Shown here piece after piece: positions 1 through 64,000 of a DNA stretch of 64,000 nt. Below the pieces are notes generated by a model. It did no database searches. It worked only from the letters and a program-made list of their open reading frames with translations, and was not told the DNA's origin. How positions within the stretch are numbered: position 1 is the first letter of the stretch; each line of letters opens with the position of its first letter. The position numbers and the translations under genes are program-made. The stretch comes from an uncultured Maribacter sp. (GTDB lineage: Bacteria; Bacteroidota; Bacteroidia; Flavobacteriales; Flavobacteriaceae): the NCBI GenBank assembly GCA_947493885.1, contig CANLTE010000008.1, forward strand, positions 1 to 64,000, in the 5' to 3' direction.

Positions 1-261
1 TATAAAGGTCTGGAATCTGATCAGATAGATTTAAATCCTGATATAACAGGAGGTAGAGGCATCTGTTATTTTCTAGATAATAGATATATGATGGCTATGG
101 TAACCATTACCGGGGAATACTATAAGATAGGTATTTATAACCCTGAAATCAAGCTTAAAGGAGATACTCTATTTCTACTAAAAAAAGGTTCAAATTATAA
201 TCGTGTTTTAATAAAAAAACCATTGTCTAAAAAAAATCAAGAATATACTGCTAACTGGTAG
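1..261 (+). CDS. Partial hypothetical protein, C-terminal 86 residues (paralogue of next gene)
   Basis: Frame 1 is open from the window edge to a TAG at 259-261, so the N-terminus lies outside the window. The visible C-terminal part aligns closely with the C-terminus of the next gene: both contain an NP(D/E)I...GxRG(I/V)CY block, an IGIYNP/MGIYNP block, LKGD(T/S)LFL, and end in KKPLSKKN...YTANW. The two are therefore a tandem duplication. No function is recognised; the neighbour is a predicted small lipoprotein. Confidence 0.75.
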   Translation, partial: YKGLESDQIDLNPDITGGRGICYFLDNRYMMAMVTITGEYYKIGIYNPEIKLKGDTLFLLKKGSNYNRVLIKKPLSKKNQEYTANW

Positions 262-272
262 TAGTAACCGCT

Positions 273-292
273 CCTCTAGCCCTATCTAGAGG
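273..292. repeat. Small inverted repeat between tandem paralogues
   Basis: CCTCTAG and CTAGAGG form a 7-bp stem around a 6-nt loop, 11 bp after the stop of the first paralogue. There is no T-run after it, so it is only a weak terminator candidate. Confidence 0.35.
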
Positions 293-338
293 TAATAGAG
301 CAATATTTTCAGTATCAAACTAAAAACAAATTTACATT

Positions 339-899
339 ATGGTAAGATTACTTTTTTTACTACTGTTTGTATCATGCGGATCCATAAAAACTAAAAAATT
401 AAAGAACGGAATAACTGATGTCCCTACTGAAAAAGATTTTTTTGATATAAATTATCGCGAAAAATACAATGTTGAAAATATTAACAGTGTAGATCTTAAC
501 TCTATTTATGTACGCATATATACATTAACAAATGAGAATGAATATATCAACTTTCTTGGTGCGGATTATAAGCATATTAGTTTTGTTTACGCTTTGAAAT
601 TTTATGAAAACGGGTGTGTGAATCAGTTCATTATAAGTAAAAATGATATTGAAACAGATAGTTTTTTAAGTATAAATCCTGAAATAGAGGGTGTTAGAGG
701 TGTTTGTTATACTCAGAACAACATAAATAAAATTGCTTTTGTGACCAAGGTAAGTGAATCTGGTAAAATGGGTATTTATAACCCTATTATAGAGCTTAAA
801 GGAGATTCACTTTTTTTGTCTGAAAATAAATATTTAAAGAGTGTTTATATAAAAAAACCATTGTCTAAAAAAAACAAAAAATATACAGCTAACTGGTAG
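339..899 (+). CDS. Hypothetical small lipoprotein (tandem paralogue)
   Basis: 186 aa. The N-terminus is a short hydrophobic signal ending in LFVSC (lipobox, Cys13), so the mature protein is probably lipid-anchored on the cell envelope. The rest is a soluble, polar domain with no recognised family. The last ~80 residues repeat those of the truncated gene just upstream, and the similarity continues past the stop codon (both genes are followed by TAGTAACYGCTCC), so whole units were duplicated. Small tandem lipoproteins of this kind in Bacteroidota are often of unknown, strain-variable function. It sits beside a toxin-antitoxin pair and REP-like repeats, suggesting an accessory island. Confidence 0.7.
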   Translation: MVRLLFLLLFVSCGSIKTKKLKNGITDVPTEKDFFDINYREKYNVENINSVDLNSIYVRIYTLTNENEYINFLGADYKHISFVYALKFYENGCVNQFIISKNDIETDSFLSINPEIEGVRGVCYTQNNINKIAFVTKVSESGKMGIYNPIIELKGDSLFLSENKYLKSVYIKKPLSKKNKKYTANW

Positions 900-936
900 T
901 AGTAACTGCTCCCCCGCTCTGCGAAGTTTGAAGCTT

Positions 937-957
937 TGCGAAGTTTGTAACTTCGCA
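937..957. repeat. REP-like palindrome, copy 1
   Basis: TGCGAAGTT-TGT-AACTTCGCA is a perfect 9-bp hairpin with a 3-nt loop. A half copy (TGCGAAGTTTG) precedes it at 920-930. Related hairpins occur at 1045-1067, 2027-2047 and 2128-2156, flanking a decayed REP-associated transposase, which is the usual partnership for REP elements. Confidence 0.7.
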
Positions 958-1044
958 CTATTAAGTAAGAAAAGCTTAAAGAATTGAAATATTACTAAAG
1001 CAGTAACAAAAAAAGTTGCTGATTTATCTTTTTTAAGAGTAATG

Positions 1045-1067
1045 CTTCGAAGTTTATAACTTCGAAG
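1045..1067. repeat. REP-like palindrome, copy 2
   Basis: CTTCGAAGTT-TAT-AACTTCGAAG is a perfect 10-bp hairpin with a 3-nt loop. It shares the GAAGTT/AACTTC core with copy 1. Confidence 0.7.
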
Positions 1068-1145
1068 AGCTTAGAAAGAAAGTAATTAGCCAAAAAATAA
1101 TAAAACAGAAATTGTATATTTACAAATAGACAAAAGATATTAATC

Positions 1146-1379
1146 ATGGCAACAATCGATTTAAGAAATACTGTCAAAGAATATATTAGAACAGCAGATG
1201 TAAGGCTTTTAAAAATGATGAAAGCATTGGCGGAGAGTTATCAAAATGACCAAAACGAGCTGTCATTAAGTGAAGAACAATATCAAATAATTGACAAACG
1301 TAGAGAGGCTCATTTAAATAACACAAGTAAATCTTATACATGGCAAGAAGTAAAGAAAAATGCACGAAATGTTAGCTAA
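1146..1379 (+). CDS. Putative type II antitoxin (addiction-module component)
   Basis: 77 aa, acidic to neutral and mostly helical. The C-terminal half (SEEQYQIIDKRREAHL...SYTWQEVKKNA) has the layout of the small addiction-module antitoxins that pair with ParE/RelE-like toxins: an 'ID.RR..HL' helix followed by a short 'TW.EVK' segment. It would bind and neutralise the toxin encoded 3 bp downstream and probably autorepress the pair. The start is the ATG at 1146. The family assignment rests on this motif and on the gene pair, so the pair is more secure than the exact family. Confidence 0.7.
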   Translation: MATIDLRNTVKEYIRTADVRLLKMMKALAESYQNDQNELSLSEEQYQIIDKRREAHLNNTSKSYTWQEVKKNARNVS

Positions 1380-1382
1380 ATA

Positions 1383-1685
1383 ATGACATTTACTCTAGAA
1401 ATTAAAGAGGAGGCTGCAATTGAAATTACTGACGCTTATGTCTATTACGAGGAAAAACGTGTAGGATTGGGCGAAGAATTTTTGGAGCATTTAGATTTAT
1501 ACTTTGAAAGAATAACGAACAACCCAAAACATTTTCCTAAGAAGCGAAAACCATATAGAGAAGCTTATATTAAACGTTTTCCTTTCTTAATAATATACGA
1601 AATTGCAAAAGACAAAATCATAGTTTATTCGGTATTTAATACATGGCAAAATCCGGAAAAGAAAACTTTAAAAAATCCCATCTAA
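1383..1685 (+). CDS. ParE/RelE-family toxin
   Basis: 100 aa. The sequence fits the RelE/ParE superfamily: N-terminal 'A..EI..AY.YYEEKR.GLGEEFLE' helical hairpin, then 'F...I..NP..FP.......R.A.IKRFPF.I.YEI..D.I.VY.VF...' strands. ParE members poison gyrase and RelE members cleave ribosome-bound mRNA; the sequence alone does not decide which. It begins 3 bp after the antitoxin stop, so the two are co-transcribed and probably translationally coupled. Its stop codon lies inside the left arm of a strong terminator hairpin. Confidence 0.8.
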   Translation: MTFTLEIKEEAAIEITDAYVYYEEKRVGLGEEFLEHLDLYFERITNNPKHFPKKRKPYREAYIKRFPFLIIYEIAKDKIIVYSVFNTWQNPEKKTLKNPI

Positions 1686-1701
1686 TTTAGATGGGATTTT
1701 T
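1671..1701 (+). terminator. Rho-independent terminator of the toxin-antitoxin operon
   Basis: AAAAATCCCATCTAA and TTAGATGGGATTTTT are perfect 15-bp complements around a single T, ending in a T-run. The hairpin overlaps the toxin stop codon. It is nearly symmetric, so it could also act on the opposite strand. Confidence 0.8.
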
Positions 1702-1750
1702 GTTACATATTGTGTAAAAATGAATGTTAGAACGTTTTAAAAAAGTAATA

Positions 1751-2003
1751 CAAACTCATAACCGTAATAAAGGTTATCAATTTAGGAAATATGGCAATCA
1801 CCTAGAAGAAATTTATGTGATCAAAACTAGATTATATTCATCTAAACCCAGTTAGAGCAGGTTTGGTGAATAAAGCTTTAGAATTCTTGTATTCAAGCAG
1901 TGGAAACTATATCAATGACTAAGGAGTTCTGACCATAGAAGTTATAGAAAACCCCATAATAAATGTATTAAAACCAAATGCTTTTGGGAAAAGTATTTCT
2001 TAA
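1751..2003 (+). pseudogene. Decayed REP-associated tyrosine transposase (Y1/IS200-like, RAYT)
   Basis: No intact reading frame, but the C-terminal half of a Y1_Tnp/RAYT protein is readable. In frame 2 (1751-1823) it reads KGYQFRKYGNHLEEIYVIK. After a +1 shift (frame 3, from 1824) it reads KLDYIHLNPVRAGLVNKALE and then FLYSSSGNYIND, an in-frame TAA, and GVLTIEVIENPII. The 'YIHLNPVRAG' block and the 'YSS..NY' ending are diagnostic of REP-associated transposases. The N-terminal part with the catalytic HUH motif is missing. At least one frameshift and one stop make it a pseudogene. It lies among the REP-like hairpins it would once have recognised. Confidence 0.8.
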
Positions 2004-2026
2004 TAAATACTTGTCGGTGTATGCTT

Positions 2027-2047
2027 TACGAAGTTTGCAACTTCATA
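2027..2047. repeat. REP-like palindrome, copy 3 (imperfect)
   Basis: TACGAAGTT-TGC-AACTTCATA has the same GAAGTT/AACTTC core as copies 1 and 2 with one mismatch in the stem. It lies just downstream of the transposase remnant. Confidence 0.6.
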
Positions 2048-2127
2048 CTATATTGTTATACAATTGTATAATGAGAATATTAGAAAGTTATTATATTTCT
2101 GTCACGGGTTTTTGTTCTTAAAACATA

Positions 2128-2156
2128 ATGCATCGAATTTGCATACTTCGAAGAGC
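2128..2156. repeat. REP-like palindrome, copy 4 (degenerate)
   Basis: The stretch can be aligned with copy 2 over the whole unit (AATGC.TCGAA.TT...ACTTCGAAGAGC), but its left arm carries substitutions and the hairpin is imperfect. Confidence 0.5.
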
Positions 2157-2239
2157 AATAGCTATATACGTAATTACCCTATTGCATCAGGTTTATATGT
2201 TACGCTACCGAACTACGTGCACTTTTTATGGGGGAATAA

Positions 2240-3463
2240 TTATTCTTCTATTACCGTTGTATTTATAATGGTATCACTCAACAAGGTTTTATGAACAGGG
2301 CATTTACTTGCTATTTCTTTAAGCCGATTTATCTGAGTATCATCTAAATTTCCAACGAATTTTAGTTTTTTATCTAATACATCTAGACGTGTTGGTTTAT
2401 CTAAATCTAGACCTAAATCATCACTGTGCTTTTTAGTATATGTAATGTATACAAACACTTCTTGTAAATCCCATTTTTTACGTTCTGCGTATAATTTTAA
2501 GGTCATAACCGTACAAGAAGCTAAAGAAGCGCTTAAAAAATCGTAAGGTGACGGTCCAAAATCATCACCTCCAAAACTTACGGGCTCATCCGCTACAAAT
2601 GTATGGTTTTTAGTTTGCATGTTTGTGGTAAAATTATCTTCCAATAAATTTAAATGTGCAACAAGCTGCTCTCCCCATGTAGAAAGCATCGTATTTTCAA
2701 CAGGTTCAAAATAGCGCCCCACCCATGCGCCAATAATGTTTCCTGCATATTTACTGTCTTTAGATTTAGAAAGTAAATGGTCTGCATCATCTAGACTTAC
2801 AAAACTTTTAGGATGATGGGCGTTATGATATAATTTTTGCGCATTTTCTATACCTACAACAATATCAAACGGAGAATGCATTATTAGAATTGGTTTACGC
2901 AAATTTTTAGTGATTTCTGGTAAGTCCGTCTTTTCAAAATCACTCACAAACTCTTTATTAATCCTAAAAGATCTCCCTCCAATATTTACACTAACCTCTC
3001 CTTTATCTTTAATTTCATCTATGGCATGAGAAAATAAATGCGTAACATGATTAACAGTTGCAGGGGCTCCAATAGTTGCCACAGCTTTAATATTATCCAA
3101 CCTAGAAGCAGCAACAATGGCTGCCGCTCCTCCTAGTGAATGACCAACTAGTAAACTTGGAGCTTCATATTCACTGGTAATAAAGTTATTAACCGCGATT
3201 ACATCTTCCACATTGGCAGAAAAATGACTGTCCGCAAATTCTCCTTCACTTCTTCCTAAGCCAGTAAAATCAAACCGCACCACTCCAAAACCATGATTAG
3301 TTAAAGACCTACTTATATTTTTCACGGCACTTAACGTACTAGAACAGGAAAAACAATGTGCAAATATGGCATAGTAATTAGGTCTTTGATTTGCTGGAAG
3401 TTCTAAATATGCGTTTAGTTTAACACCTTTATTATTAGTTATATGCAATCTAGAACTTTTCAT
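2240..3463 (-). CDS. Alpha/beta hydrolase fused to an OsmC domain
   Basis: 407 aa, two domains. Residues ~1-250 are an alpha/beta hydrolase with nucleophile elbow GHSLGG near residue 107 and later Asp ('PFDIVVG') and His ('DDADHLL') candidates for the triad. Residues ~265-407 are an OsmC/Ohr-type domain ('[31 protein letters not shown]...', '...CPVHKTL'), with the two redox cysteines expected for thiol-dependent peroxide reduction at 'ASC' and 'CPVH'. Such fusions are known in Bacteroidota and Proteobacteria. A plausible role is to release and reduce lipid or organic hydroperoxides, but that is inference. The ATG start is 67 bp downstream of the EnvC-like gene on the same strand. Confidence 0.88.
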
Positions 3464-3530
3464 AAAAAAACGATTTAATATTGGTTAGTCGTAGGACTAC
3501 AGTTTTTTTACAAGTACAGTAGATAAAATG

Positions 3531-4763
3531 TTATAACTGATAAACCCAGTCCTCTGGATTTAACCTACTTGTATCTTTATATAGATAAAATTTAAGGCGA
3601 GTTTGGCCATTATTCCGATTGGTATATATCTTGCCTAACGACTGTTTAGCAGTTACCTTATCTCCCTTTTTAACGTATAATTCAGATAAGTTATAGTACG
3701 TACTAATATAATTACCATGCTTTACCTGTATACCTTTGTTTCCACCGGGCACTGCTAAAATTGCTATCACCTCTCCTTCAAAAATAGCCCTTGCATTTGA
3801 GCCTTGATCAGTTGTAATTATTACTCCATTACTCTGATGCTTAATACCTGGATAAACGGCATCTTTATACACTCCAAAACCCTGACTTTTTATCCCCTTT
3901 TCTACCGGCCAAATAAGTTTCCCCTTGTTCGCAGAAAAACTGTTTGCTACGCGAGTTGCTTCTGGCGTTAATACAAATTTACTTGAACTTGTCGTCTTCT
4001 TTCCTGCCTTTTTATTCGAAGCCGCAATTGCATTTCTGATTAACTTTTCTATTTGACGGTCAATCCTTTTAGCTTCTTTCTTTTTCTTATCAATAGTTGC
4101 GGTATACTTTTTCTCGTTCTTTCGAATATTACTCAACAACTCCTTTTGTGCTTGAATTTCGGAAAATAATTGATTTTTGGCCTTTCGATTTTGAGCAAGT
4201 AAAACCTGTTTTACTTTACGCTCTTCATTAAGGTCTTTATTTAATCGTGCTAATTCGTCTGTTTTAGTCACTATCTCCTCTCCTTGTTTCTTTCTGTATT
4301 CTGTATATTGTTTTATGTATTGAAGGCGTTTAAAGGCTTGAAAAAAGCTCTCAGAGGACAGTACAAATAACACTCTACTTTGCTGAGATTTGTTTTCATA
4401 CGATTTCTGAATCATAGCTGCATATTCTTCTTTAACCGTTTTTAAATCAGCTTTAAGTTTACTTATACTTCTAATGTTAGCGCTAATTTTTCTACTTAAT
4501 AAGTTGGATTGTTGGTTGGTAACCCTAATAAGCTGCTGACGTACACTAATTTTTTTATCTAGCGCCTCCATTTGATCTAACACATTACCTTTCTCCTTTT
4601 TTTTGGCAAAAAGCAATCTGTTAATTTCTCTGATTTCCTTTTGAAGCTTTTCGCGCTTTACTTCTAAAGATTTTTGTTCATTAGTTTGCCCAAAGCTTAA
4701 ATGCGAACTGGCACTTATTAAGCAAACAATCAAAAAAACACGATATAGCTTGCTATATTTCAT
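3531..4763 (-). CDS. EnvC-like murein hydrolase activator (degenerate LytM/M23)
   Basis: 410 aa with an N-terminal signal peptide (ends about SFGQ), a long coiled coil over residues ~25-245 rich in K/E/Q/L heptads, then a C-terminal LytM (peptidase M23) fold from ~285. The zinc ligands of active M23 enzymes are missing: the region expected to hold H-x-H reads LKFYLYKD, and no HxxxD motif with the usual spacing is visible. This matches the EnvC/NlpD pattern, in which the domain activates an amidase instead of cutting peptidoglycan. Its start overlaps the DUF4292 stop by 11 bp, so the two are translationally coupled. The role would be in septal peptidoglycan splitting. Confidence 0.87.
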   Translation of the reverse strand: MKYSKLYRVFLIVCLISASSHLSFGQTNEQKSLEVKREKLQKEIREINRLLFAKKKEKGNVLDQMEALDKKISVRQQLIRVTNQQSNLLSRKISANIRSISKLKADLKTVKEEYAAMIQKSYENKSQQSRVLFVLSSESFFQAFKRLQYIKQYTEYRKKQGEEIVTKTDELARLNKDLNEERKVKQVLLAQNRKAKNQLFSEIQAQKELLSNIRKNEKKYTATIDKKKKEAKRIDRQIEKLIRNAIAASNKKAGKKTTSSSKFVLTPEATRVANSFSANKGKLIWPVEKGIKSQGFGVYKDAVYPGIKHQSNGVIITTDQGSNARAIFEGEVIAILAVPGGNKGIQVKHGNYISTYYNLSELYVKKGDKVTAKQSLGKIYTNRNNGQTRLKFYLYKDTSRLNPEDWVYQL

Positions 4764-5550
4764 TTTTTCTTAAAACAATTTCTTTAAAACCTTTTGGTAT
4801 TTTATAAGGAAAGTTAAGCGATTTATTAAACTCAACATTTCTATACTCTAAATCAATGGTACTTTTATTGGTAGCTTGTTCTGCTTTAATAAGTACCTGA
4901 TTGGGTATTATCCACTTATTAATTTTTTGATAGTTTTTATAATCTATTTGGAGCAATCTATTTTTTGAAGGCTGTGATAATTGTTGTGTAGCCATTTTAA
5001 AATTTTGAGGCTCAATTTGGTACATTACTTTAAAAAGGTCTAGTGCTTTTTTTGGTTTTAATTGATATTTCTTAAGGGAAACAGAAGATATGTATTTTTC
5101 TTTTCGTAAATCAAAAAGTGCCTGACCCAGTAACAGGTTTTGAACCTTATCAAAATTTAACTCAACACCTAACATATCACTCAAATACGAGAAATCTCCA
5201 TCAAAATACTCGTTTTGTAATTTATTATAAAAAGTAACCCTTTCTGGAGTAATGTACGCTTTAACCATGCCTAATGGAGCGCTCATCCAAATGGCTTTAT
5301 CTTTTTCCATTCTAAGACTTACACTAACTCCTTGAGAAGCATACCCATCGGAATAATCTATTTTAACCTTTCCGCTTAATGTTTTAAAGTTAAGTTGATT
5401 TTGATAGTGTGTTTTTATTATGGCCTTTGCAGAGAGATTCTGATTAACGGTTCCATCAGCAATAACTGACTTGCTTTTACATGATACTAACAGTAATAGA
5501 AAAGTACATAGGTAAATACTTTTCTTTATTAATCGCCATATTATGGTCAT
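4753..5550 (-). CDS. DUF4292 outer-membrane-type lipoprotein
   Basis: 265 aa. Hydrophobic signal with lipobox LLVSC (Cys24). The rest is beta-rich, as in LolB/LolA-like fold lipoproteins, and matches my recollection of the DUF4292 family: 'FKTLSGKVKIDYSD', 'S..VSLRMEKDKAIWMSAPLGMVKAYITPERV.FYNKL...YFDG', with a C-terminal 'NRLLQIDYKNYQKI' block. DUF4292 proteins commonly sit between a TPR protein and an EnvC-like protein in Flavobacteriaceae, as here. The exact function is unknown; a role in envelope lipid or lipoprotein handling is a guess from the fold. Confidence 0.82.
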   Translation of the reverse strand: MTIIWRLIKKSIYLCTFLLLLVSCKSKSVIADGTVNQNLSAKAIIKTHYQNQLNFKTLSGKVKIDYSDGYASQGVSVSLRMEKDKAIWMSAPLGMVKAYITPERVTFYNKLQNEYFDGDFSYLSDMLGVELNFDKVQNLLLGQALFDLRKEKYISSVSLKKYQLKPKKALDLFKVMYQIEPQNFKMATQQLSQPSKNRLLQIDYKNYQKINKWIIPNQVLIKAEQATNKSTIDLEYRNVEFNKSLNFPYKIPKGFKEIVLRKNEI

Positions 5551-5554
5551 ATGC

Positions 5555-6505
5555 TTAAAATCCAGGTTTTATCTTACGAAGATACATATTTGACTTAGAA
5601 ATGTTATTTACGCCTTTATAGGAATCTGACAGTTCCTTATAAATTTTATTTGCAAGCGAAATATCATCCAATAAATAATCAAGCCCTGCCTCTAAGATTT
5701 CAACAGCATCACGATATTTTTTAGTGCGATTTAATGCATATCCCTGCGCGTAATAAAAATAAGGCTGTGTTGGATACTCCTCTAGTGCCTTTTTTGCTGT
5801 TTGTAACACTAAAGCATTCCCTTTTATACGCATTTGACCTTGAATGCGCATTTTGTAATTTTGTACGGAACTTGCCTCATTAGAAGTCCCCTGTTTAAAG
5901 CTAAATGAAGCACTGGTGGTTACAGTTTTTGCTTTTTGCTTTTTTATAGAGTCCTTAATTTTTGACGTTAATGTTTCTGAAAATGAAGTTTTCTTTACAT
6001 TTTCGATAGCCCTAAGTGCTGCTCCAAAATTTTTCTGATTAAAATATATACGAGCTAAATTCAACTGGAGGGTATTATTGCTAAAAGGAATCTCGCTTTT
6101 AACAATACTAAAATCACTGGATTGTTTTTGCAAAACTTGTACCAGCGTATATAAATACCAATAATTTTCTGGCGCACTATTTACGGTTTTAATAGCATAT
6201 TCTTGCGATAAAATATATTGCTTGTTTAGGGTATAACTTTTGGCTAACTCATACCAAATAACCGTATTGTTGGCCTCTATTTTTTCACATTCTAAAAAAA
6301 GATTTATTGCCCGATCATAATTTTCAATCCCTTTTTGTTTAAGGCCTTCAAAAAATTTCTCTTGAAACTCATCAGAATACGCTTCTAGAAAGACCTCTGC
6401 ACTTTCTTCGATATTAAGAGGAGAGTCCGTTTCTTGGGCAAAAGAAAGTTTTGGGAACCAAAACAGTCCCATAAAAAGTAAAAAAAAACGCCCAGCAATT
6501 TTCAT
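5555..6505 (-). CDS. Secreted TPR-repeat protein
   Basis: 316 aa with a signal peptide (ends about SFAQ). Several tetratricopeptide repeats are visible, e.g. 'GIENYDRAINLFLECEKIEANNTVIWYELAKSY' and 'PYFYYAQGYALNRTKKYRDAVEILEAG'. TPR scaffolds mediate protein contacts, and this one should act in the periplasm. It ends 4 bp before the DUF4292 gene and forms an operon with it and the EnvC-like gene. A terminator at 6526-6553 separates it from the upstream nucleotidyltransferase, so it either has its own promoter or depends on read-through. Confidence 0.85.
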   Translation of the reverse strand: MKIAGRFFLLFMGLFWFPKLSFAQETDSPLNIEESAEVFLEAYSDEFQEKFFEGLKQKGIENYDRAINLFLECEKIEANNTVIWYELAKSYTLNKQYILSQEYAIKTVNSAPENYWYLYTLVQVLQKQSSDFSIVKSEIPFSNNTLQLNLARIYFNQKNFGAALRAIENVKKTSFSETLTSKIKDSIKKQKAKTVTTSASFSFKQGTSNEASSVQNYKMRIQGQMRIKGNALVLQTAKKALEEYPTQPYFYYAQGYALNRTKKYRDAVEILEAGLDYLLDDISLANKIYKELSDSYKGVNNISKSNMYLRKIKPGF

Positions 6506-6525
6506 TTAATATCTCTCTAAAAAAT

Positions 6526-6553
6526 AAAAGCTCACTAAAGGTAGTGAGCTTTT
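6526..6553 (-). terminator. Rho-independent terminator after the nucleotidyltransferase gene
   Basis: AAAAGCTCACT and AGTGAGCTTTT form an 11-bp stem around a 6-nt loop. Read on the minus strand the hairpin is followed by ATTTTTT, giving a proper U-tract. It lies 17 bp after the nucleotidyltransferase stop. Confidence 0.85.
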
Positions 6554-6570
6554 AACTTTTATTAAAGTTA

Positions 6571-7587
6571 TTATTCCAAAACAGAATAATCTCCGATACT
6601 TATAGCTTTAAAAGCTCCATTAAATTTAGCATGATTTCCAATCATAGCATTATCTAAATCTGCATTGCTAATTTTAGCATTAGTTTGAATTAAACTATTT
6701 TTTATCGTTGAATTTTCAACTACAGTATTATCTCCGATTGAAACAAAAGGGCCAACGGTAGTATCCTTTAAAACTACATTTTCTCCTATAAAACAAGGTT
6801 CTATAATATTTGCATTTTCTAGTTGTACAGAATTTGCGATAAGTTGCTCTCCATCCGCTTCAAGAAAACCTAACATTCTTTGATTGGTTTCAATAGTAAT
6901 ATTTTTATTACCACAGTCCATCCATTCATCAACAGTACCTGTTTTAAATACTTTACCATCTTGCATCATACGCTTAATACCATCATTAATTTGATACTCT
7001 CCGCCGTTCATGATGTTTTCATCAAGAATCTCTTGCAACTTTCCTTTTAAAACTGCTACATCTTTAAAGTAATAAATACCAATTACAGCTTGGTCACTAA
7101 TAAAGGTTTCTGGCTTTTCAACTAACTCAACAATTTCATCATTGCTATTTAACTTAACAACTCCGTAAGCTTCTGGGTTTTCTACTTTTTTAGTCCAAAT
7201 TACACTATCAGCTTCTGGATCTAAATCAAATTCAGCTCTAATCAGTGTATCGGCATAAGCTATAACCGCAGGACCGGACAACGAAGGTTCAGCGCACATG
7301 ATAGCATGACCTGTACCTAATGGCTGATCTTGTCTGTAAATTGAAGCTTTTGCCCCTAAACCTTTTGCTAATTCTTGAAGACTTGCAATTACATCATCTC
7401 CAAACCATGCTGGATCTCCTAAAACAAAGGCAATTTCCTCAATGGGCTGTTTAAGAACTTTTGCAATGTCACTTACCAAACGGTGTACAATTGGCTTGCC
7501 TGCAACAGGAATTAATGGTTTTGGTACTGTTAAAGAATGTGGGCGTAGACGAGAACCTCTGCCCGCCATTGGTACTATTATTTTCAT
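6571..7587 (-). CDS. Sugar-1-phosphate nucleotidyltransferase with C-terminal left-handed beta-helix
   Basis: 338 aa from the start chosen here. The N-terminus has the nucleotidyltransferase signature PMAGRGSRLRP...KPLIPVAGKPI, followed by the YADTLI, ...VVEKPE and EWMDCGN blocks. From ~250 the hexapeptide pattern (ENANIIEPCFIGENVVLKDTTVGPFVSIG...) forms a left-handed beta-helix, as in GlmU-like and RmlA-long enzymes. It would make an NDP-sugar for glycan synthesis; the substrate cannot be read from sequence. An in-frame TTG at 7632 would add 15 residues, but those codons lie inside TCCTGC/GCAGGA repeat DNA (encoding IPACAG), so the ATG at 7587 is preferred. Confidence 0.88.
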   Translation of the reverse strand: MKIIVPMAGRGSRLRPHSLTVPKPLIPVAGKPIVHRLVSDIAKVLKQPIEEIAFVLGDPAWFGDDVIASLQELAKGLGAKASIYRQDQPLGTGHAIMCAEPSLSGPAVIAYADTLIRAEFDLDPEADSVIWTKKVENPEAYGVVKLNSNDEIVELVEKPETFISDQAVIGIYYFKDVAVLKGKLQEILDENIMNGGEYQINDGIKRMMQDGKVFKTGTVDEWMDCGNKNITIETNQRMLGFLEADGEQLIANSVQLENANIIEPCFIGENVVLKDTTVGPFVSIGDNTVVENSTIKNSLIQTNAKISNADLDNAMIGNHAKFNGAFKAISIGDYSVLE

Positions 7588-7590
7588 ACT

Positions 7591-7611
7591 ATTGCCTGCG
7601 CATGCAGGTAT
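7591..7611. repeat. TCCTGC/GCAGGA-type palindrome, copy 1
   Basis: CCTGC-GCAT-GCAGG, with flanking AT/AT extending the symmetry imperfectly, immediately upstream of the nucleotidyltransferase start. Confidence 0.6.
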
Positions 7612-7631
7612 CTTTTTAATGGTTAAACACA

Positions 7632-7651
7632 ATTCTTGCCTAAGCAGGAAT
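7632..7651. repeat. TCCTGC/GCAGGA-type palindrome, copy 2
   Basis: ATTCTTGC-CTAA-GCAGGAAT is an 8-bp stem with one mismatch and a 4-nt loop, lying 4 bp beyond the GIY-YIG stop codon. Confidence 0.6.
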
Positions 7652-7655
7652 CTCT

Positions 7656-7973
7656 TTATTTTAATCTTAGTTTATTATAATTCAAATTCCAGTTGATACT
7701 TAAATCTGTCCAACTCGGATTCATTTCATCAATCAAATTAATCTTCCAATCTCTTTTCCATTTCTTAAATTGTCTTTCCCTTTTTTCAGCATCATTTCCA
7801 TTTTCAAACTCTTCAAAATAGACCTGTTTATCACAATTATATTTCGCTGTAAACGATTTTGGATAGATTTTTAATTTATGCTCTTTTACTCTTTCTTCAA
7901 TATTATTAGTGACCACTATATACAAAACTCCATTAGCCTTATTTGTCATTATATAGACATAACAATAAGTCAT
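7656..7973 (-). CDS. GIY-YIG family endonuclease-like protein
   Basis: 105 aa from the ATG at 7973. The YVYIMTNKANGVLYIVVTNN block followed by IEERVKEHK and ...FENGNDAEKRERQFKKWKR is the single-domain GIY-YIG (UhpB/UPF0213-like) pattern common in Bacteroidota. The glycine of the 'YIG' half is replaced by valine (LYIVVTNN where family members usually have LYIGVTNN), which may weaken catalysis. A longer open frame extends back to 8105 but only by running through palindromic repeat and the end of dut, so the shorter start is preferred. The cellular target is unknown. Confidence 0.8.
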   Translation of the reverse strand: MTYCYVYIMTNKANGVLYIVVTNNIEERVKEHKLKIYPKSFTAKYNCDKQVYFEEFENGNDAEKRERQFKKWKRDWKINLIDEMNPSWTDLSINWNLNYNKLRLK

Positions 7974-7990
7974 ATTTTTTGTTCTAAGAG

Positions 7991-8010
7991 ATTCCTGCCT
8001 TCGCAGGAAT
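7991..8010. repeat. TCCTGC/GCAGGA-type palindrome, copy 3
   Basis: ATTCCTGC-CTTC-GCAGGAAT is a perfect 8-bp stem with a 4-nt loop, directly abutting the dut stop codon. Confidence 0.7.
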
Positions 8011-8445
8011 CTATTTTGTTCCAGTACTTCCGAATCCTCCTTCTCCTCTAGCTGTTTCAGATAGCTCTTCAACTTGAATCCACTCTGCTCTTTCATGTTT
8101 TGCAATTACTAATTGCGCTACACGTTCTCCGTTTTCAATAGTAAATGCTTCGTTAGATAAATTGACTAATATCACACCTATTTCTCCTCGATAATCAGCG
8201 TCAACTGTACCTGGAGCATTCAACACGGTAATTCCCTTTTTAGCGGCTAATCCACTTCTTGGTCTTACTTGTGCTTCAAATCCAACCGGAAGCTCAATAA
8301 ACAATCCCGTTTTAACGATTGTTCTTTCCAAAGGTTGTAACGTTATTGATTCTGAAATATTGGCTCTTAAATCCATTCCAGCTGATGCTCTAGTCTCATA
8401 ATGAGGTAAATCGTGTGAAGATTTGTTAATGACTTTTATGTTCAT
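8011..8445 (-). CDS. dut: Deoxyuridine 5'-triphosphate nucleotidohydrolase (dUTPase)
   Basis: 144 aa, the normal length of trimeric dUTPases. All five motifs are readable: ASAGMDLRA near residue 21, [10 protein letters not shown], the catalytic-Asp block [22 protein letters not shown], and the C-terminal glycine-rich arm [10 protein letters not shown]. It hydrolyses dUTP to dUMP and PPi, keeping uracil out of DNA and feeding dTMP synthesis. The start codon overlaps the upstream flippase stop (ATGA), so translation is coupled. Confidence 0.97.
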
Positions 8446-9902
8446 TTTTTTAAAAATATTTTTCTAAGGTTATCATTTTCAAGCTTATATATTAATCCCA
8501 AAAAAACTACTAACAGTATGCTGCCAATAATTAAACTTCTATTAAATAGGTAAAAAGATGTAAAAGAAAAAATAATAGATAATCCTAAATAGAATACTAT
8601 TTTTCTGAAATTATATGGAATGGGATAGTACATTCGTCCAAAATATAAGGAAAGCCCCATCATTGTACCATAAGCTACCAAAGTAGCGACAGCTGAAGCC
8701 ATATATTCAAAATGTTCAATAAACACATAGTTAATTACAATGGTAAGTATTGCGCCTATCATTGAAATGTAACCCCCAAACTTAGTGCGATCCGTAACCT
8801 TATACCAAACAGAAAGATTATGGTATATTCCAAGAAAGAAACTTGCTAAAACAATTATAGGTACAATTGGCATTGCATCCCAATACTCCGAATCACGTAC
8901 AATAAGCACCTTTAAAACATCGGCAAAAACTACAACAGTTAACAAAATAATGCTGCCTAATATCACAAAGTAATTTGTGATTTTTGCATATGTTTTTTGA
9001 GGATTTTCCGAGTTAGAGTGACTAAAGAAAAAGGGTTCTATTCCCATTCGAAATGCCGTAGCAAAGAGTGTCATAAAAAGTGATATTTTATAACATGCTG
9101 AGTACATTCCCACTTTACTTGAAGCGACATTCTCTGGAAGTAGCTTTTCTAGTAATACGCGATCAAAAACTTCATTAATAGAAAACGCAATACCTGCTAC
9201 CAATACTGGGGTAGCATACTTCATCATATTCTTCCAAAGCTGAATATCAAAAACATATTTAATTTTAACATATAGCTTAAACATTAATAGCAATGTTACA
9301 CCGCTTGCTATCAGGTTTGAAATGAATATGTATGATATTTCAAAATTGGGTTTGTATAGTGCCTGTAAAAACGAGTCTTGGTTGTTTTTAAGGATTCCTG
9401 GAAGAACTAATAAAAAGAAAATGTTTAACCCTAAGTTAATGGCTACGTTAGCTATCTTAATAATAGCATATCGCATTGGTTTTTCATTGGCTCGCAACCA
9501 AGCAAATGGTACTACCACAAGTGCATCTAAAACCAAAATAAATAATACATACCTAATATAATCAACACTAATACTAAGCATGTTTGCTAGATTAGTTTGA
9601 AATAACAATCCAATCAGCATAAATAAAACAGTTGTCCCTAAAATAGATATTAAAGATGTAGAAACAACCGTTTTTTTATTTTCTGCTTTATTGTAAAATC
9701 TAAAAAAAGCGGTTTCCATGCCGTATGCAAGAACTACATTAAAAATGGCAAACCATGCAAAAATTACCGACACTTCTCCGTACAAACCTGGCGCCATTAC
9801 CTCGGTATAAATAGGAACCAAAATAAAGGATAACATTCTAGGTAATACAGTTGCTAAACCATAAACAAATGTTTGCTTAAAAAGTTTTTTTAACGGATTC
9901 AA
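8442..9902 (-). CDS. Polysaccharide flippase (Wzx/MATE-like, oligosaccharide flippase family)
   Basis: 486 aa integral membrane protein with about 12-14 hydrophobic segments. It begins [23 protein letters not shown], typical of PST/oligosaccharide flippase proteins that move lipid-linked oligosaccharides across the inner membrane. The start is a TTG at 9902; no better ATG exists before residue 24, which is already inside the first conserved block. It overlaps dut by 4 bp. It is separate from the second flippase at 39.6 kb in the polysaccharide locus, and its substrate is unknown. Confidence 0.87.
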
Positions 9903-9991
9903 TAGTCCTTTGCTTAGGGGTTAAAATTAAACATTTAAAGCCCGTAAACAAAGTTTAGTTGGTTATAGAATAAAATTTTGATAGATGTATT

Positions 9992-10546
9992 TTATTGTTT
10001 TAATTCCTTTAAAACCTCCAGCTCGTTTTTAATTTGCTTTGCTATGAAAACGCTTAATACAACTAACATTACTATTGATGATACTTTTATATAAGTATAA
10101 AATCCAGATGATAAACTTTCTTTAAATGAAGGCAATAGCATAATAAAACCAATACAATAGATAATAACTATTATAGGTGTAATTATAAAATGTATTTTGA
10201 CCCTTTTATTATAATAACCAATCATTTGCTTGGTAAAAAGTTCAGTTGCTTTTGCTACGTTCATATTTTTTAAACTTCTAATACTCAAAATTTCTAAACC
10301 AATTCTCGTGGCTATTGCCCCTATCATAAGCGATAAACCAATCATTGGTTTTTGAGATTTGTAGGCCGAAACATAAAAGAAAAAGAAAATTAAAACTGCC
10401 GCGGTAGCCATTAAAACAATATTGGCAATATTTTGTTTTTTTCGAATTAAAGCCACCTTATCCACAATTTGCTTAGATCCATTTTCTGGAGTTTCAGCTA
10501 CCGGTTGCTTTTTCCATTGTGATTTTAAGTCTTCAAATGTTGTCAT
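9992..10546 (-). CDS. Membrane protein, putative ECF sigma partner
   Basis: 184 aa from the ATG at 10546, which overlaps the sigma-factor stop as ATGA; an upstream in-frame start at 10558 is less likely. A soluble N-terminus (TTFEDLKSQWKKQP) of about 45 residues is followed by four hydrophobic segments: two at ~45-85 and two at ~120-170. Position directly after an ECF sigma gene suggests an anti-sigma or signalling role. No zinc-binding HxxxCxxC motif is present, so this is inference from context. Confidence 0.7.
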   Translation of the reverse strand: MTTFEDLKSQWKKQPVAETPENGSKQIVDKVALIRKKQNIANIVLMATAAVLIFFFFYVSAYKSQKPMIGLSLMIGAIATRIGLEILSIRSLKNMNVAKATELFTKQMIGYYNKRVKIHFIITPIIVIIYCIGFIMLLPSFKESLSSGFYTYIKVSSIVMLVVLSVFIAKQIKNELEVLKELKQ

Positions 10547-11037
10547 TTTTGAACGCATTTAGTTAAACTACTTTTTATTCTGTGGACTCTTACACGAATT
10601 GCTTCATGAGAAAGTCCTGTTATATTTGCTATTTCCTTTTGAGGTAATCCTTCTAACTCCAATAGTATAATACTTTTGTTTTCTTTAGAAAGCTTGTGAA
10701 TACATGCATACATACTTTTTAATTGTATTTCATGTGTTGTTTTACTTTCTTCCTCTTCTTCAACAACATTATTAAATTCACTTTGAGTTGAGGTCTTTTT
10801 AATTTTTTCATTTCTGAGTTGAAGCAAACAAGTATTTACTGTTATTCTATATATCCATGTTGATATCCCAGATTCTTCCCTAAAAGATTCCAAATTCTCC
10901 CAAACCTTTATAAATACTTCTTGAGTAATATCTTTAGCCTTGGCTTCATTTCCATTTACATAACCCATACAAAGTCGTATTACCTTTGCGTAATTATCTT
11001 TGTATAGATTATCAAAATGTATTTGTAATTGCTCCAC
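10543..11037 (-). CDS. ECF-family RNA polymerase sigma factor
   Basis: 164 aa, normal ECF length. Region 2 (DNYAKVIRLCMGYVNG...DITQEVFIKVWENLESF...STWIYRITVNTCLLQLR) covers residues ~12-85. Region 4 (LPQKEIANITGLSHEAIRVRVHRIKSSL, helix-turn-helix) covers ~130-158. The two are joined by an acidic linker. It directs RNA polymerase to a small stress or envelope regulon. Its stop overlaps the start of the membrane partner gene, and a secreted hydrolase lies 20 bp upstream on the same strand. Confidence 0.92.
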   Translation of the reverse strand: MEQLQIHFDNLYKDNYAKVIRLCMGYVNGNEAKAKDITQEVFIKVWENLESFREESGISTWIYRITVNTCLLQLRNEKIKKTSTQSEFNNVVEEEEESKTTHEIQLKSMYACIHKLSKENKSIILLELEGLPQKEIANITGLSHEAIRVRVHRIKSSLTKCVQK

Positions 11038-11057
11038 GTTATAATAATTAAATAGTA

Positions 11058-11909
11058 TTATTTAAGCTCTTCTACAACTTGATTCACAAACCATTCTGGC
11101 TGATCAAACATTATAAAATGAGCCGATTCTTCCGCGTAAATAATAGAGTAAGAAGATAAGTTTTTATACTGTTCTTCATAATTTTTCTGAACCACATCTT
11201 TACCGTACGGTTTTGTTGCTGCCAAAATAGTTACTGGCGTTTTAATCTTAGCCACATCTTCTCTCAAATCCAACCTTAAAAAATCGGTATATCCATATAC
11301 ATAGGTTTCTCTATCGCTCTGTACCATCCATTCCACAACCATGGCTTGTTTTTCATTAGAAAGCATCATATACGGTACCATGCCTAAAGCCATTTTTTCA
11401 AAATCTTCCTCATTCATTGCTAATTGCTGCTTATTATATGGACAATCATATACCATATTTTCACTTTTATAATTAGGCATCATTAAAGCTCCTGAAGCTG
11501 GTAAAGCATCTACAACAATTAATTTTTTATAATTACTATTCTCTTCTGAGGTTAACCATAAGCCTAAAACTCCTCCTAAACTATGTCCTATTATAGATGG
11601 GTTTTCTAACTTGTGCTTTAAAACATAGTTTTCTACACTTTCCTTAATTTTTGGAAGCCATGGCTTCTCTATAGGCGCTACATCTCCAAAACCAGCAAAA
11701 GTGAATATATGACATTCGTATTTTTTTGAAAGCTCTTCTACAGTTTCTTCCCAAACTTCTCCTGTGCATGTAAATCCTGGAAAAAGTAATACAGGTTCAC
11801 CTTTACCCATTACTTCTACTTTAAATGCTTTGTTTTGGGCAAATAACCCTGTCGCTAATAAAAATGTTGCTAAAAATAAGATGCTTTTAATTGTCTTCAT
11901 GTGATTCAT
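11058..11909 (-). CDS. Secreted alpha/beta hydrolase
   Basis: 283 aa with a signal peptide ending at LFAQ. It shows the oxyanion strand (VLLFPGFTCTGE), nucleophile elbow GHSLGG near residue 103 and the terminal His block (ESAHFIMFDQPEWF), all typical of small lipase/esterase-like hydrolases. The substrate is unknown. It lies upstream of the ECF sigma gene with a 20-bp gap and is probably co-transcribed. Confidence 0.87.
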   Translation of the reverse strand: MNHMKTIKSILFLATFLLATGLFAQNKAFKVEVMGKGEPVLLFPGFTCTGEVWEETVEELSKKYECHIFTFAGFGDVAPIEKPWLPKIKESVENYVLKHKLENPSIIGHSLGGVLGLWLTSEENSNYKKLIVVDALPASGALMMPNYKSENMVYDCPYNKQQLAMNEEDFEKMALGMVPYMMLSNEKQAMVVEWMVQSDRETYVYGYTDFLRLDLREDVAKIKTPVTILAATKPYGKDVVQKNYEEQYKNLSSYSIIYAEESAHFIMFDQPEWFVNQVVEELK

Positions 11910-11968
11910 TTTTTATTTAATTTTCCTTTTAGATACATTTTTAAAAAAATGTTACATATAAAAACAAA

Positions 11969-11994
11969 AAAACCTCACTAAAAAGTGAGGTTTT
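11969..11994 (-). terminator. Terminator of the ATP synthase operon
   Basis: AAAACCTCAC and GTGAGGTTTT form a 10-bp stem around a 6-nt loop. On the minus strand it is followed by a T-rich run (TTTTTTGTTTTTATA). It sits 62 bp beyond the atpG stop. Confidence 0.85.
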
Positions 11995-12056
11995 AATATT
12001 ATCAACTGAATTTCAATAAATTACAGTATAAAAAATTATTAGAACTTTAGCTTTAC

Positions 12057-12917
12057 TTAATCATTTAGCGCTTCTGCTCCTCCAACAATTTCTAATATTT
12101 CGTTAGTAATTGCAGCCTGTCTTGCTTTGTTATAAGTTAATTTTAACTGATCTCTAAGCTCCGTAGCATTATCCGTTGCCTTATGCATGGCAGTCATACG
12201 AGCTCCATGTTCACTTGCAAAAGAATCACGAATACCTTTATATAACTGAGTTTTTAATGACTTAGGTATAAGTTGCTCTACGATTTCTGTTTTTGAAGGT
12301 TCAAAAATATAATCAGAATTTGTAGTTTGCTCACCAGCAACAGGAACTATTGGAAGAAATTGTTCCGTCATTACAATCTGTGTCGCAGCATTCTTAAACT
12401 TGTTATATACAATAACAATTTTATCATAAGAACCCTGAACAAATAACTCCATTAATTCTTCTGCTATTACCGCAGTATTATCAAAAGTTAAATCGTCAAA
12501 AATATTACTATGATTATTAACAACGTTATGGTTTTTAGTAAGTATATCATTCGCTTTCTTACCAACCGCAATAAAATCTACTTGTTTTCCTTCATATGTG
12601 TTTTCTGCTAAAGAAAAACACTCTTTAAGTATATTGGTATTAAAAGCGCCACACAAACCTCTGTTTGAAGTAATGGCAACAACCAATACTTTATTTACTG
12701 TTCTATTTTCAGCAAATTTACTTCCAGAATCTGCATCTAAACTAGCACTTAAACTCTGCAGAAGTTCAGTTAGTTTATCCGCATATGGTCTCATAGCGGT
12801 AATAGCGTCTTGAGCCTTCTTTAGCTTTGCAGCAGATACCATTTTCATAGCACTAGTAATCTGCATCGTAGAAGATACTGAAGATATTCTGTTACGTATT
12901 TCTTTTAAGTTTGCCAT
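12057..12917 (-). CDS. atpG: ATP synthase F1 gamma subunit
   Basis: 286 aa. The N-terminal helix (MANLKEIRNRISSVSSTMQITSAMKMVSAAKL) and C-terminal helix (ATDNATELRDQLKLTYNKARQAAITNEILEIVGGAEAL) form the antiparallel coiled-coil rotor shaft. The central Rossmann-like part contains the SNRGLCGAFN block. It couples c-ring rotation to catalysis in the F1 head. It is the last gene of this ATP synthase operon and is separated from atpA by 239 bp containing a foreign gene remnant. Confidence 0.97.
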   Translation of the reverse strand: MANLKEIRNRISSVSSTMQITSAMKMVSAAKLKKAQDAITAMRPYADKLTELLQSLSASLDADSGSKFAENRTVNKVLVVAITSNRGLCGAFNTNILKECFSLAENTYEGKQVDFIAVGKKANDILTKNHNVVNNHSNIFDDLTFDNTAVIAEELMELFVQGSYDKIVIVYNKFKNAATQIVMTEQFLPIVPVAGEQTTNSDYIFEPSKTEIVEQLIPKSLKTQLYKGIRDSFASEHGARMTAMHKATDNATELRDQLKLTYNKARQAAITNEILEIVGGAEALND

Positions 12918-12925
12918 TTCTCAAG

Positions 12926-13087
12926 TTATGAGTTATTAGTGCTGAGTTTTGTGTTTTTGATTATTGATACCAAAATTCGTATTAACTCCTCACACTTATT
13001 CATCATTTCATTTGGTACTTCTCTACCCGTTGCTTCAAGAATCTCTAACCAATATTTGGTTTCATCAGCTTCCTTTAAAGCAATAAC
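12926..13087 (-). pseudogene. Remnant of a four-helix-bundle (S23/IVP-type) protein gene
   Basis: Read on the minus strand this 53-codon stretch ends in TAA and encodes VIALKEADETKYWLEILEAT and then GREVPNEMMNKCEELIRILVSII. The ALKEADET.YWLE block and the C-terminal EL.RIL..II..TK helix are hallmarks of the four-helix-bundle proteins related to the 23S rRNA intervening-sequence protein. The N-terminal half is gone: an in-frame TAA lies one codon upstream (13091-13093) and no start precedes it. Such genes usually sit as stand-alone insertions; this one sits inside the ATP synthase operon. Confidence 0.75.
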
Positions 13088-13156
13088 AAATTATATAATA
13101 TAGAACTTAGAGATATGATATAAAACCACTGTTAACTCTAAACTCCTAACTATTGA

Positions 13157-14734
13157 TTAGTTATACTTAGCAGATAAATCTTTACAAACTGCTGTTAACG
13201 TTTCAGTAACCTCATCTGTTAATTTACCTGACTTTAGTGTATCTAAAACACCTCTGTGCTTTGCGTTCAAAAATTCAATAAAATCTCTTTCAAACTCCTT
13301 TACCTTTTCAACAGGTACATCTTTCAACAAGTTTTTAGAACCAGCATAAATAATTGCCACTTGATCTTCCACTGTGAAAGGATCATTTTGAGCTTGTTTT
13401 AAGATTTCAACATTACGTTTACCTTTTTCAATAACGTTTAAGGTAGCTGCATCAAGGTCAGAACCAAACTTAGCAAATGCCTCCAATTCACGGAACTGTG
13501 CTTGATCCAGTTTAAGAGTTCCCGAAACCTTTTTCATTGATTTAATCTGAGCATTACCCCCAACACGAGATACCGAAATACCTACGTTAATCGCTGGACG
13601 TACACCTTGGTTAAATAAATCTTGCTCCAAGAATATTTGTCCATCCGTAATTGAAATTACATTTGTTGGAATATAGGCAGATACATCACCTGCTTGAGTT
13701 TCAATAATTGGTAATGCTGTTAATGATCCACCCCCTTTAACTTTAGATTTTAAAGAATCTGGAAGGTCATTCATGTTTTTAGCAATATCATCATCAGCAA
13801 TAACTTTTGCCGAACGCTCTAATAATCTAGAGTGAAGGTAGAATACATCACCAGGGTAAGCTTCACGTCCTGGAGGTCTTCTTAATAAAAGAGATACTTC
13901 ACGGTAGGCAACTGCTTGCTTAGATAAATCATCATATATAATTAAAGCAGGGCGACCTGTATCACGGAAATACTCTCCAATTGCTGCCCCAGCAAATGGT
14001 GCATAAACCTGCATTGGAGCAGGATCAGATGCGTTAGCCGCAACAATTGTTGTATATGCTAATGCTCCTTTATCTTCTAACGTTTGTGCAATTGCAGCAA
14101 CCGTAGAAGCTTTTTGACCAATAGCAACATATATACAATATACTGGTTCACCAGCATCGTAAAATTCTTTCTGATTAAGTATGGTATCAATACAAACAGT
14201 AGTTTTCCCTGTTTGACGGTCACCAATAACAAGTTCACGTTGACCTCTACCTACAGGAATCATAGCATCAATCGCTTTAATACCAGTTTGTAATGGCTCA
14301 GTAACTGGCTCACGGAAAATAACTCCAGGAGCTTTACGCTCCAATGGCATTTCAAAAGTTTCACCAGAGATAGGTCCTTTACCATCTATTGGTAAGCCAA
14401 GTGTATTAACAACACGTCCAACAATTCCTTCACCAACATTGATAGAAGCAATAGTTTGTGTTCTTTTAACCGTAGACCCTTCTTTAACATCTCTAGATGG
14501 GCTTAATAATACCGCACCAACATTATCTTCTTCAAGGTTAAGAACGATACCTTTTAAACCTCCTTCAAATTCCACTAACTCCCCATACTGAACGTTAGAT
14601 AAACCGTAGATTCTAGCGATACCATCACCAACCTGCAATACAGTTCCTACTTCGTCCAAAGAGGCCGTAGCGTCAAATCCTGATAATTGTTTCTTTAAAA
14701 TTGCTGATACTTCAGCGGCTTTTACTCCTGCCAT
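13157..14734 (-). CDS. atpA: ATP synthase F1 alpha subunit
   Basis: 525 aa, normal length. Walker A GDRQTGKT is at residues 171-178. The alpha-subunit signature [14 protein letters not shown] and the long N-terminal crown domain are present. Alpha subunits bind nucleotide non-catalytically and, with beta, form the hexameric head. The 45-bp gap to atpH and the order atpH-A-G are standard. No atpD (beta) follows atpG, which is the usual Bacteroidota arrangement with atpD-C elsewhere. Confidence 0.98.
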
Positions 14735-14779
14735 TTGTTTTAGATATAAGGTTCTGGATTATTACAATCCGAAAATATA

Positions 14780-15319
14780 TTATAGACTATTTGTAAATTC
14801 TCTTTTTAAACTACTTAATTTGTTAGCAACACTTGCATCATACTGTACATCACCAACACGCAACACAAAACCACCAATAATACTCTCATCAATTTTATTT
14901 TCGATGACAACTTTATTTCCGGTTAGTTGTGATACTTTGTTTAATACTTTTTGTTCTAATTCTGAAGTTAAAGGCACTGCTGTAGTTACAAAAGCAACAT
15001 CTTTTCCTTTTAACTGCTCATTAAGAATAATATACTTCAAAGCAACTTCATTAAGAATTGAAACTCTTTTATTATCAACCAGCATACTTATTGCTCCTTG
15101 AGTAACTGAGTTACTATCTTTAAATATTTCTAACAAAGCGTCCTTTTTAATACTTGGCTTAATCACAGGACTTACCAACATATCATTAAGTTCTTTGCTT
15201 TCTGATATTGCATTTACTATAGCACGCATATCTGACTCAACAGCATCAACAACTTTATTGTCTACTGCTAGATTCAGTATAGCTTTAGCGTAACGTACTG
15301 CTGCTCTAGAATTGCTCAT
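14780..15319 (-). CDS. atpH: ATP synthase F1 delta subunit
   Basis: 179 aa. It carries the OSCP/delta pattern: N-terminal RYAKAILNLA helix bundle, 'L..P.I....K...L...F', and the C-terminal EQKVLNKVSQLTGNKVVIENKIDESIIGGFVLRVGD block (GG..(I/V)R.GD). Delta fixes the top of F1 to the b-subunit stalk. It lies 10 bp after atpF. Confidence 0.96.
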   Translation of the reverse strand: MSNSRAAVRYAKAILNLAVDNKVVDAVESDMRAIVNAISESKELNDMLVSPVIKPSIKKDALLEIFKDSNSVTQGAISMLVDNKRVSILNEVALKYIILNEQLKGKDVAFVTTAVPLTSELEQKVLNKVSQLTGNKVVIENKIDESIIGGFVLRVGDVQYDASVANKLSSLKREFTNSL

Positions 15320-15329
15320 TATTCTTTGA

Positions 15330-15830
15330 TTAATTCAATTTAATATCTCCCAACATATCATCAACCAACTTTAATTGTTGGTCTTTATTAGATAGTTGTT
15401 CTTTAATAACTTTTTCTGCAATTTCTACTGAAAGATTTGCAACCTGATTTTTAATGTCAGCTACTGCAGCCTTCTTCTCTCCTTCGATAACTGCTTGCGC
15501 TTGTTGAATCATTTTATCAGCCTCAACCTTAGCTTGCTCTTTAGAGTCAGAAATCATTTTATCTTTAATTTCGCGAGCTTCTTTAAGCATAGCTTCTCTT
15601 TCTGCACGAGCTTCCTTTAATAACTTATCATTATCCGCTTGAAGGTTTTGCATTTCCTTTTTTGCATTCTCTGCTGCTTGCAAGGCATCTTGAATACCAG
15701 ATTCGCGATCTTCAACCGCATTAAGAATTGGTTTCCACGCAAATTTTCTTAATAAAAGAAGTAATCCTATAAACAAAAATAGCTGCCAGAAAAACAACCC
15801 AAATGAAAACTGTTCTATTAATTTATCCAT
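15330..15830 (-). CDS. atpF: ATP synthase F0 b subunit
   Basis: 166 aa with one N-terminal membrane helix (residues ~8-26, FGLFFWQLFLFIGLLLLL) followed by a long charged coiled coil (KPILNAVEDRESGIQDAL..., KEAREIKDKMISDSKEQAKVEADKM). It forms the peripheral stalk that holds F1 still against rotor torque. The 80 bp upstream, between it and atpE, hold a strong hairpin. Confidence 0.97.
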   Translation of the reverse strand: MDKLIEQFSFGLFFWQLFLFIGLLLLLRKFAWKPILNAVEDRESGIQDALQAAENAKKEMQNLQADNDKLLKEARAEREAMLKEAREIKDKMISDSKEQAKVEADKMIQQAQAVIEGEKKAAVADIKNQVANLSVEIAEKVIKEQLSNKDQQLKLVDDMLGDIKLN

Positions 15831-15869
15831 GTTTGTAAACGTAAAAAAATTAAGTGTAAATGTTTAATT

Positions 15870-15904
15870 AACAACAGCTACAACCAACCGTTGTAACTGT
15901 TGTT
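15870..15904 (-). promoter_or_regulatory. Intercistronic mRNA hairpin between atpE and atpF
   Basis: AACAACAGCTACAAC and GTTGTAACTGTTGTT are complementary over 15 bp around a 5-nt loop. On the mRNA (minus) strand the single non-Watson-Crick position is a G-U pair, so the stem is fully paired. It starts 7 nt after the atpE stop. The sequence after it is not a U-tract, which argues against simple termination and for a 3' stabilising or processing structure. Confidence 0.65.
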
Positions 15905-15910
15905 AGTGTT

Positions 15911-16102
15911 TTATGATGCGAATAACGCAGCAAAACCAATACCTTCAATAAGAGCGGCAGCAATCAACATTGCTGTTTGAATCTTACCAGAAGCTTCTGG
16001 TTGACGAGCGATAGCGTCCATCGCAGATCCACCAATTTTACCAATACCTAAACCAGCACCGATAACGATTAAACCAGCTCCTACAATAGTTGGGATTTCC
16101 AT
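15911..16102 (-). CDS. atpE: ATP synthase F0 c subunit
   Basis: 63 aa, two membrane helices joined by the RQPE polar loop (residues 33-36). The ion-carrying carboxylate is Glu53 in ALIEGIGFAAL. The first helix lacks the Gln/Glu plus following Ser pattern of sodium-coupled c-rings, so proton coupling is more likely. Around ten copies form the rotor ring, so this cistron must be made in excess; the hairpin downstream may serve that. Confidence 0.97.
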   Translation of the reverse strand: MEIPTIVGAGLIVIGAGLGIGKIGGSAMDAIARQPEASGKIQTAMLIAAALIEGIGFAALFAS

Positions 16103-16134
16103 AATAAATATATTTAATAATTAAACATTCAATT

Positions 16135-17211
16135 TTAATGATCGTGATGTTCTTCTACTGCCGAACCAAAATACAATGCCGATAACATTGTAAATATATA
16201 TGCCTGCAGCGCTGCAACTAATAATTCAAGAAGTGAAAGGGCAAACGCCAAACCAAAGGATAATGGGCTTCCTATCCAGTTCTTGAAGATAAACATCATC
16301 CCCAAAATACTCATCAATACTACGTGACCAGCGGTAATGTTCGCATATAAACGAATCATTAACGAGAAAGGCTTAATTATAGTTCCCAACAATTCGATAG
16401 GAGCCAAAACAACCTTCATAAACACTGGTACATCTGGCATCCAAAAAATATGCTTCCAATAATTTTTGTTTGCCGTAAACGTAGTAATTAAATAGGTAAG
16501 CAAAGCCAAAGCTAAAGTTACCGCAATATTGTTTGTTACATTAACTCCCAATGGGGTTAACCCCAATAAGTTTATTATCCAAATAAAGAAAAATACCGTT
16601 AGTAAATAACTCATATATCTCTTATAATGCTTTTTTCCGATATTTGGAATTGCAATATCATCTCTAATGTAAAGTACAACTGGCTCTAACAAACGACCAA
16701 TACCTTTTGGTAGAGGATTATTTTTATATGATTTTGCCATTCTTGTAAACATAAAGAACATTAGAATGGCTACCAATAAAATAAAAACCACGTTTTTGGT
16801 AATTGAGAAATCCAAGGGTTTTTCATTTGTGGCATGATGATGGTTATCATAATTAATGGTTCCCTCAGCATCTGTCTTTACTATTTTTCCGTGATATAAA
16901 GCGTAGTAATTACCATCAACATTAGCAACAGATGCTCCATGATGAAATTTAGAAGAAGAAAATATTTTTAAACCATTATCCCATAAAATTACTGGAAGTG
17001 GAAACCCCACATGCTCATTCTTTTCCTCATCTATTGTATACAGAGTAAAATCGTGTGAGTCTAATAGGTGATGCCCAATAAATTCCTTTATTTCCTCCTT
17101 TAAACTTCCCTTAGATTCTTCAACAGGATGACTATCTTCTTTAGCTAAAACACTGCCTCCGAAAAAAAGCACCACCACTAAACATATCTTGAAATAAAAT
17201 GGTCTTTGCAT
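16135..17211 (-). CDS. atpB: ATP synthase F0 a subunit (extended Bacteroidota type)
   Basis: 358 aa. It has an N-terminal signal peptide (ends about VLAKE), a ~110-residue soluble insertion (LKEEIKEFIGHHLLDSHDFTLY...) typical of Bacteroidota AtpB, then five to six membrane helices. The essential arginine is in SLMIRLYANITAGH, and the C-terminal helix carries LLELLVAALQAYIFTMLSALY. The C-terminus is His-rich. It forms the proton half-channels. The ATG at 17211 is chosen over the in-frame TTG at 17268 because a clear promoter lies between them. Confidence 0.95.
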   Translation of the reverse strand: MQRPFYFKICLVVVLFFGGSVLAKEDSHPVEESKGSLKEEIKEFIGHHLLDSHDFTLYTIDEEKNEHVGFPLPVILWDNGLKIFSSSKFHHGASVANVDGNYYALYHGKIVKTDAEGTINYDNHHHATNEKPLDFSITKNVVFILLVAILMFFMFTRMAKSYKNNPLPKGIGRLLEPVVLYIRDDIAIPNIGKKHYKRYMSYLLTVFFFIWIINLLGLTPLGVNVTNNIAVTLALALLTYLITTFTANKNYWKHIFWMPDVPVFMKVVLAPIELLGTIIKPFSLMIRLYANITAGHVVLMSILGMMFIFKNWIGSPLSFGLAFALSLLELLVAALQAYIFTMLSALYFGSAVEEHHDH

Positions 17212-17245
17212 ATTTCTTTTAAATATCGGTCTCAAAAAATCGGTG

Positions 17246-17274
17246 CAAATGTACGCTTTTAATTGCAAATCAAA
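17246..17274 (-). promoter_or_regulatory. Bacteroidota-type promoter for atpB
   Basis: On the minus strand TTTG (17274-17271), a 17-bp spacer and TACATTTG (17253-17246) match the Bacteroidota consensus TTTG/TAnnTTTG. The predicted start of transcription is near 17239, leaving a leader of about 28 nt before the atpB ATG at 17211. It would let atpB-E-F-H-A-G be expressed independently of the SprE-bactofilin-AtpZ genes upstream. Confidence 0.75.
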
Positions 17275-17330
17275 AAAAGCATTTGATTCTTTGTTTACTT
17301 TTTATAAAAGAAAAACAAGTTGTCTTTTAT

Positions 17331-17720
17331 TTACAAGTTATTTAACATTTTCGCGGCAAAAATTGTTTCAAAAGAAAGGGAAAGAAAATAAGGAGTGAAA
17401 AATGCAGCAAACTCCACAGTTTCTATCACACCATCACTCTTATAAATGGGATTAAATACAATAAAAAATATCAAAAACTTAAGCATACTTCCTCCCAGAA
17501 AGACAAAGCCCAAGTAACTTTTCCATTTATTTCTAAAAATATATAATAGTGTAAAAATTAGGACAGCTAATATTACATTAATAGTGTATGCACTTACAAT
17601 CAGGTTTTCAAACAAAGGTTTTTCCATTTGCTTAAGAACAAAAATATGAATGCCAAAAACCAAAATAAGTGTACAACTTAAAGCTAACAGAAAAGTAAAA
17701 AGTAATTTATTATTTCGCAT
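17331..17720 (-). CDS. DUF6168-like four-helix membrane protein
   Basis: 129 aa with four predicted membrane segments (about residues 7-27, 40-62, 70-90, 105-125). It lies between AtpZ and AtpB, the place where Flavobacteriaceae usually carry a DUF6168 protein. Position and size recall AtpI, a non-essential assembly helper of the c-ring, but no sequence match to AtpI is evident. The gap to the AtpZ gene is 3 bp. Confidence 0.7.
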   Translation of the reverse strand: MRNNKLLFTFLLALSCTLILVFGIHIFVLKQMEKPLFENLIVSAYTINVILAVLIFTLLYIFRNKWKSYLGFVFLGGSMLKFLIFFIVFNPIYKSDGVIETVEFAAFFTPYFLSLSFETIFAAKMLNNL

Positions 17721-17723
17721 TAA

Positions 17724-17954
17724 TCAATAAGTAATCCGTTTTAATTGTTTTAACACTAGATAAAGGGCAATACCAACACCAGCTATTGTACAAAATGCGG
17801 TGAACAATTTTTTCTCGGTTCCAAAATATTCATCCAACCAAATACCTCCCTTGGCAGCTAAAAAAATAATGGCACCCATTTCTAGTGCTATACCAGAAAG
17901 AATGCCAAGGTTTTTTAAATTTTTATTTTTCTTAGGACGCTTTTGCTGTTCCAT
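17724..17954 (-). CDS. atpZ: AtpZ/AtpI family protein
   Basis: 76 aa. A basic N-terminus (EQQKRPKKNKNLKNLG) is followed by two membrane helices around a GIWLDEYFGT loop, the signature of AtpZ/AtpI-family proteins that accompany F0F1 operons and assist in ion supply or c-ring assembly. Its start overlaps the bactofilin 3' end by 23 bp, linking the two translationally. Confidence 0.88.
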   Translation of the reverse strand: MEQQKRPKKNKNLKNLGILSGIALEMGAIIFLAAKGGIWLDEYFGTEKKLFTAFCTIAGVGIALYLVLKQLKRITY

Positions 17955-18363
17955 TAGTTGAATTACTTACTTGTTGCGGTTTTGAAAAAGTAGATGCTCC
18001 TCCTTTACCTTTCATAGTACACGAAGCGTTAAATGTAGCTCCTGGTTCTACAGCTAATTTAGTTACAGAAACTGTTCCTTCTATGACCGCTGAAGCTTTT
18101 AATGAAAGTAGGTCTGATACTAAAAGTTCTCCATTAAAATTACCTTCAATATCAGCATTTACACATTCCACTTTACCATTTATATAGCCATCTTTACCAA
18201 TGACTACTTTACCAGAAGTAGTAACATTACCATCTAACTTTCCATCGATTCTAAAATCGGCTTCGGAAATAATATCTCCTTTAATTTTTGTGTTTTTCTC
18301 AATTCTGTTTGGTTGTCCGCCGATTTCGTTCATAGCTTTAGGTTTTTTGTTATCTGAAAACAT
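17932..18363 (-). CDS. Bactofilin (polymer-forming cytoskeletal protein)
   Basis: 143 aa. The core repeats short beta-strand turns (IKGDIISEADFRIDGKLDGNVTTSGKVVIGKDGYINGKVECVNADIEGNFNGELLVSDLLSLKASAVIEGTV), the right-handed beta-helix of the bactofilin (DUF583) family, flanked by disordered N- and C-termini. Bactofilins self-assemble without nucleotide into filaments that position envelope enzymes. It lies 3 bp after the SprE/PorW gene and overlaps atpZ. Confidence 0.92.
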   Translation of the reverse strand: MFSDNKKPKAMNEIGGQPNRIEKNTKIKGDIISEADFRIDGKLDGNVTTSGKVVIGKDGYINGKVECVNADIEGNFNGELLVSDLLSLKASAVIEGTVSVTKLAVEPGATFNASCTMKGKGGASTFSKPQQVSNSTNGTAKAS

Positions 18364-18366
18364 TAG

Positions 18367-20916
18367 TTAAGGTTTTGGGGTTAATTCTGCTTTTTGATAT
18401 TCATCAATATTCTTGTGAACTTGTATTATTTTATAGTTCTCCGATAAAATTACGAAATTCTTATTAGCTATTTTGTAATCTTTATTAATTTTTAAAAGCT
18501 CAACATAACCAAGGGCAAATTCCTTTGATTTAAATCCATGAACTATTACAAATTGATCTTCAAGATTATAAATATCTTTTGAAATTTTATTACTGTAATT
18601 AAGGTCTTTCAGTGATTTTTGGAGCTTTTCTTTAAGTTTTAATGCAGCTTCATTATCTCTAATTTTAAAAGGAAAAACTACTTTCCAATTACTTGTTCCC
18701 TTACTTCCTTGCTCTGGCGAAAATTCTTTTACTTCCAATTTAGGCAATTGCTCACTCACCATTTTTTCTGCTTTTTTGCCTTCAGGATTATTTGGATAGG
18801 TAAGTGCCACATAATTTAGGGCTTCCTTAAAATCATTAAACCCTTGTAATCTTCCAATTGCGTTTGCCTTTAGCATTTCAAATTTAGGAACAATTGGATC
18901 GCCTGTATAGCGGTCTATATTCTCTTCAGCACCAGTAATAACCCTTAAATATTCTTGTGCTTGATATTGCTTAAACAAAGCCTCATACCGTGAATCAGGA
19001 CTATCTAGATTACCTTCTAAAACTATATCAGGATTCAATAATATTTTAGCATAACGAGTATCTGGATGATTATTTATAATATTGTTTTTCATTGATTCTG
19101 CCAATACACTACCTTCTTGCTCATATATTTTAAACAAGTTGTATTTACTGGGAAGTATTAAACGTTCTTCTGGATTAGATTTTAAAACGTCTTCTAACTT
19201 TGCAGCTGCTAGCTGGTTCTCCTTAAATTTTTCCATGTAAATTAACCCTAGTTGGTAATTAGAAAAATTTCTTTGCCCTTGCAAACTATCAATAAAACTC
19301 TCATCCGTAGGTATCTGCTTCATATAAAATTCTACATCATACTTTTCGCTTTGAGAGGGTTCAACATTATCGTTGGATGCTGTTGACGTATTATCATCTG
19401 AGCTTATAGTAACTGTATTTTTATCTGACCAACGCCAATCGTCTTCTAACTCTCTGGTACCCCAACGTGTTTTAAAATCATTTTGTCCATGACCAAGACT
19501 TGTAATATTGTAAAAATAAAACTTCCCCTTGTTTTCCTTACCACCTTTACTTTCACCAAATGCAGCATATCCTGCTGTTATTTTATTTTTTTGCTTCTTC
19601 AAAGCAGCTTCATCTGCTTCTTTTAGTGCAGTAGTATACTCGGTAAAATAGGCTATTTGTTTTTCTTTTGGTAAACGATATAATGTTATAATGCTATCCG
19701 CATAATGTACGATGTCTTCATACTTAATTACGTCTTCTAGGTTATCTAATTTCTTTTTAATTTGTCTATACTTTTTAGTGTTATCCTTTAAATTAGGAAG
19801 TACACTATCATAATATGCGCCAGCTAGTTTATAATTGTTTATATCAAAATTATAAGTCCCCAGGTTTTCATAATTTAAAGCGTTTAGTGTAGGATCATTT
19901 TGCGTACTTCTAAGCGATTTATTAAAATATACAAGGGCTAAACTATCTGACTGTTTTGCTAAAAAGTATTCTGCTTTTTTTCGATAAATTTTATCTAAAA
20001 AAGGTCTGTTTTCTCTGTTTTCTTCTAAATCGGTAAGATATTCTAATAACTCTATTTCATTTTCTGAGGTTAATGCTGTATTCCCAATTTTTTGTAAATG
20101 CGCATTAATCATATAAACTCTTGGTGATTTTCTATTCAAATCAATTACTTTATCAAAAGCTAAGTTAGCACTGTCTTTATGTCCAATTTGATTATACAGC
20201 TGCCCAATGATAAAATAGTATCGCCCTTTTTCTGGCTTTTTTGGCGTATATGCCGAAGCTATACGAAGCTGTTGAATTGCAGTGTCTGGAGCATTTAAAT
20301 TTAGATAAGCCTGAGCTAGCATCGCGCGGGCATCAGCATATTCTTGATCCTTTAATTCCTCATACTTCATTAACCTTTTAAGGTTTTTAATTGCCAATTC
20401 GTTATTATCTAACCTAATGTTAACTTTTTCTCTCCAAATACTTGCTTCATTAAGTTGACTACTTTTAGGATATTTTCTAAGAACATAGTTAAATGCTTCT
20501 AAAGCGGGCATGTATCTTTGATCAAAATATCTTGCTTTACCTAGTAATACAAATGATTCATCAATTTGATAATTGCGCTCTTCATCATCAATATCCATAC
20601 TATGTTTCTGAATAGCTTTAGTTGCTTTTTCTTCAGCTATAACAAAATTTGGATTATTGTCTTCGGAATCTAGCTTTATATCTTCGGTAACCTGTAGACG
20701 TTCTATAGGGAGTACATTCCAATAATCATCAGTATAATTATCGTTCAATGATTTTCGGCCTTCATCAAATGCAATATCACCATTGTAAAGCGTATTATAT
20801 TTGGTATTTAAGGCATGCCAATTCCGATTCAGAAATGCATCCTTTTTAGTAGAGCATGCATTAAAAATGAATCCTCCGAAAATGGCAGTTATAATAAGTT
20901 TATATTGAAGCTTCAA
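18367..20916 (-). CDS. sprE: SprE/PorW-type lipoprotein of gliding motility and type IX secretion
   Basis: 849 aa. Signal sequence with lipobox FNAC (Cys21), then an almost continuous array of TPR-like helices over residues ~100-700 and a C-terminal SPOR-like portion (VVHGFKSKEFALGYVELLK). Length, lipobox followed by STKKDAFLNRNWHALNTKYN, and the location beside bactofilin/AtpZ match SprE of flavobacteria (PorW of Porphyromonas), an outer-membrane lipoprotein linking T9SS components. The start codon is TTG at 20916; there is no in-frame ATG near it. No other T9SS gene is in the window. Confidence 0.88.
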   Translation of the reverse strand: MKLQYKLIITAIFGGFIFNACSTKKDAFLNRNWHALNTKYNTLYNGDIAFDEGRKSLNDNYTDDYWNVLPIERLQVTEDIKLDSEDNNPNFVIAEEKATKAIQKHSMDIDDEERNYQIDESFVLLGKARYFDQRYMPALEAFNYVLRKYPKSSQLNEASIWREKVNIRLDNNELAIKNLKRLMKYEELKDQEYADARAMLAQAYLNLNAPDTAIQQLRIASAYTPKKPEKGRYYFIIGQLYNQIGHKDSANLAFDKVIDLNRKSPRVYMINAHLQKIGNTALTSENEIELLEYLTDLEENRENRPFLDKIYRKKAEYFLAKQSDSLALVYFNKSLRSTQNDPTLNALNYENLGTYNFDINNYKLAGAYYDSVLPNLKDNTKKYRQIKKKLDNLEDVIKYEDIVHYADSIITLYRLPKEKQIAYFTEYTTALKEADEAALKKQKNKITAGYAAFGESKGGKENKGKFYFYNITSLGHGQNDFKTRWGTRELEDDWRWSDKNTVTISSDDNTSTASNDNVEPSQSEKYDVEFYMKQIPTDESFIDSLQGQRNFSNYQLGLIYMEKFKENQLAAAKLEDVLKSNPEERLILPSKYNLFKIYEQEGSVLAESMKNNIINNHPDTRYAKILLNPDIVLEGNLDSPDSRYEALFKQYQAQEYLRVITGAEENIDRYTGDPIVPKFEMLKANAIGRLQGFNDFKEALNYVALTYPNNPEGKKAEKMVSEQLPKLEVKEFSPEQGSKGTSNWKVVFPFKIRDNEAALKLKEKLQKSLKDLNYSNKISKDIYNLEDQFVIVHGFKSKEFALGYVELLKINKDYKIANKNFVILSENYKIIQVHKNIDEYQKAELTPKP

Positions 20917-21130
20917 AATTCTATGTATTCGTACGTTATCTAAACAGAAAATCTACCATATTATTATGTATTTCATCGACAAAATAAACGTGTATACGTT
21001 TTCATATGTATTTATCTCTTATTTTTTTAACGTATCAAGAATAAATATGTAATCATTTATTTGCCAAATAAAAAATGGTGATTCTTAATTTCTTACCGAG
21101 TTAAGCGATTTAATTCATCTTTATAAATCA

Positions 21131-21168
21131 AAAAAGCTGCTCATTGTATTTACAAAGAGCAGCTTTTT
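21131..21168 (-). terminator. Rho-independent terminator after the ABC transporter genes
   Basis: AAAAAGCTGCTC and GAGCAGCTTTTT form a 12-bp stem, extended inward by TTGT/ACAA after one mismatch, with an ATTT loop. It lies 21 bp after the ABC ATPase stop and is followed by a T-rich run on the minus strand. The remaining intergenic DNA up to 20917 shows no other clear signal. Confidence 0.85.
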
Positions 21169-21189
21169 AAAATATGTTTTAAACCTAAT

Positions 21190-21885
21190 TTAACCAGCGA
21201 AAAAACTTTCTAGCTCTTGTAGTGTTTCTGTTGAAGTTTCAATGTCTCTTACAATTTCTCCTTTGTTTAAAACAACAATGCGTTCGCATACTTCTGTAAC
21301 ATGAATAAGATCATGACTTGATACCAAAACGGTTACTCCTTGTGTATTCGCTAAGTCTTTTATTATCCCTTTTAATCTTATTTGAGTGGTAGGGTCCAAA
21401 TTAGCAAAAGGTTCATCTAAAATTACTACTTCTGGATTGCCAATGAATGAGGCCACAATTCCCACTTTTTTTTGATTTCCTTTGGACAAGTCTCTCAGAT
21501 ATTTATTTTGCTCTAAAATTTCTCCATGAAAAAAATCTTCAAACCTTGAAAGTAATGCATTAACATCTGCCTTGTTTTGTCCGCGCAATTCTCCAATGAA
21601 ATTAAAATATTCTTCTGGTGTTAAATACCCTATTAAAAATGTTTCATCTATAAATGATGATGTAAAGGGTTTCCAGTCTTCACTTGTATTTACTTGAACA
21701 TTATTATTTATAATTTCTCCTGCTGAGGGTTCAATTAAATCTAAAAGTAGACTAAAAAATGTTGTTTTTCCTGCTCCATTATTACCAACAAGCCCAAAAC
21801 TTTGTCCCTTTGGAATTTCTAAGTTTTCAATATTTAAAACTTGTTTGCCACCATATTGTTTGGTTAAATTTTTTGCAACTATCAT
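21190..21885 (-). CDS. ABC transporter ATP-binding protein
   Basis: 231 aa. Walker A GNNGAGKT at 34-41, signature DLSKGNQKKV near 135, Walker B VVILDEPFANLD near 155 and the switch His in VSSHDL. It is a single ATPase domain that would dimerise and power the membrane protein encoded 4 bp upstream. The ABC-2/DUF5687 pairing suggests an exporter, substrate unknown. Confidence 0.93.
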   Translation of the reverse strand: MIVAKNLTKQYGGKQVLNIENLEIPKGQSFGLVGNNGAGKTTFFSLLLDLIEPSAGEIINNNVQVNTSEDWKPFTSSFIDETFLIGYLTPEEYFNFIGELRGQNKADVNALLSRFEDFFHGEILEQNKYLRDLSKGNQKKVGIVASFIGNPEVVILDEPFANLDPTTQIRLKGIIKDLANTQGVTVLVSSHDLIHVTEVCERIVVLNKGEIVRDIETSTETLQELESFFAG

Positions 21886-21889
21886 ACTT

Positions 21890-23359
21890 TTAGCTATTTG
21901 TTTCTTTAAATCCTGATATCATTCCATATTTCTTTTTTCGATATGCTTTAGTAACATAATTTAAAAGCATATTTCTAAAGGCAAAAGTTATAATGCCTAC
22001 CCCACCTATTACCATAAGCGCCACCTCAAACGAGACTAAATACTTAAATCCAATGTAGAGCAATAAAGGCAGAACAATTATGGGCAGCATAATTAAAAAC
22101 TGTGCAGCACCAGCTCCTTGCATATTTCCAAAAGCGCTTTTATCTAAGTCTATTCGTTTTTTATTAAATGACCCAAAAAACAAAATTAGCGGAACATTTA
22201 CTCCAAGATTATACAATGCGCAACTAAAATTAATTGCTAATGCTTGCCAACCAAAATATACATATGGCACTGACAATAAAAACATTACAACAACACTTAC
22301 TGAAATTAAACCCGACTTAGATTCTAAATACTTTTTTAGTGGAATATTTTGTGACATCATCATGCTATAATATGCACTATCCCAGGCTGGTATAAATTGC
22401 CCAAAATTGGTTAGAAAAATTCCTGTAATGAAAATTCCGACAAAAACCATCATGGGTGAGGTTGGTCCAAAATCATCCATCTTGTAAAAAATGAGACCAT
22501 AAAATATCATTGCAAGTGACATAAACACTTGAGTTTTTGTTCTTTTATTTCTCCAAAGAAGTTTTAAGTCTAATTGAAGAAAAGGAGCAATTGATCCAAA
22601 GCGTTTGGTCCATGATAAATCTGATGCTTCTACTGTTTTTACTTCCTTCTTTAATGATGCATCTAAAAAAATTCTACTCCTTAAAAACTTATAATTCAGA
22701 AAATAAGTTATTAATGCTAGAGCAATTGGTACAACAGTTAAAACTGGATTAGCATATAATGTGTAAAACATTTGACCCAAATACTGAGTAACCGAAAAAA
22801 TATTAAAATACTCCAAACCGTATATACCAAGAAGCGAAAGAAGTAAGCCAAAGAATATTTTATCGCTCTTATTAATTATAAAATTTATATAATTAATAGA
22901 CATTACAATACCTAGTATTGAAAGTAACCAAATTAAAACATTTGCCACGGGGTAGTCGTGAGCAATAAGAACCATACCAAATGGTATAAAAATTACCATG
23001 GACAGCAAATTAAAAAATGAAAAACCTGATTTGCCTAAAATGTAATGTGTTATTGTACTTTTTTTAACAGGAAGTAATAACATAGGTTTTACATCCATCA
23101 CCGGTAATTTCTGCATGAAATACCTGGCCAAAAGCTCTATGATAATCCAATATACAAGGTACTGACTCAAAATTACCATTGGATCAGCGTCGGGGAAAAA
23201 CTTTTCTAACATAAAAAAAAGGCCAATTCCCAAAAAAGTAAAAGAGACTAGCATGTAGATAGCAAAAAAAATCATAACGATTTTTAAAGCTAGTCCTTTG
23301 CTCAAATTTGCGGATCTAAAAAAAGACTTCCATTGAAGGTATATAAAATATCTAAACAT
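21890..23359 (-). CDS. DUF5687-type ABC transporter permease
   Basis: 489 aa with about ten to twelve hydrophobic segments. N-terminal FRYFIYLQWKSFFRSANLSKG and a central cytoplasmic segment (SWTKRFGSIAPFLQLDLKLLWRNKRTKTQVFMS) are typical of DUF5687 membrane proteins that pair with an ABC ATPase in Bacteroidota. It is the likely transmembrane half of an exporter with the downstream ATPase. Substrate unknown. Confidence 0.85.
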   Translation of the reverse strand: MFRYFIYLQWKSFFRSANLSKGLALKIVMIFFAIYMLVSFTFLGIGLFFMLEKFFPDADPMVILSQYLVYWIIIELLARYFMQKLPVMDVKPMLLLPVKKSTITHYILGKSGFSFFNLLSMVIFIPFGMVLIAHDYPVANVLIWLLSILGIVMSINYINFIINKSDKIFFGLLLSLLGIYGLEYFNIFSVTQYLGQMFYTLYANPVLTVVPIALALITYFLNYKFLRSRIFLDASLKKEVKTVEASDLSWTKRFGSIAPFLQLDLKLLWRNKRTKTQVFMSLAMIFYGLIFYKMDDFGPTSPMMVFVGIFITGIFLTNFGQFIPAWDSAYYSMMMSQNIPLKKYLESKSGLISVSVVVMFLLSVPYVYFGWQALAINFSCALYNLGVNVPLILFFGSFNKKRIDLDKSAFGNMQGAGAAQFLIMLPIIVLPLLLYIGFKYLVSFEVALMVIGGVGIITFAFRNMLLNYVTKAYRKKKYGMISGFKETNS

Positions 23360-23424
23360 TGGCTGGTGAATTAAATCGAACCATTAGTAGTCTTTAAATT
23401 TAATTTGTTACACTTAAAATAAAA

Positions 23425-24666
23425 TTAAACAGCCAATAGCTCTTTTTTTCGCTTAATTAAATATTCTTTTTCTAAATTATTGGAAGCATTATTTATGGCT
23501 TTATCCAAATATGAAATTGCCTTTTTAATTTCTTTTCTTTTGAAAAAATAATCGGCATAACACCCATAATACAAATATGATCTTTGTTCTAAGTCAGACA
23601 CCACAATGGTATCTAGCATTTCTTTTACAACATCAAGCTTATTTAGTTGTAAATTCACGATAGCAATATTTAAATAGGTAAATACTCCTGGTTGCAAATC
23701 GTATAATTTATTATACCATCCCAATATTTTATTCCAATTAGTATTTTCAAAGGTTCTAGCTTTCAAATGTTCCACTGCAATAGCAGCTTCGTAATGATAG
23801 CAAGACATATCATCATATTCCATAGTTTTATTCATAGCATCGTTTCCTATTTTAATCAAAGGAAAATACCATTTACTTCTATCCTGGTCATTTATAGTTA
23901 CTATTTCGTTTTTATAATTAATCTTACTGCTTAAGCGAGAAGAATGAAAACACATTAAGGCAAACAGTGCGTACAACTTACCACTCCTAAATTTCTCTTT
24001 TTTTAATAGTAGTTTCACCAAGCGTATAGCCTCACCACACAAATCTTCTCTGATTAATTTTGTTTTATTGGTAGAATGGAAACCTTCATTAAAAGTTAAG
24101 TACAATACTTCCATTACCCTATCTAGCCTTTTTTCAACATCTACCGCCGGTGGATAATCAAATTGAATATCATTTTTAACTATTGTTTTTTTTGCCCTAC
24201 TTAATCTCTTTTGAATAGTTTCTTCTTTAGTAAGTAGTGCAGCAGAAATTTCTTTAAGGCTAAATCCGGAAATTGTTTTTAAAGCAAAAGCAATTTGTTC
24301 TTTAGGTTTTAAACTGGGATGACAAGCAACAAATATCATTCGTAACTGACTATCTTCAATTTCGTGGTCTAGAAATAGTTCATTTATTACTATTGCACTT
24401 GCTCCAGAAGATATTTTATTAAAGCGATTTTTTTCTGCCTTAATGCTTCTAAGTAAATCAATGGTTCTGTTTTTGGCAACTTTTACTAGCCATGCCTCTG
24501 GGTTTTTAGGAATTTCGTTTCGCCATTGCAATGTAGCTTTTACAAAAGTATCTTGAACGGCATCTTCAATAGTTTCGATATTGGAAAATCCAAAAAAACG
24601 AACCAAAATAGCGACCATCTTTCCGTATTGATGTCTGAAAAGATGGTCGACAATTTTATTTTCCAT
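23425..24666 (-). CDS. ECF42-like sigma factor with C-terminal TPR-like extension
   Basis: 413 aa, more than twice normal ECF length. Region 2 (IEDAVQDTFVKATLQWRNEIPKNPEAWLVKVAKNRTIDLLRS) lies near 35-75 and region 4 (FSLKEISAALLTKEETIQKRLSRAKK) near 130-160. The remaining ~240 residues are helical repeats (DUF6596/TPR-like: '...YLTFNEGFHSTN...', '...YLNIAIVNLQLNKLDVV'). This architecture, directly downstream of a YCII-domain gene, defines the ECF42 type, in which the C-terminal extension is thought to control activity instead of an anti-sigma factor. Start and partner stop overlap by 1 bp. Confidence 0.9.
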   Translation of the reverse strand: MENKIVDHLFRHQYGKMVAILVRFFGFSNIETIEDAVQDTFVKATLQWRNEIPKNPEAWLVKVAKNRTIDLLRSIKAEKNRFNKISSGASAIVINELFLDHEIEDSQLRMIFVACHPSLKPKEQIAFALKTISGFSLKEISAALLTKEETIQKRLSRAKKTIVKNDIQFDYPPAVDVEKRLDRVMEVLYLTFNEGFHSTNKTKLIREDLCGEAIRLVKLLLKKEKFRSGKLYALFALMCFHSSRLSSKINYKNEIVTINDQDRSKWYFPLIKIGNDAMNKTMEYDDMSCYHYEAAIAVEHLKARTFENTNWNKILGWYNKLYDLQPGVFTYLNIAIVNLQLNKLDVVKEMLDTIVVSDLEQRSYLYYGCYADYFFKRKEIKKAISYLDKAINNASNNLEKEYLIKRKKELLAV

Positions 24667-25013
24667 TATTTGTCAAATACCATTACTTCACGTATTTCAA
24701 CGGTTCCTCCTAAATCATAATCTGGATAATCTTGAGCAATTTCAACAACTGCATCTGCATTTTCAGCTGAAACAATATAATAGCCTCCAACCAGTTCTTT
24801 ACCCTCAACTAAAGAGCCATCAGTAATTGTTCTGTTTGGCCCAGAAACATGTTTTACCACAGGCACTAAAGCATTTCCTCCTTTAAGAATACCTTGCCCC
24901 TCCATTTTATCATTCCAGGCAAACCATTTTCCCATACGCTCTTGTAATTGTTCTGGAGACAACCCTAACTCTTGATAGTCTGCTCCAATAAAAATCATCA
25001 TAAAATCTTTCAT
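24666..25013 (-). CDS. YCII-domain (DGPF-type) protein, partner of the ECF42 sigma factor
   Basis: 115 aa. Starts KDFMMIFIGADYQE, and contains TDGSLVEGKELVGGYYIVSAENADAVVEIA, the region that in ECF42-associated YCII proteins normally reads DGPF. Here the motif is DGSL. The function is unknown; the family is ferredoxin-like and dimeric. It is the first gene of the pair and sits immediately before the sigma gene. Confidence 0.87.
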   Translation of the reverse strand: MKDFMMIFIGADYQELGLSPEQLQERMGKWFAWNDKMEGQGILKGGNALVPVVKHVSGPNRTITDGSLVEGKELVGGYYIVSAENADAVVEIAQDYPDYDLGGTVEIREVMVFDK

Positions 25014-25121
25014 TTCAATTTTGTTTTAAATATTAATAACTAAGTCTATGACGAAACAAAAATTAATCTTACGGACAAATTATTAATTTTTTGTAATTAG
25101 TGTTTAGTAATAATTCCTTTT

Positions 25122-25796
25122 TTATAGGCTTCTTGCTGTCAATGATTTTATAACATGTTTGTGTTTTTTATATAATATTAAAAAACTAAAAGAAAAACAA
25201 AAGACAAATGCTGACATAAAAACCCCATAACTTAAAACATTTCCATTGCTTTCAACTTGAAACGTATTTAGCCATAGTGGATTAAACACAAAGAACCATA
25301 TAAAAACACCTGAAAAGTTTATTTTAAACAGGTTTCTATAGGTTGTTGACTTTCCCGTATTAGTTATTTTAAAATTTAGAATGGCAATAAATACTAAGTA
25401 AATAAAGTAACCATACCCTATTATTTTGTTTAAAAAAGAAACATCCATTTTGGTTTCTAAAGATGTCTTAAATAAAACAACTAAAAATGTTACCAATCCG
25501 GTAAAAAATAATGAGTTAACTAAAATTTTCTTTTCTTCTTTTTTCCATTTTTTTGCAACAATCTTAGGGAGCTCATTATGGGTAAACAAAAAACTTGTAT
25601 ATATGTTAAAATCGTTTTCCCATTTTATTCGTTCTATCTCAAAAGCGTCTAAAAACCCTATCTTTTCCACCTTCATAGACTGCTCTATACCATTTGCAAA
25701 ATGATCTAATACTTCAATTTTTACATCTAAAACAAATAGCTTTTTCTGTTCTAAATAAAGTTCAATATCTTGAATTTGCTCCTTTGTTAAACTCAT
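25122..25796 (-). CDS. Hypothetical membrane protein in a PadR operon
   Basis: 224 aa. The N-terminal ~85 residues are soluble and helical (KEQIQDIELYLEQKKLFVLDVKIEVLDHFANGIEQ), followed by four hydrophobic segments at roughly 92-110, 127-145, 155-172 and 188-208. The N-terminal block resembles the helical domains that precede membrane parts in Bacteroidota PadR-partner proteins. It starts 11 bp after the padR stop and is probably regulated by it. No enzymatic motif is visible. Confidence 0.75.
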   Translation of the reverse strand: MSLTKEQIQDIELYLEQKKLFVLDVKIEVLDHFANGIEQSMKVEKIGFLDAFEIERIKWENDFNIYTSFLFTHNELPKIVAKKWKKEEKKILVNSLFFTGLVTFLVVLFKTSLETKMDVSFLNKIIGYGYFIYLVFIAILNFKITNTGKSTTYRNLFKINFSGVFIWFFVFNPLWLNTFQVESNGNVLSYGVFMSAFVFCFSFSFLILYKKHKHVIKSLTARSL

Positions 25797-25807
25797 CTAA
25801 TTTTAGT

Positions 25808-26152
25808 TTACTCAATACTCCAATTAGGGTTTACTAAGTTTTGCATGCTACGAATAAACTCCTCTAATTCTTGCAAACGATTAACTGTTTCTTTCTCACC
25901 TGCCTCGGTTAGCTTATAATACTTTCGCAAACGATTATCCACCTTAGCTATCTCTACATCTAACAAACCCTCTGCTTCTAGTTTATGAAGTGCAGGATAT
26001 AAAGCTCCTTCAGTAATGTTCAACTCACCTTTTGTGAGTTCCTTTACCTTTTGGGTTATTTCATAACCATACATTTTCCCCCGCTCGTCCAGTAACTTAA
26101 GAATAATGGTATTTAAACTGCCTTTATATAATTTAGAATTTCCCATACTCAT
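25808..26152 (-). CDS. PadR-family transcriptional regulator
   Basis: 114 aa, the short PadR-s2 type. The winged helix reads LYKGSLNTIILKLLDERGKMYGYEITQKVKELT...ITEGALYPALHKLEAEGLLDVE...RRKYYKLTEAG-like, with the ALYPALHKLE recognition helix clear. It would bind an inverted repeat in its own promoter and respond to a small ligand. Two adjacent in-frame ATGs (26152 and 26146) are possible starts. Confidence 0.92.
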   Translation of the reverse strand: MSMGNSKLYKGSLNTIILKLLDERGKMYGYEITQKVKELTKGELNITEGALYPALHKLEAEGLLDVEIAKVDNRLRKYYKLTEAGEKETVNRLQELEEFIRSMQNLVNPNWSIE

Positions 26153-26165
26153 ACTTCTATCAATT

Positions 26166-26194
26166 CAAATATATACATAATTTTCCTATGCATA
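26166..26194 (-). promoter_or_regulatory. padR promoter (-7 element) with candidate operator
   Basis: TATATTTG on the minus strand (26173-26166) is an exact TAnnTTTG -7 box, 14 bp upstream of the padR start; no good -33 box was found. It overlaps an imperfect inverted repeat TATACATA-N7-TATGCATA (26172-26194), resembling the ATnnAT-type symmetric operators bound by PadR proteins, which would allow autorepression. Confidence 0.45.
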
Positions 26195-26226
26195 AAAAAC
26201 TTAGGTATATATTTTTTGTAATCTTC

Positions 26227-26257
26227 TTTAGTACAATGCCAGCTTTACGTAATTTTG
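26227..26257 (+). promoter_or_regulatory. Promoter for the PaaE-like reductase
   Basis: TTTA (26227-26230), a 19-bp spacer and TAATTTTG (26250-26257, exact TAnnTTTG) match the Bacteroidota promoter layout. The start codon at 26290 gives a leader of roughly 25 nt. It diverges from the padR promoter. Confidence 0.6.
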
Positions 26258-26289
26258 CACTCTCTTTTTTAGAGACTTAATATAATACT

Positions 26290-27339
26290 ATGGCCAATTT
26301 TCATCCACTAGCGGTAAAGCATGTAAGTCAATTAACTTCCAGTTCTGTCGCTATAACTTTTTCTATTCCTTCAGAATTATCAGAAACTTTTACTTTTCTT
26401 CCGGGGCAGTATATCACAATTAAAAAGGAAGTTAAAGGCAAAGAATTTAGAAGAGCATATTCAATAAGCTCTACCCCTAACGCTGAATCATTTACTATTG
26501 GAGTAAAAAAAGTAGGTAAAGAAGGTTTTTCCGATTACGCAAATAGCAAAATTTCAGTAGGAGACGTTTTAGAAGTTATGCCTCCCGAAGGAAGGTTTAC
26601 ATATGCAGGAGCCAACAAGCCAGAAAACATAGTTGCTTTTGCAGCCGGAAGTGGTATTACTCCAATTTTAAGCATTGCCAAAAGCGTTTTGTCTGCAAAT
26701 GTTAAAAACACTTTTGTTTTGGTTTACGGTAATAAATCTCTCAAAGAGGCTATGTTTTATACCGATCTGGTTAAACTAGAGCTTGAATATACCAATAGGT
26801 TTTTTGTGTATTTTACAAACAGTCAAACTCGTGAAGATAATTCGTTATTTGGCAGGATAGACACTTCTACAGTAAACTATGTGTTGAAAAACAAGCATAA
26901 AGATATTGACTTTGATGCCTTTTATTTATGTGGTCCTGAGGCAATGATTCGTAATGTGGAAGCTACCTTAGCTGAAAACGAAATTTCAAAAGATAAAATT
27001 CATTTTGAACTTTTTACCTCAACCGAAATTAAAGATGAATTGCCTGTATCTGCCGATGGCACTACACAATTAACTGTAACTGTTGATGATGAAGAGTTTT
27101 CATTGGAAATAGACAAATCTACTATAGTGCTAGATGCTCTTATTAAAGAAGATATTGATGCTCCTTATTCTTGTCAAGGAGGTGTTTGTAGTAGTTGTAT
27201 AGCCAAAGTAACTGAAGGAAAAGTAGAAATGGTGAAAAACCAGATTTTAACTGATGGAGAAATCGAAGACGGTTACATACTAGCCTGTCAAGCACATGCC
27301 ACAACACCAACTTTAAAAATAGATTTTGACGATGTTTAG
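26290..27339 (+). CDS. PaaE-like ferredoxin-type NAD(P)H oxidoreductase
   Basis: 349 aa, three modules. FAD-binding beta-barrel with RRAYSIS near 58-64; NAD(P)-binding domain with GSGITPILSI near 118 and a C-terminal CGPEAM block; then a plant-type [2Fe-2S] ferredoxin domain with Cys295, Cys300, Cys303 and Cys333 (CX4CX2CX29C). This is the PaaE architecture, which passes electrons from NADPH to an oxygenase. No paaABCD genes are nearby, so the partner is unknown; many Flavobacteriaceae carry a stand-alone copy. It overlaps the convergent patatin gene by 4 bp. Confidence 0.9.
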   Translation: MANFHPLAVKHVSQLTSSSVAITFSIPSELSETFTFLPGQYITIKKEVKGKEFRRAYSISSTPNAESFTIGVKKVGKEGFSDYANSKISVGDVLEVMPPEGRFTYAGANKPENIVAFAAGSGITPILSIAKSVLSANVKNTFVLVYGNKSLKEAMFYTDLVKLELEYTNRFFVYFTNSQTREDNSLFGRIDTSTVNYVLKNKHKDIDFDAFYLCGPEAMIRNVEATLAENEISKDKIHFELFTSTEIKDELPVSADGTTQLTVTVDDEEFSLEIDKSTIVLDALIKEDIDAPYSCQGGVCSSCIAKVTEGKVEMVKNQILTDGEIEDGYILACQAHATTPTLKIDFDDV

Positions 27340-28121
27340 CTTAGTTTAAAAAGGTTTTCTAAACTTTTCATAGTCTCAGAATAACCTATTTCGTATGCGT
27401 TTTTAATACCCTTTTTATCTAAAAGACCTATACTTTCAAGTGCTTTAGGAGAAATTACTAAATCGCATTCCTGAACCTTCCTTTTACTCGAAGCGTATAT
27501 CATTAGACCGGTTACACGCGCAGCCATTTGTATTGGGTTTTTTACATCTCTTTTTTCGATTTCACCAACAATAGAAACATTACTACCAATAGTAAAATTC
27601 ACAAGCGGATCTACATATTCCTTCGGAAAATTATTCATAATTCCACCATCGGCATATAAAAACCCATCTATTTCAACAGGGCTAAATACAGGAGGTAAAG
27701 CAGCCGAAGCCAACAAAGGGCGTATAAGTTCGCCACTAGAGAACACTTTTTCTTCACCTAACTCTAAATTAGTAGCCACTACAAAAAGCTTCTTCTGTAG
27801 CCCTTTAAAACTATCATCAGGAAAATATGTCTTAAAAAGCTCTATATATTTTACGGTATCCAAAAACCCTGCTTTATTAATGGTAAAAAAACTATATTTA
27901 AAAATAGGAGTGTCTTCAAAAAAATGAAGCATGTCATCAGTAGATTTTCCATTGGCATACAAACCCGCAACTAACGCTCCAACGCTTGATCCTCCAACCA
28001 CATCAACATTAACATTAAACTCCTTTAGCGCCTTGATTAAACCAATATGTGCCATTCCACGAACACCTCCACCAGATAATATTAATCCAATTTTCTTAGT
28101 CTGTAGTGTTTGTAAGTTCAT
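27336..28121 (-). CDS. Patatin-like phospholipase
   Basis: 261 aa from ATG 28121 (an in-frame start at 28154 would add 11 residues). The oxyanion loop GGGVRGMAHIG, nucleophile elbow GGSSVGAL and catalytic-dyad DGG (near 'YADGGIMNNFP') are all present, so the Ser-Asp dyad is intact. It would act as a lipid acyl hydrolase in the cytoplasm or at the inner membrane. There is no signal peptide or C-terminal beta-barrel, so it is the short cytosolic kind. Confidence 0.92.
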   Translation of the reverse strand: MNLQTLQTKKIGLILSGGGVRGMAHIGLIKALKEFNVNVDVVGGSSVGALVAGLYANGKSTDDMLHFFEDTPIFKYSFFTINKAGFLDTVKYIELFKTYFPDDSFKGLQKKLFVVATNLELGEEKVFSSGELIRPLLASAALPPVFSPVEIDGFLYADGGIMNNFPKEYVDPLVNFTIGSNVSIVGEIEKRDVKNPIQMAARVTGLMIYASSKRKVQECDLVISPKALESIGLLDKKGIKNAYEIGYSETMKSLENLFKLS

Positions 28122-28411
28122 TATAGCTATGTATTTGCATTCTTCAACCTTCAAATTTAGATCGATTTAACAAACTGGTTAGTTTTTAATTCTTTATTCT
28201 TCCTTTAAAATATTCATGAGTGCCACATTTCAACCATTAATACCTCTATTTAATGGTACTTTCCTCTCAAATAACTTTTTTTAAAACCTATTAACCAACC
28301 ATATAGTTGGATTGCTTAATTTTTAAGCAAATTATCTGTAATTCACCTAAAAATTACACGACAAAAAACTTAGCACTTAAAAAGTGTAAATTTACCTTAT
28401 AGAAACTTTTT

Positions 28412-29101
28412 TTGATTACTGATAAAAAACATAGAACCGCTGTTTTAATTTTTGCAAATTCTGCTCATGAAGATGCAAGGCAAAAATCTATTCCTAAAAG
28501 TAATTTTTTTTTCGAAGAGCTTTCAAAAAACATCATTAAAAAAGTTGAAAAAACAGGACTACCTTATTATACCTTTTCAGAAATTAGACAGCGTGGATTT
28601 TCCTTTGGAGAAAAATTTACAAATGCCATCCAAGATGTTTTCAATTTAGGGTATGACAATGTTATTGCTATTGGAAATGATACTCCTGAACTTAAAACTT
28701 TTCAAATTTTAAATGCATCTGAAAAATTAAAAGACAACAAAACAGTTTTAGGACCATCTGCCGATGGTGGATTTTACCTTTTAGGCATCAATAAATGCAA
28801 TTTCAAAGCTAATGTTTTTAACAATTTTTCTTGGTGCACATCAAAAATTACATCGGAAATTACAGAATGGCTTGTTGCAAATTCCTTATCAACGTTTAAA
28901 TTAAAAACGCTCAGAGATGTAGATTCTATTGATGATTTAAGGTTTATGCTGAATTTGTTTCGAAAAATTTCTAATCGTATACGATTAGAAATTGTCGAAA
29001 TCCTTCGCTTATTTGCTAAAACATTGCTCCGGAATATACTTTTTGGTATTAAAAAAACATTTTTACCTTCTTCTTTTAATAAAGGGTCTCCTTTATTATA
29101 A
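28412..29101 (+). CDS. DUF2064 family glycosyltransferase-like protein
   Basis: 229 aa. AVLIFANSAHEDARQKS, then GNDTPEL and GPSADGGFYLLGI are the DUF2064 (TIGR04282, nucleotidyl/glycosyl-transferase A fold) hallmarks. LRDVDSIDDLRF marks the normal end of the fold near residue 178. About 50 further residues follow, running through a perfect 28-bp palindrome, so the tail may be repeat-derived. The start is a TTG at 28412, since no ATG precedes the conserved first strand. It precedes the AhpD-like and arsS genes, as DUF2064 proteins often do in arsenosugar loci. Confidence 0.8.
   Translation: MITDKKHRTAVLIFANSAHEDARQKSIPKSNFFFEELSKNIIKKVEKTGLPYYTFSEIRQRGFSFGEKFTNAIQDVFNLGYDNVIAIGNDTPELKTFQILNASEKLKDNKTVLGPSADGGFYLLGINKCNFKANVFNNFSWCTSKITSEITEWLVANSLSTFKLKTLRDVDSIDDLRFMLNLFRKISNRIRLEIVEILRLFAKTLLRNILFGIKKTFLPSSFNKGSPLL
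28966..28993. repeat. Perfect 28-bp palindrome inside the DUF2064 gene tail
   Basis: AATTTCTAATCGTA is followed directly by its exact reverse complement, with the axis between 28979 and 28980. It encodes ISNRIRLEI in both directions. Self-complementary over all 28 bp without a loop, it could be a REP-like insertion or a binding site for a dimeric protein. It falls in the C-terminal extension of the gene. Confidence 0.6.
29077..29098. repeat. Inverted repeat at the DUF2064 gene 3' end
   Basis: TAATAAAGG-GTCT-CCTTTATTA is a 9-bp stem abutting the TAA stop (29099-29101). No T-run follows it, so as a terminator it is weak. Confidence 0.4.
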
Positions 29102-29220
29102 AATTTCCTGACTTGAGACACTAGTCTATCATCAAAATTTAGAACAAAATCATAACACTTGGATTTGAGAATTCAATCCTATGTGAAACATATTAATCAA
29201 CTACTATTAAAATAAATATA

Positions 29221-29556
29221 ATGGCGAACAACTATTACGACGCAGCCGATTTAAGAAAATTTGGAAAAATAACTGAATGGAGCGAAGAGCTTGGAAACAA
29301 GTTTTTTGAATACTACGGAAAAGTCTTTGAAGAAGGTGCTCTAAGTGCCAGAGAAAAATCACTAATAGCTCTTGCCGTAGCACATGTTGTTAAATGCCCC
29401 TATTGCATAGACGCTTATACCAAAGATGGACTTCAAAAGGGTATCACCAAAGAAGAAATGATGGAAGCTGTACATGCAGGAGCCGCGATTGAAAGTGGAG
29501 CTACGCTAGTACACGGTGTTCAAATGATGAACAAATATGACAAGTTAAGCATGTAA
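29221..29556 (+). CDS. Arsenosugar biosynthesis-associated AhpD-like protein
   Basis: 111 aa. Carboxymuconolactone decarboxylase/AhpD fold with the redox CxxC in CPYCIDAYTKDGL (Cys59, Cys62) and downstream EEMMEAVHAGAAIESGATLVHG. This matches the 'arsenosugar biosynthesis-associated peroxidase-like' proteins that occur beside the radical SAM ArsS. The true reaction is not known; the fold suggests thiol-based redox chemistry. An 8-bp hairpin (29554-29577) separates it from arsS. Confidence 0.88.
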   Translation: MANNYYDAADLRKFGKITEWSEELGNKFFEYYGKVFEEGALSAREKSLIALAVAHVVKCPYCIDAYTKDGLQKGITKEEMMEAVHAGAAIESGATLVHGVQMMNKYDKLSM

Positions 29557-29577
29557 CTATGCCTATAGACATAGTTA
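29554..29577 (+). promoter_or_regulatory. Intercistronic hairpin before arsS
   Basis: TAACTATG-CCTATAGA-CATAGTTA is an 8-bp stem that starts at the stop codon of the AhpD-like gene. There is no T-run, so read-through into arsS is expected; it may protect the upstream cistron. Confidence 0.4.
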
Positions 29578-29637
29578 TCAAACGGCTTATGTTATAAAAG
29601 AATTCTTGATATCAAAAACAAAGAAGATAAAAGTAAA

Positions 29638-30693
29638 ATGGCGACAAAATCATTAAAAGCAAGGCAAGACGAACTTGCGCAAACTAATAAGCAGTTAGAA
29701 ATTCTTGATGGAGGTATTTTTGCGGATGGCGAGCTTCCGTACTTCAAAGATAAAATTTCCGAAATAGGTCATTTTCCGCTTCGCCCTAAAAAACTGGAAA
29801 TACTACAAATAAATGTTGGTTACATGTGTAATCAGGTTTGTGAGCATTGTCATGTAGATGCCGGTCCTGACAGAAAGGAAATCATGACAAAAGAAACCAT
29901 GTATCAATGTTTAGAAATTATTAAAACAACTGGAGCACATACTCTAGATTTAACTGGTGGAGCCCCTGAAATGAATCCAAATTTTAGATGGTTTGTTGAA
30001 GAAGCTTCTAAGGCTGGTATTAAAGACTTTATAGTACGATCTAACCTAACTATTATTCGAGCAAATAAAAAGTACTTTGATTTACCGGAGTTCTTCAAAA
30101 AGCATAATGTCCACGTAATATCTTCAATGCCACATTACACCAGAGGGAAAACAGATAAGCAACGGGGAGATGGTGTTTTTGATAAGTCCATAAAGGCACT
30201 TCAAGAACTTAATGCAGTAGGTTACGGTATGCCAGATAGTAATTTACGGTTAGATTTGGTTTACAATCCTTCCGGTGCATTTTTACCTGGAGACCAAATG
30301 GCAATGGAAAAAGATTTTAAAAAAGCGTTATTAGAGGATTTTAATATTCAATTTCATAATCTTTTTGCAATAACAAACCTTCCAATATCTCGTTTTTTAG
30401 ACTACTTAATAGCTTCTGAAAATTACGAAGATTATATGTACGCACTTGTAGAAGCATATAATCCAGCTGCAGTTGCTAACGTAATGTGCACCAATACCAT
30501 ATCTATTAGTTGGGATGGCTGGTTATATGATTGTGACTTTAACCAAATGCTCGGCTTGAAAGTGGCCAGTAAAATAAAACACATAAAAGATTATAATGAA
30601 GATATACTGAATGATAGAAACATCATTATATCGCAACATTGTTACGGGTGTACTGCCGGAGCAGGAAGTAGTTGCCAAGGAACAGTCGCATAA
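29638..30693 (+). CDS. arsS: Arsenosugar biosynthesis radical SAM protein ArsS
   Basis: 351 aa. Radical SAM cluster CNQVCEHC (Cys64, Cys68, Cys71; CxxxCxxC) in the ArsS-typical block NVGYMCNQVCEHCHVDAGP. LDLTGGAPEMNPNF follows, and the C-terminal Cys-rich CYGCTAGAGSSCQG closes the protein. ArsS is proposed to transfer 5'-deoxyadenosyl to dimethylarsenous acid, forming the arsenosugar precursor. The partner methyltransferase ArsM is not in this window. The whole 28.4-30.7 kb run reads in one direction as a likely operon. Confidence 0.95.
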   Translation: MATKSLKARQDELAQTNKQLEILDGGIFADGELPYFKDKISEIGHFPLRPKKLEILQINVGYMCNQVCEHCHVDAGPDRKEIMTKETMYQCLEIIKTTGAHTLDLTGGAPEMNPNFRWFVEEASKAGIKDFIVRSNLTIIRANKKYFDLPEFFKKHNVHVISSMPHYTRGKTDKQRGDGVFDKSIKALQELNAVGYGMPDSNLRLDLVYNPSGAFLPGDQMAMEKDFKKALLEDFNIQFHNLFAITNLPISRFLDYLIASENYEDYMYALVEAYNPAAVANVMCTNTISISWDGWLYDCDFNQMLGLKVASKIKHIKDYNEDILNDRNIIISQHCYGCTAGAGSSCQGTVA

Positions 30694-30899
30694 AAGTAAG
30701 TTTTTAGTAAGTTAAAAGTAATCTTAAGTTTACATTAGATTGTTTTTAATCGTGAAAATTCAACATGTAAACCGACTACCTAGTTTGTTACTATTTGAAA
30801 AAAAAGAGTATTTCACCCGATTTATGTCGGTTAACCGTTTTTTATGTACAGTTTATCATTTATTGTTCACCAGTTATAGCAATCGCAGGTTCTTTGTTA

Positions 30900-30915
30900 T
30901 AGACCCAATGGTCTA
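30900..30915 (+). promoter_or_regulatory. Candidate TetR-type operator
   Basis: TAGACC-CAAT-GGTCTA is a perfect 6-bp inverted repeat with a 4-bp centre, 23 bp upstream of the TetR gene start, where autoregulatory TetR operators usually lie. Confidence 0.45.
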
Positions 30916-30938
30916 ATTAACGTAAAACCCAAATCGTT

Positions 30939-31556
30939 ATGAACAAGAATCTTAAGCGCATGGCTACCATGCAAAACATGCAAAAAACTGGACTGGAATT
31001 ATTCTATACAAAAGGATATTATAATACTAGTATTGATGACATTTTAAAAGAACTATCACTTTCTAAAGGTGCTTTCTATTATCACTTTTCATCTAAAGAA
31101 GATTTCTTTATTGAAATTGTTCAAAACCTCTTAGCTAGAAAAGTGTACAGTCTTTTAATAGAGCCTATTGAAGGTCACGAAAATCCATTTGAGCTTATAT
31201 CCAATTGTTTTGAGGAAGCTTTGGAAACTGCGGTTCACAACGAAATGGATTTTGGATTTATATTAGGAAACTTCATCTCAGAATTTAACGGAAGAAACCC
31301 TAAAATTATGAAGCATTTAAATGATGTTTTAAAAATATGGGAAGTAAACCTTGTTTCCACGCTACAAAGAGGAAAATTCAATGGTTATATTGACAGGCAT
31401 ACTGATAGTGAAGCGGTAGCCGTATTTTTAATAAGCAGCTTTTTAGGTATACGTACTATGATGGTTGAAACAGCTCCAAGTGCTTTAAAATATCGTTTTA
31501 TGCACCAAATTAAAGTGTACTTTAAAGCTATTGAGGCTAAAAAGGAAAACGTTTAA
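30939..31556 (+). CDS. TetR/AcrR-family transcriptional regulator
   Basis: 205 aa. The N-terminal helix-turn-helix (GLELFYTKGYYNTSIDDILKELSLSKGAFYYHFSSKEDFF) lies at residues ~16-55, with a helical ligand-binding domain after it. It probably represses itself and an adjacent or distant target in response to a small molecule. The downstream gene is convergent, so the controlled target is not obvious. Confidence 0.92.
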   Translation: MNKNLKRMATMQNMQKTGLELFYTKGYYNTSIDDILKELSLSKGAFYYHFSSKEDFFIEIVQNLLARKVYSLLIEPIEGHENPFELISNCFEEALETAVHNEMDFGFILGNFISEFNGRNPKIMKHLNDVLKIWEVNLVSTLQRGKFNGYIDRHTDSEAVAVFLISSFLGIRTMMVETAPSALKYRFMHQIKVYFKAIEAKKENV

Positions 31557-31572
31557 ACCTTGATTAAAACGA

Positions 31573-32610
31573 TTAAGATAATACGTTAACTATTTTCTGA
31601 TAAACGCTTTGAGGTTGTATGGTTTTCATAACAAACTCATATCCCTCCGGAAATTTGTTACCATAAATGGAGGTTGGTATTAAAGGATATTGATTTCTGT
31701 CTGACAACAAAGCGTTTTCAGGATTTTGACCAAAAGGGTAAAAACCTGCGTAAGGATGCGTTACCCCCCATAATGTAATAGTATTTATTCCATACATAGC
31801 TGCCAAATGGGCATTTCCGCTGTCCATAGCAACCATACAATCTAAATTAGAAATTAAAGAAAGTTCTTCGGCAAATGACAATTGCCCAGCAATATTTATA
31901 CAGTTACTATATTCTTCTTGAAAAGCAACAAGCTGTTGTTTTTCAGTTTCCCCTCCGCCAAAAAGCAATATCTTGAATGCACTACTAGTACTTAAAAGTT
32001 GTATTACTTCCTTCATCAAACCAATAGGATACATTTTGCCCTTAAATGCGGCAAATGGTGCAATACCAATCCATTTTTTTATATCTGAACCTACCAAGTC
32101 CACTACTTTATTTGTAAGTGGCTCTCTTTTAGGTAAACTCACGTTTGACAAGTCAATAGGATAACCTAACGCTCTGAACACATCTGCATAACGCTCAAAA
32201 CTAGTTTTCAAAGCTTCAAACTTTTTGTTAACTGGAGCCGTCAATGCTTTTTTTTCATTCCTTCCCTTATCAATTTGAAGAAATGGAACTCCACTAAAGC
32301 CAAAGAAAAATTTTAAAATATTACTTCTAAGCACGTTATGCAAATCTGCAATAGCGCTAATTTTTAAAGGTTTAAGGTCTAAATATAATTTTCGAATACC
32401 TAAAACTCCTTTATGCTTTCCTTTAACATCCACCTCAAAAACGGTGACATTCTTTAATTGAGAAAACATAGGTGCATAAAAAGCTCGAGTTAAAACGGTA
32501 ATTTTTACATCTGGATATTGTTGTGTAAATGAAGATAAAACAGGAACAGTCATTGCTACATCTCCCATTGCTGATAATCTAATTACGAGTATATGCTTAT
32601 GGGATTTCAC
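31573..32610 (-). CDS. Glycosyltransferase family 9 (heptosyltransferase-like)
   Basis: 345 aa. GT9 layout: VIRLSAMGDVAMTVPVL at the N-terminus, WIGIAPFAAFKGKMYPIG in the middle and the nucleotide-binding GGGETEKQQL...AMDSGNAHLAAMYGINTITLWG block. It would add a heptose or related sugar to a lipid-A core acceptor. The neighbouring DUF4254 gene accompanies GT9 in many flavobacteria. Confidence 0.9.
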   Translation of the reverse strand: MKSHKHILVIRLSAMGDVAMTVPVLSSFTQQYPDVKITVLTRAFYAPMFSQLKNVTVFEVDVKGKHKGVLGIRKLYLDLKPLKISAIADLHNVLRSNILKFFFGFSGVPFLQIDKGRNEKKALTAPVNKKFEALKTSFERYADVFRALGYPIDLSNVSLPKREPLTNKVVDLVGSDIKKWIGIAPFAAFKGKMYPIGLMKEVIQLLSTSSAFKILLFGGGETEKQQLVAFQEEYSNCINIAGQLSFAEELSLISNLDCMVAMDSGNAHLAAMYGINTITLWGVTHPYAGFYPFGQNPENALLSDRNQYPLIPTSIYGNKFPEGYEFVMKTIQPQSVYQKIVNVLS

Positions 32611-32625
32611 AACTAAAAATTTTAA

Positions 32626-33234
32626 CTATTTCTGAGCTCTTAAAACAGGATTAAGTTCATCATCATTATACATTTTCATTTGTTTATATACCTTCATAAA
32701 CTTATTCCCGTTTTCAATATCTGTAAGTAACTGGTCAATAGCAATTGATAAATCGGTTCTTTGTTCTAAAAGTATATTCAGTTTTTCACTACATTTTTTT
32801 AAATGTTCTTCAGAAGCGTCCTTGCGATTGGCTTCTTCATCCATATGGTATATTTTCAAAGCCAAAATAGATAAACGATCTATTGCCCATGCCGGACTTT
32901 CCGTATTTATTGTTGCTGTTGAGGTTTTAGATACGTTTTTATATTTATTGAGAAAATAGCTATCTATATACTCCACTAAATCCGTTCTATCTTGATTACT
33001 GCCATCGATTTTACGTTTTAACACCAAAGCATCAACTGGATTAATTTCTGGATCTCTAATAATGTCCTCGTAATGCCACTGAACAGTATCAATCCAGTTT
33101 TTTCTATACAGTAAATGCGCTACGTCATCCTTAGGATAAGGGTTCTCGAAAGATTGATTTACATCGTCTTCAACATGGTATTTTGTAATACTTTCTTCAA
33201 AGATTCTAAGTGCTAAATCACTAAACATCTGCAA
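32626..33234 (-). CDS. DUF4254 family protein
   Basis: 202 aa, soluble and helical. It contains LLYRKNWIDTVQWHYEDIIRDPEI and SPAWAIDRLSILALKIYHM, the conserved DUF4254 blocks, and the WHYED region could hold active-site residues. The function is unknown. The fixed position beside GT9 suggests a role in lipopolysaccharide core assembly. It lies 15 bp upstream of the GT9 gene. Confidence 0.85.
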   Translation of the reverse strand: MQMFSDLALRIFEESITKYHVEDDVNQSFENPYPKDDVAHLLYRKNWIDTVQWHYEDIIRDPEINPVDALVLKRKIDGSNQDRTDLVEYIDSYFLNKYKNVSKTSTATINTESPAWAIDRLSILALKIYHMDEEANRKDASEEHLKKCSEKLNILLEQRTDLSIAIDQLLTDIENGNKFMKVYKQMKMYNDDELNPVLRAQK

Positions 33235-33261
33235 TAAATTTTACAACAAATATACCCCTAT

Positions 33262-34200
33262 TTATTGAAGAATTAAGCTTGTAATAAACACTAAAAAAGG
33301 AATAAAAACACTTAACATTAGAACAATCTCCTTTATGTTAGGTTTTTCTATGGTTTCCACATAATTAGTAATTAAAACTGATGACGCAAAAAAACTGACC
33401 ATAAGTGGAAACTCATTATCATTAGAAGATAGTACATGTAACACTAAGCCCAGAATAAAAGATAACATTAGCAAACGTATGGTAGTTATTTTTCCAACTC
33501 CTGACTTACCTAAGGTTAAAAAACTCCAGAAGCCCAATAAACTGTTCAGCATGATATAAACAACTAGCTTACTACTATCTCCCCAACTGGAAAAAATAGT
33601 TGAAAATGAAGTTATATTAAACTGATAATGTACCTCTAAAAAACTAACTTGATTTCCGAGGAATAAAATGATATATAAAACAATTGAAAAACAAAAAACA
33701 GCCGAAAAAGGAACCATCCAGTTTCTAATATTCTTAGGTTCATAAATATAAATTGCTGCAAAAACTAGAAGAACATAAACTATTGCCCAATCAAAAAACA
33801 GAGAGGCTACTAATATCCATAAAGTAGCGTCAAAAATTTTATTCTTAATATTCTTTAATGACTTAACGCTTAAAAGACGCCTTGTTGCTAGGAGTAAAAA
33901 AAAACTGCACAACACCACATTTTTTCCACTTAACGTCTCCCAAAAACAAACAATTAAAAGACCATAAAATAAAACCGAAAATGAATTCGCACTTGTTAAT
34001 TTGTTTCTTTTTACAATAAAATCAATAATGAAAATACTAAATAATAGGGTTATTGAAACAACTAGTTTTAGTATAATTCCTTCCGTAGATAATGTTAAAT
34101 CAAACAACTTATACTGTACAATCCAGTAAAAAAAGAACAGAAAAGTAACTACGATAATGTAGTTTATTGGTTTTGTTTTCCCAAAAATGCTTGATATCAT
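33262..34200 (-). CDS. DUF6427 family membrane protein
   Basis: 312 aa with about nine or ten hydrophobic segments and MISSIFGKTKPINYIIVVTFLFFFYW at the N-terminus, typical of DUF6427 in Flavobacteriaceae. No enzymatic motif is visible. It lies 27 bp upstream of the DUF4254 gene on the same strand, probably in the same operon. Confidence 0.8.
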   Translation of the reverse strand: MISSIFGKTKPINYIIVVTFLFFFYWIVQYKLFDLTLSTEGIILKLVVSITLLFSIFIIDFIVKRNKLTSANSFSVLFYGLLIVCFWETLSGKNVVLCSFFLLLATRRLLSVKSLKNIKNKIFDATLWILVASLFFDWAIVYVLLVFAAIYIYEPKNIRNWMVPFSAVFCFSIVLYIILFLGNQVSFLEVHYQFNITSFSTIFSSWGDSSKLVVYIMLNSLLGFWSFLTLGKSGVGKITTIRLLMLSFILGLVLHVLSSNDNEFPLMVSFFASSVLITNYVETIEKPNIKEIVLMLSVFIPFLVFITSLILQ

Positions 34201-34220
34201 CTTAGGTTTTTATATTTTTG
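34191..34220 (+). promoter_or_regulatory. Promoter for the DUF6341 gene
   Basis: TTGA (34191-34194), an 18-bp spacer and TATTTTTG (34213-34220, TAnnTTTG) fit the Bacteroidota promoter. It lies 23 bp upstream of the ATG at 34244 and partly overlaps the start of the divergent DUF6427 gene. Confidence 0.55.
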
Positions 34221-34243
34221 CCTCGTAAATATACTAATATAAC

Positions 34244-34465
34244 ATGAAGGCATTTTTTGAAAGTATACAGGATTTATTTGTTGATGGGCTTTTTTTACCA
34301 TTAGACTTTTTCAGATTTTTGCAAAACTGGTGGTTAGCAAATTCTGTAAATTGGATTTTTGTAATTATAGGATTTATAGCTTTTGTATACTGGATGATTG
34401 AGTTAAAAAAATATAATGATGCTGGTGAAGAAGACAAGAGTAGTACTTCACACTCATATTTATAA
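34244..34465 (+). CDS. DUF6341 family small membrane protein
   Basis: 73 aa with one membrane helix (about 32-52) and NWWLANSVNWIFVIIGFIAFVYW, typical of DUF6341. The protein is found near purD and DUF6427 in flavobacteria. Function unknown. The 3' end overlaps the convergent purD by 6 bp. Confidence 0.82.
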   Translation: MKAFFESIQDLFVDGLFLPLDFFRFLQNWWLANSVNWIFVIIGFIAFVYWMIELKKYNDAGEEDKSSTSHSYL

Positions 34466-35731
34466 GTCAAATCCAATATCTTTTCTATAATTCATCTTAT
34501 CAAAATGTAATTTATTTATATTTTGATAAGATACTTTTAGTGCTTCTTTAAAGTTATCTCCATAAGATGTAATTGCAATTACTCTTCCTCCACTTGTTAC
34601 AACTTTATCATCTTTAAATTGCGTTCCAGCATGAAATACTATTGATGAATCTATATCATCGTATCCAGTAATTTGTTTCCCTTTTTCATATGCTTCTGGG
34701 TAGCCTCCAGACACTGTCATAACAGTTACTGCCGTTCTTTCATCTACATCCAAATCTATTTCATCCAGAGTTTGGTTTGCAACAGCCTCAAATACCTCAA
34801 CTAAATCGTTTTTAATACGAGGTAAAACAACCTCAGTTTCTGGATCCCCCATTCGAACATTATATTCAATGACAAGAGGCTCATTATTAACCATAATCAA
34901 ACCAATAAAAATAAATCCTTTATATGGTAAGTTATCCATTTTAAGGCCATTTACGGTTGGTTTAACAATTCGATGTTCAATCTTATCCATTAACACATCA
35001 TCTGCAAATGGAACAGGAGAAATGGCTCCCATACCACCTGTATTGAGACCAGTATCTCCTTCCCCTATTCTTTTGTAGTCTTTTGCAGTTGGCAATATTT
35101 TGTAATTTTCACCATCGGTAAGCACAAAACAGCTTAATTCAATACCGTCTAAAAATTCCTCTATTACAACGGTTGCACTGGCATTACCAAATTTAGCATC
35201 CACGAGCATAGCTTTTAACTCGGTTTTTGCTTCCTCTAAATCATTTAATATTAAGACTCCTTTTCCAGCTGCTAAACCATCTGCCTTTAAAACATAAGGA
35301 GGATTAAGTTTTTCCAAAAAAGAATATCCCTTTTCTAAATCGTTAGATGTAAAACTTTCATATTTCGCAGTTGGAATATTATGCTTAAACATAAACTCTT
35401 TAGCAAATTCTTTACTGCCTTCTAATGTAGCCGCTGCTTTCTCCGGGCCAATAACTGGTATATTTTTTAGTAAATCATCACTAAGAAAAAAATCATGAAC
35501 CCCGTTCACCAATGGATCTTCTGGCCCAACAACAACCATATTAATACCTTCTGAAAGTATCGCCTTTTTAATACCCTCAAAATCATTAACACCGATAGGT
35601 ATATTTCTAGCTATTGCAGCAGTTCCTGCATTTCCTGGTGCAACAAATAATTTACTAAGTTTTTGGCTTTGATTTAATTTCCAAGCAATTGTATGTTCAC
35701 GACCACCTGAACCAAGGATAAGAATATTCAT
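34460..35731 (-). CDS. purD: Phosphoribosylamine-glycine ligase
   Basis: 423 aa, normal length. N-terminal GSGGREHTIAWKLNQS, ATP-grasp core with LKADGLAAGKGV, and the metal-binding EYNVRMGDPETEVVLPRI. It joins phosphoribosylamine and glycine in step two of de novo purine synthesis. It is single and separate from other pur genes here. A TATTTTTG -7 box lies at 35754-35747 without a good -33. Confidence 0.97.
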   Translation of the reverse strand: MNILILGSGGREHTIAWKLNQSQKLSKLFVAPGNAGTAAIARNIPIGVNDFEGIKKAILSEGINMVVVGPEDPLVNGVHDFFLSDDLLKNIPVIGPEKAAATLEGSKEFAKEFMFKHNIPTAKYESFTSNDLEKGYSFLEKLNPPYVLKADGLAAGKGVLILNDLEEAKTELKAMLVDAKFGNASATVVIEEFLDGIELSCFVLTDGENYKILPTAKDYKRIGEGDTGLNTGGMGAISPVPFADDVLMDKIEHRIVKPTVNGLKMDNLPYKGFIFIGLIMVNNEPLVIEYNVRMGDPETEVVLPRIKNDLVEVFEAVANQTLDEIDLDVDERTAVTVMTVSGGYPEAYEKGKQITGYDDIDSSIVFHAGTQFKDDKVVTSGGRVIAITSYGDNFKEALKVSYQNINKLHFDKMNYRKDIGFDL

Positions 35732-35765
35732 GTTTTAAGCTTTCGGCAAAAATACATGAAGAGAA

Positions 35766-35812
35766 GGGAATAACATTAACTTTCTTCATAAAAAAGAAGC
35801 AATATTATTCCC
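35766..35812 (-). terminator. Candidate terminator between UXS-like gene and purD
   Basis: GGGAATAACATT and AATATTATTCCC are complementary at 11 of 12 positions around an AT-rich loop that itself contains a small CTTC/GAAG stem. No clean U-tract follows, so it may be an attenuating hairpin. Confidence 0.4.
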
Positions 35813-35826
35813 TTTATAATTAATTA

Positions 35827-36813
35827 TTATTTTTTATTTATATCAGAAAAATCTCTATGCTCTGTTCTTTCCAGCTCTTCTTTGGATAACGTTTTAAAGT
35901 ACTCAAAAGTTCGTTTCATACCCTCTGCTCTGCCAACTTTTGGCTCCCATCCTAAAATTTCTTTAGCTTTAGAAATATCTGGTTGCCTTTGCATAGGATC
36001 ATCTTGGGGTAAATCTTTATAAATTACTTTTTGATCCGTTCCTGTTAAGTTTATAATTTCCTCTGCAAAATCTTTAATCGTAATTTCATGAGGGTTACCA
36101 ATATTTACGGGATCTGAATAATCACTCATTAATAATCTGTAAATACCTTCAATTTCGTCATCTACATAACAAAATGACCTAGTTTGAGAACCATCTCCAA
36201 AAACAGTTAAATCTTCCCCTCTAAGTGCTTGTCCCATAAAGGCTGGTATTACACGACCATCATTTAAACGCATTCTGGGGCCATAAGTATTAAAAATACG
36301 AACGATTCTGGTTTCAACGCCATGAAAACGATGATAAGCCATTGTAATAGACTCTTGGAAACGTTTAGCCTCATCATATACCCCGCGAGGGCCAATTGTA
36401 TTAACATTTCCGTAATATTCCTCTGTTTGTGGATGTACTAATGGATCACCATAAATTTCGGATGTTGAAGCTATTAAAACGCGTGCCCCTTTTTCTTTTG
36501 CCAATCCAAGCAAGTTATGCGTTCCCAAAGCACCAACCTTTAATGTTTGAATAGGTATTTTTAAATAATCTATCGGACTGGCTGGAGAAGCAAAATGTAA
36601 AATATAATCCAATTCACCAGGCACATGAACAAACTTGGTTACATCGTGATTATAAAATTCGAATTGTTCTAATTTAAACAAATGCTCTATATTTTTTAAA
36701 TCACCAGTAATTAGGTTATCCATTCCTATTACATGAAAACCTTCATTAACAAAGCGATCACATAAGTGTGATCCTAAAAAACCAGCGGCGCCAGTTATAA
36801 GTATTCTTTTCAT
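35827..36813 (-). CDS. UDP-glucuronic acid decarboxylase family protein (UXS-like SDR)
   Basis: 328 aa extended [17 protein letters not shown] nucleotide-binding loop, catalytic STSEIYGDP and YDEAKRFQE (YxxxK), and [26 protein letters not shown], a strong UXS pattern. It would convert UDP-glucuronate to UDP-xylose (via the 4-keto pentose). It heads the polysaccharide locus on the minus strand, next to the initiating sugar transferase. No ugd (UDP-glucose dehydrogenase) is in the window, so its substrate must be supplied elsewhere. Confidence 0.87.
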
Positions 36814-36934
36814 ACTTGTTTTTTAATATTATACTGTTTTGGGAAACTTGAGCGAAAATATATCGGAATACTGGTCAGGACAAATCTTTCAGGTTAAAAA
36901 ACCAATAAATAGGGGCAAAAGAAAAAAAACAAAT

Positions 36935-38287
36935 TTAATATGCCTTCTCCTCTCCAGAAATAGCATTTACAATTGTTTGAATTATGATTTTAATATCTAA
37001 AAGAAAAGACCAGTTTTCCACATAGAATATATCAAATTTAATTCTGTTTTGAATATCACTATCTTTTTCTATTTCTCCACGATACCCTTTTACCTGAGCC
37101 AAACCGGTAATACCAGGCTTAACAAAATGACGCAACATATACTTATCTACTTTACTAGCGTATTCATCCGTATGCTTTAGCATATGTGGCCTGGGTCCAA
37201 CAACTGACATATTTCCGAAAAGTACATTATAAAATTGTGGGAGTTCATCAATACTGGTTCTTCTAATAAACTTGCCAATTTTAGTAACTCTCATATCATT
37301 TTTTTCAGCCTGAATATTGTCTGAATACTTATTAATTCCCATTGATCTAAATTTTAAACAATAAAACTCTTTATTATCAAAACCAGTTCTTTTCTGAATA
37401 AAAAACACAGGTCCTTTTGATTCTAAGGTAATTAACAAAGCCAAAATAGGGCCAATCCAAATTAACAAACCAAAAATTATAATAAATGAAAAAATAATAT
37501 CAAAAGACCTTTTTAAAAAAGCATTTATTGAATTATGCAATGGAATGTCTCTTAAAGATAAAATTGGCAAATAATCATAATATTCAAATTTTAACTTTTT
37601 AGCAAAAATATTTTTATTGTCTGGTAAAAACTTCAGTGTTTTAAGGTTGTTATCAGAAAAGCTTATAAACTTAGCTAATTGCTTATTTGTTAATTCGGAA
37701 ACCGAACAGTATATTTCATCAACTCTTTCATTAACAATGAATCTAAAACATTGCTCCAAATCAAAATCCAACTGTTTAGGGTCAAATTGTCTCAAAAACT
37801 GAAAACCATATTCAGTTCTCTCATTAAAAACACTTTTCAATTGATTCATTTTTTTATTCTCACCAACTACTACTACTTTTCTAATATTTCCCTTAACCTG
37901 TTTCCTATATTTAAGTAAAGCAAAATGACTAATGAATTTTAAAAGAGAAATAGTAACAAAAACAAGGCTAAAATATTGGGCAATTCCTAATCTGCTAACT
38001 TCTGGTTGTTTAAAAAACCCTATATATGCGTATAATATCAAGAAAAAAAGAGCAAACTGAGTAAACAGTTTTTTTAAAATATGCGTGACCTTAGAATATC
38101 TATAAACTTCATAAAAACCATTTTTAAATGATAACACTACCCAAGAAATTGATAAATAACAATAAAATATAAAAGGAGTTTGGAAATTTATTGGTAAAAA
38201 ATGAGCAAACAAATATAAGACCAACAAATCAATAAAATATGATATGGGGTTTAACAAACTAGAATATCTATGCTGACCTAAAAACAC
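36935..38287 (-). CDS. Initiating undecaprenyl-phosphate sugar-phosphate transferase (WcaJ/WbaP-type)
   Basis: 450 aa. N-terminal ~110 residues contain four membrane helices, then a soluble CoA-binding-like domain (VVVVGENKKMNQLKSVF...), one more helix and the catalytic bacterial sugar transferase domain (KRSFDIIFSF...SKGPVFFIQKRTGFDNKEFYCLKFRSM, then DELPQFYNVLFGNMSVVGPRP). It links the first sugar phosphate to undecaprenyl phosphate to begin a repeat unit. A TATCTTTG -7-like box sits at 38319-38312. Confidence 0.93.
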   Translation of the reverse strand: MFLGQHRYSSLLNPISYFIDLLVLYLFAHFLPINFQTPFIFYCYLSISWVVLSFKNGFYEVYRYSKVTHILKKLFTQFALFFLILYAYIGFFKQPEVSRLGIAQYFSLVFVTISLLKFISHFALLKYRKQVKGNIRKVVVVGENKKMNQLKSVFNERTEYGFQFLRQFDPKQLDFDLEQCFRFIVNERVDEIYCSVSELTNKQLAKFISFSDNNLKTLKFLPDNKNIFAKKLKFEYYDYLPILSLRDIPLHNSINAFLKRSFDIIFSFIIIFGLLIWIGPILALLITLESKGPVFFIQKRTGFDNKEFYCLKFRSMGINKYSDNIQAEKNDMRVTKIGKFIRRTSIDELPQFYNVLFGNMSVVGPRPHMLKHTDEYASKVDKYMLRHFVKPGITGLAQVKGYRGEIEKDSDIQNRIKFDIFYVENWSFLLDIKIIIQTIVNAISGEEKAY

Positions 38288-38382
38288 TAAATAGCATTAA
38301 TTAAACGTCTTCAAAGATACTTTTTTTAAAAGACATTATTTCCATATTTTATTGGGATGTTAATTTTATAAACTTCAAAATC

Positions 38383-39378
38383 TTATATAAAATCTTCAGG
38401 AGATAAAGATTCCCAATGATCTAATGCTTTTTTAAATGAAAACTTAAACTCAAAATTTTCATCTGCTAAATATTTGGGCTCAATATTTGTTGGAAAACCC
38501 GCTTTTCTGACCCTTACAGGATGGATGGATGTTTCTTTTCTCAATACTTTTGATATAACTTGTACAAAAAAAGCAATAACGGCTAAGATTTTAGTTGAAA
38601 GCCGAAGTGTTGGCCTATTATATCCAAACTTGCTCTTAACTATTCTAGTCATTTCGTTTAATGGTACTAAAGGGTTTTCGGCATAATTATACACTATTAA
38701 TTTATCCCTTTTATCCATAGTAAAAAGCACACTATCTATAAGACCATATACATATCCATAAGCCTTTATAACATTGCCTCCGTTAGGTAAAACAAATGTC
38801 CCTTTTTTTAAAGATTTTATCATTCTATATACATTCCCTGGATCCTTTGGTCCAAATATAACACTTGGTCTAACGATAATTAACCTTCGAGAATTATCTT
38901 CATATAACCATTCTTTATGAATTTTTTCAGCCAGTGCCTTAGATATTCCATATGCAGTTTCAGGATATAAATTTGATTCCTCGGTCCTTTTGCTGAGAGA
39001 CTTTCCATATGGAGCAATACTACTGGTAAAAAAAATATTTTTAATCCCTGTTTTTCTTGCCAAATCATTCACATTTTTGGCGCCAGGTATATTGGTGTCA
39101 AAATATTCCTTATACTCATGTCCGGGTTCTCGATGTACAGCTGCAAAATTAAATATCCATGATTTTTTCCCATCAACATCAACATCTGGTAGTGCTAATT
39201 TAAATCTTACATCAGCCTTTCTAAAAAAAATTCTTCCTTCTGATAATTCATCATCAAAACCTTTCAAAGGGTTTATATCATAAACTAAATAGTGTTTAAA
39301 CTCTCCGAGGGATAAAAGTTCTCTCAATAAAAAACTACCAATATAGCCGCTTCCTCCAATTATAATAGCTGATTTCAT
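38383..39378 (-). CDS. NAD-dependent epimerase/dehydratase (extended SDR)
   Basis: 331 aa. GGSGYIGS binding loop, FTSSIAPYG catalytic Ser region and YGISKALAE (YxxxK). The C-terminal half is short for a 4,6-dehydratase, so a reductase or 4-epimerase acting on a nucleotide-sugar is likelier. It sits between the initiating transferase and wzx and probably makes the first sugar of the repeat. The substrate cannot be read from sequence. Confidence 0.82.
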   Translation of the reverse strand: MKSAIIIGGSGYIGSFLLRELLSLGEFKHYLVYDINPLKGFDDELSEGRIFFRKADVRFKLALPDVDVDGKKSWIFNFAAVHREPGHEYKEYFDTNIPGAKNVNDLARKTGIKNIFFTSSIAPYGKSLSKRTEESNLYPETAYGISKALAEKIHKEWLYEDNSRRLIIVRPSVIFGPKDPGNVYRMIKSLKKGTFVLPNGGNVIKAYGYVYGLIDSVLFTMDKRDKLIVYNYAENPLVPLNEMTRIVKSKFGYNRPTLRLSTKILAVIAFFVQVISKVLRKETSIHPVRVRKAGFPTNIEPKYLADENFEFKFSFKKALDHWESLSPEDFI

Positions 39379-39573
39379 AATATCACAATATATTCAATCG
39401 CTAAAATACTCTTATTTTTTTATCATATATTGTATTGATTTAATCTTTTTAGATGAACTTGCACTCCACGCATGAGGCCTATACTCAATACCAAAATAAA
39501 AAAAGAACATAACAAATAGATGTTCCTAATTAGATTGTACCCTTGTAAATTCCATCGTTAGCTTAAATAACTC

Positions 39574-39581
39574 TATTTTTG
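39574..39581 (+). promoter_or_regulatory. Candidate -7 box before the wzx island
   Basis: TATTTTTG is an exact TAnnTTTG box 33 bp before the wzx ATG. No convincing TTTG lies at the expected distance upstream, so the call is weak. Confidence 0.35.
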
Positions 39582-39614
39582 AATTACTTATTTAGTTGAA
39601 AAATTAATTTATAA

Positions 39615-40862
39615 ATGGGAATAGGGAATAAATCTTTACTTGTAAACTTTAGTAGCTATACAATAATCAACTTAATAAACTCTTTAACTCCCTTTATAAT
39701 TCTCCCACTTTTAACTAAAAATTTAACCTCCGAGGATATAGGCATTATTGATTTATTTTCAACTTCAACAATATTTTTAACACCAATAATAGGGTTATGT
39801 ATTATACAATCCATAAGTAAATTATATTTTACAGTAGATAACAAATCTAAATATCTATCTGTTTTATTTTCATGCATATTTATTCTTGGAGGAGGCATTC
39901 TTACAATAACTACAATAGTGCTGTATGTTATGGACTTAGTGTTAATAGCACCAGGGAAAAAGTTATTAATACTACTTATTATTCTTTATGTTTTTTTAAC
40001 CTTGATTGTTGAAGGTTTTTTAATGTTAAAAAGAAATGAGGAAAACTTAAAACAATTTGCCTTTCTGAGGCTTTCTAAAGCAGGGCTGGATATTCTTTTA
40101 ACCATCACCTTACTATTTTTTTTTTCAGATTATAGTGCTAGAATTTTTTCTCTGATTTTTTCTTCTCTTTTTGCTGCTATTTTTGTATTCTATTCTTTAA
40201 ATAAAAACCCGTATATTAAATTTCAAATAGATAAAAAAATTATTTACAAAATACTTGTCTATTCTTCTCCTCTAATTCTACATACTTTTTTTACCAATAT
40301 TTTAAACTATGCTGATCGTTATTTCATAAACAATTTTATAGGTGTTTCAGAACTAGGGAAATATTCTGTGATTTACCAACTTTGTATGGTAATGAGCTTA
40401 ATGATTAACTCATTTGCAATGGCATGGACTCCATATTTTATGAAAAATATGGCAAAAAATGAATCAATATTTATTCCAATATTTAATAAAACTTTTAAAT
40501 ATTATGGAGTTGCACTACTATTAGGTGGAGTAATATTATTTTTAATAATGCCTTTTATTTATCGTTTCTATGTTGGCGAAGAGTATGTCGTAAATAAATC
40601 AATTTACATTGCTTTGTTATCTGGGTATTTTTTTCAAGGTTTGTATCGCTTTAAAGTCAATCGATTATTCTTTGTTGAAAAAACTATGTTAATAGCTTTC
40701 TTATCATTAACAAGTGCAATAGTTAATTTATCATTAAATTATTTTTTAATTCAAAAGTGGGGATTATTTGGTGCCGCTTTTGCAACCTTGGTTTCGTATA
40801 TAGTTCTTTATATTGCTCTTGAAATTGTTTTATTGGTTATGAAAGCTAATAAGAGTATTTAA
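39615..40862 (+). CDS. wzx: O-unit flippase (Wzx, oligosaccharide flippase family)
   Basis: 415 aa with 12-14 membrane helices. MGIGNKSLLVNFSSYTIINLINSLTPFIILPLLTKNLTSEDIGII is the usual Wzx N-terminus. It exports lipid-linked repeat units to the outer face of the inner membrane. The gene is much more AT-rich than the flanking metabolic genes, as is typical for horizontally exchanged wzx/wzy genes. It is the first gene of a plus-strand island (39.6-44.2 kb) inside the otherwise minus-strand locus. Confidence 0.9.
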   Translation: MGIGNKSLLVNFSSYTIINLINSLTPFIILPLLTKNLTSEDIGIIDLFSTSTIFLTPIIGLCIIQSISKLYFTVDNKSKYLSVLFSCIFILGGGILTITTIVLYVMDLVLIAPGKKLLILLIILYVFLTLIVEGFLMLKRNEENLKQFAFLRLSKAGLDILLTITLLFFFSDYSARIFSLIFSSLFAAIFVFYSLNKNPYIKFQIDKKIIYKILVYSSPLILHTFFTNILNYADRYFINNFIGVSELGKYSVIYQLCMVMSLMINSFAMAWTPYFMKNMAKNESIFIPIFNKTFKYYGVALLLGGVILFLIMPFIYRFYVGEEYVVNKSIYIALLSGYFFQGLYRFKVNRLFFVEKTMLIAFLSLTSAIVNLSLNYFLIQKWGLFGAAFATLVSYIVLYIALEIVLLVMKANKSI

Positions 40863-40992
40863 TTTTCTTTTATTTAGAGAAAGAATTATAAATGCAAAAT
40901 TTAGCCCTTAATCGTAAAATTCATTATTGATAAGGGTTAATTATAAAATATTAAACAATGAAATTATTTTTCATCATTAGAAGAAACTCAAA

Positions 40993-42177
40993 ATGATTTA
41001 TATTTTAATTCTAATCTATTTACTCAATTTATTATATATAAAGAAAAAAAAGCTTTTTAAAAGTTCTTACATAATGCATTTTTTCTTTATTTCAATAATT
41101 TTCATTGGTCCTGCCATTTATTACGAACTTGGCTTTACCTCTTATGCTAAAAGCTTTGAATGGGAAGATGTTATTACCTTTGAAAAATATGGGTTTTTTG
41201 TGTTTTTCTGCACCTTAATTTTTTCCTATTTTTTAGCTCACTCTAAAAAAACAATTTTTAATAGCTTTTTTAAAAACTACAGTGATAGAAATAAAAATTT
41301 AGTATTTATATATTATTTGTTTTGGTATTTTTTAGTTGGATTCTATATATTATTTTACATTAGTGAGCTACCTATTATAAAATTTATACAAACAGGAAGT
41401 CTTCCCGAAAGATTTGACCAATCTGACTCCGTAAAGCTTTTCTATACATTTTCTTCCTTCTTTATGGTATTTATTCCTTCAGGATATTTTTTCTTTGTTA
41501 GATATCTTAAAAACAACCTTTCTAAATTTATATTATTACTTACAGTTGCCTTCATTCTTACATCTGGTGGGCACAAAGGTTTAGTTGCCTTTTTTGTAAT
41601 TTTTTCATTACTTTTTTCGGGTATAAAATTCAATTTTAAGTATATTTTAGTGAGTTTTATTGCTCTTTCTGGACTATTGGTTGTTTACACTTTAACCAAA
41701 GGAAAAGAATTTAACAAAGAAACTTTCATGTATTTATTGGAGTCTCCTCCTAGACGATTTTTTGTAACTCAAGGTTCGGGGTTTATTACAAGAATTTCAA
41801 TGGAAAGAAAAAATTTATACAAAGGAGATATTTATGAATATAAGGTAATCAAACAAGAAACCTATGAAAAAATATACCCCAATACAAAGTCAATTGGGGC
41901 AGCGCCAACCATTTTTTTAGGGGATATCCATGTTCGGTATGGATATGTTGCTACATTAACTGCTTATATAATTTTCTTAATATTTATATTTCCTATAGTA
42001 AAAGGTACAGACAACATGCCTCAAAGAAAATTGTATCTATGGTGGAATCTATTCATGCTCTTCTTTTTACTTGGAATGGCCGAAATTTCATATTCCAGTT
42101 CTCTAAGAATCCTGTTAGTTTTGTTTAATTTTATTGTTGTTCTAATTATTCCTTTTCTTAAATTGAGAAAACATTGA
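40993..42177 (+). CDS. Putative repeat-unit polymerase (Wzy-like)
   Basis: 394 aa with about ten hydrophobic segments and a long periplasmic loop around residues 240-310 (RFFVTQGSGFITRISMERKNLYKGDIYEYKVIKQ...). This matches the topology of O-antigen polymerases. Wzy proteins barely share sequence, so the call rests on topology and on the position between wzx and other polysaccharide genes. Its stop overlaps the TTG start of the next gene. Confidence 0.72.
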   Translation: MIYILILIYLLNLLYIKKKKLFKSSYIMHFFFISIIFIGPAIYYELGFTSYAKSFEWEDVITFEKYGFFVFFCTLIFSYFLAHSKKTIFNSFFKNYSDRNKNLVFIYYLFWYFLVGFYILFYISELPIIKFIQTGSLPERFDQSDSVKLFYTFSSFFMVFIPSGYFFFVRYLKNNLSKFILLLTVAFILTSGGHKGLVAFFVIFSLLFSGIKFNFKYILVSFIALSGLLVVYTLTKGKEFNKETFMYLLESPPRRFFVTQGSGFITRISMERKNLYKGDIYEYKVIKQETYEKIYPNTKSIGAAPTIFLGDIHVRYGYVATLTAYIIFLIFIFPIVKGTDNMPQRKLYLWWNLFMLFFLLGMAEISYSSSLRILLVLFNFIVVLIIPFLKLRKH

Positions 42178-43418
42178 AAAAAATTACTTTAGAAAAAGTA
42201 TCCTATATTTTAGCTGGGGCTGCTTTTATAAGTTTACATATAAAGGAAAACATTAATTCTATATTTTTCGTTTCCTTTATTCTATCTATCCTGTCAATAG
42301 TAATAATTAATCGAAAAAGTTTTTCACTTTCTGAAATACCTAAAACACCGACACTTTTGATGCTAGGTTACTACATAATTGGAGTGGTTGGATTTTATGC
42401 CAATCCGGAATCAGACAATAATTATTTTATTCGATTGATTCCCTTTTTTGTTAGTCCGTTATTGTTCTATTATTTCAATACAAGTACATTCAATTTAAGT
42501 AGACTACTTAAACTTTATGTGATTACGAATCTCCTAGTACTTTTTGTTTTAGATATTTGGGCTATTATAGACATGATAAAAAACAATTCTCTTTATGTAA
42601 TGGTTGAAAATAGAGAATATTATAGGTTTCTGTATACAAGATACACACGCTTGGAATATTTTAACCCAATTTATTTAAGTGCCTACACATTCCTCTCTTC
42701 AGTCTTAATTCTTCAATATAAATTTTTTAATAAAAGGACTAGATGGATTATTCTGGGTTACACCTTGTTTCATTTGTTTATTATTGGATCCAGAGCTACA
42801 GTGATTTCAATACTTTTTGGCTCCATTATTTTCTTATTATTTGCATCTATAAAAAACAGACGTTATTTTAAATATTTAGGAATATTCAGTATATCTCTAT
42901 TTCTTTTAATCTCAACAGCATATATTTATAGGGATACACTTTTTTTTAATAGATATTCTCAAGTTTTCGAATGGTACAAAAAAAAAGAAATTGTTCTTGA
43001 AAGAAACTATTCGATTAACAATCGCATTAAAATTTACATCCTTGGTTCTTCCGCATGTTCAGAATCTTCAGGATTAATATATGGTACTGGTGTCGCTGAA
43101 AAAGAAATTAAAAAAACTTATTATAATAAATTTGAAGATAAATTTCCTTTTAAAACCCAGACCTATAATACACACAATCAATATATAAATAACTTTATTG
43201 ATTGGGGATATATAGGAGTAATTCTACTAATTTGGCTTTTAGTATGTATTATTTGGAATAACAGTAAACAAAAACTGATGTGGATTACTTTCTTTTGGCT
43301 TTGTTTTTCAATTTTGCTTACCATGGAAAGCGTATTATTTAGGCATAAAGGGATAATACTATTTATTCTTCATTACACAATATTATTTCAACAACCTCAA
43401 TCAAAAAAACAACATTAA
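42174..43418 (+). CDS. O-antigen ligase/polymerase family membrane protein
   Basis: 414 aa with about ten or eleven hydrophobic segments. A loop with NRIKIYILGSSACSESSGLIYGTGVAEKEIKKTYYNKFEDKFPFKTQTYNTHNQYINNFIDWGYIGV shows the THNQY...WG..G pattern of the O-antigen ligase (Wzy_C/WaaL, PF04932) family. It could be the true polymerase or ligate the finished chain to lipid A core. It begins with TTG that overlaps the preceding stop (TTGA), so the two membrane proteins are translationally coupled. Confidence 0.85.
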   Translation: MKKITLEKVSYILAGAAFISLHIKENINSIFFVSFILSILSIVIINRKSFSLSEIPKTPTLLMLGYYIIGVVGFYANPESDNNYFIRLIPFFVSPLLFYYFNTSTFNLSRLLKLYVITNLLVLFVLDIWAIIDMIKNNSLYVMVENREYYRFLYTRYTRLEYFNPIYLSAYTFLSSVLILQYKFFNKRTRWIILGYTLFHLFIIGSRATVISILFGSIIFLLFASIKNRRYFKYLGIFSISLFLLISTAYIYRDTLFFNRYSQVFEWYKKKEIVLERNYSINNRIKIYILGSSACSESSGLIYGTGVAEKEIKKTYYNKFEDKFPFKTQTYNTHNQYINNFIDWGYIGVILLIWLLVCIIWNNSKQKLMWITFFWLCFSILLTMESVLFRHKGIILFILHYTILFQQPQSKKQH

Positions 43419-43421
43419 AAA

Positions 43422-44180
43422 ATGAAAGATAATCCATTAGTTTCTATTATAACGCCCAATTATAATGGAGCTAAATACATCAACAAGTGTATTAATTCAG
43501 TTCTAAATCAGTCATATACTGACTGGGAATTAATAATTTGTGATGATAACTCAACGGACAATAGCTTAGACATAATCAATTCTTATAATGATAAAAGAAT
43601 TCTCGCCCCTATCCAACTGCAAAAAAATCAAGGCGCTGCAGTCGCGAGAAACCTTGCTATTGAAAAGGCTTCAGGTAATTTCATTGCTTTTTTAGATAAT
43701 GATGATTATTGGACAAACGATAAATTAATGAAGCAGATCAATTTTATGAAAAAGAATAATTATTCTTTTTCATATACTAATTATGTGCAATTTAATTCCA
43801 AAAAGAGAAAAGGTATAAATTGTAAAAACAAGGTCACTAAAAAAGATTTATTAAAAAACAATTACATCCTTACCTCAACAGTAATATATAATGCAGAGCA
43901 ATTAGGGAAAATATATATGGCTAACATTCGTAAAAGACAGGATTGGAGTCTATTCATCAATATAATTGAAAAATCAAAATACGCTTACAATTTACCCGAG
44001 GAATTGTCTTTTTACAGAAGGCATGAAGATTCCATTTCTTCGAATAAATTACAATTGTTTAAATTTAACTTTGACTTTTACAATAGTGTTTTAGGCTATA
44101 GTAAAACTTATAGCATCCTATTAATGACAAGATTTCTTTTTTACTATGTTATTAAAAAATTCAAAGAAAAATTCCTTTGA
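43422..44180 (+). CDS. Family 2 glycosyltransferase (GT-A)
   Basis: 252 aa. VSIITPNYNGAKYINKCINSVLNQSYTDWELIICDDNSTDNS is the GT2 N-terminus, and FLDNDDYW holds the DxD metal site. It would add one sugar of the repeat unit. Its last 60 bp overlap the 3' end of the convergent 464-aa gene, so neither could have been lost without affecting the other. It is the only clear GT2 in the locus. Confidence 0.92.
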   Translation: MKDNPLVSIITPNYNGAKYINKCINSVLNQSYTDWELIICDDNSTDNSLDIINSYNDKRILAPIQLQKNQGAAVARNLAIEKASGNFIAFLDNDDYWTNDKLMKQINFMKKNNYSFSYTNYVQFNSKKRKGINCKNKVTKKDLLKNNYILTSTVIYNAEQLGKIYMANIRKRQDWSLFINIIEKSKYAYNLPEELSFYRRHEDSISSNKLQLFKFNFDFYNSVLGYSKTYSILLMTRFLFYYVIKKFKEKFL

Positions 44181-45515
44181 TATCATTGGAGAAATTATAT
44201 TACCTATAGAGTTTGATATCTCATTTGGGCTGCTCTTTTTTTCTTGTAAAGACCTTAAAAGATCGTTAAGCTTAGTGCTATCACTATCAACAACGTGATT
44301 GTATTCATTATCACCAACTAAACTCTTTAAGTGTTGGCTGTATAACCCATCTATATCTATAGAAATAGTTGGTGTACCCAAAGCGATACTTTCCAAAGCG
44401 CAAGTAGAATAAATAGTTAAATGGTAATCACAATACTTCAATAATAAATAAGTATTAACATCTTCCCATTTTATAAAGTTGTTTTTAGCTTTAAATAATA
44501 CTTTATTGCTTTTTTTTCTAGGTTTATAAATAAATAAATAACTAGGAAACTTATCCACGGATTCATTTATTAAATCCAATAGCTTATTATCTGTATCTTC
44601 CAATTGACCAGTAATACAAATAACCTTATCATATTCGTTTAGATAAAAACTCATTTTTGAGCTAACTTTAAGACATTTATTAGCTTCATACAGAAAAGAA
44701 TAGCCATAGTCGAGAGTTTGAGATTTATTAACGACATTCCCCTTGGATACCACATCGTTAAAATGAGAGCCGTATCCTAAAAAAAAGTCTGGAAAAAAAA
44801 CATTACCATAATTTTTAGAAAAATTATAAGCCCTGTGTTGCTCCGTAACTATTCCGTGCTGAAGCTCCAAAACAGGTACTTTACTTTTTTTACAGGCTTT
44901 TACAAGTCCAAAATTAGAATAATAACAAACAACAAAAACCGCTTTAGGCTTTCTTACTTTAAACAAAAAAGTGTAAAATAAATATGACACATGATAACGG
45001 TGATAAATGCTTTCAATTTTATTTAAATTCATCCCCATATAGTTACCTAAAACCTCTAAACCTTCTATTTTAGGTTTTTTTGTTATTCTTATAATAAAAT
45101 ATTGAATCAAATAAATCCATGACATTCCTACAAGTAACTCTCCTTTCTGAAGGCTTTTTTTTCTCGAACGCCCTTTCGGAATTGGATTTTCAAAAAGAAC
45201 GTACTTATCAAAATAACTTAACAGTCCCGAGGTTACTCTATCAAAATAAATATTGTTAATAGCGTATCTTCTTTCAGAATTCGTAAATACCCAAATATTA
45301 GATTTGTAAATCTTGAATACAGAAAAAACATCTAAAATCAAGCTTTTTAATAACAGCCCAATTACTCCTAAAGATGTTTTTTTTAACATATCACTTTTTG
45401 AAGGATATAGAGTAATCAGATAACTCTTGACAATAGGCCAAATACAATCATCCTCATGTTTTATTTGAGAAACATCTATCTCTTTTTCAATTTTATTTAA
45501 AGAACTCAAAAACAA
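44121..45515 (-). CDS. GT-B-type transferase, candidate nonulosonic acid transferase
   Basis: 464 aa, no membrane anchor or signal peptide. The central block VPVLELQHGIVTEQHRAYNF...PDFFLGYGSHF, then VICITGQLED...FIYKPRKKS and a C-terminal LLLKYCDYHLTIYSTCALESIALGTPTISID are the GT-B/polyprenyl-phosphate and capsule-transferase pattern (the 'ST.ALE...GTPT' donor site is strong). It starts inside the BNR lipoprotein 3' end and ends overlapping the GT2 gene. It is a fair candidate to attach the CMP-activated nonulosonate, but no bacterial sialyltransferase motif (D/E-D/E-G, HP) was clearly identified. Confidence 0.68.
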   Translation of the reverse strand: MFLSSLNKIEKEIDVSQIKHEDDCIWPIVKSYLITLYPSKSDMLKKTSLGVIGLLLKSLILDVFSVFKIYKSNIWVFTNSERRYAINNIYFDRVTSGLLSYFDKYVLFENPIPKGRSRKKSLQKGELLVGMSWIYLIQYFIIRITKKPKIEGLEVLGNYMGMNLNKIESIYHRYHVSYLFYTFLFKVRKPKAVFVVCYYSNFGLVKACKKSKVPVLELQHGIVTEQHRAYNFSKNYGNVFFPDFFLGYGSHFNDVVSKGNVVNKSQTLDYGYSFLYEANKCLKVSSKMSFYLNEYDKVICITGQLEDTDNKLLDLINESVDKFPSYLFIYKPRKKSNKVLFKAKNNFIKWEDVNTYLLLKYCDYHLTIYSTCALESIALGTPTISIDIDGLYSQHLKSLVGDNEYNHVVDSDSTKLNDLLRSLQEKKSSPNEISNSIGNIISPMISKEFFFEFFNNIVKKKSCH

Positions 45516-46921
45516 CTATTATTTAATTTTTTAAAATACACTTTTGTTTTGTTAGACTTACTTACTCCTTGGGTAAATAAAAGCTTGGGAGCATAATTAT
45601 CTTCACGGCTTAAACTTGGAAGCCATGAAGGCCCATCTACGTTAAAATCTTTTGACGTAACCTTTTTCATCACTTTGTAAGAAGAATTCATCTGTATTAA
45701 TTTCAATATAGAATTTTCCTGTTCTTCTCCCCATAATTGCAACCCATTATAATGGTTTTTATTCATTGCAGTAGCAACCATATATAATTTATCTTTGTAA
45801 AAAGAAAGGGATGATGGACAATATAAATAATCCATATCTTCATCCAAATTTATTTTTTTATGTATCCATTTACCTTCCTTTTTATAGGTAAGAAATAAAC
45901 TTGATTTGTTTTTAAATTCTTTTGAATATAAAAAATGTGGGGTTCCATTAGAATCCAATGCAATATTGCTGATACCATAGTTACTTTTAACTTTATTATA
46001 GTCCCAATTTCCTGCAACAACCTTTATGTCTTTAGGATATGCTGGAGTTTGTATTTTATCAACTCCATTTATCCAAGTTAAACCTCCATCTGATGACATT
46101 AAATACCCAACAAAATAGGACCCTCCATTTCTAGAATTCGTAAATTCATATGTTTTATTTCTTGGTAAATATTCATAATTTTTAAAGGATACATGAATAT
46201 TATTTTGATTATCAGTAGCAATTGACTTATTCCATCTGGTATATCCATTTTTAACTGCTAAATTTTTAGGGTCACCTTTAACCTCACTAATTTTGGGCCA
46301 ATTTTCATAGTTAGACCTCAATAACTCCTTTCCCTTTGACCAATTTTCATTTTTGGCTTTCGAAAAAAACATTAAACTCCATGCTCCTTTAATTATTGAA
46401 TGCCTCCCTAATAAATATAGCTTATCATTACTGTCTATTGTTAACGAAGGATAAGTCATATAAGAACCTATTAAAGTCTTCCCCCCCCAAGAATCACCTC
46501 TAAAGGGTTTAGAAGATTTTCTATAAACAAAAGGGCCAAGATGTGGTCCATATACTAAATGAAGATATCCTTTACTATCTATAACAATAGAGCCTCCTCC
46601 ATGGTTATCATAGACGGTATCTATTATTTTTTCTGGCAACCACTTATCTTTAGATTTGTCAAATGTTTTAAAGACAATTAGCTCTTCATTATCTTTATGA
46701 TTTAGGTATGTAATAAAAATTTCATTTTCTGTCTCAATTATTTTGTTTGAATCTATATATGCCGTTGCTCGTGAAGAGCCGTTTTGTGAAACTAGAATAG
46801 CTTCTAGAGTTTTATTTATTTCTTCTTTTTGGCCATAACAAGAGAACAGCAGCAGCAGCAAAGGGAAGAAAAACCTTTTTTTAAAAATAAAAATACTTTT
46901 ACCTACTTTGGTTAAATTCAT
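45506..46921 (-). CDS. Sialidase-fold (BNR/Asp-box) lipoprotein
   Basis: 471 aa from ATG 46921 (longer start at 46960 overlaps the SDR gene). Signal with lipobox LLFSC (Cys28 in this start). Then a repeated beta-sheet pattern with several 'D..N.(L/I)H..Y/F' blade strands and one perfect Asp-box SSDGGLTW near residues 276-283, as in six-bladed BNR propellers. Catalytic Arg triad of sialidases could not be assigned. It could be a surface glycan-binding or cleaving lipoprotein linked to the nonulosonate polymer made by its operon, but that is inference. Confidence 0.75.
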   Translation of the reverse strand: MNLTKVGKSIFIFKKRFFFPLLLLLFSCYGQKEEINKTLEAILVSQNGSSRATAYIDSNKIIETENEIFITYLNHKDNEELIVFKTFDKSKDKWLPEKIIDTVYDNHGGGSIVIDSKGYLHLVYGPHLGPFVYRKSSKPFRGDSWGGKTLIGSYMTYPSLTIDSNDKLYLLGRHSIIKGAWSLMFFSKAKNENWSKGKELLRSNYENWPKISEVKGDPKNLAVKNGYTRWNKSIATDNQNNIHVSFKNYEYLPRNKTYEFTNSRNGGSYFVGYLMSSDGGLTWINGVDKIQTPAYPKDIKVVAGNWDYNKVKSNYGISNIALDSNGTPHFLYSKEFKNKSSLFLTYKKEGKWIHKKINLDEDMDYLYCPSSLSFYKDKLYMVATAMNKNHYNGLQLWGEEQENSILKLIQMNSSYKVMKKVTSKDFNVDGPSWLPSLSREDNYAPKLLFTQGVSKSNKTKVYFKKLNNSCF

Positions 46922-46937
46922 CCTACTATAGTTGGAT

Positions 46938-47684
46938 TTATATAGCGGTCCAACCTCCATCTATCATAAGATTGTGACCAGTAATAAAAGATGCTTCATT
47001 AGACAACAAAAATGTAATTGAAGGTGCTATTTCCTCTGGTCTTCCCAAACGCTTTAAGGGCGATTTATTCTCATACCTTTCAATAAAAGAAAAATCTTGC
47101 TGATCCTTTATTCCTCCGGGAGAGACACAATTAATGCGTATCCCATGTTTTCCATAATAGGAAGCCAAATATCTTGTAAAGTTAATAATGCCTCCTTTTA
47201 TCGCCGAATAAGCTGCTGGAGAAGTTCCTCCATATCCCTCATATATCGTAAAATCATTCCCCACAACACCATAAATAGAAGATATATTAACTATAGATCC
47301 ACTTTTTTGCTGTTTCATTACTTTTAATACTTGCTGACATATATAAAAAACACTATTCATTTGCATATCAACGTTATGCCTCCATGATTCTAATGTAACA
47401 TCTTCAAACTTATTTCCCCAATCTTTAGTTCTAGGATAGGCATTATTAACCAAACCATCAATTCTTCCAAATTTTTTGATTACAAAATCAATCAATTCTA
47501 ATATTGATTCTTGAGAAGTTATATCACAAGCATAATTGCCAGATTCAATATTCGTTTTATTACTTATATCGGCGTTAATAACAATTGCCCCATTCTCTTT
47601 CAAGTGTTCTAAAATGGGGTTTCCAATTAAACCGCTTCCACCAGTGACAATTATTACTTTGTTCTTTAATCGTTCTGCAAACAT
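46938..47684 (-). CDS. ptmA: Short-chain dehydrogenase of the nonulosonate operon (PtmA-like)
   Basis: 248 aa classical SDR. TGGSGLIGNPI nucleotide loop, NNAYPRTKDWG, SIYGVVGNDF catalytic Ser, and YSAIKGGI (YxxxK). The C-terminal FLLSNEASFITGHNLMIDGGW is typical. An SDR beside a CMP-nonulosonate synthetase is the ptmA arrangement of Campylobacter, where it is needed for legionaminic acid glycosylation. The exact reaction is uncertain. It overlaps the Gfo/Idh gene by 19 bp. Confidence 0.8.
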   Translation of the reverse strand: MFAERLKNKVIIVTGGSGLIGNPILEHLKENGAIVINADISNKTNIESGNYACDITSQESILELIDFVIKKFGRIDGLVNNAYPRTKDWGNKFEDVTLESWRHNVDMQMNSVFYICQQVLKVMKQQKSGSIVNISSIYGVVGNDFTIYEGYGGTSPAAYSAIKGGIINFTRYLASYYGKHGIRINCVSPGGIKDQQDFSFIERYENKSPLKRLGRPEEIAPSITFLLSNEASFITGHNLMIDGGWTAI

Positions 47685-48577
47685 ATTTTTAGTATTTCAT
47701 AAGCTTCATAAGCCGAGTTAAATTTTTCATTGTAAGTAAGAACTTCATTTATAAAAAATTTCAACTGATCATCATACGTGTCAATTATTGTTTTTTCTGA
47801 TTCAAAAATAATATCGTTATTACGATAAACTTTATTCTTTAATAAATCTACCAAAATTGTTTCTTCCTCTAATACTATCTCTAAAGTTCTTTTTGAATCC
47901 TTTCTAAAATAATTTAACACAATACCTACATTAAATCCTGTATAATTCAAAACATAATTAGCGTAATCAAAGGAGTTTATATTTAATGAAGACTTATTTG
48001 ACAGAATCTTAGAAACAGAGATAGGCTCTCCGAATAACCAATAAGCATAATCAATTTCATGAATCAAATCCATATGGACTCCTCCTCCTTGTTCTATATT
48101 AGCACTATATGTAGATTTATAATCTCTGCCTGGTCTCCAATCCGGTAAATACGAGCCACAATATATATTAACTTCATTAACTCTTTTATTAATGATATAA
48201 CCTTTTGTAAACCTTAAACAATCCATAAACCTAAGATTGCACGCTACATAGTTAATATTATTGTTTTCTCTAATTTTGTTAACCAAAACTCCATTGTCAA
48301 GATTAGAAATAAGTGGTTTTTCAATAAATAAAGGAATATTATAAGGAATTATATTCAATATAGTTTCCCTATGTTTAGAGGTGAGGTTAGAAATAATTGC
48401 AAAATCAATGTTTAAATCTTTTACCTCATCCAAAGAAAATATATTCTGAACTCCCATGACTTCGCTTACCTTGTCTGAAGACCTTAGTGCATATATATGT
48501 GAGTTAAATTTAATTTTTTTTAATGCTGAAATATGCTTTTGTGCTATAGATCCTAGGCCAACGATTAAGACTTTCAT
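47666..48577 (-). CDS. Gfo/Idh/MocA-family oxidoreductase
   Basis: 303 aa. N-terminal LIVGLGSIAQKHISALKK Rossmann fold, then FIEKPL (the conserved EKP block) and YRPGRDYKSTYSANIEQGGGVHMDLIHEIDYAYWLFGEP. It would oxidise or reduce a sugar using NAD(P). Its position between the cytidylyltransferase and SDR genes marks it as part of the nonulosonate module; an oxidoreductase of this kind is common there, but the reaction is not fixed. It overlaps both neighbours. Confidence 0.87.
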   Translation of the reverse strand: MKVLIVGLGSIAQKHISALKKIKFNSHIYALRSSDKVSEVMGVQNIFSLDEVKDLNIDFAIISNLTSKHRETILNIIPYNIPLFIEKPLISNLDNGVLVNKIRENNNINYVACNLRFMDCLRFTKGYIINKRVNEVNIYCGSYLPDWRPGRDYKSTYSANIEQGGGVHMDLIHEIDYAYWLFGEPISVSKILSNKSSLNINSFDYANYVLNYTGFNVGIVLNYFRKDSKRTLEIVLEEETILVDLLKNKVYRNNDIIFESEKTIIDTYDDQLKFFINEVLTYNEKFNSAYEAYEILKICLQND

Positions 48578-49290
48578 ATTTTAAAATCCAATTTATTAGC
48601 ACTAAAAAGGTATTCCATAAAATCAAAATCCAAGGACTCATCTAAATCAAAGCAAATATGATCCATAAGAAAAAACAAGCTCTTATTTGTTATTGAAGAT
48701 TTAAGTTTTTGCTCAAAAAAACTTCTTCTATAAAAATAAAATGATGCATTCATATCATATACTTTTGGGGCACTCTGTCGAGAAAAAGTATTACTCTGTT
48801 TAACTAACTTACAATAACCATCATCTTTACTTTCAACGACATTAAAATAGGGGTTTTTATGTGGCTGAGAAACTGAAAATATATTTAAGGCCTCCTTATT
48901 TTCTAAAAATATCTTTAAAGCCTCCTTTAAATCATCAATATTTCTAAGAGGCGAAGTAACATCTAAATCCAAAAGAATGTCGTATTTTTTTTCATGTCTT
49001 TTTTCTTCATACTTTAGTATGTGTTCAAGTACTTCAATTTTTCCAGCGGAATCACTCGCCAAATGTCTAGGTCTTAAATAATCCGTATATAATCCAGAAA
49101 TTTCTGCCACTTTTTTTATTTCATGACTATCCGTTGATAAACTGATATCTATGTCATATGGAAGCAAAGCAAATTCCATTGCATGTTTAATAGAATAATC
49201 TATTAAAGGTTTTCCAAATAATTTTTTAATATTTTTTTCAGGAATACCCTTAGAGCCACCTCGGGCACAAATTGTTATCAAAACATTCAT
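48574..49290 (-). CDS. legF: CMP-nonulosonate (legionaminate) cytidylyltransferase
   Basis: 238 aa. CARGGSKGIPEKNIKKLFGKPLIDYSI is the acylneuraminate cytidylyltransferase signature, and LDLDVTSPLRNIDDLKEAL continues it. It activates the nine-carbon acid with CTP to CMP-sugar, the donor for the transferase. NeuA and LegF cannot be told apart by sequence alone; the LegB/LegC context favours legionaminate. It overlaps the Gfo/Idh gene by 4 bp. Confidence 0.9.
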   Translation of the reverse strand: MNVLITICARGGSKGIPEKNIKKLFGKPLIDYSIKHAMEFALLPYDIDISLSTDSHEIKKVAEISGLYTDYLRPRHLASDSAGKIEVLEHILKYEEKRHEKKYDILLDLDVTSPLRNIDDLKEALKIFLENKEALNIFSVSQPHKNPYFNVVESKDDGYCKLVKQSNTFSRQSAPKVYDMNASFYFYRRSFFEQKLKSSITNKSLFFLMDHICFDLDESLDFDFMEYLFSANKLDFKI

Positions 49291-49292
49291 TA

Positions 49293-50339
49293 CTATAACT
49301 TAATCTTGTTTATATCTTGCTGTGCTTTTTTAAAATCTTCATGTTTTCCAACATCAAGCCAATAGCCCGTTAAAGGGTACGAGATTACTTTTAAACCTTG
49401 TTGAATAAGCTTTTCCATTAAATCTGTAGCATTAAAAAAACTATTTTTAGGTATATAATTTAATATAGAGCGTTTAATCAAATATATCCCACCGTTAGAA
49501 TAATAAGTATATGTTGGTTTTTCTTTAAAACTCATAACATTCTCATTGCTGGTCTCTAATACCGCATAAGGAATAGTAACCTGATATGGAATAGTAACTA
49601 CAGAGAAATCTGCTTTCTGTTTAATAAAATCTAAAAAGAAACTTTCATAATTTAAATTAGTAAGAATATCAGAATTTGTAACCAAAACATAATCATGTTC
49701 AAAATTTTGAATTTTTGAAACTGCCCCAATAGTTCCTAAGGGTTCGTCTTCCCAAACGTATTTTATTTTGGTATTTTTAGAACTGCCGTTACCAAAATAA
49801 CTCTCTATTTGTTCTCCTAAATATTTTACGGACACCCAAAAATCATCGATTCCATAATGAGATAATCTATCCAAATTATGTTCCATAATTGGCTTAGCTC
49901 CAACTTTTAACAATGGTTTTGGAGTAGTTTCTGTCAGAGGTCTAAGTCTAGTTCCTTTTCCTCCTGCCATTATTACAGCATCAACAGGTAAATAAGAGGA
50001 AATCTGCCTGAAATTAATCACATTTACAACCCTGTCTTCTTTATCAAGAACAGGAAGTATTTTAAAATTACTTTCTCTATATTCTATAATTTCATGAATA
50101 TTTTCCTCCCCCTTTTTTATAAACTTAGGATTCTTCTGAATAATATCATTTACTTTACTATCAATTGTAACTCCTTTTATAAGTCCTCTTCTTACATCTC
50201 CATCCGTTAAAGATCCTATTAATTTATCTTCATGGGTAACGACAAACAAAATTGCATCACTTGCCAACTCATCTAATCTTACTAATGCCTGTTTAATTGT
50301 ACTTTCCGTTAGCAACAGATGCTCTCTATAATTTCTCAT
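49293..50339 (-). CDS. ptmE: CBS-domain nucleotidyltransferase (PtmE-like guanylyltransferase)
   Basis: 348 aa. Residues ~10-115 hold two CBS motifs (VTHEDKLIGSLTDGDVRRGLI, VLDKEDRVVNVINFRQI). From ~120 a nucleotidyltransferase domain has MAGGKGTRLRPLTETTPKPLLKVGAKPIME and KHEDFKKA. The CBS-nucleotidyltransferase fusion next to neuC/neuB homologues is PtmE, which makes GDP-GlcNAc for legionaminic acid synthesis in Campylobacter. That it uses GTP here is inferred. It overlaps the 2-epimerase gene by 14 bp. Confidence 0.87.
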   Translation of the reverse strand: MRNYREHLLLTESTIKQALVRLDELASDAILFVVTHEDKLIGSLTDGDVRRGLIKGVTIDSKVNDIIQKNPKFIKKGEENIHEIIEYRESNFKILPVLDKEDRVVNVINFRQISSYLPVDAVIMAGGKGTRLRPLTETTPKPLLKVGAKPIMEHNLDRLSHYGIDDFWVSVKYLGEQIESYFGNGSSKNTKIKYVWEDEPLGTIGAVSKIQNFEHDYVLVTNSDILTNLNYESFFLDFIKQKADFSVVTIPYQVTIPYAVLETSNENVMSFKEKPTYTYYSNGGIYLIKRSILNYIPKNSFFNATDLMEKLIQQGLKVISYPLTGYWLDVGKHEDFKKAQQDINKIKL

Positions 50340-51438
50340 TGAAATCTTTGATTTTATTTATAATTATTAAAGAAGCATCTCTCTTAAAATATTTATTTTT
50401 TCCTTGATACTCATTTAGATTAATTGCTTTTAGAGTTTGATTTACAATTTCATCTGACTTAAATGGTACATTTATTATATTATTACTCTGTAATCGTCCT
50501 TTCTGTCGATTACCCACATTTATTGTATATTTCTTAAAGGATGCTGCTTCTATAATACCACTTGAAGTATTGCCAATCAATAATTTCGAATACCACATTG
50601 CTGAAAAATAATTTATCTTTCCAAAATTTTCTATTAGTACCACTCGTTTTGATAGTTTTTCTTTTAATTCATAAATTTCTTGACGATATACTGTCCCAAG
50701 AGTATCCGCATTGGGCATTGTAATAACAATATTTATATATTTAGAAACTTCAGACAATGCTCTCTTCATTTCCTTTGCATAAAACTTATTCATAGAGACG
50801 GATACCGTTTCCGGATGAAATGTAACCAAAACAAATGGTTCTTGCTTTATCTTAAAGTTATTATAAAACGTTTCCTTTTCAATAGGAACGAACCTATTTA
50901 TTTCTTCCAAACTTAACGAACCTGTTGTATACACATTTTTATTAGAACCAATAACTTCAGTAACCTTATTTGTATATTCTGAAGTAGCAGTGAAATGTAA
51001 AGACGAGGCCAAAGTAATTTGATGTCTATAAATGTTATCTATTGCTCCAAGAGTTGTCTCACCTCCATGGATATGAGCGAATTTTACACCAAAAGGAATT
51101 CCAGCCTGTACTGCAGCACTCATTTCAAATCGATCACCCAAACAAACAACTAAATCATATTTATTTTTATCCCAGAATTCCGAAAATTTCAAAATTGTTA
51201 ATCCATATGAAGAAGCAATCGCTAACTCATCATCACTGGTAAGTAATGAGCTAATTGCATGAATTTTTTCATAGTCATCTTTTATAATACTTTCTATCGT
51301 ATACCCATGAAAATTAGACAAATGTGTTCCAAAAGCAACAATTTCAAGTTCAAAAAAAGAATCCCTTTTAAGTTTATTTAAAAGAGGTAAATAAATACCA
51401 TAATCAGCTCTGGAGCTTGTTAATACTGCTGTTTTCAT
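50326..51438 (-). CDS. legG: Hydrolysing NDP-sugar 2-epimerase (NeuC/LegG-type)
   Basis: 370 aa. TSSRADYGIYLPLLNKL, VVCLGDRFEMSAAVQAGIPFGVKFAHIHGGETTLGAIDN and VTFHPETVS are the NeuC blocks, with GNTSSGIIEAASF at the C-terminal substrate site. It releases the 2-epimerised free sugar from the nucleotide, producing the substrate for the synthase. In a legionaminate pathway that is 2,4-diacetamido-2,4,6-trideoxymannose. It overlaps the synthase gene by 4 bp. Confidence 0.92.
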   Translation of the reverse strand: MKTAVLTSSRADYGIYLPLLNKLKRDSFFELEIVAFGTHLSNFHGYTIESIIKDDYEKIHAISSLLTSDDELAIASSYGLTILKFSEFWDKNKYDLVVCLGDRFEMSAAVQAGIPFGVKFAHIHGGETTLGAIDNIYRHQITLASSLHFTATSEYTNKVTEVIGSNKNVYTTGSLSLEEINRFVPIEKETFYNNFKIKQEPFVLVTFHPETVSVSMNKFYAKEMKRALSEVSKYINIVITMPNADTLGTVYRQEIYELKEKLSKRVVLIENFGKINYFSAMWYSKLLIGNTSSGIIEAASFKKYTINVGNRQKGRLQSNNIINVPFKSDEIVNQTLKAINLNEYQGKNKYFKRDASLIIINKIKDFNEKL

Positions 51439-52436
51439 ATTAAATCATCTTCTTCATAATCTTTTGTTGCTACTTTACCCAGAATTGTATCCCAGAGCAT
51501 AGGTGAAATTCCAATTCCAGGCCTTTTGACAGTTATATTTTTGTTGCTAAAGACATCCCCTTTTTTAATAGAAGTTTTCGCAATTATACTTTTACGAGCT
51601 ATTGGTTTATTTTTTTTCTCGCTATCACTAGGTTCTTTTCTTCCATGACCTAATGCCTTTTCTATATTTCTAATTGCTTTTACCATAGCCTTTAACTCCT
51701 TTGGATCCAAAGAAGCCTTGTGGTCAGGTCCCTCTAAAGTTTTATCTAAAGTAAAATGTTTTTCTATCACTTTTGCTCCTAATGCTACAGCTGCTACAGG
51801 AATCTCTATACCTAAAGTATGGTCGGAGTAACCAATTGACACATCAAAAGCTTCCTCTATGGTACTCATCGCCTTTAAATTAACGTCTTCCATAGGTGTT
51901 GGGTACTCCGTATTACAATGCAGAACTGTGATATCCGATTTACTAGTTCCTGCACCTAGTATTGCTAGAATAGCTTCCTCAACCTCTTTAAGGTTCGCCA
52001 TTCCTGTGGAAATAATAACCGGTTTACCCAAACTTCCAATTTTTCTTAAATATGGTAAATTGGTGATTTCTCCAGAAGGAACTTTAAACAATGCTATATT
52101 TAATTCATTAAGAAAATCTATACTTTCTAAATCAAAACCTGTAGATAAAAACTTGATACCTTTTAAATTACTATATTTTATTAATTCAAGATGCATTTCT
52201 CTACTAAGCTCTAACCTTTGAAGCATAGCTAACTGAGATTCTGACGAATTCCCTGTGTTTTTCTTTTGATATGAAGCTTTTTCGGCATTTTTACTTACCA
52301 ACTTTTTTGAATTAAAAGTCTGAAATTTAACATAATCCACATTGGCGTCTGCTGCTGCTGCAATTAATTTTTTTGCTAAATTAATATCTCCGTTATGGTT
52401 AACTCCAGCCTCTGCAATAATTAAAGTTTTTTTCAT
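51435..52436 (-). CDS. legI: Nonulosonic acid synthase (NeuB/LegI-type)
   Basis: 333 aa. EAGVNHNGDINLAKKLI...VKFQTF at the N-terminus and GYSDHTLGIEIPVAAVALGAKVIEKHFTLDK give the TIM-barrel NeuB core. Residues ~275-333 are a SAF (antifreeze-like) domain. It condenses the hexosamine with phosphoenolpyruvate to make the nine-carbon acid. The sequence does not separate sialate from legionaminate or pseudaminate synthase; the neighbours do. Confidence 0.93.
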   Translation of the reverse strand: MKKTLIIAEAGVNHNGDINLAKKLIAAAADANVDYVKFQTFNSKKLVSKNAEKASYQKKNTGNSSESQLAMLQRLELSREMHLELIKYSNLKGIKFLSTGFDLESIDFLNELNIALFKVPSGEITNLPYLRKIGSLGKPVIISTGMANLKEVEEAILAILGAGTSKSDITVLHCNTEYPTPMEDVNLKAMSTIEEAFDVSIGYSDHTLGIEIPVAAVALGAKVIEKHFTLDKTLEGPDHKASLDPKELKAMVKAIRNIEKALGHGRKEPSDSEKKNKPIARKSIIAKTSIKKGDVFSNKNITVKRPGIGISPMLWDTILGKVATKDYEEDDLI

Positions 52437-53074
52437 TGAGTTATTTTTTTTGCCGGCACACCAATTAAACGACCATTGTTTTGTACATCTTTAGTAACCA
52501 CAGCTCCAGCTCCTATTTTATTTTTTGTGCCTATTTTTAGATACTGAAGAACAGTACTATTCGTACCTATTAAATTCTCATCTCCAATATTTACACCTCC
52601 AGAAATTACTGCGCAAGGATTTATAACATTATATGATCCAATAATACAATCATGTCCTAAATGTACTCCTCTATTAATATAATTAAAGGAACTCAAAGAT
52701 GTATCAACAGTTAACACGCATTGAGCTGAAATTACGTTTCCCATACCTAAAGAAAAACTATCATCTATGTAAACGCTGGGGTGAATTATATTGGGAAAAG
52801 CAAAATTTTCTTTTAGCCTATAAGTTTCAACAATTTTTTTTAATCTATCTACATCTCCCAAACCAAATACAATCGAAACTTCATTGCACTTTTTTAAAAA
52901 ATCTAATTCATTATAAACTTCATGCTTAACATTTCCAATACTTAAAAACTTTTGGGGTTTTACATCAATAAATCCCTTAAAATCATAAACTTGGTTTGCA
53001 AAATTTATTTCTTTAATAAGTAAAAAAATTTCCTTTGCTGCTCCTCCTGCCCCAACAATATATATTTGTTTCAT
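52433..53074 (-). CDS. legH: NeuD/PglD-type sugar N-acetyltransferase
   Basis: 213 aa. IVGAGGAAKEIF N-terminal Rossmann-like part, then hexapeptide repeats IHPSVYIDDSFSLGMGNVISAQCVLTVDT...GHDCIIGSYNVINPCAVISGGVNIGDENLIGTNSTVLQ and a NGRLIGVPAK tail. It would acetylate the 4-amino sugar produced by the aminotransferase. It overlaps both neighbours by 4 bp. Confidence 0.88.
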   Translation of the reverse strand: MKQIYIVGAGGAAKEIFLLIKEINFANQVYDFKGFIDVKPQKFLSIGNVKHEVYNELDFLKKCNEVSIVFGLGDVDRLKKIVETYRLKENFAFPNIIHPSVYIDDSFSLGMGNVISAQCVLTVDTSLSSFNYINRGVHLGHDCIIGSYNVINPCAVISGGVNIGDENLIGTNSTVLQYLKIGTKNKIGAGAVVTKDVQNNGRLIGVPAKKITQ

Positions 53075-54210
53075 ATTACAACACTACTTGGTAAATTTAC
53101 CACCCGTTCTTCAAACCATTTTGAATTTTCAAGATTTCCAGTTTGAGATGTCTTAAACATGGGCAAGCTAGTCATTAACTTCCAAATTGGTCTGGTCATT
53201 ACTCCATTCTCATTAGTGATTTTAAGAAAAAAATTTCTCTCTTTTATATTCTCCAATAAAATTGCGTTAAGCCAATAGTTAGAAACCGCATCTTTTGAAA
53301 CGTCAATATATTGTAATGGTGTATCCTTAAAAAACATTTTATACTTATTTGCCATTTTTTGTTTCTTTTCCAAAATAAAAGGAAGTTTTTCCATTTGAGC
53401 ACAGCCTAATGCAGCATTAATATTTGGAAGACGATAATTATATCCAATCATATCATGTTTATAATCCCATGGATGCGATATTTTTGCTGTTGTAGTTATA
53501 TGTTTTGCCTTTATTGCTATGCCTTCATCATTAGTTACTAACATACCGCCTCCTCCAGTAGTAATAGTTTTATTTCCATTAAAACTAAACGCCCCTAAGA
53601 GACCATAAGTGCCAGTGTGTTTTCCTTTGTAATAGCTTCCCAGAGATTCCGCCGCATCTTCTACAACAGCAATATTAAATCTATCACAGACAGAAACAAT
53701 ATCATCTATTTTTAAAGGTAATCCAAATGTATGCATAGGAACTACAGCTTTTATTGCTCTCTTTGTAATTTTATTTATACAGACTCCATTTTGAACTTCT
53801 GCATTTTTCATCAAAAAATGCTCTAATTTTTCCGCAGATAACCCTAACGTCTCTTTATCCACATCTACAAATATTGGTTTCGCACCAATATAACTTATTG
53901 CATTTGTGGTTGCAATAAAGGTTAAAGGCTGTGTAATTACTTCATCATTTTGACTTACTCCTGCCATTAACAGTCCGGTATGAAGCGCTGCTGTTCCATT
54001 TGATGTTGCAATAGCATACTTCGCGCCTGTAAATTTGGCAACTTCATCTTCGAATTGATCAACAAATTTCCCTACACTCGAAACAAAAGTAGAATCAATA
54101 CATTCATTAAGATACTTTTTTTCATTACCTGTAAACACAGGAGCATGCAAAGGAATAAACTCATTTGTTTTAAATGCCTCTCTTGTAAAGGATATAAATT
54201 CTTGATACAT
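53071..54210 (-). CDS. legC: PLP-dependent sugar aminotransferase (LegC family)
   Basis: 379 aa, DegT/DnrJ/EryC1/StrS family. FSFNGNKTITTGGGGML holds the PLP lysine in the FNGNK motif. EDAAESLGSYYKGKHTGTYG and YNYRLPNINAALGCAQME follow the usual order. N-terminal FIPLHAPVFTGNEKKYLNECIDSTFVSSVGKFVDQFE matches the LegC subgroup. It transfers an amino group to C4 of the 4-keto sugar made by LegB. Confidence 0.92.
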   Translation of the reverse strand: MYQEFISFTREAFKTNEFIPLHAPVFTGNEKKYLNECIDSTFVSSVGKFVDQFEDEVAKFTGAKYAIATSNGTAALHTGLLMAGVSQNDEVITQPLTFIATTNAISYIGAKPIFVDVDKETLGLSAEKLEHFLMKNAEVQNGVCINKITKRAIKAVVPMHTFGLPLKIDDIVSVCDRFNIAVVEDAAESLGSYYKGKHTGTYGLLGAFSFNGNKTITTGGGGMLVTNDEGIAIKAKHITTTAKISHPWDYKHDMIGYNYRLPNINAALGCAQMEKLPFILEKKQKMANKYKMFFKDTPLQYIDVSKDAVSNYWLNAILLENIKERNFFLKITNENGVMTRPIWKLMTSLPMFKTSQTGNLENSKWFEERVVNLPSSVVI

Positions 54211-54213
54211 ATT

Positions 54214-55401
54214 TTACATTTTACTATCCAAATATTTTCCAGTTTCTTTATGTCCAAAGTCCGGTATCATTTTAAAAAACAAATCAACTATATCTTTCTT
54301 TTCCCATTTTTTACTATTCTTCAAAGCCTTAATATTTTCAGTAAAATATTCTAAAATTTCATTATCAAAATCTAAACTATTTTTTATTATTCCTAGATTC
54401 TGAAACCTATCCATATCTAGGCTTTCTTTATCAGTAAAAAATTCCTCAAAGTCTTTTTCTCCAGTCGTATCACTAGAAGAAAACAGGCATGGCCATTTAC
54501 CTTCTTTTGGAAGAATGTTCACCAATTTTCTGGCTTCCTTTTCGTCTTCACATATATACGGTTCGTAACCCAAATCTTTTAAATACTTTACAGCAATATC
54601 TGCAAAGGAAATAAGGTGTAAATTCTCGCTCAGTTTAGGAAAAAAAATATCCCTGTTTTCACCAAAAATGCATGACATTAGGCATAACTCACCTGATTCC
54701 TTGGGAATAACAAAATATCTTTTAATATCATTTGGAGCAGCTATAGGTTGTAGTTTTTTAATTCTTTGGTCAAATCCATATAACAATGAGCCATCTGAGA
54801 AAGCAACATTTGCAAATCTAGCTGTGGAAATTTCAATTTCTTTACTTTTTCTCATCAAATACATTTCCATAATTCTCTTAGAGGCCCCCATCATATTAAC
54901 AGGATTTGCAGCTTTATCGGTAGACACACAAAAGTATTTTTTAACTCCTTTTTTAATTGATTGATTCAATGTTTTTTCTGTATTAAAAATATTTACATCA
55001 ATCATTCTCATTAAAGTAAAAGCATCCTTTTCACTTCTAACATGTTTTAAAGCTGATAAATTTAAAACATAATCATATATTCCATCTTTTTCAATAAACG
55101 CATCATACTCTAAAGAACTAATGTCCAACGCAAATGTTTGAAAATCTCCAGTTATATAACCAAAAGAGCTTCTAATATCTCTTACAAGTTCAACTAAATT
55201 ATTTTCACTAATATCAACAACATGGAGTTTTTTAGGGTTTCTCTTAAATATTTCTTTGGTAACAGCTTGACCAATAGAACCCGCTCCTCCAATCACCAAA
55301 AAAGAAGACCTTCCAACTATATCAAATAAATCTCTTTCATGATATTCAATATCACCAGTAAATAACTCTTTATTTCTACCAATTAAGGCTAATTTATTCA
55401 T
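54214..55401 (-). CDS. legB: NDP-N-acetylglucosamine 4,6-dehydratase (LegB-type)
   Basis: 395 aa. The FLVIGGAGSIGQAVTKEIF binding loop and VSTDKAANPVNMMGASKRIMEMY catalytic region belong to the FlaA1/WbpM/PglF-type dehydratases, where Tyr of YxxxK is replaced by Met. The 4-keto-6-deoxy sugar it makes feeds LegC. Legionaminate LegB uses a GDP-sugar, pseudaminate PseB a UDP-sugar; the PtmE homologue in the operon points to GDP. It is the first gene of the nonulosonate run, 30 bp from the broken end of rmlD. Confidence 0.9.
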   Translation of the reverse strand: MNKLALIGRNKELFTGDIEYHERDLFDIVGRSSFLVIGGAGSIGQAVTKEIFKRNPKKLHVVDISENNLVELVRDIRSSFGYITGDFQTFALDISSLEYDAFIEKDGIYDYVLNLSALKHVRSEKDAFTLMRMIDVNIFNTEKTLNQSIKKGVKKYFCVSTDKAANPVNMMGASKRIMEMYLMRKSKEIEISTARFANVAFSDGSLLYGFDQRIKKLQPIAAPNDIKRYFVIPKESGELCLMSCIFGENRDIFFPKLSENLHLISFADIAVKYLKDLGYEPYICEDEKEARKLVNILPKEGKWPCLFSSSDTTGEKDFEEFFTDKESLDMDRFQNLGIIKNSLDFDNEILEYFTENIKALKNSKKWEKKDIVDLFFKMIPDFGHKETGKYLDSKM

Positions 55402-55431
55402 ATATAATATTTTTCAGTTTACTTAAGTTTA

Positions 55432-56208
55432 TTAGCAATCCAATACTGAAAAGGCCGGTCTTACAGCAAGACTATCAAATCTATCAATTCTGTTTAATGA
55501 CAACCGAGAACCTAAATTAGTCTCCCTCAAAATTTTCTGTGCAAACTCGTACCAACTCATAGGTAATCCATCGGAATAATGATACAATCCATAAGGCTTA
55601 TTTTCAATTATTGTTTCAATTAAAAATTTGGTTAACATATATGTACTTGTTGGGCGCCCATACTCATTATCGACAATATTAAGGCTTCCTCCTTTTATTG
55701 CTTTATCTAAAACAAACCGATAAAAGTTTTTACCATAATCTTTACAATATAGCCAAGATGTTCTTACAATATAATAGTTGCTTAACGTATTTTGAATGTT
55801 TTGTTCACCTTTTAATTTAGATTTTCCGTACTCATTAATTGGGTTAGGAATATCATAAACTGTATAGGGTTCTTTTTTTTTTCCATCAAAAACATAATCC
55901 GTTGAAATATGAATTAAAGTAACGTCATTTTCTTTACAAATATTTGCTATGTTTTTGACAGCCTCTGAATTAACTTTATACGCTACTTCTGGGGTCTTCT
56001 CCGCATGTTCCACATTAGTATAAGCTGCACAATTGATGCAATAATCAAAATTACCTTTCTTAAAAGTATTTTCGATTAGATTTTCATCTGTTATGTCCAA
56101 ATGCAAAGAACTCTTAAAAACAAATTCTATTTCTGAATAATTTGTAGAAATTTGTTGAATTGTCCAACCTAACTGACCTGAAGCACCTGTAACTAAAACC
56201 TTTTTCAT
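55432..56208 (-). CDS. rmlD: dTDP-4-dehydrorhamnose reductase, C-terminally truncated
   Basis: 258 aa from ATG 56208, which shares one base with the rmlC stop. VTGASGQLGWTIQQIS binding loop, AAYTNVEHAEK, STDYVFDGKK and YGKSKLKGEQ (YxxxK) are intact. The frame stops straight after RPAFSVLDC, where family members continue for about 25 residues (S/N-K-I/L-K...W...L). A +1 shift at the stop would read NKLK before another stop, so the end looks like recombination or frameshift damage. The catalytic core is whole but the C-terminal helix is missing, so activity is uncertain. Confidence 0.88.
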   Translation of the reverse strand: MKKVLVTGASGQLGWTIQQISTNYSEIEFVFKSSLHLDITDENLIENTFKKGNFDYCINCAAYTNVEHAEKTPEVAYKVNSEAVKNIANICKENDVTLIHISTDYVFDGKKKEPYTVYDIPNPINEYGKSKLKGEQNIQNTLSNYYIVRTSWLYCKDYGKNFYRFVLDKAIKGGSLNIVDNEYGRPTSTYMLTKFLIETIIENKPYGLYHYSDGLPMSWYEFAQKILRETNLGSRLSLNRIDRFDSLAVRPAFSVLDC

Positions 56209-56750
56209 CAAAACATTGAATTAAAAGTTGGCAATGCCAAGTCTTTTTCGGAAAGTATTAAATCTATATCTGAATAACCCCATTCAATTTTTAAGTCTGA
56301 ATCGTTAAATATAATACCTCTTTCTGATTCTTTATTATAATAATTATCACATTTATAACTAAAAAAAACATCATCTGTTAATGTTAAAAAACCATGCGCC
56401 ATACCTTTCGGTACAAAAAGCATTTTACTATCCTCTCCTGACAATTCAACTTTAATATGCTGCCCAAATGTTGGGCTTTTCTTTCTTAAATCAACAACAA
56501 TATCTACAACCTTTCCATTTATAACTTTAATTAATTTTGCTTGAGAAAAACTTCCTTCTTGAAAGTGTAACCCTCTAAGAACTCCTTTTTTAGAAACGGA
56601 ACAGTTATCTTGAACAAAATTGATTTGATAACCCAATTTCTCTTCCAACTTTAACTTATTAAAGGATTCATAAAAACATCCTCTATTATCTTTATATACA
56701 TCAGGTTGAACTATAAAACACCCTTGTAAATTTGTTTCTTTAATGTTCAC
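56208..56750 (-). CDS. rmlC: dTDP-4-dehydrorhamnose 3,5-epimerase
   Basis: 180 aa cupin. VLRGLHFQ holds the catalytic His and KGMAHGFLTL the second conserved His; YKCDNYYNKESERGI follows. It epimerises C3 and C5 in the dTDP-rhamnose pathway. It shares 1 bp with rmlD and lies 21 bp after rmlA. Confidence 0.96.
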   Translation of the reverse strand: MNIKETNLQGCFIVQPDVYKDNRGCFYESFNKLKLEEKLGYQINFVQDNCSVSKKGVLRGLHFQEGSFSQAKLIKVINGKVVDIVVDLRKKSPTFGQHIKVELSGEDSKMLFVPKGMAHGFLTLTDDVFFSYKCDNYYNKESERGIIFNDSDLKIEWGYSDIDLILSEKDLALPTFNSMF

Positions 56751-56771
56751 GGAAGTGTTCTTTTTTTGAAT

Positions 56772-57632
56772 TTAATTTAAAAGTCGCATCAAATATTTAC
56801 CGTATCCACTTTTTAACAAAGGTTTGGCCAACTTTTCTAATTGTTCATCATTAATATAACCCATATGGTAAGCAACTTCTTCAATTGATCCCACCTTAAG
56901 ACCTTGACGTTCTTCAATTACCTCAACAAATTTCGATGCTTGCATTAAAGAATCAAAAGTACCCGTATCCAACCATGCAATTCCTCGGTCTAGTTTACTT
57001 ACTTTTAAATTACCGCGTTTCAAGTATATTTTGTTTACATCTGTGATTTCCAATTCTCCTCGGGCACTTGGTTTAATGGATTTGGCAATAGAAACAACAT
57101 CATTATCATAAAAATAAATTCCAGTAACCGCAAAATTAGATTTTGGTTTATGCGGTTTTTCTTCTATAGATATTGCTTTCCCTTTTTTATCAAACTCTAC
57201 TACTCCATACCTTTCTGGATCCTGCACATGATATGCATATATTATTCCTCCTTCTGGGTTATTGTTCTCAAGTAATAATGAAGCCAAGCCTGATCCGTAA
57301 AAAATATTATCTCCTAAAATAAGTGCAACCTTGTCATTTCCAATAAATTTTTCGCCAATAATAAAAGCTTCCGCCAATCCATTTGGTTTTTCTTGAAAAG
57401 TATATTCAAATTTACATCCAAGCTTAGAACCATCCCCTAAAAGGTTTTTAAATAGTTTTATATCCTGCGGAGTTGTAATTATTAAAATCTCATTTATACC
57501 CGCAGACATTAAAGTTGCCAAAGGATAATAAATCATGGGTTTGTCATAAATAGGCATTAACTGCTTACTTAAAGCCATAGTTATTGGATACAACCGTGAT
57601 CCTGTTCCCCCTGCTAATATTATACCTTTCAT
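56772..57632 (-). CDS. rmlA: Glucose-1-phosphate thymidylyltransferase
   Basis: 286 aa. [14 protein letters not shown]...[39 protein letters not shown] and [12 protein letters not shown] are classic RmlA-short signatures. It forms dTDP-glucose from glucose-1-phosphate and dTTP. It lies 10 bp after rmlB. Confidence 0.97.
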
Positions 57633-57642
57633 TACGTTTTAC

Positions 57643-58698
57643 CTACTGATACTGTTTTTTATAATAATTTAAATAATCCCCACAAACAACATTATTTAAC
57701 CATTCTTGATTTTCTAAATACCAATTAACTGTTTTTTCAAGACCTTCTTCAAACGTTACTTCGGGCTTCCAACCTAACTCTTCATTAATTTTAGTTGCAT
57801 CAATAGCGTATCTTAAATCATGCCCAGGGCGGTCTTTTACAAAAGTTATTAATGCTTCAGAACTACCTGAAGGTCTCTTTAACTTTTTGTCCATTAATTT
57901 ACACAATACCTTAACCAATTCAATATTTCTCCATTCATTAAAACCCCCAACGTTGTATGTCTCATGGTTTTTACCTTTATGAAAAACTAAATCAATGGCT
58001 TTTGCATGATCTTCAACATACAACCAATCTCTAGTGTAGTTTCCATCTCCGTAAACTGGCAAACTTTTATTGTTCATTATATTATTAATAAACAATGGAA
58101 TTAGCTTCTCAGGAAAGTGATTTGGCCCATAATTATTGGAACAATTTGTAATAACATAAGGTAAACCATAAGTTTCCCCGTATGCTCTAACAAAATGATT
58201 AGAACTCGCTTTTGAAGCAGAATATGGAGAATTAGGCGCAAACGGCGATAATTCTGTAAACAATCCTTTCTCTCCTAGAGAGCCATATACTTCATCAGTG
58301 CTTATGTGATAAAATCTTTTATTAGTATAATCCTTTTTCCATAAATCATTAGCAGCGTTTAATAAATTCATTGTTCCTATTACGTTAGTTTTAACAAACG
58401 TTAATGGATTTGCAATAGATCTATCTACATGAGACTCAGCCGCCAAATGAATAACACCATCGAAATTAAACTTCATAAACAGCTCATTAACAAATTCAAT
58501 ATCATTAATATCTCCTTTAACAAAAGTGTAATTTGAACATTTTTCAACGTCCTTTAAATTCTCAAGATTACCTGCATAGGTTAAGGTATCTAAATTATAA
58601 ATATGATATTGTTTATAATTTAAAACAAATCTCCTAACTACGTGTGATCCTATAAAACCAGCGCCACCAGTAACGAGTATTTTTTTGAAATTTAACAT
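57643..58698 (-). CDS. rmlB: dTDP-glucose 4,6-dehydratase
   Basis: 351 aa from ATG 58698. KKILVTGGAGFIGSHVVRRF, HISTDEVYGSLG, YSASKASSNHFVRAYGETYGLP (YxxxK) and NCSNNYGPNHFPEKLIPLFI are diagnostic. A longer frame from 58752 would add 18 residues that overlap the Wzz gene and match nothing in RmlB, so the shorter start is used. It makes the 4-keto-6-deoxy intermediate of dTDP-rhamnose. Confidence 0.97.
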   Translation of the reverse strand: MLNFKKILVTGGAGFIGSHVVRRFVLNYKQYHIYNLDTLTYAGNLENLKDVEKCSNYTFVKGDINDIEFVNELFMKFNFDGVIHLAAESHVDRSIANPLTFVKTNVIGTMNLLNAANDLWKKDYTNKRFYHISTDEVYGSLGEKGLFTELSPFAPNSPYSASKASSNHFVRAYGETYGLPYVITNCSNNYGPNHFPEKLIPLFINNIMNNKSLPVYGDGNYTRDWLYVEDHAKAIDLVFHKGKNHETYNVGGFNEWRNIELVKVLCKLMDKKLKRPSGSSEALITFVKDRPGHDLRYAIDATKINEELGWKPEVTFEEGLEKTVNWYLENQEWLNNVVCGDYLNYYKKQYQ

Positions 58699-58703
58699 TA
58701 CAC

Positions 58704-59708
58704 CTATACTAACTCTTTTGCTTTTGCATTCAGATATTTTAGAACAGACCAAACAAAGAATACCCCAATTAAAATGCTTGGAATTAAAACTAAACTGTGT
58801 CCAAAAAAGTTCTTTTTAACCTCATGCGGTTGACCAAAGTTTAAAATCTTAATGGTTTCTTGCATTTCCTTCAAAGAAATCCTATTTGTAGCATTACTTT
58901 GAATCAAAGTGTTTTTTAAATTCAATAAAGAGGGAATATTTAACCCTTCTTCTCCTCCAAGTAATACTGTACCATCACCAGAAGACTGATTTGATTTAGT
59001 TCCTAAGGCTTTAGAATAATTCTCAATCAAAACATCAATTTGTGTTATTAGCTTATCATTTTCTTTTATTCTTGATTTAGCATTTTCAACATAAATATCT
59101 CTCAAATCCTTAAAATATTTATTATCATTTATATAATTCATGACTTTACTTGCAGCAGCATGCCCCCTATCCACATCTTTATAATAAAATGAAATCTTAT
59201 AGTTTACATAACTATTCCCTAAAACCTCATTTTTAATAACTTGCTTTATAGAACCATCTTCCTTTAAATCGCCTAAATATTCAAGGTATTTCAGCTCTTC
59301 TTGAAGATTTGATTTAATATTCTGTGTAACAGGTTCAATTTCGACTTTAAATCCTTTTAAAGAATCCAAATTAATTCCCAATTCTTTAAAAAAATTGTAG
59401 TCTTTGCCTTTTGACTTAGATTCTATTTCGTCTATTACACCATACAGATAATCTTTACTTTCAAAATTTGGTTTTACTATAATTTCCGTCTTTTGCTTGC
59501 TATCAGAAATCTGATTTAAACCATAACCAATACCAACTCCAACAACACCAAGTATTATAAGTATTATAAGGTTTTTTTTGAAATAAAGAAAAACTCTTAA
59601 AACCCATTCAAAAACTTTACTAAAGGCATTTTTAATCATTTGAAACAACTGTCCCAAATCTATTTCATCAGCATTATTGTTTGAATTTGTTGGTAATTGC
59701 TCTCCCAT
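58704..59708 (-). CDS. Wzz-like chain-length determinant protein
   Basis: 334 aa. Cytoplasmic N-terminus with ADEIDLGQLFQMIKNAF, TM helix ~45-66 (NLIILIILGVVGVGIGYGL), a long periplasmic helical region (QTKNYFKDLRDIYVENAKSRIKENDKLITQIDVLIENYSK-like), and a C-terminal TM (LVLIPSILIGVFFVWSVL). This is the Wzz/polysaccharide co-polymerase topology. It sets polymer length together with Wzy. It lies between rmlB and the 561-aa gene. Confidence 0.85.
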   Translation of the reverse strand: MGEQLPTNSNNNADEIDLGQLFQMIKNAFSKVFEWVLRVFLYFKKNLIILIILGVVGVGIGYGLNQISDSKQKTEIIVKPNFESKDYLYGVIDEIESKSKGKDYNFFKELGINLDSLKGFKVEIEPVTQNIKSNLQEELKYLEYLGDLKEDGSIKQVIKNEVLGNSYVNYKISFYYKDVDRGHAAASKVMNYINDNKYFKDLRDIYVENAKSRIKENDKLITQIDVLIENYSKALGTKSNQSSGDGTVLLGGEEGLNIPSLLNLKNTLIQSNATNRISLKEMQETIKILNFGQPHEVKKNFFGHSLVLIPSILIGVFFVWSVLKYLNAKAKELV

Positions 59709-59711
59709 TTT

Positions 59712-61397
59712 CTAGCTATTAAATATTTGTTCTAATATTTTATCAGTAATTAAATATGTTGGTTTTACGCCTGTTGTACCCAACCCTCCAGAAGCTAGAG
59801 TGCTCCCTGTTTCTAGTGGATTATCTGAAGCATAATACGCATATCTTAACTTAACATCTTCCTGAATACTTTTTCTAACTTTAGAAGCAGATTGTACTGC
59901 CTTTTGATAATGCACTCCTTCCATCTCAAGTCCAATAACATTCCAAGTAGAATCATGAAAAAATTCCAGTATGTCTTTATTTTGTAATGATGTGCCTAAA
60001 ACTGTTATCATGGTTCCTTCAAAAACTTGTAGACCATAACCTTCAAAATCTTTAGCGCATAACTCATTTTTAAAAGGATAATTATCTGATGTTCCTTCAA
60101 AAATATGAGCAGAAGGAATCATTAAATCTCCTTTTCCTCCCTCTAAAATACCCGCTTTACCCATTATTGAAATGGAGGATATATTCATAAATATTTGCTG
60201 ATTTTCATCAACATTGTAAGGCTTTAAAAACTCATCAATGCTTTCATATGCCTGCTCACCAAATGCATAATCCATAACAAATATAACGGGTTTCTCTTTC
60301 TCTGAAATATCTTTGGAAAAATTATAACAACACATATCTGAACTCATTTTTGCTGTATCAAAAATTTGAACGTCTATATTGGTTCCCGAGATATCGTCAA
60401 TGGTAATCATTCCATTTTTCTTTGCAACATCAGTAACTTTCTTACGTAGAATTTTGTTATCTGATGAGCTTAATGCCTCATATATTGCCAGCGAATTTGA
60501 ATCTGGAAACTCCTTTTTCAATACCTTTCTGGCAAAAAGAGAATTCATAACGCTATGCATATTTGCACTAATGATATGAATTGGTCTATCCACTAACTCA
60601 TTCTTCCTAAGTACCTCTTTTATTGTATTTGCCCAGCGTTCTCCGTGAATATGATGACCAAGTCTCTCTCTCAACAAAGAACTAAAAGTAACTGCTCTTT
60701 TCTCTCCAGTAATTTCCTCTTCAATTGCCAATTTACCTAACCAAAAAATAATTTCAAGAAACCTTTCTGGGTTACTTTTGGTGGAAAACTTTTGATGAAT
60801 TTCAATAACTTCTTCAAAAGATCTACCTAAAATGTTAGCAGTATGAATAATAGCAACTTCCCGCTCTACCTGACTTAATTTTTTCTTTTTTACGGCTTCT
60901 TCTAGCTTTCCCCAATCTCGAATAGTTTCATTACTATCCTCAATTAATACACGCTTGCATATTTTTTCTGACTCAATAAATAAAAAGGTAAGGTGTGTAA
61001 GAATATCATAAATATCTGAACGCCCTCTGGTAATTTCAATATTCATTTGCTCATCATCAATCCTATAACAATTTCTTCTTCTTTTAGGCGGAACAATTAA
61101 GTTAAAATGAGATTTAGTATACCCCTCATCAGAAGTTAAATTTATAAACTTACATTGTTCAATCCCTTCTGGTAGACGTTCAAGTACATAAATAAGCCCA
61201 TTTAATTCTGATTTTTCTTCTGAAACGGAACCATAAATTTCTGGTCGTAAAAGTAAAAGAGCATTTTTTAGCGCTTGACCTGAAACACCATTAGGTTTAT
61301 AAAAACCACGATTAAATAAATGCCTCATGGTTATATATAAACGCTCAATGGCATTTGTAGATTCTTGGGCTCTAGTAGTTGTAATTGTTTTACTCAT
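59712..61397 (-). CDS. Conserved hypothetical protein with a nucleoside-phosphorylase-like motif (DUF6909-like)
   Basis: 561 aa, soluble, no signal. The N-terminus AIERLYITMRHLFNRGFYKPNGVSGQAL matches my recollection of DUF6909 proteins, found in Flavobacteriaceae beside GH3 and M23 genes. The C-terminal third has VIGLEMEGVHYQKAVQSASKV, the E-M-E-G block that binds ribose in PNP/MTAN phosphorylases, and earlier stretches (VLGTSLQNKDIL, IPSAHIFEGTSDNYPF) could be the phosphorylase core. A phosphorylase activity is only a hypothesis. The 3' end lies 3 bp from the Wzz gene. Confidence 0.75.
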   Translation of the reverse strand: MSKTITTTRAQESTNAIERLYITMRHLFNRGFYKPNGVSGQALKNALLLLRPEIYGSVSEEKSELNGLIYVLERLPEGIEQCKFINLTSDEGYTKSHFNLIVPPKRRRNCYRIDDEQMNIEITRGRSDIYDILTHLTFLFIESEKICKRVLIEDSNETIRDWGKLEEAVKKKKLSQVEREVAIIHTANILGRSFEEVIEIHQKFSTKSNPERFLEIIFWLGKLAIEEEITGEKRAVTFSSLLRERLGHHIHGERWANTIKEVLRKNELVDRPIHIISANMHSVMNSLFARKVLKKEFPDSNSLAIYEALSSSDNKILRKKVTDVAKKNGMITIDDISGTNIDVQIFDTAKMSSDMCCYNFSKDISEKEKPVIFVMDYAFGEQAYESIDEFLKPYNVDENQQIFMNISSISIMGKAGILEGGKGDLMIPSAHIFEGTSDNYPFKNELCAKDFEGYGLQVFEGTMITVLGTSLQNKDILEFFHDSTWNVIGLEMEGVHYQKAVQSASKVRKSIQEDVKLRYAYYASDNPLETGSTLASGGLGTTGVKPTYLITDKILEQIFNS

Positions 61398-61440
61398 TGG
61401 AGCGTTTCGTGTAAAATTACAATTAATATTTCAGTTTTTT

Positions 61441-62940
61441 TTAGCGTACAATTTGTGCCGTTATTGCATCTGCCAATTTTCTATCATTTGAAAGTCGTTG
61501 AATTTTATTTTGACCTCCTAATTTACCCAAAGACTTCATATGAGCCTTAAAACCACCAACCTTAATTTTAGTGATTTTTAATGTTTGAAGAATTTTTCCT
61601 TCAATTAAGTCAAAGTAATAGCTGTTTTGTTGCTGCAAAGATTCATCAATTATTGAAATAAATTGTTTCATATCAGAAGGGAGAGTTTCAAACTCAACCA
61701 ACCATTCATGATAAGGTAAATTGTTTTCAGTAGGCGTTATTTGTGGAGCAACACTAAACTCATTAACAACAGCATCTGTTTTACTTATTGCTAATTGCAT
61801 AGCTTCTTCCACCTCCTTGGCAATAACATGTTCTCCGAAAGCAGATATAAAATGTTTAATTCTGCCAGAAACAATTACTTTGTAAGGATTCAAAGAAATA
61901 AACTGAACGGTATCTCCAAGATTATATGCCCAAAGTCCAGCATTGGTAGAAATAATCATCACATAGTTTATACCTACCTCCACATTTGCAATGGTAATGC
62001 GTTTCGCATTCTCCTCAAAAAACTCATCCGCTTTTATAAATTCATAAAAAATACCAGAATTTAGCAACAAAAGCATTCCCTTCTCTGTTTGAGAATTTTG
62101 ATATGCAAAAAAACCTTCGCTTGCAGGGAAAAGTTCTATACTATCAACTTTTCTGCCTATTAAATTTTCAAATTTTGACCTATAGGGTTCATAATTAACC
62201 CCTCCATAAATAAAGAGGTTAAACCCTTTAAATAATTCACCTACTTTTTTACCTGTTCTAGAATTTAACTTTTCAAAATACATCTGAACCCACGAAGGAA
62301 TTCCAGCGATTACCGACATATTTTCGTTTATAGTTTCATCAACAATGGTATCCACCTTTGTTTCCCAATCTTCAATACAATTGGTTTCCCAACTGGGCAA
62401 TCTGTTTTTTTGAAGATAACTTGGTACATAATGAGCTGATATACCTGAAAGCCTACCCAATTTAATTCCGTTTTTTTCTTGTAAAACAGGGCTCCCTTGT
62501 AAAAAAATCATTTTTCCATCCACAAAATCAGTGTTCCCTGTTTCATGTATATATGTTAGTATAGCATTTCGCGATGCTTCAACTTGATATTTAATAGATT
62601 CTTTTGTTATTGGAATATACTTTGCTCCTGAAGTGGTTCCCGAGGTCTTTGCAAAATAAATAGGCAAACCAGGCCAGAGAATGTTTTTCTCTCCATCTAC
62701 CACTCTATTTACATAACTTTTTAACTCCTCATAATCTCTTACTGGAACATTATTTACAAAATCGGAATGAGTCTTAATTGAAGAGAAATCATGATCCACA
62801 CCAAAAACGGTACTACTGGCATTTGTAACAATTTCTTGAAATACTTTTTTTTGAGTATCAATTGGGTTACTAACCCATTTATTTGTTTTTAAAACAACTT
62901 TTTTTGCAAAAATTTTAGCTGCTAATGATTTTATAGACAT
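61441..62940 (-). CDS. GH3-family acyl-adenylating enzyme
   Basis: 499 aa. FAKTSGTTSGAKYIPIT is the P-loop-like ATP motif, with SEGFFAYQN, YNLGDTVQFIS and a C-terminal RIKHFISAFGEHVIAKEVEEAM completing the GH3/ANL layout. GH3 enzymes adenylate a carboxylic acid and join it to an amine. Bacterial members near envelope genes have no proven substrate. It ends 43 bp before the 561-aa gene and begins 6 bp after the M23 gene. Confidence 0.9.
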   Translation of the reverse strand: MSIKSLAAKIFAKKVVLKTNKWVSNPIDTQKKVFQEIVTNASSTVFGVDHDFSSIKTHSDFVNNVPVRDYEELKSYVNRVVDGEKNILWPGLPIYFAKTSGTTSGAKYIPITKESIKYQVEASRNAILTYIHETGNTDFVDGKMIFLQGSPVLQEKNGIKLGRLSGISAHYVPSYLQKNRLPSWETNCIEDWETKVDTIVDETINENMSVIAGIPSWVQMYFEKLNSRTGKKVGELFKGFNLFIYGGVNYEPYRSKFENLIGRKVDSIELFPASEGFFAYQNSQTEKGMLLLLNSGIFYEFIKADEFFEENAKRITIANVEVGINYVMIISTNAGLWAYNLGDTVQFISLNPYKVIVSGRIKHFISAFGEHVIAKEVEEAMQLAISKTDAVVNEFSVAPQITPTENNLPYHEWLVEFETLPSDMKQFISIIDESLQQQNSYYFDLIEGKILQTLKITKIKVGGFKAHMKSLGKLGGQNKIQRLSNDRKLADAITAQIVR

Positions 62941-62946
62941 TGCTTA

Positions 62947-63816
62947 CTATTTAAAATCAACAAAATCTAGTGGATTCATTGGAGAACCATTATTCCACAG
63001 TTCAAAATGAAGATGAGGACCGGTTGTAAATTCGCCTGTATTTCCAACAGAGGCTATTACCTCTCCTGCTTTTACTAACTCCCCCTGAACTTTATTTAAT
63101 GACCCGTTGTGCTTGTATATACTTAAAAGCTCGTTTTTATGTTTCACAATTATTACATATCCTGTTTCTGTGGTCCATTCTGCAAAAACAACTATTCCGT
63201 CTGCTACTGTCTTTACTGGCGTTTCAAAAGGGGCAACAACATCAACTGCATAATGCTTTTTTTGTGCGTCAAAAACTTGAGACACCATACCACTTACAGG
63301 AGAAAAAAGCACAATGTCAATATCTCCAACTGCTTTTTCAAAAAGATTGTATTTATCTTCTAAAGCAACCTCAGCACGTAAAAGAGAGTCTTCTTTTATT
63401 GGGTTTAAATCCACAGAGGCTGGATCCAGCTTAAATTTTTCAAATAACGAATCTCTACTTGCTTCATTATTTTCAATTTCCCCCTTTAAAACTAATCTAA
63501 TATTATCTAAATACCTATTGGTATATTCAAGTGTTCTAACGAGAGAATCTGTTTTATATGTAAGCTCTGTAGCTTGCTTTTTTAATTGTGTAGAAGAATA
63601 CCCAGGAATATATTCTCTTAAAGGTGTAAAGGCTATTAACAATGTTGTAAGTCCAATTAAACCAATGATAAACAATGAACCTGTTACAAATACATTAAGC
63701 CTGCTTAGTTTAAAAGAAATTTTTTCCTCAAAAGTGCTCTCATTTAATATTACCAAGCGATACTTGTGTAAAAGCTTTCTTTTTATTTCCTTTCTTTTTT
63801 TAACTTTTTTTGCCAT
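62947..63816 (-). CDS. M23-family peptidoglycan endopeptidase
   Basis: 289 aa from ATG 63816 (the in-frame start at 63825 adds three residues). Basic cytoplasmic N-terminus, one TM helix (~45-68), helical linker, then the LytM domain with an intact H(x3)D motif (KHYAVDVVAPF) and GPHLHFELW (HxH), so zinc is probably bound and the enzyme active, unlike the EnvC-like protein at 3.5-4.8 kb. It would cut peptide crosslinks. A TATATTTG box (63830-63823) lies just upstream. Confidence 0.92.
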   Translation of the reverse strand: MAKKVKKRKEIKRKLLHKYRLVILNESTFEEKISFKLSRLNVFVTGSLFIIGLIGLTTLLIAFTPLREYIPGYSSTQLKKQATELTYKTDSLVRTLEYTNRYLDNIRLVLKGEIENNEASRDSLFEKFKLDPASVDLNPIKEDSLLRAEVALEDKYNLFEKAVGDIDIVLFSPVSGMVSQVFDAQKKHYAVDVVAPFETPVKTVADGIVVFAEWTTETGYVIIVKHKNELLSIYKHNGSLNKVQGELVKAGEVIASVGNTGEFTTGPHLHFELWNNGSPMNPLDFVDFK

Positions 63817-63979
63817 TAACAGCAAATATAAGGTTAGAATTCAAAAATGGACGGATTCTAATAAATTTTATACTTCCTATAACATTAACATTTTATGACC
63901 TTTTTTATACGAAATAGACTAAATAATAGTTTTAATTAATTGAAACCCTAAATATTATTAACTACTAACTTCTTTTTAG

Positions 63980-63987
63980 TACTTTTG
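63980..63987 (+). promoter_or_regulatory. Candidate -7 box for a rightward gene outside the window
   Basis: TACTTTTG is an exact TAnnTTTG. No good -33 was found at the usual distance. It would drive a plus-strand gene starting beyond the window edge, divergent from the M23 gene. Confidence 0.3.
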
Positions 63988-64000
63988 TATTTCTATAAAT

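Follow-up and report, generated by a model that had tools for sequence, protein, structure and literature searches.

Nine overlapping genes on the minus strand of a 64,000-nucleotide stretch of DNA from an uncultured Maribacter sp. (contig CANLTE010000008.1, positions 1 to 64,000; hereafter the window) form, between positions 46938 and 55401, a real and apparently complete gene set for a sialic-acid-like sugar. This operon probably, though far from certainly, makes CMP-8-epilegionaminic acid, derived from the 8-epimer of the 5,7-diamino sugar legionaminic acid (Leg), for a surface polysaccharide. Comparison with gene clusters of known product suggests that 8-epilegionaminic acid (8eLeg), inverted at carbon 8, is to be favored over Leg itself. 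The genes and their surroundings are as follows.

55432–58752, minus strand: rmlD, rmlC, rmlA and rmlB-like genes (dTDP-L-rhamnose), directly upstream on the same strand.
54214–55401, minus strand: sugar-nucleotide 4,6-dehydratase, 395 aa, PF02719, MxxxK type (STDKAANPVNMMGASK), of the Elg1/3pvz type.
53071–54210, minus strand: LegC-family PLP aminotransferase (TIGR04181, 544.6 bits, cut-off 420).
52433–53074, minus strand: LegH/NeuD-type hexapeptide N-acetyltransferase (TIGR03570, 161.3, cut-off 160.8; PglD_N and Hexapep domains).
51435–52436, minus strand: LegI/NeuB-type nonulosonate synthase with a SAF domain (TIGR03569, 510.3, cut-off 399.65).
50326–51438, minus strand: LegG/NeuC-type hydrolyzing 2-epimerase (TIGR03568, 353.1, cut-off 235.9).
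49293–50339, minus strand: PtmE-type nucleotidyltransferase with N-terminal CBS and NTP_transferase domains (Pfam), proposed to make GDP-GlcNAc.
48574–49290, minus strand: CMP-nonulosonate synthetase (PF02348, CTP_transf_3), placed by trees in the clade of loci bearing the Gfo/Idh and SDR pair.
47666–48577, minus strand: PtmF-type Gfo/Idh oxidoreductase (PF01408/PF22725), proposed inverting C8-keto reductase.
46938–47684, minus strand: SDR oxidoreductase (PtmA/PRK09186-like; S136, Y159 and K163 present), proposed C8-OH dehydrogenase.
45506–46960, minus strand: BNR_4 lipoprotein-like gene, with a putative role in the pathway.
44121–45515, minus strand: 464-aa DUF354-like protein, candidate glycosyltransferase.
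39615–44180, plus strand: surface-polymer assembly genes for a Wzx flippase, a 394-aa protein without a match in Pfam, a Wzy_C-type protein and a GT2 glycosyltransferase.

All of the reactions below, the assignment to C8 and the identity of the end product are inferences. PtmE would produce GDP-GlcNAc, which the 395-aa dehydratase would convert into a 4-keto-6-deoxy sugar; amination at C4 by LegC and acetylation by LegH would follow, and LegG would remove the nucleotide and epimerize C2, before condensation with PEP by LegI to give a legionaminic acid. The SDR would turn the free hydroxyl at C8 into a ketone, to be reduced from the opposite face by the Gfo/Idh enzyme, with inversion at C8. The tailored sugar would be activated by the CMP-synthetase of the matching clade, with the tailoring occurring before or after CMP activation.

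The tight nine-gene arrangement described in the sequence-only reading, with gaps of 3 bp or less or overlaps, was confirmed by an open reading frame check: from 55401 to 46938, the nine genes follow the order given there, with successive spacings of 3, -4, -4, -4, -14, 2, -4 and -19 bases. The extent is another matter. Transcription probably runs beyond the nine genes: the rml genes stop 30 bases upstream, and downstream lie two more overlapping genes, of which the BNR_4 gene shares 23 bases with the SDR gene and 10 with the DUF354-like gene. The DUF354-like protein is 48% identical to a protein encoded in another Leg-type locus (L086). The NeuB of the operon is the sole NeuB match in the genome (E 0.001), and the pathway is patchy, with LegC above its cut-off in six of the 60 genomes searched, including that of the window, and in none of the seven other genomes from the same genus.

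Family models uphold most of the labels first given to the nine proteins: LegC, NeuB, NeuC and NeuD all exceed their cut-offs, and the Pfam domains agree for the CBS-nucleotidyltransferase, CMP-sugar synthetase, Gfo/Idh and SDR proteins. The "LegB-type" label of the first gene holds for the enzyme class but not for the family, as the protein has no match at all to the LegB model TIGR04180 (cut-off 475), on which a LegB from another locus (L105) scores 498.3 and C. coli LegB 466.8 bits, just below the cut-off. The dehydratase matches 3pvz_A (E 2.6e-209) and is 75–79% identical to its counterparts in five E. coli O-antigen loci; the LegI/NeuB-type synthase is 52–57% identical to those of five E. 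coli Leg-type loci. The SDR fails to reach the cut-off of the PtmA model NF050062 (155.4 bits, against 350), but is close to the broader PRK09186 family (252.8, cut-off 255), to which C. coli PtmA (370.1) and the O61 SDR (350.1) also belong. The Gfo/Idh oxidoreductase, to which no role had been assigned, is the PtmF-type partner of this SDR; its EKP and GGG...HEID motifs are conserved, and in a search of its own genome (E 0.001) it matches only itself.

GDP-linkage of the pathway is plausible. The best NCBIfam match of the PtmE-type protein is mannose-1-P guanylyltransferase, below the cut-off, and among solved structures none is close, the best match being a UTP--glucose-1-P uridylyltransferase. 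C. coli PtmE was recovered with the same query as the window PtmE. PtmE is present in all ten of the same-phylum loci with the 395-aa dehydratase that were fetched, from 12 genomes with a dehydratase match (including the window genome), one copy having an internal stop codon; this co-occurrence suggests a putative guanylyltransferase activity and possible use of GDP-GlcNAc by the dehydratase.

E. coli O-antigens offer a natural comparison. A dehydratase/LegC query matched 23 of 5,426 complete E. coli genomes, and an O61 Gfo-CMP-SDR query matched 15, every one within those 23. The whole cassette was matched in six of these and the CMP-SDR half alone in nine, although Gfo is present in both of the half-matched loci opened (L004 and L165); the query matched nowhere in the other eight genomes, within the sensitivity of blastn. 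Genes for Gfo, CMP-synthetase and SDR are all present where the flippase is typed as O61 (L005) or O108 (L165), whereas loci typed as O161 (L003 and L171; two of seven equal-score matches opened) have neither Gfo nor SDR. The O61 and O108 O-antigens contain 8eLeg, O108 on the authority of a cited title (PMC3628348), and Leg is made by E. coli O161 (PMC4875605). In the latter source, the O161 Leg set is also said to be matched by ten Plesiomonas proteins, a statement at odds with the O161-typed loci read here. Because the O161 (Leg) loci lack the pair and the O61 and O108 (8eLeg) loci have it, the Gfo/Idh and SDR enzymes are probably a tailoring pair acting on the nonulosonate. The window holds the core of the O61/O108 type (the 395-aa dehydratase with LegC, LegI, LegG, LegH and PtmE) and a pair of the same families; like the O61/O108 loci (elg/wei genes), it covers all nine roles, including a pair-clade CMP-synthetase. 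Identity to the window is 78–79% for the dehydratase, 36–41% for the SDR (36% for O61; 41% from a fragment), 31–32% for Gfo (31% for O61) and 30–34% for the CMP-synthetase, and the gene order differs (PtmE-Gfo-CMP-SDR in E. coli, PtmE-CMP-Gfo-SDR in the window).

Pairing is all-or-none across 84 loci: both Gfo and SDR are found in 28, neither in 50, the SDR alone in six and Gfo alone in none, and all six loci with only the SDR have a class III aminotransferase. The 34 cassette SDRs group together against 17 paralogs from their own genomes (support 93, or 75 with five more SDRs), and the aminotransferase partner arose at least three times in the SDR tree. The best solved matches of one such aminotransferase (L126) are glutamate-1-semialdehyde aminomutases; its solved relatives also include an aminopentol aminotransferase and C-6' aminotransferases, enzymes whose names place their action on chain positions. 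The state of the pair changes only once in the CMP-synthetase tree (branch support 100/95; 200 of 200 bootstrap trees), with the window inside the pair-bearing clade, but changes about 16 times in the PtmE tree, 16 in LegI, 14 in LegG (13–16 for these three), 14 in LegC and nine in the dehydratase tree. The pair thus tracks the CMP-synthetase and probably acts on the nonulosonate. Changes in the PtmE and LegG trees are nevertheless below those of all 200 shuffles, indicating mild clustering, and part of the coupling to the CMP-synthetase could reflect shared transfer, because the cassette genes are neighbors. Three of four CMP-synthetases added later, one identical to a sequence already in the tree, fell where predicted; a haloarchaeal one did not.

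An ordinary GDP-linked Leg operon of the Campylobacter kind is a less likely but serious alternative. PtmA and PtmF were reportedly placed, in 2009 work attributed to Schoenhofen, in the supply of GlcN-6-P for GDP-GlcNAc. The C. coli/C. jejuni leg-ptm locus resembles the window in LegC, LegI, LegG, PtmE, CMP-synthetase, Gfo/Idh (PtmF) and SDR (PtmA), with kin of all seven in C. coli L076, and the five named Campylobacter loci (L076–L080) each have the SDR, Gfo and a pair-clade CMP-synthetase. Several points count against 8eLeg: Campylobacter loci with the pair are reported as Leg, C. jejuni being described as a Leg maker (PMC9298399), the motif residues of the window CMP-synthetase are Campylobacter-like, and the window SDR and Gfo have identities of only 36% and 31% to their O61 counterparts. 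Residue 110 of the clade-separating motif, which aligns with Q104 of N. meningitidis NeuA, is Asp in the window and 25 other pair-bearing sequences, including those of Campylobacter, but Pro in three from E. coli (O61 and O108-like), and within the pair clade the window enzyme is nearer to Campylobacter than to E. coli (support 86). The specific match to the Campylobacter set first proposed is nevertheless not supported, as the Campylobacter LegB (322 aa) belongs to TIGR04180 and its locus has further genes, and the same gene set is found in E. coli O61/O108. A supply role is also countered by the 50 pair-less loci that retain PtmE, including the E. coli O161 Leg locus (one of the 50, L114, breaks off at PtmE where its contig ends), and by the far closer tracking of the CMP-synthetase than of PtmE. 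Ordinary GlmS is present in all three genomes checked (that of the window and two from Campylobacter), which leaves no obvious need for the pair in making GlcN-6-P.

Published gene names, rather than sequence comparison, extend the likeness to two other systems. The flagellar locus of Plesiomonas shigelloides 302-73 has the 395-aa dehydratase and the full set, labeled PtmA, PtmF, PtmE and Leg, and V. fischeri homologs are named in the same table (PtmA, PtmF, NeuA, VF_0143 to VF_0146; PMC4481668, Table 5). The V. fischeri O-antigen contains 8eLeg (PMC7940393). The Plesiomonas product was termed Leg from mass spectra, in a report whose text does not contain the term "NMR". Because 8eLeg has the mass of Leg, both sugars tend to be called "legionaminic acid", by genome labels and by mass spectrometry alike. 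A. baumannii makes Leg with lgaABCDEFG and 8eLeg with lgaABCDEF plus elaABC (PMC9676051), a Leg core in which a three-gene module, with ElaA a putative oxidoreductase, replaces the cytidylyltransferase gene lgaG; ElaB and ElaC would be a cytidylyltransferase and an SDR, the likeness being one of description. Conversion of CMP-Leg by extra genes has already been proposed for 8eLeg and Aci loci (PMC5595891). EpaA (cytidylyltransferase with aldo-keto reductase) and EpaB (SDR) convert pseudaminic acid (Pse) into 8ePse, as shown by NMR (PMC12053666); this phage-borne system shares with the window cassette a cytidylyltransferase domain, a reductase, a PF13561 SDR and a change at C8, but uses Pse and, in place of Gfo/Idh, has its cytidylyltransferase fused to an aldo-keto reductase.

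That the pair tailors the sugar elsewhere, for example at the C4 hydroxyl to give a 4-epimer or other derivative, is improbable: C4 and C8 are the free hydroxyls of Leg5Ac7Ac and the isomer 4-epilegionaminic acid occurs naturally (PMC5595891), but 8-epimers are the products on record for the E. coli and V. fischeri loci with the pair, the EpaAB precedent works at C8, and relatives of the alternative aminotransferase partner include enzymes named for chain positions. It is more doubtful still that the dehydratase sets C8 by inverting C5 of the hexose; it scores FnlA/CapE (4,6-dehydratase/5-epimerase) about level with the PglF-type protein WlaL, but the O161 (Leg) and O61/O108 (8eLeg) dehydratases are of one family, and the presence of the pair shows no relation to the dehydratase tree (nine changes against a shuffled mean of 10.9). 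A Pse or Neu5Ac operon is the least credible reading, despite the NeuB/NeuC/NeuD family names and a PseF model that is the best, below its cut-off, for the CMP-synthetase: PseB (63.4, cut-off 407.75), PseC (242.6, 423.5) and PseI (301.3, 340.25) fall short, PseG has no match among the nine proteins, LegC and NeuB_NnaB are above their cut-offs, and Neu5Ac needs neither a 4,6-dehydratase nor an aminotransferase. The initial exclusion of pseudaminate is supported, as is the view that the genes encode a 5,7-diamino nonulosonic acid pathway, include a PtmE-type nucleotidyltransferase and adjoin Wzx, Wzy and glycosyltransferase genes; for the product, given as Leg "or a close relative", the E. coli comparison favors the relative 8eLeg and the Campylobacter reports favor Leg.

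The nine-gene set itself is of a known kind; the interest lies in the cassette logic. All-or-none pairing, coupling of the pair to a CMP-synthetase clade and swapping of SDR partners are observed here, and we tentatively propose, as an idea somewhat short of probable, that a mobile three-gene cassette (CMP-synthetase, SDR and a second enzyme) rewrites C8 of nonulosonates across bacteria. The SDR would yield an 8-ketone and its partner would set the outcome (the 8-epimer with Gfo/Idh, 8ePse with an aldo-keto reductase and an 8-amino sugar with a class III aminotransferase), and the CMP-synthetase clade would predict tailoring from sequence. If so, Campylobacter PtmA and PtmF would be tailoring enzymes, not precursor suppliers, and C8 of Campylobacter "legionaminic" glycans would need re-examination. 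If the pair and the clade do report C8 configuration, many Leg-annotated loci, perhaps including flagellar ones, would have been misread, and the biochemistry of 8-epimerization could be approached with two purified enzymes; biochemical studies of the related acinetaminic pathways have been called for (PMC5595891). Arguments about sialic-acid mimicry hinge on C8 stereochemistry. In a Priestia pse cluster, an aldo/keto reductase gene adjoins that of an SDR with 40% identity to the window SDR.

Nine open reading frames lie on the minus strand between 46938 and 55401 in the order given by the sequence-only reading (dehydratase, LegC, LegH/NeuD, LegI/NeuB, LegG/NeuC, PtmE, CMP-synthetase, Gfo/Idh oxidoreductase and SDR), with every junction overlapping or no more than 3 bases apart. 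Eight of the nine proteins match sugar-nucleotide, nonulosonate or SDR families at E ≤1e-14, the Gfo/Idh protein matches its own Pfam family at 3.7e-9, and the LegC, LegI, LegG and LegH models were passed at their curated cut-offs; judged on such sequence matches, chance family assignment is not an issue for this operon. The operon is real and the pathway class proposed for it is right, but legionaminic acid (Leg), proposed with it as the product if not a close relative, is less likely than 8-epilegionaminic acid (8eLeg) or another Leg derivative tailored at C8. The claimed Bacteroidota host is consistent with the Por secretion tail family, which has 20 matches in the window genome, 19 of them marked as over the cut-off. 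Rhamnose genes lie upstream on the same strand, with Wzx, Wzy-type and glycosyltransferase genes nearby, and the sugar is therefore probably destined for an envelope polysaccharide. NeuB has a single match in the window genome and none of the seven other genomes of the genus searched has LegC above the cut-off, so the operon is an accessory locus that has probably been exchanged. A second LegC-like aminotransferase (G000:C10:78209-79255) is present in the window genome, at 387.8 bits against a cut-off of 420.

The last two genes, for the Gfo/Idh oxidoreductase (PtmF-type) and the SDR (PtmA-like), are referred to here as the pair, and an SDR with its partner and the CMP-synthetase as a cassette. 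The DNA of the window dehydratase and LegC matches 23 of 5,426 complete E. coli genomes. Genes for Gfo/Idh, a cytidylyltransferase and an SDR are all present in the loci whose flippase is of the O61 (L005) or O108 (L165) type, and both O-antigens are recorded as containing 8eLeg (PMC3628348, in one case as a cited title); loci with an O161 flippase (L003 and L171) have the core without either oxidoreductase, and O161 is recorded as containing Leg (PMC4875605). Used as a query against all the E. coli genomes, the O61 cassette matched 15 genomes, every one within the 23: six over the whole cassette and nine over the CMP-SDR half only, with a Gfo/Idh gene annotated in both of the latter that were opened (L004 and L165). 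At the sensitivity of that search, it had no match in the seven genomes with the O161-locus score (two of them opened) or in NT1F31. PMC4875605 states that ten Plesiomonas proteins match the set of O161; at odds with that passage, neither of the two loci typed as O161 has ten such genes. Vibrio fischeri is reported to have 8eLeg, consistent with this reading of the pair (PMC7940393). In A. baumannii, lgaABCDEFG is described as leading to Leg and lgaABCDEF plus elaABC to 8eLeg (PMC9676051), LgaG being the cytidylyltransferase (PMC12053666), and the conversion of a Leg product by extra genes, to 8eLeg or to acinetaminic acids, had been proposed earlier for this species (PMC5595891). The free hydroxyls of Leg5Ac7Ac are at C4 and C8, and the recorded products point to C8 as the position at which the pair would act. 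On balance, the window operon is more likely to make 8eLeg, or another C8-tailored Leg, than Leg itself.

The distribution of the pair was surveyed with the window dehydratase (395 genomes of the phylum), PtmE (395 genomes of the order, 395 of the phylum and 101 of the Campylobacter phylum) and the LegC model (60 relatives). The 80 regions taken, annotated together with five E. coli loci, gave 85 loci, 84 of which have PtmE at >200 bits. With thresholds of 100 bits for Gfo and 130 bits for SDR, on the PtmE strand and within 9 kb, 28 of these 84 loci have both genes, 50 neither, none Gfo alone and six SDR alone, labels that depend on the thresholds and on the window, E. coli and C. coli references; one locus scored as having neither (L114) stops at PtmE, at a contig edge. 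The dehydratase is of the 395-aa type in 13 pair loci and of the LegB type in seven, and eight have neither in reach. The gene order is PtmE-CMP-Gfo-SDR in the window and in 9 of 11 same-phylum pair loci, and PtmE-Gfo-CMP-SDR in the E. coli and Campylobacter-phylum pair loci, so the association has survived rearrangement.

Trees were compared for the window and the 70 loci with CMP-synthetase, PtmE, LegI and LegG (28 pair loci, 39 with neither gene and three SDR-only loci); the other 14 of the 84 loci, in which one of the four was missing at the thresholds used, were excluded, and the SDR-only loci, present in the CMP-synthetase tree, were not counted in the pair tests. Pair state changes once on the CMP-synthetase tree, both with FastTree and in a quick IQ-TREE run (support 95), and once in a careful tree excluding two long-branch rows, L103 and L114 (support 100/95; 200 of 200 bootstrap trees; shuffled mean 22.5). 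It changes 16 times on PtmE (shuffled mean 22.4), 16 on LegI (22.2), 14 on LegG (22.1), 14 on LegC (51 rows; 14.9) and nine on the dehydratase (33 rows; 10.9); the PtmE and LegG counts fall below all 200 shuffles, indicating some clustering of the pair there too. In the independent-pairs routine, both traits amount to the same label, because every counted row has a CMP-synthetase clade that agrees with its pair state, and the only informative part is the number of contrasts on starred branches (13, 10, 8, 9 and 5). That the pair tracks the CMP-synthetase, where a supplier of GlcNAc precursors would be expected to follow PtmE, suggests that the activated sugar differs. Since the genes are neighbours, joint transfer can account for some of this coupling, although PtmE is usually equally close to the pair. 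CMP-synthetases added later fell on the predicted side for O108 (identical to an existing row), Sphingomonadaceae (with the pair) and Moritella (no pair within an 11.7-kb contig). A search in phages for nonulosonate CMP-synthetase relatives gave one match, in a Moritella viscosa contig. A haloarchaeal CMP-synthetase, with a long branch and from a differently arranged locus, fell on the wrong side of the split, which makes its locus an exception to the rule:

L167, Halorussus plasmid, 8983-17628: neuB, neuC, cytidylyltransferase, two SDRs and Gfo/Idh, with the CMP-synthetase outside the pair clade

The coupling was not found stated in the titles or abstract openings covered by a narrow literature search, which is weak evidence of novelty.

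Position 110 of the CMP-synthetase is Gln in all 39 rows with neither gene and in none of the 29 pair rows. Asp110 is found in 26 of the 29 (90%), including the window and Campylobacter, and Pro110 in exactly three, all from E. coli; no residue signature common to all 29 was found, the absence of Gln110 alone holding throughout. The position aligns with Gln104 of N. meningitidis NeuA, a residue that lines the sugar pocket. The split between Asp110 and Pro110 lowered confidence in 8eLeg, to somewhat more likely than not, made an ordinary Leg operon slightly less improbable, and slightly weakened the C8-rewriting reading of the cassette.

In all six SDR-only loci, a nearby ORF of 430–437 residues encodes a class III aminotransferase (PF00202), a partner guessed before the result was known. 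The cassette SDRs (28 with Gfo, including the window, and six with the aminotransferase) fall into a single group (support 93) when set against 17 SDR paralogues from the window genome, and the aminotransferase-partner state arose at least three times within that group; the split SDR of L004 was excluded from these trees. When five SDRs were added, including one from Priestia and two archaeal, the group was kept and support fell to 75. In a pseudaminate cluster of Priestia, an aldo/keto reductase adjoins an SDR 40% identical to that of the window:

L166, Priestia megaterium plasmid, 4829-12763: pse cluster in which pseC and pseG flank the genes for an aldo/keto reductase and an SDR; predicted product 8-epipseudaminic acid

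This arrangement matches EpaA-EpaB, described as converting pseudaminic acid to its 8-epimer on NMR evidence (PMC12053666). With one SDR family and three kinds of partner (two oxidoreductases and one transaminase), the data read most simply if the ketone formed by the SDR serves as substrate for the partner. That such a cassette rewrites nonulosonate C8 across bacteria is a plausible but tentative generalization. The loci with SDR and class III aminotransferase (L064, L089, L094, L110, L126 and L134) may represent an 8-amino nonulosonic acid pathway; in three of them (L089, L126 and L134) the CMP-synthetases group in a separate clade with support of 100/99, and 8-amino nonulosonates are known from Tenacibaculum maritimum. 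In E. coli ECZP248, the cassette SDR is annotated as two ORFs (L004, 19954-20717), and it is intact in PE164 (O108; L165, 21953-22717); if the ECZP248 SDR is inactive, its O-antigen may differ at C8.

An ordinary GDP-linked Leg operon, as claimed by analogy with Campylobacter, is less likely, although five named Campylobacter loci carry the same pair with a pair-clade CMP-synthetase, and the window CMP-synthetase is closer to theirs, with Asp110 in common, than to those of E. coli within that clade (support 86). For C. jejuni, PMC9298399 describes a six-enzyme route to CMP-Leg in which the pair has no part. PtmA and PtmF were reportedly assigned to precursor supply by Schoenhofen and others (2009). 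The window genome and two Campylobacter genomes all encode GlmS and thus have no obvious need of another route to GlcN-6-P. Either the pair has another role in Campylobacter, or the configuration of its sugar at C8 is worth re-examining. In Plesiomonas, the sugar was identified by mass spectrometry and the word 'NMR' is absent from the text of that paper, so this assignment does not decide between the epimers. The Campylobacter question and the cassette rule across phyla should interest specialists.

The first gene had been called LegB-type, a label that holds only as an enzyme class: its 395-aa product is a PF02719 dehydratase without a match to the LegB model TIGR04180, on which C. coli LegB scores 466.8 bits, slightly below the cut-off of 475. 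Among solved structures it matches 3pvz best, a 'UDP-N-acetylglucosamine 4,6-dehydratase' (E 2.6e-209), and it is 75–79% identical to its counterparts in five E. coli loci, against 24–58% for the other eight proteins. The dehydratase was rejected as the determinant of C8, since O161 (Leg) and O61/O108 (8eLeg) share this type and the pair label is unclustered on its tree. The solved relatives of PtmE, sought to tell GDP from UDP use, are a mix of uridylyl-, guanylyl- and thymidylyltransferases that does not separate the two. Those of the Gfo/Idh protein are weak matches (best 2.1e-07), too low for a substrate argument, and include 6z3b/6z3c and YjhC 6o15, known as sialic-acid oxidoreductases; catalytic-type residues are present in both the SDR and the Gfo protein of the window. 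A Plesiomonas table in PMC4481668 gives the name LegB to a 395-aa protein and lists an oxidoreductase named PtmF beside PtmA, which argues that the Gfo/Idh gene of the window is not incidental.

Genes flanking the operon:

55432-56211, minus strand: RmlD-like protein of 259 aa, ending '...RPAFSVLDC', with a PF04321 match to position 260 of 287
45506-46960, minus strand: BNR_4 lipoprotein-like gene, overlapping the SDR gene by 23 bases
44121-45515, minus strand: DUF354-like protein of 464 aa, 48% identical to a protein in the Leg-type locus L086

The RmlD-like protein, 30 bases ahead of the operon start, apparently lacks about 27 C-terminal residues, as if cut at a junction. The BNR_4 gene, an odd neighbour for a rhamnose and nonulosonate operon, has a weak match to the BT3686 alpha-L-rhamnosidase (26.1 bits against a cut-off of 700) and no relatives at E 1e-6 across the 85 compared loci. 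The DUF354-like protein, with weak relatives (22–39%) in six further loci of the 85, is a candidate nonulosonyl or other glycosyltransferase.
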